IMG/VR virus record: IMGVR_UViG_3300008470_001855
Span: 1-20,796 of that record
DNA from: a virus
Length of the DNA stretch: 20,796 bases
Reading direction: 5' to 3' (one strand)
In this document: positions 1 to 20,796 of the stretch, one piece after another
How positions within the stretch are numbered: position 1 is the stretch's first letter
How the letters are laid out: each line of letters begins with the position of its first letter
Position numbers and translations under genes: made by a program
Notes under the pieces: model-generated
Told to the model about the DNA's origin: nothing
Seen by the model: the letters and a program-made list of their open reading frames with translations, nothing else
Databases searched by the model: none

Positions 1-285
1 ATAACCACCATTACTCGAATGTATGGTGCTAGTCGAAGCAGTACAATTTAAATTGTTAACACCAGCACCTTCTGGTAATCCTAAATCTAGCCAACCATCA
101 CCATCTGAATTTGGATTTGCTGGGGCATATGAATAAGGTGTATGGTCTACGGTATTATAGTATGTATAACCAGTTGAGGCAAATGAAGGTGAGGTACCTG
201 GATGTGACGTTTGATTATGTAAAACTGGGTTAAGTAATTGATTTTTATTTAAATCTATATCTACTAAAAATTTTCTTGAACTCAT
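1..285 (-). CDS. Tail fibre/appendage-type protein, N-terminal part (cut by window edge)
   Basis: The frame is open from an ATG at 285 to the first base of the window (95 codons), so only the N-terminus is present. The start reads MSSRKFLVDIDLNKNQLLNP, followed by a GYTYYNT segment and WLDLG near residue 70. The pattern 'DLN.N.L.NPVLHN' then 'YYNT...W..LG' is typical of the N-termini of tail fibre and appendage proteins in large phages; this is family knowledge from memory, not a search. It lies 38 bases downstream of another fibre-like gene on the same strand, and the gap holds a 7-bp tandem repeat. It probably forms part of a receptor-binding or baseplate-attached fibre. The receptor cannot be inferred. 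Confidence 0.7.
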   Translation of the reverse strand, partial: MSSRKFLVDIDLNKNQLLNPVLHNQTSHPGTSPSFASTGYTYYNTVDHTPYSYAPANPNSDGDGWLDLGLPEGAGVNNLNCTASTSTIHSSNGGY

Positions 286-316
286 TTATTATTTATTATT
301 TATTATTTATTATTTA
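286..316 (-). repeat. 7-bp tandem repeat (TAAATAA x4 plus TAA) before a fibre gene
   Basis: Read on the minus strand, the 31 bases immediately before the ATG at 285 are four exact copies of TAAATAA followed by TAA. Because the unit is 7 bases, TAA stops fall in all three minus-strand frames, so any read-through from the upstream gene is blocked. The array also contains overlapping AATAAATA cores, which differ by one base from the T4-type late -10 element TATAAATA. It could be a promoter array, an AU-rich translation enhancer, or simple slippage. The repeat itself is directly visible; its function is not. Confidence 0.85.
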
Positions 317-323
317 CCTTATA

Positions 324-1139
324 TTAGTTAAATATCGCCATACCTGAAAAAGCACCATTAAATGTTAATGTTACATTATTAACATCAATATATTCAATAT
401 CACCTTCAACCGTCTTTGATGTTGAATCAATTACTGTTACAGATGGGTATTTATTTAAATTATGTTCTACTACCCAAGTAGCTGATGGGATACCTTGATT
501 ATGATTATATGTTTTATCACTAGAAATATCGGCTTCAGATACATTACCAAAATCATCTCTAGTTAGTACTCTAGTTGTCCCAGTTATAATATCTAAATCA
601 TCGGTTATAATAAGACGTTTAGTTTGTGTAATACCTTTAACATCAACCCATATCGTTCTTTCTTGATAGTCTATTGACCCACCACTCATTATTACAACTA
701 AATCACTTTGACAAGTACCACTAAACACTTCAGGACTAATCTCTTCAATGCTAGTAACGTATAAATCGTAAGTAGACCCAGTATAATTTTGATAGACGGC
801 ATTACCATCTAACTCTATAAATTCATTACCCTCAAACCCATAACCTGTTTGAGTAGTTCCACTATTAGCGTCAGTTATAATTGTTAAACCCTGAATTCCC
901 ACATCCATTCTAGGGTCACCAAGTAAATAAGTTGTTGACTCACCACTAATGGTAGTAAAGGTTGAAGCGATACTTATTAATGTCGAAGTCGTTACAATGG
1001 AATCTTCATCTACACCTGAAGTCAATCCACTATAAGGTAGACCAAAAGTGGTCGTCCCGGATAGTGCTGTCTCAGTTTGTTGAAATTGTTTTACTTGTCT
1101 ATTATTAAAATAATCAATTCTAGTTCTAAAATCACTCAT
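324..1139 (-). CDS. Tail fibre/appendage-type virion protein
   Basis: A 271-residue protein rich in Thr, Ser, Gly, Ile and Val, without a signal peptide or membrane segment, as expected of a beta-rich structural protein. The last 65 or so residues contain TWVVEHNLNKYPSVTVID, then a GDIEYIDVNNVTLTF segment and a terminal SGMAIFN. This 'W.v.HNL.k.PsvtviD...G.i.Y.d.n.vtltF...fsG.A' pattern recurs at the C-termini of fibre and appendage proteins in many phages (recalled family knowledge). The ATG at 1139 lies just inside the divergent promoter region, and the gene is followed by a second fibre-like gene on the same strand. The two probably form a late operon running left. The exact structural role is unknown. 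Confidence 0.75.
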   Translation of the reverse strand: MSDFRTRIDYFNNRQVKQFQQTETALSGTTTFGLPYSGLTSGVDEDSIVTTSTLISIASTFTTISGESTTYLLGDPRMDVGIQGLTIITDANSGTTQTGYGFEGNEFIELDGNAVYQNYTGSTYDLYVTSIEEISPEVFSGTCQSDLVVIMSGGSIDYQERTIWVDVKGITQTKRLIITDDLDIITGTTRVLTRDDFGNVSEADISSDKTYNHNQGIPSATWVVEHNLNKYPSVTVIDSTSKTVEGDIEYIDVNNVTLTFNGAFSGMAIFN

Positions 1140-1197
1140 TAATCAGTTTTATTATAAATATTAAGTTTTTTGGTTATATTTATTATAAAACTGATTA
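1140..1197. promoter_or_regulatory. Divergent late promoter region on a near-perfect inverted repeat
   Basis: Arms 1140-1161 and 1176-1197 are inverted copies with 21 of 22 positions paired (mismatch 1153/1184), separated by 14 bases. The plus strand has TATAAATA at 1153-1160, identical to the T4 late-promoter -10 core. The mirror position on the minus strand reads AATAAATA (1184-1177). Start codons lie at 1139 (minus) and 1199 (plus), almost equally far from the symmetry axis. Predicted transcription starts would fall inside the spacer, so both mRNAs would begin with nearly the same leader. The gp55-like gene at 17581 is a plausible partner. The motif and symmetry are seen; promoter activity is inferred. 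Confidence 0.65.
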
Positions 1198-1198
1198 T

Positions 1199-1759
1199 AT
1201 GCGAACAATCAAGAAAAAAGATATAAAAAATTACAAACCGATTAAAAAGGTTAAGGTTAAATCTGAAGTTGAGACTGAAGAAAATGAAGACGTTGAGGTA
1301 ATTGACGAATTAGTTGGTCCAATGGGTGGTGAAATATCTGGTGATGATAAAAATGTAAATAATAGTGAAATAGAAACAGCGCCACAAGCGACTACGGATG
1401 ATTTCGCTGCAATGGCTACACAACCTAATAGATACTTATATGGAGTAACTGGGTCAGCTTACAGCCATGGGTCTAGAGGTGGAACTATGGAAAGTGTTGA
1501 GGCTAAAGATAAGATGATAAAATTATTGGAAGAAATGGGAGTACAACAACCACCTATTAATGATATCAATAATAATCAAATTCCAGATATCTCAGAACTT
1601 CAATCTCATATTTCTAATAAAATAGATTCTATTGTTTTAACTGTTGAGGATAATAATTTAGACTCACCTTCAGTTGCGATAATAATAAATGAAATTTTAA
1701 GTAAGTTAATTGTTAAGTTAGACGAAAATGATTTCAATAAAATTAAAAATAAGTTTTAA
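1199..1759 (+). CDS. Hypothetical phage protein, first gene of a late operon
   Basis: A 186-residue protein I do not recognise. The N-terminus (residues 1-25) is highly basic with many Lys, followed by an acidic stretch (about 26-60). The middle is Gly/Ser/Thr-rich, including YGVTGSAYSHGSRGG near residues 81-95. The C-terminal 80 residues look helical and include ITV-type hydrophobic repeats ending in DFNKIKNKF. There is no membrane segment. It follows the TATAAATA promoter by about 38 bases and overlaps the next gene by one base (TAATG), so it heads the five-gene operon that ends at the terminator at 4027-4052. The context suggests a virion or assembly role, but no function is assigned. Confidence 0.75.
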   Translation: MRTIKKKDIKNYKPIKKVKVKSEVETEENEDVEVIDELVGPMGGEISGDDKNVNNSEIETAPQATTDDFAAMATQPNRYLYGVTGSAYSHGSRGGTMESVEAKDKMIKLLEEMGVQQPPINDINNNQIPDISELQSHISNKIDSIVLTVEDNNLDSPSVAIIINEILSKLIVKLDENDFNKIKNKF

Positions 1760-2295
1760 TGGCTAATAGTGATTTAGAACATAAAATATATAAAGTACCA
1801 ATGAAGGTTATGAATCGTATAAAAAGTATGATTAATAAGATAACTGTAACTGATGCTCACGCTAAAGGAATTAAAAAGGCAAATGACATTGTAAATAATG
1901 GCCAATTAACATATCCTCAAATGAAAGCATTAAAAACTTATTTTGACAATTATGTTGGTAAAGGACTTGACGATGAGTATAAAATATTAGGTGGTGAGTT
2001 AACTAAAAAATGGGCTGATGAAGTTTTAGGGCAAGATAGAGATTCTATTAAAGCGATAAAAAAAACTAAGATGGATGGTGATATTGATAATTCATTTTTA
2101 AAGAAACACACCAAAGATAATGATAATGCAAATCCTACCAACCCTAAAGGAGGTATGATTGATATATCTAAAAGTCTTGACAATAGGAATATAATGGCAA
2201 ATACTGCTGTTTATCAATCAAGTACAAACGAAGAATATAATAAAGAAATAGATTCTATGAGATATTTAATAGAATATATGAATAAACAAAAATAA
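1759..2295 (+). CDS. Hypothetical phage protein
   Basis: A 178-residue, Lys- and Asn-rich soluble protein. Residues 1-90 appear helical, with a segment AKGIKKANDIVNNGQLTYPQ followed by MKALKTYFDNY, resembling a small helical domain found in proteins of large marine phages (weak recollection). The middle, about 110-135, is low-complexity (Lys, Asp, Asn, Pro), and the C-terminus ends in a short helix, YLIEYMNKQK. The start overlaps the previous stop in TAATG, indicating translational coupling. The neighbours are virion-type genes and the same operon is terminated at 4052. No enzyme motif is visible. Confidence 0.75.
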   Translation: MANSDLEHKIYKVPMKVMNRIKSMINKITVTDAHAKGIKKANDIVNNGQLTYPQMKALKTYFDNYVGKGLDDEYKILGGELTKKWADEVLGQDRDSIKAIKKTKMDGDIDNSFLKKHTKDNDNANPTNPKGGMIDISKSLDNRNIMANTAVYQSSTNEEYNKEIDSMRYLIEYMNKQK

Positions 2296-2301
2296 AAAAT
2301 T

Positions 2302-2628
2302 ATGTCACATCAAACAAAATTAGAAGAAATTGCAATTGAAGCTAGGAAAACATTAATCACTAAAAACGTATTTAATGATTCTGCATTACAAAATAACTAT
2401 TCAGCAACCCATACTAACGCTATAAGTGATGAAATCACACCTGCTAACGGTAAAGGTACTGGAATATCATTTGGTACATCTGATGGTGGTAGTCAGGACG
2501 ACATCCATGGTGTTAGTTCAGCTGCTGGTTCAGGTAGATTAGGTAATCTAGTAAAGAATCAATATAACGCTGAAAATGGTTATCACCATCCTGATACAAC
2601 TGAAAATATAGGTCAAGTTACAATTTAA
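2302..2628 (+). CDS. Small conserved phage protein, probably virion-associated
   Basis: A 108-residue protein with a short N-terminal helix (1-22) and then a Gly/Ser/Asn-rich body containing NYSATHTNAISDEITPANGK (32-51), a GTG at 52-54 and GGSQDDIHG (62-70). The order 'Y..tHt.AlSD..TP..GKGTG...GG..DI.G...aGSGR' matches, as I recall it, a small conserved protein encoded near structural genes in T4-like phages; this is memory rather than a search. There is no signal peptide, membrane segment or catalytic motif. The preceding gene stops six bases upstream, and the spacer is A-rich with no Shine-Dalgarno sequence. Confidence 0.72.
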   Translation: MSHQTKLEEIAIEARKTLITKNVFNDSALQNNYSATHTNAISDEITPANGKGTGISFGTSDGGSQDDIHGVSSAAGSGRLGNLVKNQYNAENGYHHPDTTENIGQVTI

Positions 2629-2634
2629 TTTTAA

Positions 2635-3423
2635 ATGAGGCTTTCCAATTTATATAAAGAGGTTATATTAGAAGCAACCAATACAGGAGAAGCTCAACGT
2701 GCTATTGACGAACATCTAACTGCTAACATTAAATATGATAACGGTAAAAACGATGGAAGTGAAAATGTTAAGCGTTATTGTCGAATCTTGAATATAGGTA
2801 CTATTAAAGGAGAACCAGCAATTAGGGTTTTCCAGATGTCTAATTTTAATATCAAAAAAGATAAAAAGGGTAGAGAACAAAGATGGAAAACTTTTATGAT
2901 TAACAACATCGTTGATATAGAATTAACCAACTTTAAAGTAAATAGACCGATAACAACAAAAGATGCTGACATCCCATGGAATCCAAATGGTGATAAAACA
3001 TTAGGATTAGGTGCAGGCTCACCTGGATTATCTAACTTCGGTGCTAAGAGAGATAGAACTGATAATGCATCTGAACCGACAAAACCAGTTCAACCAACAG
3101 CTAAATACGCCTCTAATAAGTATCAGAGACCTATTCCTAGCGACCCAGTTGAACCAAAAACTAAAAGTGGTGATAAGTATCAGACATCATTTAAAAGTGG
3201 CGTAGAAGTTCCGTCAGACAGTGGAGCTCCAACGGATGTAAATCAAGACCCGGAAGTAAATGTATTTGATAAAGAACCTGAAAAGTATAAAACTAGCCAA
3301 GATGCTAAACAAAATATCGGAAGTAAACTTACTAATTACTTTAATAAAGTAGGTAAGAAAATTTCAAGTGTTTTTGGTAATAAAAACCCTGAAGAAGAAG
3401 TAGAAGATAATAAAATAGAATAA
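2635..3423 (+). CDS. WYL-like domain phage protein with a disordered C-terminal tail
   Basis: A 262-residue protein. Residues 30-105 carry the pattern NIKYDNG ... KRYCRILNIGTIKGEPAIRV ... FQ ... RWKTFMINNIVDIEL. This resembles the WYL/Sm-like beta-barrel proteins widespread in T4-like phages, with the usual 'RW+tF.i..I..i' strand (recalled family features). Residues 106-125 continue with a conserved-looking PWNPNGDKTLG segment. From about residue 130 the protein is low-complexity (Pro, Lys, Ser, Asp), with two KYQ-containing segments and a charged end. WYL domains bind nucleic acid or ligands in bacterial regulators, but here the operon context is structural, so either a regulatory or a virion role is possible. 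Confidence 0.65.
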   Translation: MRLSNLYKEVILEATNTGEAQRAIDEHLTANIKYDNGKNDGSENVKRYCRILNIGTIKGEPAIRVFQMSNFNIKKDKKGREQRWKTFMINNIVDIELTNFKVNRPITTKDADIPWNPNGDKTLGLGAGSPGLSNFGAKRDRTDNASEPTKPVQPTAKYASNKYQRPIPSDPVEPKTKSGDKYQTSFKSGVEVPSDSGAPTDVNQDPEVNVFDKEPEKYKTSQDAKQNIGSKLTNYFNKVGKKISSVFGNKNPEEEVEDNKIE

Positions 3424-3424
3424 T

Positions 3425-4006
3425 ATGAGTGATAATAGTAAATTAATGGCAATGTTAGCTGGCGCTAAGAATGTTATGAATAAAGTAGAATCTGGAAATT
3501 ATGAAGTTGGTAATGTTGATGTAAGTAAACAATCCCAAACTTCAGATAATTTAGTTGAAAGTGTACAAGGTACGTCAAGTGACGAATATACCTCTAGACC
3601 TTCAAACACCACACCAATGGGTAATTCCTATAGAAATTTAAGTACAAGTAAAATGGACCCTGCGGTAATTAAAGCTATGGTAGATAACCCAATGCCACAA
3701 CAAACTATGGGTAGCGGTGGTGGACCAACTTTTACATTAGAAGATGTCCAGGGGTTAGTTAAAACACAATCTACAACAGCACCTCAATACACATCACAAC
3801 CAATACAAGAGCAAGCTCCGGCGAATCATTATGGTCAAAAAATGATTACTATGACTGAAGCTGAATTAGAAGCGAAGATTAAAAATACATTATTCGAATT
3901 TATGGCAACTACATTCGTTAAAACGCTTAAAGAAGAAACAATAAAAAAGACTATTACAACTTTAATAAAAGAAGGTAAACTCAAAGTTTCTAAAAAAATT
4001 AAGTAA
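3425..4006 (+). CDS. Hypothetical phage protein with C-terminal helix
   Basis: A 193-residue protein and the last gene of the operon. The N-terminus (MSDNSKLMAMLAGAKNVMNK) is helical. The middle, about 30-135, is Ser/Thr/Gln/Pro-rich and probably disordered. The C-terminal 55 residues form a charged helix beginning ITMTEAELEAKIKNTLFEFM and ending in ...TTLIKEGKLKVSKKIK. Similar 'helix-linker-helix' proteins sit next to neck and capsid genes in T4-like phages, but I cannot assign one. The start is two bases after the previous stop, and the stop is about 20 bases before the intrinsic terminator. Confidence 0.72.
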   Translation: MSDNSKLMAMLAGAKNVMNKVESGNYEVGNVDVSKQSQTSDNLVESVQGTSSDEYTSRPSNTTPMGNSYRNLSTSKMDPAVIKAMVDNPMPQQTMGSGGGPTFTLEDVQGLVKTQSTTAPQYTSQPIQEQAPANHYGQKMITMTEAELEAKIKNTLFEFMATTFVKTLKEETIKKTITTLIKEGKLKVSKKIK

Positions 4007-4026
4007 AATAGTTCTATTTTCAAAAT

Positions 4027-4052
4027 AAAAACCCACATTTGTGGGTTTTTTT
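4027..4052 (+). terminator. Strong rho-independent terminator ending the first plus-strand operon
   Basis: AAAAACCCAC (4027-4036) pairs perfectly with GTGGGTTTTT (4041-4050) across an ATTT loop and runs into a T tract to 4052. The GC-rich core is CCCAC/GTGGG. It follows the stop at 4006 by 20 bases. The A-rich left flank also gives a T run on the opposite strand, so the element could act in both directions. It separates the late virion-type operon from the carbohydrate island. Confidence 0.9.
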
Positions 4053-4101
4053 ATTTACTAATCTTTTATTTTTATTATATTACGCATATAAAATAAAATA
4101 G

Positions 4102-5343
4102 ATGAAAGATAAACAAATTAGAATATTAGTAGTACCGTCAGATAGAACCGGAGTATCCTATTATAGGTCAACAAAACCACACATACATTTAGAAAAACTA
4201 TATCCAGATTCATTTAGAATTGATATTGATTACGAACCAAAACTTAATAATGATGAATGGTTAAAACAATACGATATCATTCATTACCATAGAACACTAG
4301 GTCCTTATGATAAAATGGAAGAGTTACTAGAAAAAATTAACGGTTTAGGTATAATAACGGTTATGGATATAGATGATTATTGGTCACCAGGTATTCATCA
4401 CCCAGCGTATCATATAATTAAAAACGAAGGGTTAGATAAAAAAATAAAAAATAATATTAAATTGGCTAAAAATGTTATTACTACTACACCTATTTTTGCT
4501 AATGAAATTTCTAAATTCAATAAAAGTGTAACGGTTTTACCTAACGCTATTGACCCTACAGAGAAACAATTCTTAACTAACCCAACTAAATCTGATAGAA
4601 TTAGAATTGGATGGTTAGGTGGTAGTTCTCACCTTAAAGATTTGGAATTATTGAAAGGAGTTGTAAGTAAGTTGAAGTCTGAAAAAATATTAGATAAGGT
4701 TCAATTTGTTATTTGTGGATTTGACATTAGAGGTAATAAATCAATGATTAATCCGAAAACTGGTGAAAAAACAACTAGACCTATAACGCCAGATGAAAGT
4801 GTATGGTGTAAATATGAGGAGATTTTCACTAATAATTATACAACTATTAGTCCTGAATATAAAGAACACTTATTAAAGTTTAAGGAGACAGAGTTTCATG
4901 ATATTGAAAATGAACCATATAGACGAGTTTGGACTAAACCAATTAATAGTTACGCTAGTAATTATAATCTATTTGATATTTCATTAGCACCATTAGTTGA
5001 AAACACATTCAATAAAGTTAAAAGTCAATTAAAAGTAATTGAAGCTGGATTCTTTGGTAAACCTATTATTGCTCAAAACTTTGGACCATATCAAATAGAT
5101 TTAGATAATGCATACCAAAAAGGTGGTACTATTGATATTACTAAAAACGCTTTATTAGTTGATAGTCATAAGAATCATAAGTCATGGGTTCAGTATATTA
5201 AAAAGTTAGTTCAAAACCCTGAATTAATTGGGATTTTAGGAGCTAATTTAAATAAAATGGTAACTGAACGATATTCTATTGATGCAGTTAGTGAGAAACG
5301 AAAGATTTATTATGAAAAACTTGTCCAAGAGCAAAAAAAATAG
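4102..5343 (+). CDS. GT-B fold glycosyltransferase (GT4-like)
   Basis: A 413-residue cytosolic protein of usual length for GT-B enzymes. The N-terminal Rossmann-like half starts RILVVPSDRTGVSYYRS (7-23) and includes IIHYHRT (59-65) and MDIDDYW (88-94). The hinge and donor half contain LPNAID (146-151), GWLGGSSHLKD (170-180) and KVIEAGFFGKPIIA (311-324), whose E314 corresponds to the donor-binding Glu of the GT4 family. Sugar donor and acceptor are unknown. It is the first gene after the terminator and opens the island. It ends in a run of eight A bases just before its TAG; a small gene overlaps this end in another frame. No signal peptide is present. Confidence 0.88.
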   Translation: MKDKQIRILVVPSDRTGVSYYRSTKPHIHLEKLYPDSFRIDIDYEPKLNNDEWLKQYDIIHYHRTLGPYDKMEELLEKINGLGIITVMDIDDYWSPGIHHPAYHIIKNEGLDKKIKNNIKLAKNVITTTPIFANEISKFNKSVTVLPNAIDPTEKQFLTNPTKSDRIRIGWLGGSSHLKDLELLKGVVSKLKSEKILDKVQFVICGFDIRGNKSMINPKTGEKTTRPITPDESVWCKYEEIFTNNYTTISPEYKEHLLKFKETEFHDIENEPYRRVWTKPINSYASNYNLFDISLAPLVENTFNKVKSQLKVIEAGFFGKPIIAQNFGPYQIDLDNAYQKGGTIDITKNALLVDSHKNHKSWVQYIKKLVQNPELIGILGANLNKMVTERYSIDAVSEKRKIYYEKLVQEQKK

Positions 5344-5710
5344 TATATTTGCATTAAGTTTAGTAAGAGTATTAAAAGATTATTTTATTGAGTTTATTTT
5401 TAAATTCTATTGTTTATTATTTAATGATAATATTCTAGATTTTATAGGATTAAAATTAGGTCTATTAGAAATAAAGGAACTTCAATACGAAGCAGAAGTT
5501 AATAGGATAATTGAATTAATCGATTATAAACCTAAATTAATGAGGGAGTTTCGAATCATTAGGGATGTTAATGGTGAAATGCCTTTTCATGATTATCTGG
5601 AATGCTTTATTTCTGAACTAAACAAATATGAAGAAACAAAAATAACAAACAATGAGTTTAGAGAAACAACAAATCGCAGCGAACATGAAGAAATATCTTT
5701 CAGTGGCTGA
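5312..5710 (+). CDS. Possible small unknown gene overlapping both neighbours
   Basis: This reading frame (132 codons from the ATG at 5312) fills the otherwise empty stretch between the glycosyltransferase stop (5343) and the HD-like gene start (5652). It is rich in Ile, Leu, Phe and Lys, with hydrophobic helices around residues 12-45 and a charged C-terminal half, EVNRIIELIDYKPKL onward. It overlaps its neighbours by 32 and 59 bases, far more than other genes here, which weakens the call. An upstream in-frame ATG at 5279 would enlarge the overlap, so 5312 is preferred. No family is recognised. It may instead be a decayed or chance frame. Confidence 0.45.
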   Translation: MKNLSKSKKNSIFALSLVRVLKDYFIEFIFKFYCLLFNDNILDFIGLKLGLLEIKELQYEAEVNRIIELIDYKPKLMREFRIIRDVNGEMPFHDYLECFISELNKYEETKITNNEFRETTNRSEHEEISFSG

Positions 5711-6230
5711 AGACCCTAATTCTGGGTTTATGACTGAAGAATTAAAAGAATTAATTGGTACTGATTTAATGGTAGCGCCAGCATCAACAATGTTAAAATT
5801 ACATAATGCTTTCGAAGGTGGTTTAATCGACCATATCCTAAAGGTTATGAAGTATGCATACAAAACCAACCTTATGTTACCTGATAATATGCAAGTAACC
5901 AAAGAATCCTTAATTAAAGTGGTGTATTTACACCAAATAGGTAAATGTAATTTATACGTACCTAACACATCTCAATGGCATAAGGATAAATTAGGTAAAA
6001 TGTACGAATTCAATGATGATATCACTTCAATGAGAGTTGGTGAACGTTCAGTATTTTACGCACTTAATAGTGGTGTTAAATTAACTGATGAAGAATTCGC
6101 TGCAATAGTCAACCATGATAAAGTTGATGATGCCATGTCAGAGTGGCATAATACCGTTATCGGTGAAGTTCTTAAAGTTGCTAATAAATTAGCAATTCTT
6201 GAAGAGAAGGACATAGCCGGAGAATTGTAA
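5652..6230 (+). CDS. HD-domain-like phage protein with altered HD motif
   Basis: A 192-residue protein resembling phage HD-superfamily proteins. The visible order is an N-terminal helix ending KKYL (13-16), APAS (42-45), HNAFEGGLIDHILKVMKYA (51-69) with the first metal-type His H61, LHQIGK (93-98), YVPNTSQWHKDKLGKMYEFN (102-121) and NHD (154-156). In active HD phosphohydrolases the second motif is usually LHDIGK; here the Asp is Gln (codon CAA), so the enzyme may be inactive or changed. The start at 5652 is kept because it includes the helix seen in relatives, although later Met codons exist. It shares a base with the dUTPase start. Family is fairly sure, activity is not. Confidence 0.7.
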   Translation: MSLEKQQIAANMKKYLSVAEDPNSGFMTEELKELIGTDLMVAPASTMLKLHNAFEGGLIDHILKVMKYAYKTNLMLPDNMQVTKESLIKVVYLHQIGKCNLYVPNTSQWHKDKLGKMYEFNDDITSMRVGERSVFYALNSGVKLTDEEFAAIVNHDKVDDAMSEWHNTVIGEVLKVANKLAILEEKDIAGEL

Positions 6231-6694
6231 TGGATATAAATATTAAAAAATTACATACAGATGCAGTAATCCCAACTTATGCTAAAGTTGGGGATGCTGG
6301 TATGGATTTAACAGCAACTAGCAAAGAAATTGATAAATATGGTAACGTTATGTATGGCATCGGCTTGGCTTTGGAAATTCCACATGGATATGTTGGTCTT
6401 ATATTTCCACGTAGCAGTGTTAGTAAGTTTAACTTAAATTTAGCAAACTCAGTTGGAGTAATAGACTCTGGTTATAGAGGAGAGTTAATTTGTAAGTTTA
6501 AACCTACAGCAAAATTCATCACTAATGGTGAATTTGGTAATTCCGATTTTAATTTATATAATATAAATTATGAAATTGGACATAGGGTTGCACAAATAAT
6601 GATAATACCAATACCAGAGATTGGATTTAATGAAGTTGACGAATTATCTGATACTGATAGAGGTGAAGGTGGATTCGGTTCTACAAATACATAA
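6230..6694 (+). CDS. dut: dUTP diphosphatase (trimeric dUTPase)
   Basis: Hydrolyses dUTP to dUMP and pyrophosphate, keeping uracil out of phage DNA and feeding dTMP synthesis. All five motifs are present in 154 residues: I DAGMDLTA (22-29), II PRSS (60-63), III GVIDSGYRGEL (76-86) with catalytic Asp79 and uracil-pocket Tyr82, IV GHRVAQ (117-122), and V RGEGGFGST (144-152). A short insertion of about 15 residues, GEFGNSDFNLYNINY, precedes motif IV. The length is normal. The ATG overlaps the preceding TAA by one base. Placement inside a glycosylation island is unusual, but phage dut genes are often scattered. Confidence 0.96.
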   Translation: MDINIKKLHTDAVIPTYAKVGDAGMDLTATSKEIDKYGNVMYGIGLALEIPHGYVGLIFPRSSVSKFNLNLANSVGVIDSGYRGELICKFKPTAKFITNGEFGNSDFNLYNINYEIGHRVAQIMIIPIPEIGFNEVDELSDTDRGEGGFGSTNT

Positions 6695-6699
6695 AAATA

Positions 6700-8193
6700 A
6701 TGATTAGTATAGTATGTTCTAGTATAACACCAAACGGTGCTTATAAAAAGGAGATTTTAAATAAAATAGGATTAAAAAATGTAGAGTTTTTACACTACGA
6801 GAATAAAGGTGAATACTCTTTAAGTGAAATCTATGAAAAAGGGTTAGCTGAGAGTCAACATGATATTGTTCTCTTCATTCACGATGATATAATCTTAAAT
6901 ACTAAAAATTGGGGTAGGAAATTAATTAAACATTTCGAAACTTCAAATTTTGGTATTTTAGGTGTTGCTGGTACCACCAAATTAAACTCTAGTGGTACTT
7001 GGTGGGAAAATAAAGAACATATGGTTGGCATTGTTAACCATAAGCATAATAACCACACTTACACTTCAAAATATTCAGCCAATTTAGGTGATAAAATCGT
7101 TAAAACTTTACTAGTTGACGGTGTATTTTTTGCAGTAGATAAAAAAAGGTTAAAATATCAGTTTAATGTCGAAGTAAAAGGATTTCATTTCTATGATATT
7201 GACTTTACCTTTGGTAATCACGTTAATGGTTGTGATGTAGGTGTAATATTTGATATAAGAATCACTCACCTATCAATAGGTCAAACCAACGAAAAATGGG
7301 AAGAAAATAAAGTGAATTTTGTTAAAAAATGGGAGAAAAATATCCCATTAGAATTAATTCCAGATATGATTTACCCTGAACCTAAACTGCACATCAAAAA
7401 ACAACCTAAAGTTTCTATAATCATACCACATATTAATAATCATGCATTATTAATAACGTGTCTTGACTCTCTGTTCACAACAAATTATGATAATTTCGAA
7501 ATTATCGTAGCTGATACTGGGTCTGAGGATGTTAATGATTTAGAAGATATGCTTAGTGATTACACAAATCTAAGATTGGTTAAATATGATTATTATAATT
7601 TCGCTAAAATAAATAATGACGTTGTTTCTAACCATATTAGTGATGATTCTGAATTATTATTATTCTGCAATAATGATATCGAAATGATTAATGATGCAAT
7701 TAGTATCATGGTTAAGTATTATATTAGTAATAAACAAAGTGTTGGTACAGTTGGTTGTAGATTACACTTTGATAACGAATTAATACAACATTCAGGAGTT
7801 GCTATATATTATAGAGATTCAAATAAACAAATATTCATATCACACTTAGGTATTAATAGTTATTATGGGTATAATGCCGACCCTGAGAATGTGATAGGTA
7901 ATACAGCTGCATTTTTATTAATCAATAAACACCTATTTAATAAAGCCCATGGATTTAATGAAAAATATATTGAATGTTTCGAAGATGTTGAATTGAATTT
8001 AGAAGTATTGAAGATGGGTAAAAGTAATATTAATATTAGTGATGCGGTATGTTGGCATAGAGAAAGTTCAACTAGAAGTAAAAGTGAACATAAAGATATT
8101 AGACAAACTAAAGATTATAATGAAAGGTTAATACCCTACATTAATAAAAATTTTAACACTAATATCTCTAAATATATTAAAATTATACAATAA
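6700..8193 (+). CDS. Two-domain GT-A glycosyltransferase (GT2-like)
   Basis: A 497-residue protein with two tandem nucleotide-sugar transferase domains. The N-terminal domain (1-230) has ISIVCSS at its start, LFIHDDI (58-64) with a DXD-like pair, and GFHFYDIDFT (161-170), resembling the GT2-related family in which a long loop precedes the second acidic motif. The C-terminal domain (236-497) begins KVSIIIPH (237-244), then VADTGSED (270-277), CNNDIEM (323-329), the ECFEDVELN acceptor-base region (425-433) and CWHRESSTRS (451-460), all standard GT2 features. Each domain could add a different sugar or an alternating unit. The spacer upstream is A-rich; the stop overlaps the next ATG. Confidence 0.88.
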   Translation: MISIVCSSITPNGAYKKEILNKIGLKNVEFLHYENKGEYSLSEIYEKGLAESQHDIVLFIHDDIILNTKNWGRKLIKHFETSNFGILGVAGTTKLNSSGTWWENKEHMVGIVNHKHNNHTYTSKYSANLGDKIVKTLLVDGVFFAVDKKRLKYQFNVEVKGFHFYDIDFTFGNHVNGCDVGVIFDIRITHLSIGQTNEKWEENKVNFVKKWEKNIPLELIPDMIYPEPKLHIKKQPKVSIIIPHINNHALLITCLDSLFTTNYDNFEIIVADTGSEDVNDLEDMLSDYTNLRLVKYDYYNFAKINNDVVSNHISDDSELLLFCNNDIEMINDAISIMVKYYISNKQSVGTVGCRLHFDNELIQHSGVAIYYRDSNKQIFISHLGINSYYGYNADPENVIGNTAAFLLINKHLFNKAHGFNEKYIECFEDVELNLEVLKMGKSNINISDAVCWHRESSTRSKSEHKDIRQTKDYNERLIPYINKNFNTNISKYIKIIQ

Positions 8194-9080
8194 TGAATGT
8201 ATTAGTAACAAATAACACATTATCAGGGTTAGGTGGAAGTGAAACATACGCTTATACGTTAATTAGAGAACTTCACAGTCGTCCAGATATAAATGTAACC
8301 GGATTCAGTAGAAATATTGGAATGATTGGTAACAAATTAAAAGAACAAGGGATTAACATAATTAATAAGGCAGTTGGTGACTATGATTTAATATTAGCAT
8401 CTCACACTACCACAATACCTTTTATAAAAGGTTTGAAGGGTACTAAAATACAAACGTGCCATGGTATTTATGATAATGCTGAACAGCCAGTGATGGGAAT
8501 GGATGGTTATGTTGGTATTAGCCAAGAAGTGTATGACCACCTTTATGAAAAAGGAATCGTAAGTACGGTGATACATAATGGTATCGACTGTGATAGATTT
8601 AAATCCACCACCCCTTTAAATAAAGAATTAAAAAGTATATTATCTTTAACACATTCTGTTGAATTAAATGGAATGTTACAAAATGTTTGTGATAAAATGG
8701 GCATTAAATTAAAGTTACTTAATAAACTTAAGAATCCTATATTCAATGTTGAAGATGAAATTAATAAGTCTGACCTTGTAGTATCTTTAGGGCGTGGAGT
8801 TTATGAATCACTGGCTTGTGGTAGAAATGTTCTTATCTTAGATAAAAGGCCTTATATTAAAGCTCCACCATTAGGTGATGGTTTAATATTCCCTAATAAT
8901 ATGAATGATTTTATAAAAAATAACTGTAGTGGTAGATATTCATATAGGAATTATAATGAAGAATTGATTGAAGCTGAACTATTAAAATATGACTCATCAT
9001 TAGGTGATTTTGGTAGGGAATATGCATTGAAAAATCTAAATATTAAACATCAAGCAGATAAATACTTAAATATATTATGA
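8193..9080 (+). CDS. Compact GT-B glycosyltransferase (GT4-like)
   Basis: A 295-residue protein, shorter than the typical 350-400 of the family. It has an N-terminal GLGGSETYAYTLIREL (12-27), which fits the GT4 glycine-rich donor loop, HNGIDCDRF (128-136) at the domain boundary, and GRGVYESLACGRNVLI (200-215), with Glu205 as the donor-binding Glu. The shortened N-terminal domain runs only to about residue 130. It starts in TAATG with the previous gene and overlaps the next by four bases (ATGA), indicating tight co-translation with the GT2 enzymes on both sides. Substrates are unknown. Confidence 0.85.
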   Translation: MNVLVTNNTLSGLGGSETYAYTLIRELHSRPDINVTGFSRNIGMIGNKLKEQGINIINKAVGDYDLILASHTTTIPFIKGLKGTKIQTCHGIYDNAEQPVMGMDGYVGISQEVYDHLYEKGIVSTVIHNGIDCDRFKSTTPLNKELKSILSLTHSVELNGMLQNVCDKMGIKLKLLNKLKNPIFNVEDEINKSDLVVSLGRGVYESLACGRNVLILDKRPYIKAPPLGDGLIFPNNMNDFIKNNCSGRYSYRNYNEELIEAELLKYDSSLGDFGREYALKNLNIKHQADKYLNIL

Positions 9081-9811
9081 AAGTAATTGGAATAACAAGA
9101 GTTAGAAACGAAGAGAATATAATACAAGCAACACTAGACCATGTATCAACATTAGTTGATGGAATAATTGTTTGTGATGACGCATCAACCGATAATACTG
9201 TTGAGATATGCGAAGCACATGAAAGTGTGATTAAGGTGATTAAAAATGAGGTTTGGGCTACCACACCAGGAGGTAGAAGTCATGCCGAAGGTTCTTTACG
9301 TCAATTACCATATGTAGAAGCGGTTAAAGAAGGTGCTGATTGGGTTTATTATTTTGACGCTGATGAATATGCAGACTTCTCATTGGTGGATTTTAATTCA
9401 AATGTTGAAACTTATATATTTAGGTTATTCGATTATTACATAACTGAAGATGATATTGATGACCATTATTTAACTAGACCGAATATGGGTCCTGAATATA
9501 GGGATATTCATATGTTATTTAAAGTAAATGGGAGAATAAATTTTAGGAGTAGAATTCCTAATGGATTCAGTGGTCCTGTGGCTCTTGGTGGTTATGTAAA
9601 ACATTATGGTAAAGCCATTAGTGTTGAAGAATGGGATAAAACTTGCGAATATTACATAAATAATCGTTGGTGTGGTGGTGTAAGTAATATGTTATTACAA
9701 CGATGGAAAAATAGAATCGGTAAAGCCATTCACACAGAATCTGATTTTGGAAAGCCTTTTATAACTTGGAATGATAGATTCGACACAAGTAAAATAAAGT
9801 TAATGAAATAA
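9077..9811 (+). CDS. GT-A glycosyltransferase, family 2
   Basis: A 244-residue single-domain enzyme of usual length for small GT2 proteins. RVRNEENII (8-16) is the typical start of beta-1, CDDASTDNT (33-41) binds the nucleotide, and FDADEY (93-98) is the DXD metal motif. The C-terminal half is less conserved and contains PNGFSGPV, a Trp/Tyr-rich segment and a basic end. It probably acts in the cytoplasm on a nucleotide-sugar made by or shared with the adjacent aminotransferase pathway; that link is inferred from position. The aminotransferase begins two bases after its stop. Confidence 0.9.
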   Translation: MKVIGITRVRNEENIIQATLDHVSTLVDGIIVCDDASTDNTVEICEAHESVIKVIKNEVWATTPGGRSHAEGSLRQLPYVEAVKEGADWVYYFDADEYADFSLVDFNSNVETYIFRLFDYYITEDDIDDHYLTRPNMGPEYRDIHMLFKVNGRINFRSRIPNGFSGPVALGGYVKHYGKAISVEEWDKTCEYYINNRWCGGVSNMLLQRWKNRIGKAIHTESDFGKPFITWNDRFDTSKIKLMK

Positions 9812-9812
9812 A

Positions 9813-11003
9813 ATGGAAGAAAAAAATATACCATTATTTAAAGTTTATATGTCACCTGAAGCTCCAATCGCTGCAACTAAGGTATTGAAATCAGGATATA
9901 TTCGTCAAGGACCAATTGTAGACCAATTCGAGGATAAACTTAAAGGTAGGTTTAATAATGATTATGTTGCTACAACTAATTCAGCAACATCAGCTGAACA
10001 TCTAGCATTACACTTATTAAAAAAACCAAGAAAAAGTGTTATTAATAATCACGGAGTTGCGTTCTATGAATCTGTATGGCCAGGCTTAGAAGATGGAGAT
10101 GAAGTTTTAGCGACTCCATTAACTTGCACTGCAACTAATTTTCCAATTTTAGGTAATAATTTAAAAATAAAGTGGGTTGATATAGACCCTAAAACTCTAA
10201 ATATGGATTTAGATGATTTAGCTAGAAAAATAACCAACAAAACTAAAGTTATATTTTTAGTGCATTGGGGCGGTTATCCAATGGATTTAGATAAATTGAA
10301 AGATATTCAGGTGAATTCTGAAAGACTTTACGGATTTAAACCTGCAATAATTGAAGATTGCGCACACGCATTTGGTAGTAAATTTAATAACAAACCAATT
10401 GGTTCTCATGGAAATATCTGTACATTTAGTTTCCAAGCAATAAAGCATCTAACATCAGTTGATGGCGGTGCGTTAGTTTTACCACATAAAGAGTTATATA
10501 CTAGGGCTAAGTTATTAAGGTGGTATGGAATTGATAGAGAGTCGGATAGAAAAGATTTTAGATGCGAGGCCGATATTCCTGAATGGGGTTTTAAGTTCCA
10601 TATGAATGATGTTTCAGCCTCCATAGGTTTAGCAAATTTAACTAGTGTTGATGAAAATGTCATTAATATTCATAAATCAAATGGTAAGTTTTATGATGAA
10701 GAATTAAAAGGTGTTAAAAATGTAACTTTACTTGAAAGGGATGACAGGATGGAATCAGCCTATTGGATATACTCATTATTAGTTGAAGATAAAGATAGAT
10801 TTAGTGATTATATGAAAAAATGTGGTATTACCACTAGTCAAGTTCATGAAAGAAATGATATACATTCTTGTTTAACAGAATTCAGAACTCAATTACCAAA
10901 TCTAGATAAAATAAGAAATAAATTAACCTCAATACCTGTCGGTTGGTGGGTATCAAATGAAGATAGACAATATATTGTAGATTGTATTAAAAAGGGATGG
11001 TAG
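9813..11003 (+). CDS. DegT/DnrJ/EryC1/StrS-family sugar aminotransferase
   Basis: A PLP-dependent enzyme that transfers an amino group, usually from glutamate, to a nucleotide keto-sugar. In 396 residues it shows SGYIRQGP (27-34), TTNSATSA (54-61), TPLTCTATN (101-109), LVHWGGYPMDLD (149-160), EDCAHAFGS (181-189) with PLP-ring Asp182, and FSFQAIKHLTSVDGG (205-219) with Schiff-base Lys211. An insertion-like stretch at about 71-93 sits before GDEVLATP. Together with the acetyltransferase and reductase that follow, it suggests synthesis of an N-acylated amino-deoxysugar. The donor keto-sugar and carbon position are not known. The end overlaps the next gene by seven bases. Confidence 0.94.
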   Translation: MEEKNIPLFKVYMSPEAPIAATKVLKSGYIRQGPIVDQFEDKLKGRFNNDYVATTNSATSAEHLALHLLKKPRKSVINNHGVAFYESVWPGLEDGDEVLATPLTCTATNFPILGNNLKIKWVDIDPKTLNMDLDDLARKITNKTKVIFLVHWGGYPMDLDKLKDIQVNSERLYGFKPAIIEDCAHAFGSKFNNKPIGSHGNICTFSFQAIKHLTSVDGGALVLPHKELYTRAKLLRWYGIDRESDRKDFRCEADIPEWGFKFHMNDVSASIGLANLTSVDENVINIHKSNGKFYDEELKGVKNVTLLERDDRMESAYWIYSLLVEDKDRFSDYMKKCGITTSQVHERNDIHSCLTEFRTQLPNLDKIRNKLTSIPVGWWVSNEDRQYIVDCIKKGW

Positions 11004-11797
11004 ATGTAAAAGGTCATGACGAATTCGGATTTATTTTATGGTATCACGCACCTAAAGCATATTATCATTACGTTAATAACGAATTGAATAGTACTGATAG
11101 TAAAATTGGCACTCAACCTGTTTTTTATTTCTCTGAAAATCACCAAGAACATAAATTACATACATTGCCATTTAGTGAATATAAAACATGTTATAATCAT
11201 TCAGCCCCTAAATTTACAAATACCGAATGGTTAGCACCTCCATATAAAAGCATATATAAAAATGATGTTTATAGATTTAATAAACCAATATTAACCATAA
11301 ATAATAAAAATAGTTTGGAGTGGGGTAATAGTGGGATATATAATTATTTTAACGCACAATCACTTAGAAAGATTTATGAGGGATTTCAAGATTCACATCA
11401 AATTATATATATTAGACCACCAAATGATGGTGAATCTTGTAGTTTTCAAAGAGATACTAATCAAGAACAAAATAATATTGGTGATATCGAACTTTTAACA
11501 GAATTTCCAGAGGTATTATGGATAGGTGATTTATTAAAAAATAGTGATAAATCTTATAATGAACTTCAATTTATGTTATTAGCCAATTCAGATAAACATA
11601 TTTCATGTGCTGGTGACGCAGTAATATCATCTTATTTTGGTGGAGATGTTTTAATATATAATTGCCCTAATTGTAATTCTAGTAATAGAGGTGTTTGGAA
11701 AACTGATTCGTGGTTAGGTAAGTTATCCGAAGCTAAAATTCATGGATTTAATAACTATCATAAATTAATTGATAAAGCAGTCGAATTATGGAAATAA
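10997..11797 (+). CDS. Unknown protein, possibly a GT-B/fucosyltransferase-like glycosyltransferase
   Basis: A 266-residue protein without a firm family. Features are a Tyr/His-rich N-terminus, YIRPP (138-142), a helix-strand segment SYNELQFMLLANSDKHIS (186-203) with AGD (205-207), SYFGG (212-216), and a CPNC pair (223-226). The arrangement 'strand, basic residue, acidic region, SD.hIs.aGd...s.yFGG' recalls the donor half of fucosyltransferase-like GT-B enzymes; this is a weak inference. CPNC could bind metal or form a disulfide. It overlaps the aminotransferase and the acetyltransferase by a few bases, so it belongs to the same island. Confidence 0.6.
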   Translation: MVDVKGHDEFGFILWYHAPKAYYHYVNNELNSTDSKIGTQPVFYFSENHQEHKLHTLPFSEYKTCYNHSAPKFTNTEWLAPPYKSIYKNDVYRFNKPILTINNKNSLEWGNSGIYNYFNAQSLRKIYEGFQDSHQIIYIRPPNDGESCSFQRDTNQEQNNIGDIELLTEFPEVLWIGDLLKNSDKSYNELQFMLLANSDKHISCAGDAVISSYFGGDVLIYNCPNCNSSNRGVWKTDSWLGKLSEAKIHGFNNYHKLIDKAVELWK

Positions 11798-12231
11798 GAT
11801 TAATGGTTAAGAATGATTTAGAATTCTTCAATAGCGTTAGAGTTAAAAGTTTTATGTTTTTACATGATAATACAAATTATACATTAGAAGATAATATTAA
11901 ATGGTTTGAAACTCTAAAAGACCCGTTCTATATAGTATCAATAGATGGTGAATCTATAGGATATTTCAGAACTTCTAATTGGATTGATAACTCATTATAC
12001 CTTGGGTTGGACATATCAATTAAACATAGAGGTAATGGTTACGCATTTAAAGCTTATAATTTATTTTTTAATAAATTAAAATCATCTTTTAATATAAATA
12101 AAATATATCTTGAAGTTTTATCTTCAAACAAACGAGCAATACATCTTTACAATAAATTAAATTTTACTATAATAGACGTATTACCATACTCAGATAACCA
12201 TAAAAGCATTAAAATGGAATTAAAATTATGA
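11788..12231 (+). CDS. GNAT-family N-acetyltransferase
   Basis: A 147-residue protein, normal for GNAT enzymes. It has the acetyl-CoA loop in motif A, GLDISIKHRGNGYAFKAY (73-90, core RGNGYA 81-86), and motif B SSNKRAIHLYNKLNF (112-126). It probably acetylates the amino group installed by the nearby DegT-type aminotransferase, as in pathways for 4-acetamido-4,6-dideoxysugars; the pairing is inferred from position. The start overlaps the previous gene by ten bases, and the stop overlaps the next start by four bases. Confidence 0.87.
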   Translation: MEIRLMVKNDLEFFNSVRVKSFMFLHDNTNYTLEDNIKWFETLKDPFYIVSIDGESIGYFRTSNWIDNSLYLGLDISIKHRGNGYAFKAYNLFFNKLKSSFNINKIYLEVLSSNKRAIHLYNKLNFTIIDVLPYSDNHKSIKMELKL

Positions 12232-12902
12232 CTAAGGTATTAGTATTAGGTGATGAATTACTAGGTAGTGAAATCGTAAAACAAACTGGCTGGGATTATA
12301 TGTCTAGGAAAACTGGTTTTGACATTAATGATTTAGGTGCTACATATCTTGGTTACAATGTGATTGTTAATTGCATCGGATATACCAATACGTACTCACA
12401 TGATAAAGAAAAGCATTGGGACATCAACTATGCGTTCGTTAACGACTTGGTAGATTATTGTAATAAGTATAAAAGAAAAATAATTCACATATCAAGCGAC
12501 TATATTTATGCTAGGTCTGAAATTAATGCTAATGAAGACACAACCGTACCCGTTCACGATGAAAATTGGTACAGTTATACTAAGTTACTAGCCGATGGGT
12601 TGATTCAACTTCGTTCAAGTGACTATTTATTATGTAGATGTTCATTTAAACCAAACCCATTCCCTTATGAAAACGCATGGGATGACCAATTAACCAATGG
12701 TGACTATGTAGATGTGATATCAGGTATGATTATTGAAGCGATTAATAAAGATTTATCTGGAGTTTATAATATTGGAACCGAAGTTAAAACAATGTATGAA
12801 TTGGTTAGTAAGAGTAGAGATGTCATTAGAAGCAACTCAATATATGGCGCACCGAAAGATGTGTCTATGAATATCGATAAATTTAAAAAAGATATAAAAT
12901 GA
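12228..12902 (+). CDS. RmlD-like SDR nucleotide-sugar reductase
   Basis: A 224-residue short-chain dehydrogenase/reductase-type protein, somewhat shorter than the usual 280-300 residues of dTDP-4-dehydrorhamnose reductases. It has an N-terminal cofactor loop VLVLGDELLGSEI (4-16), NCIGYTN (48-54), IHISSDYIYA (86-95) and the catalytic YxxxK Y115-K119, in WYSYTKLLADG (114-124). The glycine-rich loop is degenerate (G8 and G13 rather than a full GxxGxxG). It likely reduces a keto-sugar nucleotide. Neither a 4,6-dehydratase nor a nucleotidyltransferase is seen in this window, so the substrate would come from the host or elsewhere in the genome. Confidence 0.85.
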   Translation: MTKVLVLGDELLGSEIVKQTGWDYMSRKTGFDINDLGATYLGYNVIVNCIGYTNTYSHDKEKHWDINYAFVNDLVDYCNKYKRKIIHISSDYIYARSEINANEDTTVPVHDENWYSYTKLLADGLIQLRSSDYLLCRCSFKPNPFPYENAWDDQLTNGDYVDVISGMIIEAINKDLSGVYNIGTEVKTMYELVSKSRDVIRSNSIYGAPKDVSMNIDKFKKDIK

Positions 12903-13882
12903 TAAAATGGTTTAAAAGGAAATTGGCATTAGCAGCTTTCGCTCTATCCAAGACAGAAAAAATAGCACTAGGACAACGAGAAGATGCTTTAGTAGAGAGT
13001 GGTAGTGGTACAAGACAAACATATAACCAAGGTACGTTAGCAGACGCTTTACTTAGAGGTGAAATAACGCTCCCTGTGAAAGAATTAAGGTGGAGACTAT
13101 ACAAAGTACTCTCAGAGTCTAAAAGTCGAACTGCGACCATTACAGGATACGATAAAGATGGTTTACCAATCGTTAAGACATCCTCAATTGAGAAATACAA
13201 GTTAAATAAGATTATTTGTGATGATGAGGACCCATATCCGGTTGAGTTGGTGGTGGATAATTTACCATTAACAAAATCTACATTTGATACGTTTAATAAC
13301 TTTGACTCAAATTATATTTCGGGAGATACTAGACCAGTACCAAAACAAGAAATGTTTGAAATTATTGGACAAGAAATTACAGGAACATCGTTTACCCACA
13401 TTGAAGTTCCGTTTGAAGATATGATGTCAGAATTAAAGGATATTAAAACTTTATTTGTGGTTAGGGAAGCAAAACCTAAATTTGAAAAAGAATTTTACAC
13501 TAAAAAGATGTTAGTTAGGAATATTTCAGATACGGAAAAATTATTAGAGTTTTACGTTTCGAAATATCCAGATGAATACAATAGAAAAAGTAGGTTATTC
13601 ATTAATGATATTAAAAAATGTATTAAAAATCCTAGATTTTCAGATTTACTAGAAATAAATAAAGTAGGTTTTATCTCAGATAAGACTATAGGTTGTGATG
13701 ATGGGCTAGAATATGAGTATGAAATTACTAACTTCCATAAAATTGTGGAATTCAATGGGTTCTATATGATAAAGTTTAAAGCTAAGCCATTAATCAACGG
13801 TGAGGATGTTTTTAATAAGTACAAATTAGACGAATTAGAAGAGAGGTATGAAAATAAAGAGGCTAAAAAACCTTTAGTTTAG
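12899..13882 (+). CDS. Conserved phage protein of unknown function
   Basis: A 327-residue soluble protein, starting MIKWFKRKLALAAFALSKTE. The region 40-75, with QTYNQGTLADALLRGEITLP then VKELRWRLYKVL, looks conserved in large phages (a recollection without a name). The rest is mixed alpha/beta, with basic segments around 185-235. The N-terminus is amphipathic and basic but has no cleavable signal. It overlaps the reductase by four bases (ATGA), so it is co-transcribed with the end of the carbohydrate island, and it is followed by a terminator at 13901-13932. Confidence 0.72.
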   Translation: MIKWFKRKLALAAFALSKTEKIALGQREDALVESGSGTRQTYNQGTLADALLRGEITLPVKELRWRLYKVLSESKSRTATITGYDKDGLPIVKTSSIEKYKLNKIICDDEDPYPVELVVDNLPLTKSTFDTFNNFDSNYISGDTRPVPKQEMFEIIGQEITGTSFTHIEVPFEDMMSELKDIKTLFVVREAKPKFEKEFYTKKMLVRNISDTEKLLEFYVSKYPDEYNRKSRLFINDIKKCIKNPRFSDLLEINKVGFISDKTIGCDDGLEYEYEITNFHKIVEFNGFYMIKFKAKPLINGEDVFNKYKLDELEERYENKEAKKPLV

Positions 13883-13890
13883 TAATAAAA

Positions 13891-13902
13891 TTAATATATT
13901 AA
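13891..13902. other. 12-bp perfect palindrome TTAATATATTAA
   Basis: A perfect AT-only palindrome lies between the stop at 13882 and the terminator stem. It could be part of the terminator upstream A/T tract or a small protein-binding site. An AT-only palindrome of this length is not rare in such sequence, so the function call is weak. Confidence 0.4.
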
Positions 13903-13932
13903 ATGTGAACCCAAATAGGTTCGCATTTTTTT
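13901..13932 (+). terminator. Rho-independent terminator directly abutting phoH
   Basis: AATGTGAACC (13902-13911) pairs with GGTTCGCATT (13918-13927) with one G-U pair (13906/13923), extendable by one A-T pair (13901/13928). The loop is CAAATA, and seven T bases run to 13932. The next base is the A of the phoH ATG. The hairpin thus separates the upstream operon from phoH with no room for a conventional leader after the T tract. Confidence 0.85.
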
Positions 13933-14691
13933 ATGGGACAAAGACGAAAGAATATTCACCCACCAAAGGTGGTGAAAAGTGGTCACACTAAAACCACCAA
14001 TGATAAAAAACCAAAAGAAACAACGGCAAATAAAATCATTGGTAATAAGGTTAGATTAAAGTGTAAAAACGAAAAACAAAAACAATACGCAAATTTAATT
14101 AAAGAAAAGGAAGTTGTAATTTGTTCAGGACCCGCTGGGACTGGAAAAAGTTACGTATCAATTGCAGTGGCAATTGAATTACTACAAAACACATCCAATT
14201 CATATAATAAAATTCTTATTGTAAAGCCAGCTGTTGAGGCTGAAGAGAACCTTGGATTCCTTCCAGGTGATATAAAAGAAAAGATGGCACCGTATTTAGC
14301 ATCATCCATTGATATAGTTGATAAAATACTTGGTAAAGTTACTAGAATAGAGTTAGAGAAGTCAGAAGATTTAATGGCAGAACCATTAGGGTTTATCGGT
14401 GGTAAAACTATTGATAATGCAATCCTCATAATGGAAGAGGCTCAGAACATGTCACCAACACAAATGAAGACATTATTAACTAGAATTGGTTATAACTCTA
14501 AGTATGTAATATCAGGTGATATGGACCAATCGGATAAATATGATAATATTAATAAATCAGGATTATATGACGCTATGATGAAGCATGGTAATGTTGAAGA
14601 GGTTGGTATGTTTGAATTTAATGAAAATGACATCGTTAGGAACCCTTTAATTAGTAAATTATTAAGAAATTATAAAAAATATGAGGAATAA
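13933..14691 (+). CDS. phoH: PhoH-family P-loop ATPase
   Basis: A 252-residue protein. A basic N-terminal extension (1-45) precedes the ATPase: Walker A GPAGTGKS (66-73), VKPAVEAEENLGFLPGD (97-113), Walker B region ILIMEEAQNMS (164-174), LTRIG (182-186) and SGDMDQ (194-199). The family's usual DEAQN is EEAQN here, a conservative change that probably keeps activity. PhoH proteins are common in marine and T4-like phages. Their role is not settled; RNA helicase or nucleic-acid ATPase activity is proposed. The ATG at 13933 is the only Met before the ATPase domain and begins straight after a terminator's T tract. It is followed by a 36-base gap. Confidence 0.93.
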   Translation: MGQRRKNIHPPKVVKSGHTKTTNDKKPKETTANKIIGNKVRLKCKNEKQKQYANLIKEKEVVICSGPAGTGKSYVSIAVAIELLQNTSNSYNKILIVKPAVEAEENLGFLPGDIKEKMAPYLASSIDIVDKILGKVTRIELEKSEDLMAEPLGFIGGKTIDNAILIMEEAQNMSPTQMKTLLTRIGYNSKYVISGDMDQSDKYDNINKSGLYDAMMKHGNVEEVGMFEFNENDIVRNPLISKLLRNYKKYEE

Positions 14692-14727
14692 CGTTTACTT
14701 TAATGATAATTTAAGTACATATAGAAT

Positions 14728-15306
14728 ATGAAAATAGGTATAAGTATAAATGAAGTATTAAGAGACTTCGTAGGACAATTCGGATACGTTTATAGTAAAT
14801 ATATAAATGAAGTCGATTTAAAAGAAAATCCAGTGACTGAATGGAATTTAATAGATTTCTTTTCATTTGATAATGAAGAAGAATTAAATAAGTTTCTATA
14901 CACTGAAGCATCGTATGAGGTATTCGCTATTGCTGACCAGTTACATGATAACGTGGTAACTAAATTAAATAGTTTTATTACTGAAATGGAAGATGAAGAA
15001 CATGAGGTTATTTTAATTAGTAGAGAAGCTAATAAAAGTATCCCATCAACCCTTTTCTTTCTATCAAAGTTAGGGTTTACAGGTAGTAACATTCAATTCG
15101 TAATGGACACGGTTAAAAAGTGGGACGATATTGATATTTTAATTACTGCCAACCCAATTGCGTTAGAAGGTAAACCAAAAGGTAAAATTTCTGTTAAAGT
15201 TAATTCAACATATAATAAAGATATTGAATCCGATTATGAAATTGATAACATAATAGATTTATTTGAAAATGAAAATTTATTAGAAAAAATATTAGAAAAT
15301 GATTAA
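14728..15306 (+). CDS. HAD/5'-deoxyribonucleotidase-like phage protein, probably without the catalytic nucleophile
   Basis: A 192-residue protein. The start MKIGISINEVLRDF (1-14) matches the position of the HAD nucleophile motif (usually IDxDGVL.DF), but Ser and Asn stand where the two Asp residues are expected. Further features are VILISREANKSIPSTLFFLS (94-113), corresponding to the HAD motif II Ser/Thr region, and KWDDIDILIT (131-140), corresponding to the acidic motif. The length and layout resemble nucleotidase relatives in large phages, so it may be a non-catalytic scaffold. The assignment is by pattern only. The end overlaps the next gene by eight bases. Confidence 0.6.
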   Translation: MKIGISINEVLRDFVGQFGYVYSKYINEVDLKENPVTEWNLIDFFSFDNEEELNKFLYTEASYEVFAIADQLHDNVVTKLNSFITEMEDEEHEVILISREANKSIPSTLFFLSKLGFTGSNIQFVMDTVKKWDDIDILITANPIALEGKPKGKISVKVNSTYNKDIESDYEIDNIIDLFENENLLEKILEND

Positions 15307-15658
15307 ATTATTTGGTGAAATATATTATATAGATTTTGAGGTTATTGACGTGTTTTTAAACTCCGACTCATCATTTAAACCTGGTAAGATTGAAGAGTCA
15401 GAAGAGGTTATAACCTACAGTGAAGATAATAAAGTTATAGGACGACAAATAACTAAAAGCAAAACACAAAAACCACGAGAGATTAATGGAGTTAGGTACG
15501 ATATAATTAGAGGGTTAATTTCTGATTTAGGTGATGGTGAAGAAGATGACTCTAAAAATGAATTAGGGATAATAGAGTTAGCAGATATGAATGTAAGATT
15601 CAAACTAGCTTTCAATACATTAACAGCATATCGAATTTTAAAACCAATCGAAGATTAA
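15299..15658 (+). CDS. Small hypothetical phage protein
   Basis: A 119-residue acidic protein with a hydrophobic N-terminus (MIKLFGEIYYIDFEVIDVFL), a charged middle and a C-terminal strand-helix (ADMNVRFKLAFNTLTAYRIL). No family is recognised. The start overlaps the preceding gene, and an A-rich spacer leads to the next glycosyltransferase 11 bases downstream, so it is probably co-transcribed with both. Confidence 0.72.
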   Translation: MIKLFGEIYYIDFEVIDVFLNSDSSFKPGKIEESEEVITYSEDNKVIGRQITKSKTQKPREINGVRYDIIRGLISDLGDGEEDDSKNELGIIELADMNVRFKLAFNTLTAYRILKPIED

Positions 15659-15668
15659 ATAAAAAGAA

Positions 15669-16754
15669 ATGGAAGACGAAAAACAAAAACAAATTGTAGA
15701 AATGATTACTAAAATCGAAGAAAAAGATTTCGGTTTTTACTTTTTTACTTTAGATACTAAAGGCAACCCGGTTGCAAGTGTCGCAACAATTTATGAGCAT
15801 GTGAAAGGTTTAACCGACTTAGGTTATAATGCATATATTTTACATGAAAAAGATGATTACCACGGAGTTGGTGATTGGTTAGGTGAAGAGTATGCTAAAT
15901 TACCTCACCAATCCATTGAAAAACAAGAATTAAATTTATCAACAGTTGATTATATTATAATTCCAGAAGTTTTTTCAAATGTAATGGAACAAGTTAAAAG
16001 CTTTCCATGTAAGAAAATAGTACTAGCTCAATCATATAGTTATATGCTAGAGTTATTAGGTATTGGTTTAAGATGGGATACTAATTTCGGATTTACTGAA
16101 GTTATTACAACTAGCAACGTACAAGGTGATTACATCAAGGAATTATTCCCAAATGTAACGACTCACATTATACCACCATCAGTACCTGAATACTTTAAAC
16201 CAACAAGTAAAATGAAAAAACCAATCATTAGCATTCTTACTAGAGAGCAAAATGATGCGTTAAAATTAGTTAAATCTTTTTACTTACAATATCCAATGTA
16301 TAAATGGATTACATTTAGAGAGTTAAGAGGTTTACCAAAAGAACAATTCGCTAAAGAATTGGGAGACTCTTGTTTGGCGGTATGGGTTGATAATCAAGCA
16401 GGATTTGGTACTTTTCCAGTAGAAGCTATTGAATCTAATACTCCAGTTATTGGTAAAATTCCTGATTTAGTTCCAGAATGGATGCAAGTCATTTCAGACT
16501 CTCAAGAAATAGAGTTAAAGAACAATGGTATATGGACTAATAACGTACTATCAATCCCAACTTTGATTTCTCAATTCATGGAAGTATGGTTAGAAGATTC
16601 AGTTCCTCAAGAATTGTTAGATGGTATTGAAGCGAGTAAAGGATTATATAGTGTTGAAAAACAACATGAAAAAATTTCTGAAGTATATGGTCAATTAGTT
16701 CTTAATAGAAGGACTGAACTTGAGCAATTATTAGAAAAACAAAAAACAGAATAA
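15669..16754 (+). CDS. GT-B glycosyltransferase-like protein
   Basis: A 361-residue protein. The N-terminal half includes GFYFFTLDTKGNPVASVAT (22-40) and VDYIIIPEV (93-101). The boundary motif is HIIPPSVPEYFKP (166-178). The donor half includes SILTREQNDALKLVKSF (188-204) and GFGTFPVEAIESNTPVIGKI (245-264), with Glu252 in the GT4 donor-binding position. These match GT-B enzymes of the GT4 type, although the N-terminal glycine loop is atypical. The next gene, a GT2 protein, starts two bases after its stop, so the pair forms a second glycosylation block. Confidence 0.82.
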   Translation: MEDEKQKQIVEMITKIEEKDFGFYFFTLDTKGNPVASVATIYEHVKGLTDLGYNAYILHEKDDYHGVGDWLGEEYAKLPHQSIEKQELNLSTVDYIIIPEVFSNVMEQVKSFPCKKIVLAQSYSYMLELLGIGLRWDTNFGFTEVITTSNVQGDYIKELFPNVTTHIIPPSVPEYFKPTSKMKKPIISILTREQNDALKLVKSFYLQYPMYKWITFRELRGLPKEQFAKELGDSCLAVWVDNQAGFGTFPVEAIESNTPVIGKIPDLVPEWMQVISDSQEIELKNNGIWTNNVLSIPTLISQFMEVWLEDSVPQELLDGIEASKGLYSVEKQHEKISEVYGQLVLNRRTELEQLLEKQKTE

Positions 16755-16756
16755 TT

Positions 16757-17581
16757 ATGAGTACAGAAAAAAATAAAACTGATATAACAGTAGTATTGCT
16801 AGTATATGGTTTAGATGAAACATTCCAAAATGCAATTGATAGCGTTAAGAGTCAATTAGTACAACCAGAGGAATTAATCATTGTGGTTGGTACTAAAACT
16901 GAGGATATCAAAACGGTTAAAGCACATGATTATGGTGACCTTAACGTTAGAATTGTTGAAAACGATACAGACGATACAGGGTTTCAAAATCAAATGAATA
17001 TAGGTGTTGGTGAAGTCAATACTAAATGGTTTGCATTCTTAGAACAAGATGATGAGATGTCTAATATATGGTTAAAGAACGTAGTTGAATACCGAGAAGT
17101 ATATTCGGATGTAGGAATGTTCTTACCATTAATAGTAGATTTCTCTTCTCCAACAACTGAAATGGTAGAAGGTAAAGAAGTTGAAATTCCTAGTGGATTT
17201 GTAGGTATGGCTAACGAAGCTGTGTGGGCTGCTGAATTCTCAGATGAGATTGGCATTCTAGACAACTCTTCATTATTGAAATATCAAAACTTCAATTTTG
17301 ATGGTATGGTTATGTTAAAAGAAATCTATGAAGACTTTGGTGGAATTAAAGTGAATGTTAAATTAACTTTCATGTATGAATTCCTTTTAAGGATGACATA
17401 TAACACAGTTAAAGTTATGGTTATCCCAAAAATAGGTTATAAACACATTAACTTAAGAGTTGGTGGTGTATTCGACAACTACAAATCAGAGTTAGACCCT
17501 GATGAAGCTAGGTGGTGGTTTGCAACAGCTAAAAGGGAATATTATCATATATCTGATAGAGAGATAGAATATACCGAATAA
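16757..17581 (+). CDS. GT-A glycosyltransferase, family 2-like
   Basis: A 274-residue protein with ITVVLLVYGLDETFQNAIDS (10-29) as the family-2 start, EELIIVVGT (38-46), and WFAFLEQDDEMSN (91-103), with QDDE as the metal/nucleotide motif in place of the classic DXD. The N-terminus is slightly extended. The C-terminal half is variable, with many aromatic residues. Its own stop shares a base with the start of the sigma factor gene (TAATG), so glycosylation and late transcription genes are translationally linked here. Acceptor and donor are unknown. Confidence 0.85.
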   Translation: MSTEKNKTDITVVLLVYGLDETFQNAIDSVKSQLVQPEELIIVVGTKTEDIKTVKAHDYGDLNVRIVENDTDDTGFQNQMNIGVGEVNTKWFAFLEQDDEMSNIWLKNVVEYREVYSDVGMFLPLIVDFSSPTTEMVEGKEVEIPSGFVGMANEAVWAAEFSDEIGILDNSSLLKYQNFNFDGMVMLKEIYEDFGGIKVNVKLTFMYEFLLRMTYNTVKVMVIPKIGYKHINLRVGGVFDNYKSELDPDEARWWFATAKREYYHISDREIEYTE

Positions 17582-18330
17582 TGGCTGAGAAAAGAGGACG
17601 AAAGAGAAAAAATGGTTTATATTTCGGTCCCGAGCAAGAGGAAGCTGAAGTTAGGTTTTTAAATGAAGAAGATTATATTATTAGAAATAAGATATATAAT
17701 GAACACCTTCGTGATGCCTTTAATATAATGATTGAATCAATCATTAGAAGGTATAAACTATACAGAAAAAATTACAGTTTTGAAGACCTACATAGCGATA
17801 CATTATCATACCTTATTCTTAAAGCGGATAAGTTTGATGTGACGCAAGGTAAAAGGGCTTACTCATACTACGGAACTATATGTAAACATTATATATTAGG
17901 ATTAATGATAAAAGATGTCAAATATTTACGTAAAACCTTAGATTTTGACACCTCTATCAATACAGTTCATAAGAATGATAATTACGTTTACCAATTACCC
18001 GATACTGACTATGCTATGTCAGATTTTATCAAAGGAATTTCTGATGATATTAAACAAGAGTTAATTGATAACGAGGACGTTGAAATACGAAAAAAGGAAA
18101 TGACAGAAAATGAACGTAAAGTTGGTGAATCTTTAGTGTACATCCTGGATAATTGGGGAACTATTTTCGAAAATTTAGATGGTGGTACTAAATATAATAA
18201 AAATACCATATTAGCAACCATTAGAGGTTACACAGGGTTAATCACCAAGGATATAAGGATTGCTATGCGTAGGTATAAGAAAATCTATGAAATGATTAAA
18301 ACCTCTAAAATAGAAAATGGTTTTTTATAG
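17581..18330 (+). CDS. Late transcription sigma factor, T4 gp55-like
   Basis: A 249-residue protein. After a basic N-terminal tail (1-15), residues 31-115 look like sigma region 2: RRYKLYRKNYSFEDLHSD (56-73), ILKADKFDVTQGKRAYSYY (79-97) and GTICKHYILGLMIKD (98-112). The 'F.fed L..D.l...l.k..kFD..kg..a.sYy.tI....i' pattern is typical of gp55-type phage sigma factors, which bind host RNA polymerase and read TATAAATA late promoters. Such a motif is present at 1153-1160. There is no region 4, as expected for gp55. The stop lies inside a hairpin (18315-18352). Confidence 0.8.
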   Translation: MAEKRGRKRKNGLYFGPEQEEAEVRFLNEEDYIIRNKIYNEHLRDAFNIMIESIIRRYKLYRKNYSFEDLHSDTLSYLILKADKFDVTQGKRAYSYYGTICKHYILGLMIKDVKYLRKTLDFDTSINTVHKNDNYVYQLPDTDYAMSDFIKGISDDIKQELIDNEDVEIRKKEMTENERKVGESLVYILDNWGTIFENLDGGTKYNKNTILATIRGYTGLITKDIRIAMRRYKKIYEMIKTSKIENGFL

Positions 18331-18352
18331 GTGAATGCTATTAAAACCATTT
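18315..18352 (+). other. Hairpin overlapping the sigma-factor stop, possible weak terminator
   Basis: AAATGGTTTT (18315-18324) pairs with AAAACCATTT (18343-18352), and ATAG (18327-18330) pairs with CTAT (18338-18341), with a small internal bulge and a 7-base loop. The last four codons and stop of the sigma gene form the left arm. There is no clean T tract after it, so a conventional terminator is uncertain. It may protect the mRNA end or mark the boundary before the virion genes. Confidence 0.55.
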
Positions 18353-18379
18353 ATTTAACTATTTATATAGAAAGATAAT

Positions 18380-18748
18380 ATGGCACGAACTAAAAAACAA
18401 ACAATAGAGATAAATAATAACGAATCATTACGTGGTGTGATGCAAGAAGTATATAATAATGCTTGTAATCAAATCGGTGATGTTCAGAAAGTTATTAATG
18501 AACTTATAGCAGCCGCTAACCCGGAAGATATTGACGATGTTACTAAAATCGCTAAAGCTAAAACTGATGCACTAAAACTTAAAGAGTCAGCGATAAAAAT
18601 CAAATTAGAATTAGGTAAGTTACAGAGTAATATAATTAAAGATGGTGGGGATATTGTTAAAGCAGTAACCAATTCATCAGAAATAGTTAGTAACGATAGT
18701 TTCGCTAAGATTAGAGACATGGTTAAAAACGCTGGAGAAGTTAAGTAA
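18380..18748 (+). CDS. Small coiled-coil phage protein
   Basis: A 122-residue helical, charged protein with a basic start (MARTKKQT) and a predicted coiled-coil from about 20 to 95, including KIAKAKTDALKLKESAIKIK (54-73). It has no known motif. A small helical protein next to a gp55-type sigma gene and before virion genes could be a small terminase subunit or a scaffold, but this is a guess only. It overlaps the next start by one base. Confidence 0.72.
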   Translation: MARTKKQTIEINNNESLRGVMQEVYNNACNQIGDVQKVINELIAAANPEDIDDVTKIAKAKTDALKLKESAIKIKLELGKLQSNIIKDGGDIVKAVTNSSEIVSNDSFAKIRDMVKNAGEVK

Positions 18749-19518
18749 TGGACATAGCAAGCGAAAAAGGTAAAATATATGGCAAAATTGCTGCATTAAG
18801 GGTGTCTACTGAGACATTCCCTAAAATATCTTCTTTATTAAACTCGATACCATCAATAAATAAAGATGGTAACAGTTTAAACTTTCTAACTGATTTAATT
18901 AAATCTTTAGTAGGGTTTGATGCGTTAAATGATGTTATAGTTGAAACTTTAACTACTAATTTAGATGATATTGAAGTTGATATTAAAGTAACTATTAAGA
19001 AGATACTTAAAGAACTAGTATCTTGTAATATAAACCCTTCAATTCCACAAGATTTCATTGATAATGGTATTACTATTGAAGTAAATAAAGTTGACTTCTT
19101 AGATATCATGAGAATTAACCCCACTTCACAATCAGGTAAATTAATATATAATGACGTTTTTTCCGCTAGTGAAAGTACAGATTTTAACACTTACCTATAC
19201 AATGTAATACAAGGTGAGGGTGAAGAATTATTTTGGGGTCATACGACTACAGATGAGGATATCTTAGGTGTTAAATTTAATGAATCAGGTCTAACTAACA
19301 ATACCGTAACAATCAAACCTAGCACTTATTATAGTGATAATAAAATGTTAACAGATTTTAATAATAGTTACATTGATAGTGTTAAATTATTCAATTCGGT
19401 TAAATTAATCAATAATATAATAGAAAATGTATTTGGGTCCATCAGCGTTGAAATTAAAAAAGATAAAAAACAATTAAAAATGAAATTCAAATCAATGATA
19501 TCATTGATAGAGTTTTAA
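18748..19518 (+). CDS. Virion-type protein, N-terminal part before a -1 frame change
   Basis: A 256-codon frame, reading MDIASEKGKIYGKIAALRVS at its start and including KPSTYYSDNKM (190-200). It stops at 19518. The last part, from about 19482, reads a poor continuation (KFKSMISLIEF), whereas the -1 frame carries a natural continuation to 20192. The combined product would be about 480 residues, in line with large virion or baseplate-associated proteins. The change can occur only after the last -1-frame stop (TAA at 19464-19466). A run of six A bases (19465-19470) and a run of five (19475-19479 region) lie there. Real frameshifting, mutation or sequencing error are all possible. Confidence 0.7.
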   Translation: MDIASEKGKIYGKIAALRVSTETFPKISSLLNSIPSINKDGNSLNFLTDLIKSLVGFDALNDVIVETLTTNLDDIEVDIKVTIKKILKELVSCNINPSIPQDFIDNGITIEVNKVDFLDIMRINPTSQSGKLIYNDVFSASESTDFNTYLYNVIQGEGEELFWGHTTTDEDILGVKFNESGLTNNTVTIKPSTYYSDNKMLTDFNNSYIDSVKLFNSVKLINNIIENVFGSISVEIKKDKKQLKMKFKSMISLIEF

Positions 19519-20192
19519 ATTCAGATTGTGATGAAGTTATAGATGATAGTTACTTTTCATTTTCTAATGATGAGCTGCAAGATATCGATTATAGAGCTAA
19601 AACAAGACGTAAAGGCGTTAAAGTTTTAAACATCAATGAAAACGTAGATTCTGAAATAGATATCAATGAACTTACAACGTTAAATGACGAGTATGACGCA
19701 CTAAGCAATGACTTACCATTAGGTGAGTATCAAGAGAAGTTAACTACACTTGTTAGAGATGGTATAAACTCATTGGCTAATGCAGCCGCAGTGAATGTTG
19801 GTGATGAAGATAAGGTGACAGTTAAGTTAAGCTTCATTGAAGATATCCTTAAAAAGTTAATGACAGCAATTGTTAACGTAATTTTATCACCAAAATTAAT
19901 ATTAATTTTCACAGTAAATCATTATATATTATATCAAGGTGAAACCTTCGAGAATGTTCAAGATTTCATGGAGAAGAATAAGTGGCTTTTAACTAGGATT
20001 TTAGACGAAGTTAGAGATTTAATCATAGCCAAATTAATGGAAAGAGCACTTAAAGAAATTAAAACATTAGCAATTGAAAATGCTATTAAGGTTAGAGTTG
20101 AAGGCCTTAAATATAAAAAGGACCAACTAATAAGTCTAGTTTCAAGTAAAATATCAAGTTTCAACGATTCAGTAACCAATTTAATAAATTAA
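19467..20192 (+). CDS. Virion-type protein, C-terminal part in the -1 frame
   Basis: The -1 frame is open for 242 codons from 19467 to the TAA at 20190-20192. It begins KTIKNEIQINDIIDRVLNS and continues with DDSYFSFSNDEL, then an acidic segment, a hydrophobic helix around KLILIFTVNHYILYQ, and a charged C-terminal helix. No ATG or GTG occurs in frame before the TTG at 19773, so independent translation of the first 100 residues is unlikely. The composition matches the upstream part, so both probably form one protein. A short separate product from the TTG at 19773 remains possible. Confidence 0.7.
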   Translation, partial: KTIKNEIQINDIIDRVLNSDCDEVIDDSYFSFSNDELQDIDYRAKTRRKGVKVLNINENVDSEIDINELTTLNDEYDALSNDLPLGEYQEKLTTLVRDGINSLANAAAVNVGDEDKVTVKLSFIEDILKKLMTAIVNVILSPKLILIFTVNHYILYQGETFENVQDFMEKNKWLLTRILDEVRDLIIAKLMERALKEIKTLAIENAIKVRVEGLKYKKDQLISLVSSKISSFNDSVTNLIN

Positions 20193-20193
20193 T

Positions 20194-20631
20194 ATGTCTT
20201 GTTCTACAGACCCAACAAATTCGAATTCAACTTCTAAAAAAAGTTCAATGACCAATATATTAGGTATATTGGAAGGTGCATTCAATATATCTAGAAAACC
20301 AATAAGTAAGTTACCACCACCACTGCTAATCACTGGAGCTAACCAAAGACCTGGATTAAGTGCTAGGATGATTACATCTAGGATAATAGCTAGACAATCT
20401 GAAGCCGGAGCACCTTCTGGAGCGATATTTAAAAATGGTAATAACGTAATGGAGTCAATACTTAGTATAGCAATTGATGAAATAGTAAATGCAATGTTAT
20501 TTGACGCTAAAATCGAAGTAGCAGCTTCACCTGGAGTTCAAATGACAGCCACAGGAGCTAACGCTGGTGGACCAATATTGGTTCAAGGTGCTACAACAAA
20601 TATAGCATCTAGCATCGGAATAATAAGATAA
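20194..20631 (+). CDS. Hypothetical virion-type phage protein
   Basis: A 145-residue protein with a Ser/Thr/Asn-rich start and a compact body: KLPPPLLITGANQRPGLSAR (39-58), ARQSEAGAPSGAIF (66-79), and a Gly/Ala-rich end, ATGANAGGPILVQGATT. The 'PPPLLi.G...GlSA..i.s.ii.rq.eaGaP.G' pattern recurs, as I recall, next to baseplate genes in Bacteroidetes phages. No signal or membrane helix is evident. It starts one base after the previous stop. It has no known catalytic motif. Confidence 0.75.
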   Translation: MSCSTDPTNSNSTSKKSSMTNILGILEGAFNISRKPISKLPPPLLITGANQRPGLSARMITSRIIARQSEAGAPSGAIFKNGNNVMESILSIAIDEIVNAMLFDAKIEVAASPGVQMTATGANAGGPILVQGATTNIASSIGIIR

Positions 20632-20635
20632 GATT

Positions 20636-20796
20636 ATGGGAAAATGGGAAAATAAATCAAATGATTCAATCGTTTTAGAATTGAAAGAAATGAATGAAGA
20701 ATATGAAGCATTAAAAACTACTATTGGAGTTTGTTTAGATAAGATGGACAAAATGGAAGTAGACTTCCAAGAAGGAAATGAGATTGTATTATCAAG
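20636..20796 (+). CDS. Partial hypothetical phage gene at the right edge
   Basis: An ATG at 20636 opens a frame of 53 full codons that runs off the window. It begins MGKWENKSNDSIVLELKEMN, is highly charged and likely a coiled-coil, and contains KMDKMEVDF near residue 36. No function can be given from this fragment. It begins five bases after the previous stop, consistent with the same late operon. Confidence 0.6.
   Translation, partial: MGKWENKSNDSIVLELKEMNEEYEALKTTIGVCLDKMDKMEVDFQEGNEIVLS

Follow-up and report, generated by a model that had tools for sequence, protein, structure and literature searches.

Phage genes for glycan synthesis are common, and their product is seldom known. The 'moraphages' (Perez-Hernandez et al. 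2025, PMC12619734) are large aquatic tailed phages with genomes of 200–307 kb and mostly predicted Bacteroidota hosts, whose core includes four putative glycosyltransferases (GTs), a sigma factor, a dUTPase and PhoH; the authors noted variable genomic islands and left their function for later, and the four GT orthogroups are listed without their location. A hypervariable, GT-rich host recognition cluster is found in pelagimyophages, T4-like marine phages, where its divergence was read in terms of surface glycans (PMC7029224). Capsid glycosylation in chlorovirus PBCV-1 is virus-encoded and cytoplasmic, and its glycan has been solved (PMC7826918). The Agt/AmGGT family comprises cytoplasmic enzymes that extend protein-linked glucose or oligosaccharides (PMC12159676).

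We analyzed a GT-rich stretch (4102-17581) of a 20.8-kb viral fragment (hereafter, the window), searching the window genes against Pfam at E ≤ 0.1 (Table 1). Sequence matches, or a strong match in fold, identified six GTs, of which one has two GT-A domains. An earlier note on this DNA had described six clear GTs (three GT-B and three GT-A, one two-domain) and three sugar-nucleotide enzymes; all lie where it had placed them, the latter being DegT, GNAT and SDR proteins by Pfam, and family searches bore out its dut, phoH and HD-like genes in between. A part for the HD-like gene in sugar chemistry is unlikely. The one possible further GT that it had named, 10997-11797, is GT-B by predicted fold. 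WaaC, WaaF and TibC were the top structural matches of its model (Z 11-14), and superposition on GT9 heptosyltransferases gave Z 14 with an rmsd of 3.5-3.9 across 220-224 residues; all Foldseek E-values exceeded 1e-3, so the GT9 likeness depends on the second aligner. Counting this protein in by its predicted fold, seven is probably a better number of GTs than six.

Table 1 Features of the glycosylation locus and its neighbors, in window coordinates.
Feature	Position	Strand	Evidence
Intrinsic terminator preceding constant GT no. 1	4027..4050	+	10-pair stem, T tail
Constant GT no. 1, GT-B, 413 aa	4102..5343	+	PHROG 7162 glycosyltransferase 1.3e-45; Pfam Glyco_trans_1_4 2.4e-4, under family cut-off
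HD-domain-like metal-dependent phosphohydrolase, constant scaffold gene	5652..6230	+	PHROG 28876 1.2e-10; syntenic
dUTPase (dut), constant scaffold gene	6230..6694	+	PHROG 135 3.8e-48
Constant GT no. 2, single protein with two GT-A (GT2-like) domains	6700..8193	+	PF13712 (Glyco_tranf_2_5) 1.2e-23; PF00535 (Glycos_transf_2) 1.3e-13
Variable cassette, six genes (GT-B, GT-A, DegT, GT9-like GT-B, GNAT, SDR)	8193..12902	+	Position variable in relatives
GT-B glycosyltransferase, 295 aa, cassette gene	8193..9080	+	PF13439 4.5e-6 (N-domain), under curated cut-off
GT2 glycosyltransferase, cassette gene	9077..9811	+	PF13704 1.2e-13; NCBIfam SunS-like 9.6e-11, far under cut-off
DegT/DnrJ sugar aminotransferase, cassette gene	9813..11003	+	PF01041 1.8e-68
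Probable seventh GT, GT-B fold, GT9 heptosyltransferase-like, cassette gene	10997..11797	+	AlphaFold pLDDT 77; no Pfam match (E ≤ 0.1)
GNAT acetyltransferase, cassette gene	11788..12231	+	PF00583 6.3e-11; PseH model 1.3e-9, under cut-off
Short SDR nucleotide-sugar epimerase/reductase, cassette gene	12228..12902	+	PF01370 4.3e-10; PF04321 7.1e-10
Uncharacterised gene at cassette's right border, 327 aa	12899..13882	+	Syntenic in part of lineage; no PHROG match
Intrinsic terminator ending the 4102-13882 gene run	13901..13928	+	11-pair stem, T tail
PhoH-like ATPase, constant scaffold gene	13933..14691	+	PHROG 170 1.3e-66
Constant GT no. 3, GT-B, distant AmGGT/Agt homologue	15669..16754	+	AlphaFold model and profile; no credible Pfam match (E ≤ 0.1)
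Constant GT no. 4, GT-A (GT2), immediately upstream of sigma	16757..17581	+	PF00535 6.1e-10
Probable phage sigma factor, constant neighbor	17581..18330	+	Marker used for finding relatives; no family match in this analysis

The 13 kb are not a single island: constant genes flank a hypervariable cassette, and of the one ~13-kb carbohydrate island proposed earlier the gene content stood while its unity did not. All 12 records that reach far enough left carry the four GTs that begin at 4102, 6700, 15669 and 16757, and the last two adjoin the sigma gene in that order in 100 of 100 IMG/VR loci with enough sequence. Orthologues of the constant GTs conserve the catalytic motifs, among them H.DI and NND in the two-domain protein that forms the left border of the cassette and E-x-DD in 16757-17581. 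The 4102-5343 protein has orthologues 59-68% identical at the same position in relatives, and a 36% match in the 735-kb uncultured phage LR756501; the right-border protein has orthologues at 34-70% in seven distinct sequences.

Between these borders relatives carry 1-23 genes at the same position, unrelated between phages, and the 170 cassette proteins form 99 families, of which 65 are singletons. Sugar enzymes are the commonest Pfam matches, which include sugar epimerases/dehydratases, GT2, GT10, GT11, GT25, DegT, hexapeptide proteins, methyltransferases and sulfotransferases; fucosyltransferases, too, are present in relatives' cassettes. Three pairs of phages with cores 95-99% identical differ over most of the cassette, and in two of these pairs the breakpoints are clean. 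G007 and G008 are ~96% identical on either side of a 2.85-kb replacement of four genes; G026 and G028 (95% core) carry 10.5 kb (16 genes) and 9.5 kb (13 genes); and in G024 and G025, with a core identity of 98.7%, only 32% of the upstream region aligns. The lineage comprises hundreds of environmental contigs, and most IMG/VR records are fragments, so that absences among records are weak.

The upstream terminator, directly before the 4102-5343 gene, is among the two strongest on the + strand. Among relatives, 5 of 18 loci have a terminator before the 4102 gene and 3 of 55 have one before phoH; since terminators are rarely kept, the bounds of the 4102-13882 gene run are no general rule. From its sequence we take the sigma factor to be T4 gp55-like. 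Late promoters of the gp55 type are not supported: the T4-type motif TATAAATA occurs 4 times in the window against 8 expected by chance and is rare upstream of relatives' constant genes. Rfam and tRNA scans of the window found nothing. The PHROG-annotated neighbors in relatives include little beyond capsid and protease genes, ~7-15 kb downstream of sigma on the opposite strand. Nucleotide-level searches for near phage records returned only dut matches, in Acinetobacter phages, and tblastn against phage records found no match to 15669-16754, 12899-13882 or 10997-11797.

The DegT protein of the window cassette is closely homologous to the solved sugar aminotransferases CalS13/AtmS13 (4zwv, 4xau and 4zas, E 1e-107 to 1e-117) and belongs to a CalS13/AtmS13-like subfamily that is dominated by viruses (at least 253 IMG/VR contigs versus 17 genome loci). 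A relative of the GNAT gene lies close to DegT in 36 of 97 loci, and the GNAT protein likely N-acetylates the DegT product. Relatives of the GT9-like protein occur at DegT loci as well, and the three proteins are found together again in other phages; a scan of viral contigs with peptides of 10997-11797 found none because the chosen peptides are not conserved. The cassette GT-B 8193-9080 has relatives in other loci (65% in L007, 45% in L113).

The AlphaFold model of the constant GT 15669-16754 (pLDDT 89.9) is a GT-B whose best PDB match is AmGGT (8xsg; Z 31.1, rmsd 2.9 over 316), compared to Z 23 for the next protein, and AmGGT was also the sole PDB match in a profile search (E 3.6e-14). The phage protein is thus homologous to AmGGT/Agt in sequence and fold, although identity to the Actinobacillus enzyme is just 17%. 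Glu231 of AmGGT corresponds to Glu252, invariant in the phage family, whereas the glucose-contacting Glu223 is replaced by Ala or Ser. The loss of Glu223 means that donor and activity may differ, and on this residue we do not class the protein as a glucosyltransferase of AmGGT specificity.

We propose, with moderate confidence, that this is a modular glycosylation locus for a cytoplasmic virion-protein glycan with a constant core and a swappable outer part. In the cytoplasm of the host, the four constant GTs, including the two-domain enzyme, would build and lengthen a core glycan whose most likely acceptor is a virion protein, and the cassette genes would produce strain-specific sugars and attach them to this core. 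In the window, DegT and GNAT may convert a host nucleotide-keto-sugar to an N-acetylated amino sugar, which the three cassette GTs would add together with further sugars. Recombination within the constant flanks could replace cassettes, giving close relatives different sugar coats that may shield against defence or tune adsorption; bacterial O-antigen loci offer an analogy for coat variation through cassette exchange. The seven GTs, the sugar-nucleotide enzymes, the lineage-wide occurrence of four GTs and the cassette enzymes of relatives support the earlier view that the locus exceeds the needs of DNA glucosylation and makes a complex glycan. That view had left virion protein, DNA and host surface as possible targets; DNA is weakened by the thymidylate-synthase evidence below, and soluble enzymes, a lack of lipid-linked priming genes and the AmGGT/Agt homology favor a virion protein over the host surface circumstantially.

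The main rival, which we regard as rather unlikely, is remodeling of the host envelope during infection: the phage GTs would act on lipid-linked or surface acceptors made by the host and alter its O-antigen, capsule, S-layer or surface-protein glycan, excluding competing phages or protecting the infected cell. A similar proposal was made for the GT-rich region of pelagimyophages (PMC7029224), and enzymes of LPS and capsule types occur in the cassettes. The G007/G008 replacement also includes fibre-sized genes, an observation that fits host-surface adaptation and counts against the virion-glycan reading. Against envelope remodeling, no flippase, polymerase, ligase or GtrA/GtrC-type membrane protein was found in any cassette examined (170 proteins): one hydrophobic segment was detected in 2 of the 170 and two in none, whereas the same test gave 9 for E. 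coli flippases and 6 each for a polymerase and P22 GtrC. Lipid-linked priming enzymes (PF02397 and PF00953) were found in 0 of 25 records, many of them fragmentary, and the four GTs are constant though hosts' surface glycans should differ. Many bacterial O-antigen GTs are likewise soluble, so the missing membrane proteins are compatible with use of a host lipid-linked glycan.

It is improbable that the GTs instead glycosylate modified bases of phage DNA against restriction, with cassettes specifying different base sugars. DNA is among the possible targets named by the moraphage authors, and phages that hypermodify their DNA with several GTs are known (Pyle 2024, cited in PMC12619734). However, the thymidylate-synthase family was found in just 5 of 14 records and not in the 254-kb record, the two synthases inspected are ThyA-type (PFN motif) and not hydroxymethylases, the window GTs lack Pfam matches to the T4 alpha- and beta-glucosyltransferase families (E 0.1), and up to 23 mostly sugar-type genes per cassette would exceed the expected need of a base sugar. 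Still more improbable is a loose gathering of auxiliary sugar or nucleotide metabolism genes without a single product at an insertion-tolerant site, for which the interspersed dut, HD, phoH and nucleotidase-like genes and the tendency of any hotspot to accumulate mobile genes could speak, but against which stand the lead of sugar enzymes among cassette Pfam matches, a frame of four GTs with conserved catalytic motifs, and the recurrence of DegT, GT9-like protein and GNAT in other phages.

What distinguishes the locus is a constant enzyme frame joined to a rapidly replaced cassette throughout a phage lineage from the environment. Should a virion protein be the acceptor, these phages would carry strain-specific, switchable sugar coats, which would matter for adsorption, for escape from bacterial and animal defences, and for the serotyping of phages. 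More tentatively, it may be an O-antigen-like phage 'serotype locus' of an abundant jumbo-phage lineage, with a universal GT frame and exchangeable cassettes, in which each strain's virions bear their own complex glycan, switched by cassette replacement, as a phage equivalent of the capsid glycans of chloroviruses.

The lineage matches the moraphages: four GTs are constant here as four GT orthogroups are core there, and presumably the same ones, and dut and PhoH (by family search) and sigma (by recognition alone) are syntenic in relatives. Complete moraphage genomes encode a histone H1-like protein (PF07432), and MCP, TerL and PolB place members in the clade (PMC12619734). The 254-kb relative G008 carries PF07432 (3.3e-21) and 0 of 13 other records do, several of them short fragments; the longest relatives, of 254 kb and 205 kb, lack end repeats, and no MCP, TerL or PolB was recognised within the window. 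As regards a Bacteroidota host, an SD-like motif precedes just 2 of 26 starts, leaders are AT-rich, and sigma distantly matches Flavobacterium phages. To the moraphage paper the present analysis adds the layout of frame and cassette, the cassette replacements and the homology to AmGGT.

Among other systems, the pelagimyophage cluster is likewise a hypervariable GT-rich region, but it lies between VrlC and gp14, is GT8-dominated and mixed with tail fibres, and was read as modifying host LPS (PMC7029224), whereas the cassette of the window consists solely of glycan-type genes, with no fibre gene recognised (Pfam, E ≤ 0.1), framed by four constant GTs. P22 gtrABC also uses phage GTs to alter a glycan, the O-antigen, but requires a membrane flippase (GtrA) and a membrane transferase, neither found in the cassettes here. 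Chlorovirus PBCV-1 shares the plan of a core made by conserved, also multi-domain, GTs with variable decoration as a virus signature; it is a eukaryotic algal virus with a solved glycan, while the phage glycan is hypothetical and the likeness an analogy rather than a demonstrated homology of systems. The cultured Flavobacterium phage immuto (NC_055915) has a soluble GT/DegT/epimerase/methyltransferase cluster (gp169-gp181) with a DegT 58% identical to that of the window and a distantly homologous sigma factor; its cluster lies ~18-24 kb from the sigma gene, without the framing GT-B/GT-A pair, yet a related cluster in a cultured phage makes the question of the acceptor open to direct testing.

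Comparison of 29 related loci, found by a scan with the sigma-like neighbour of the glycan genes, distinguished two kinds of genes: a constant series and a stretch between glycosyltransferase (GT) 6700 and phoH that differs in nearly all genomes. In a second scan, with the GT-B profile, 557 of the 600 stretches listed were confirmed, and a GT-B gene followed by a GT-A gene and sigma was present in all 100 of the listed matches with enough sequence. All four constant GTs were found in each of the 12 records extending far enough, and their catalytic motifs are kept across orthologues.

Features of the window (IMG/VR virus record of 20,796 bases, GC ~30%) in map order, with their place in the locus and the basis of assignment; a lone number is a gene start
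Position	Feature	Place	Basis
1199-4006	genes upstream of the first GT	constant
4102-5343	GT (GT-B)	constant	Pfam match below curated cut-off; secured via PHROG 7162
5279-5710	ORF		no PHROG match
	HD-like gene	constant	family search
	dut	constant	family search
6700-8193	GT, two GT-A domains	constant	family search
8193	GT	cassette	Pfam match below curated cut-off
9077	GT	cassette	family search
9813-11003	DegT aminotransferase	cassette	family search
10997-11797	predicted GT	cassette	fold
11788	GNAT acetyltransferase	cassette	family search
12228	SDR enzyme	cassette	family search
	phoH	constant	family search
	nucleotidase-like gene	constant
15669-16754	GT (GT-B, modelled)	constant	fold
16757-17581	GT	constant	family search
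17581-18330	sigma-like gene	constant
18748-19518, 19773-20192	split gene

The variable stretch turns over quickly. The 170 cassette proteins of 17 relatives and the window fall into 99 families, 65 of them singletons, and pairs of genomes have on average 4.5% of cassette genes in common. Among the 144 of these proteins that were scanned, Pfam matches were chiefly to NAD-dependent sugar epimerases/dehydratases, GT2, GT10, GT11, GT25, UDP-GlcNAc 2-epimerases, DegT, hexapeptide, methyl- and sulfotransferases. Genomes with core identity of at least 99% carry the same cassette, whereas in three pairs at 95–99% it is mostly different. Between the related phage records G007 and G008, four genes (2.85 kb) are replaced between flanks ~96% identical; G026 has 10.5 kb with 16 genes against 9.5 kb with 13 genes in G028; and in G024 and G025, with cores 98.7% identical, one third of the upstream region aligns, one contig beginning within the cassette. 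Between G007 and G008 fibre-sized genes are replaced as well, in further unaligned parts near the locus, upstream of the GT 4102 orthologue (2030 versus 1714 aa, 642 versus 597 aa).

All genes that the earlier note had listed were present on the plus strand within 4102–17581, and for its "six or seven" GTs we count seven, the seventh (10997–11797) predicted from its fold. The AlphaFold model of that protein was the poorer of two (pLDDT 77, eight sequences), and its matches were headed by GT9 heptosyltransferases (Z ~14). The protein at 15669–16754, which gave no useful match in family searches, is on its model (mean pLDDT 89.9, 27 sequences) a GT-B enzyme: the best structural match was the Actinobacillus glucosyltransferase AmGGT (PDB 8xsg; Z 31.1, with 316 residues aligned at rmsd 2.9; next protein Z 23.0), also the sole PDB match of its sequence profile (E 3.6e-14). 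The Agt/AmGGT family extends sugars in the cytoplasm, Agt adding glucose onto glucose carried by adhesins and AmGGT adding it onto oligosaccharides (PMC12159676). AmGGT Glu231, a uridine contact, corresponds to an invariant Glu252 in the phage protein, and Glu223, a glucose contact, aligns with Ala or Ser in its phage family; kinship is shown, from which the same sugar specificity does not follow.

The top match of GT 4102 among phage records lies in the 735-kb uncultured huge phage LR756501 (36% identity); identity to phapecoctavirus GTs is ~26%. The gap separating GT 4102 from the HD gene (5344–5651) is spanned by the ORF at 5279–5710 or by a shorter version starting at an internal ATG. The two parts of the split gene lie in different frames 254 nt apart, where relatives have one gene of ~470–570 aa; this is a frameshift in the window record, natural or assembly-derived. 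Shine-Dalgarno-like motifs precede only 2 of 26 gene starts (1199–20636), the leaders being 83% A+T and Bacteroidota-like. A tRNA scan and Rfam search of the window gave no match.

The cassette likely yields an N-acetylated amino sugar nucleotide, judging from its enzyme families. Its DegT protein is close to CalS13/AtmS13, and most of its close relatives are viral. They number at least 253 among IMG/VR contigs, of which the 80 best share 61–79% identity with it, versus 17 genome loci that reach 62% at most. This CalS13/AtmS13-like subfamily is far commoner in virus contigs than in the sampled genomes, and some of the 17 loci are short MAG contigs, maybe viral. A GNAT relative lies near DegT in 36 of 97 loci and a GT9-like protein in 7. 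Five of the six cassette proteins recur in different order in one of the DegT loci (L113), which suggests one functional set.

We cautiously favour, as somewhat probable, a virion-protein glycan that is made in the cytoplasm and has a constant core and a swappable outer part. Hydrophobic segments were absent from the window's glycan enzymes, and one was found in 2 of 170 cassette proteins and two in none, against 9 in E. coli flippases and 6 each in O-antigen polymerase and P22 GtrC. No enzyme that starts a lipid-linked glycan (PF02397, PF00953) was found in any of 25 records, while controls were detected. This fits soluble, stepwise cytoplasmic glycosylation. The main rival, remodelling of the host envelope, seems rather unlikely to us; soluble GTs may nonetheless act on a host lipid-linked glycan, which is also compatible with these data. 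As for DNA as the acceptor, a Pfam search of the window GTs gave no match to known T4 DNA glucosyltransferase families, and thymidylate-synthase-family genes occur in 5 of 14 records, with none in a 254-kb record, the two inspected having the ThyA-type PFN motif.

In the open-access literature we found no phage locus described in which a universal GT frame surrounds cassettes that are replaced. Moraphages have four core GTs together with sigma, dut and PhoH, as has the window phage, and its 254-kb relative, alone among 14 records searched, carries an Hc1 histone, as reported for moraphages; their islands of variable composition were left to future work (PMC12619734). The cultured Flavobacterium phage immuto (L192, NC_055915 gp169–gp181) has a similar soluble glycan cluster of GTs, two DegT-type genes, a methyltransferase and an epimerase, with a DegT 58% identical to that of the window. 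Pelagimyophages have a GT-rich hypervariable region, interpreted as host LPS modification (PMC7029224), and in chloroviruses viral enzymes act in the cytoplasm to build a conserved core glycan with virus-specific decoration (PMC7826918).
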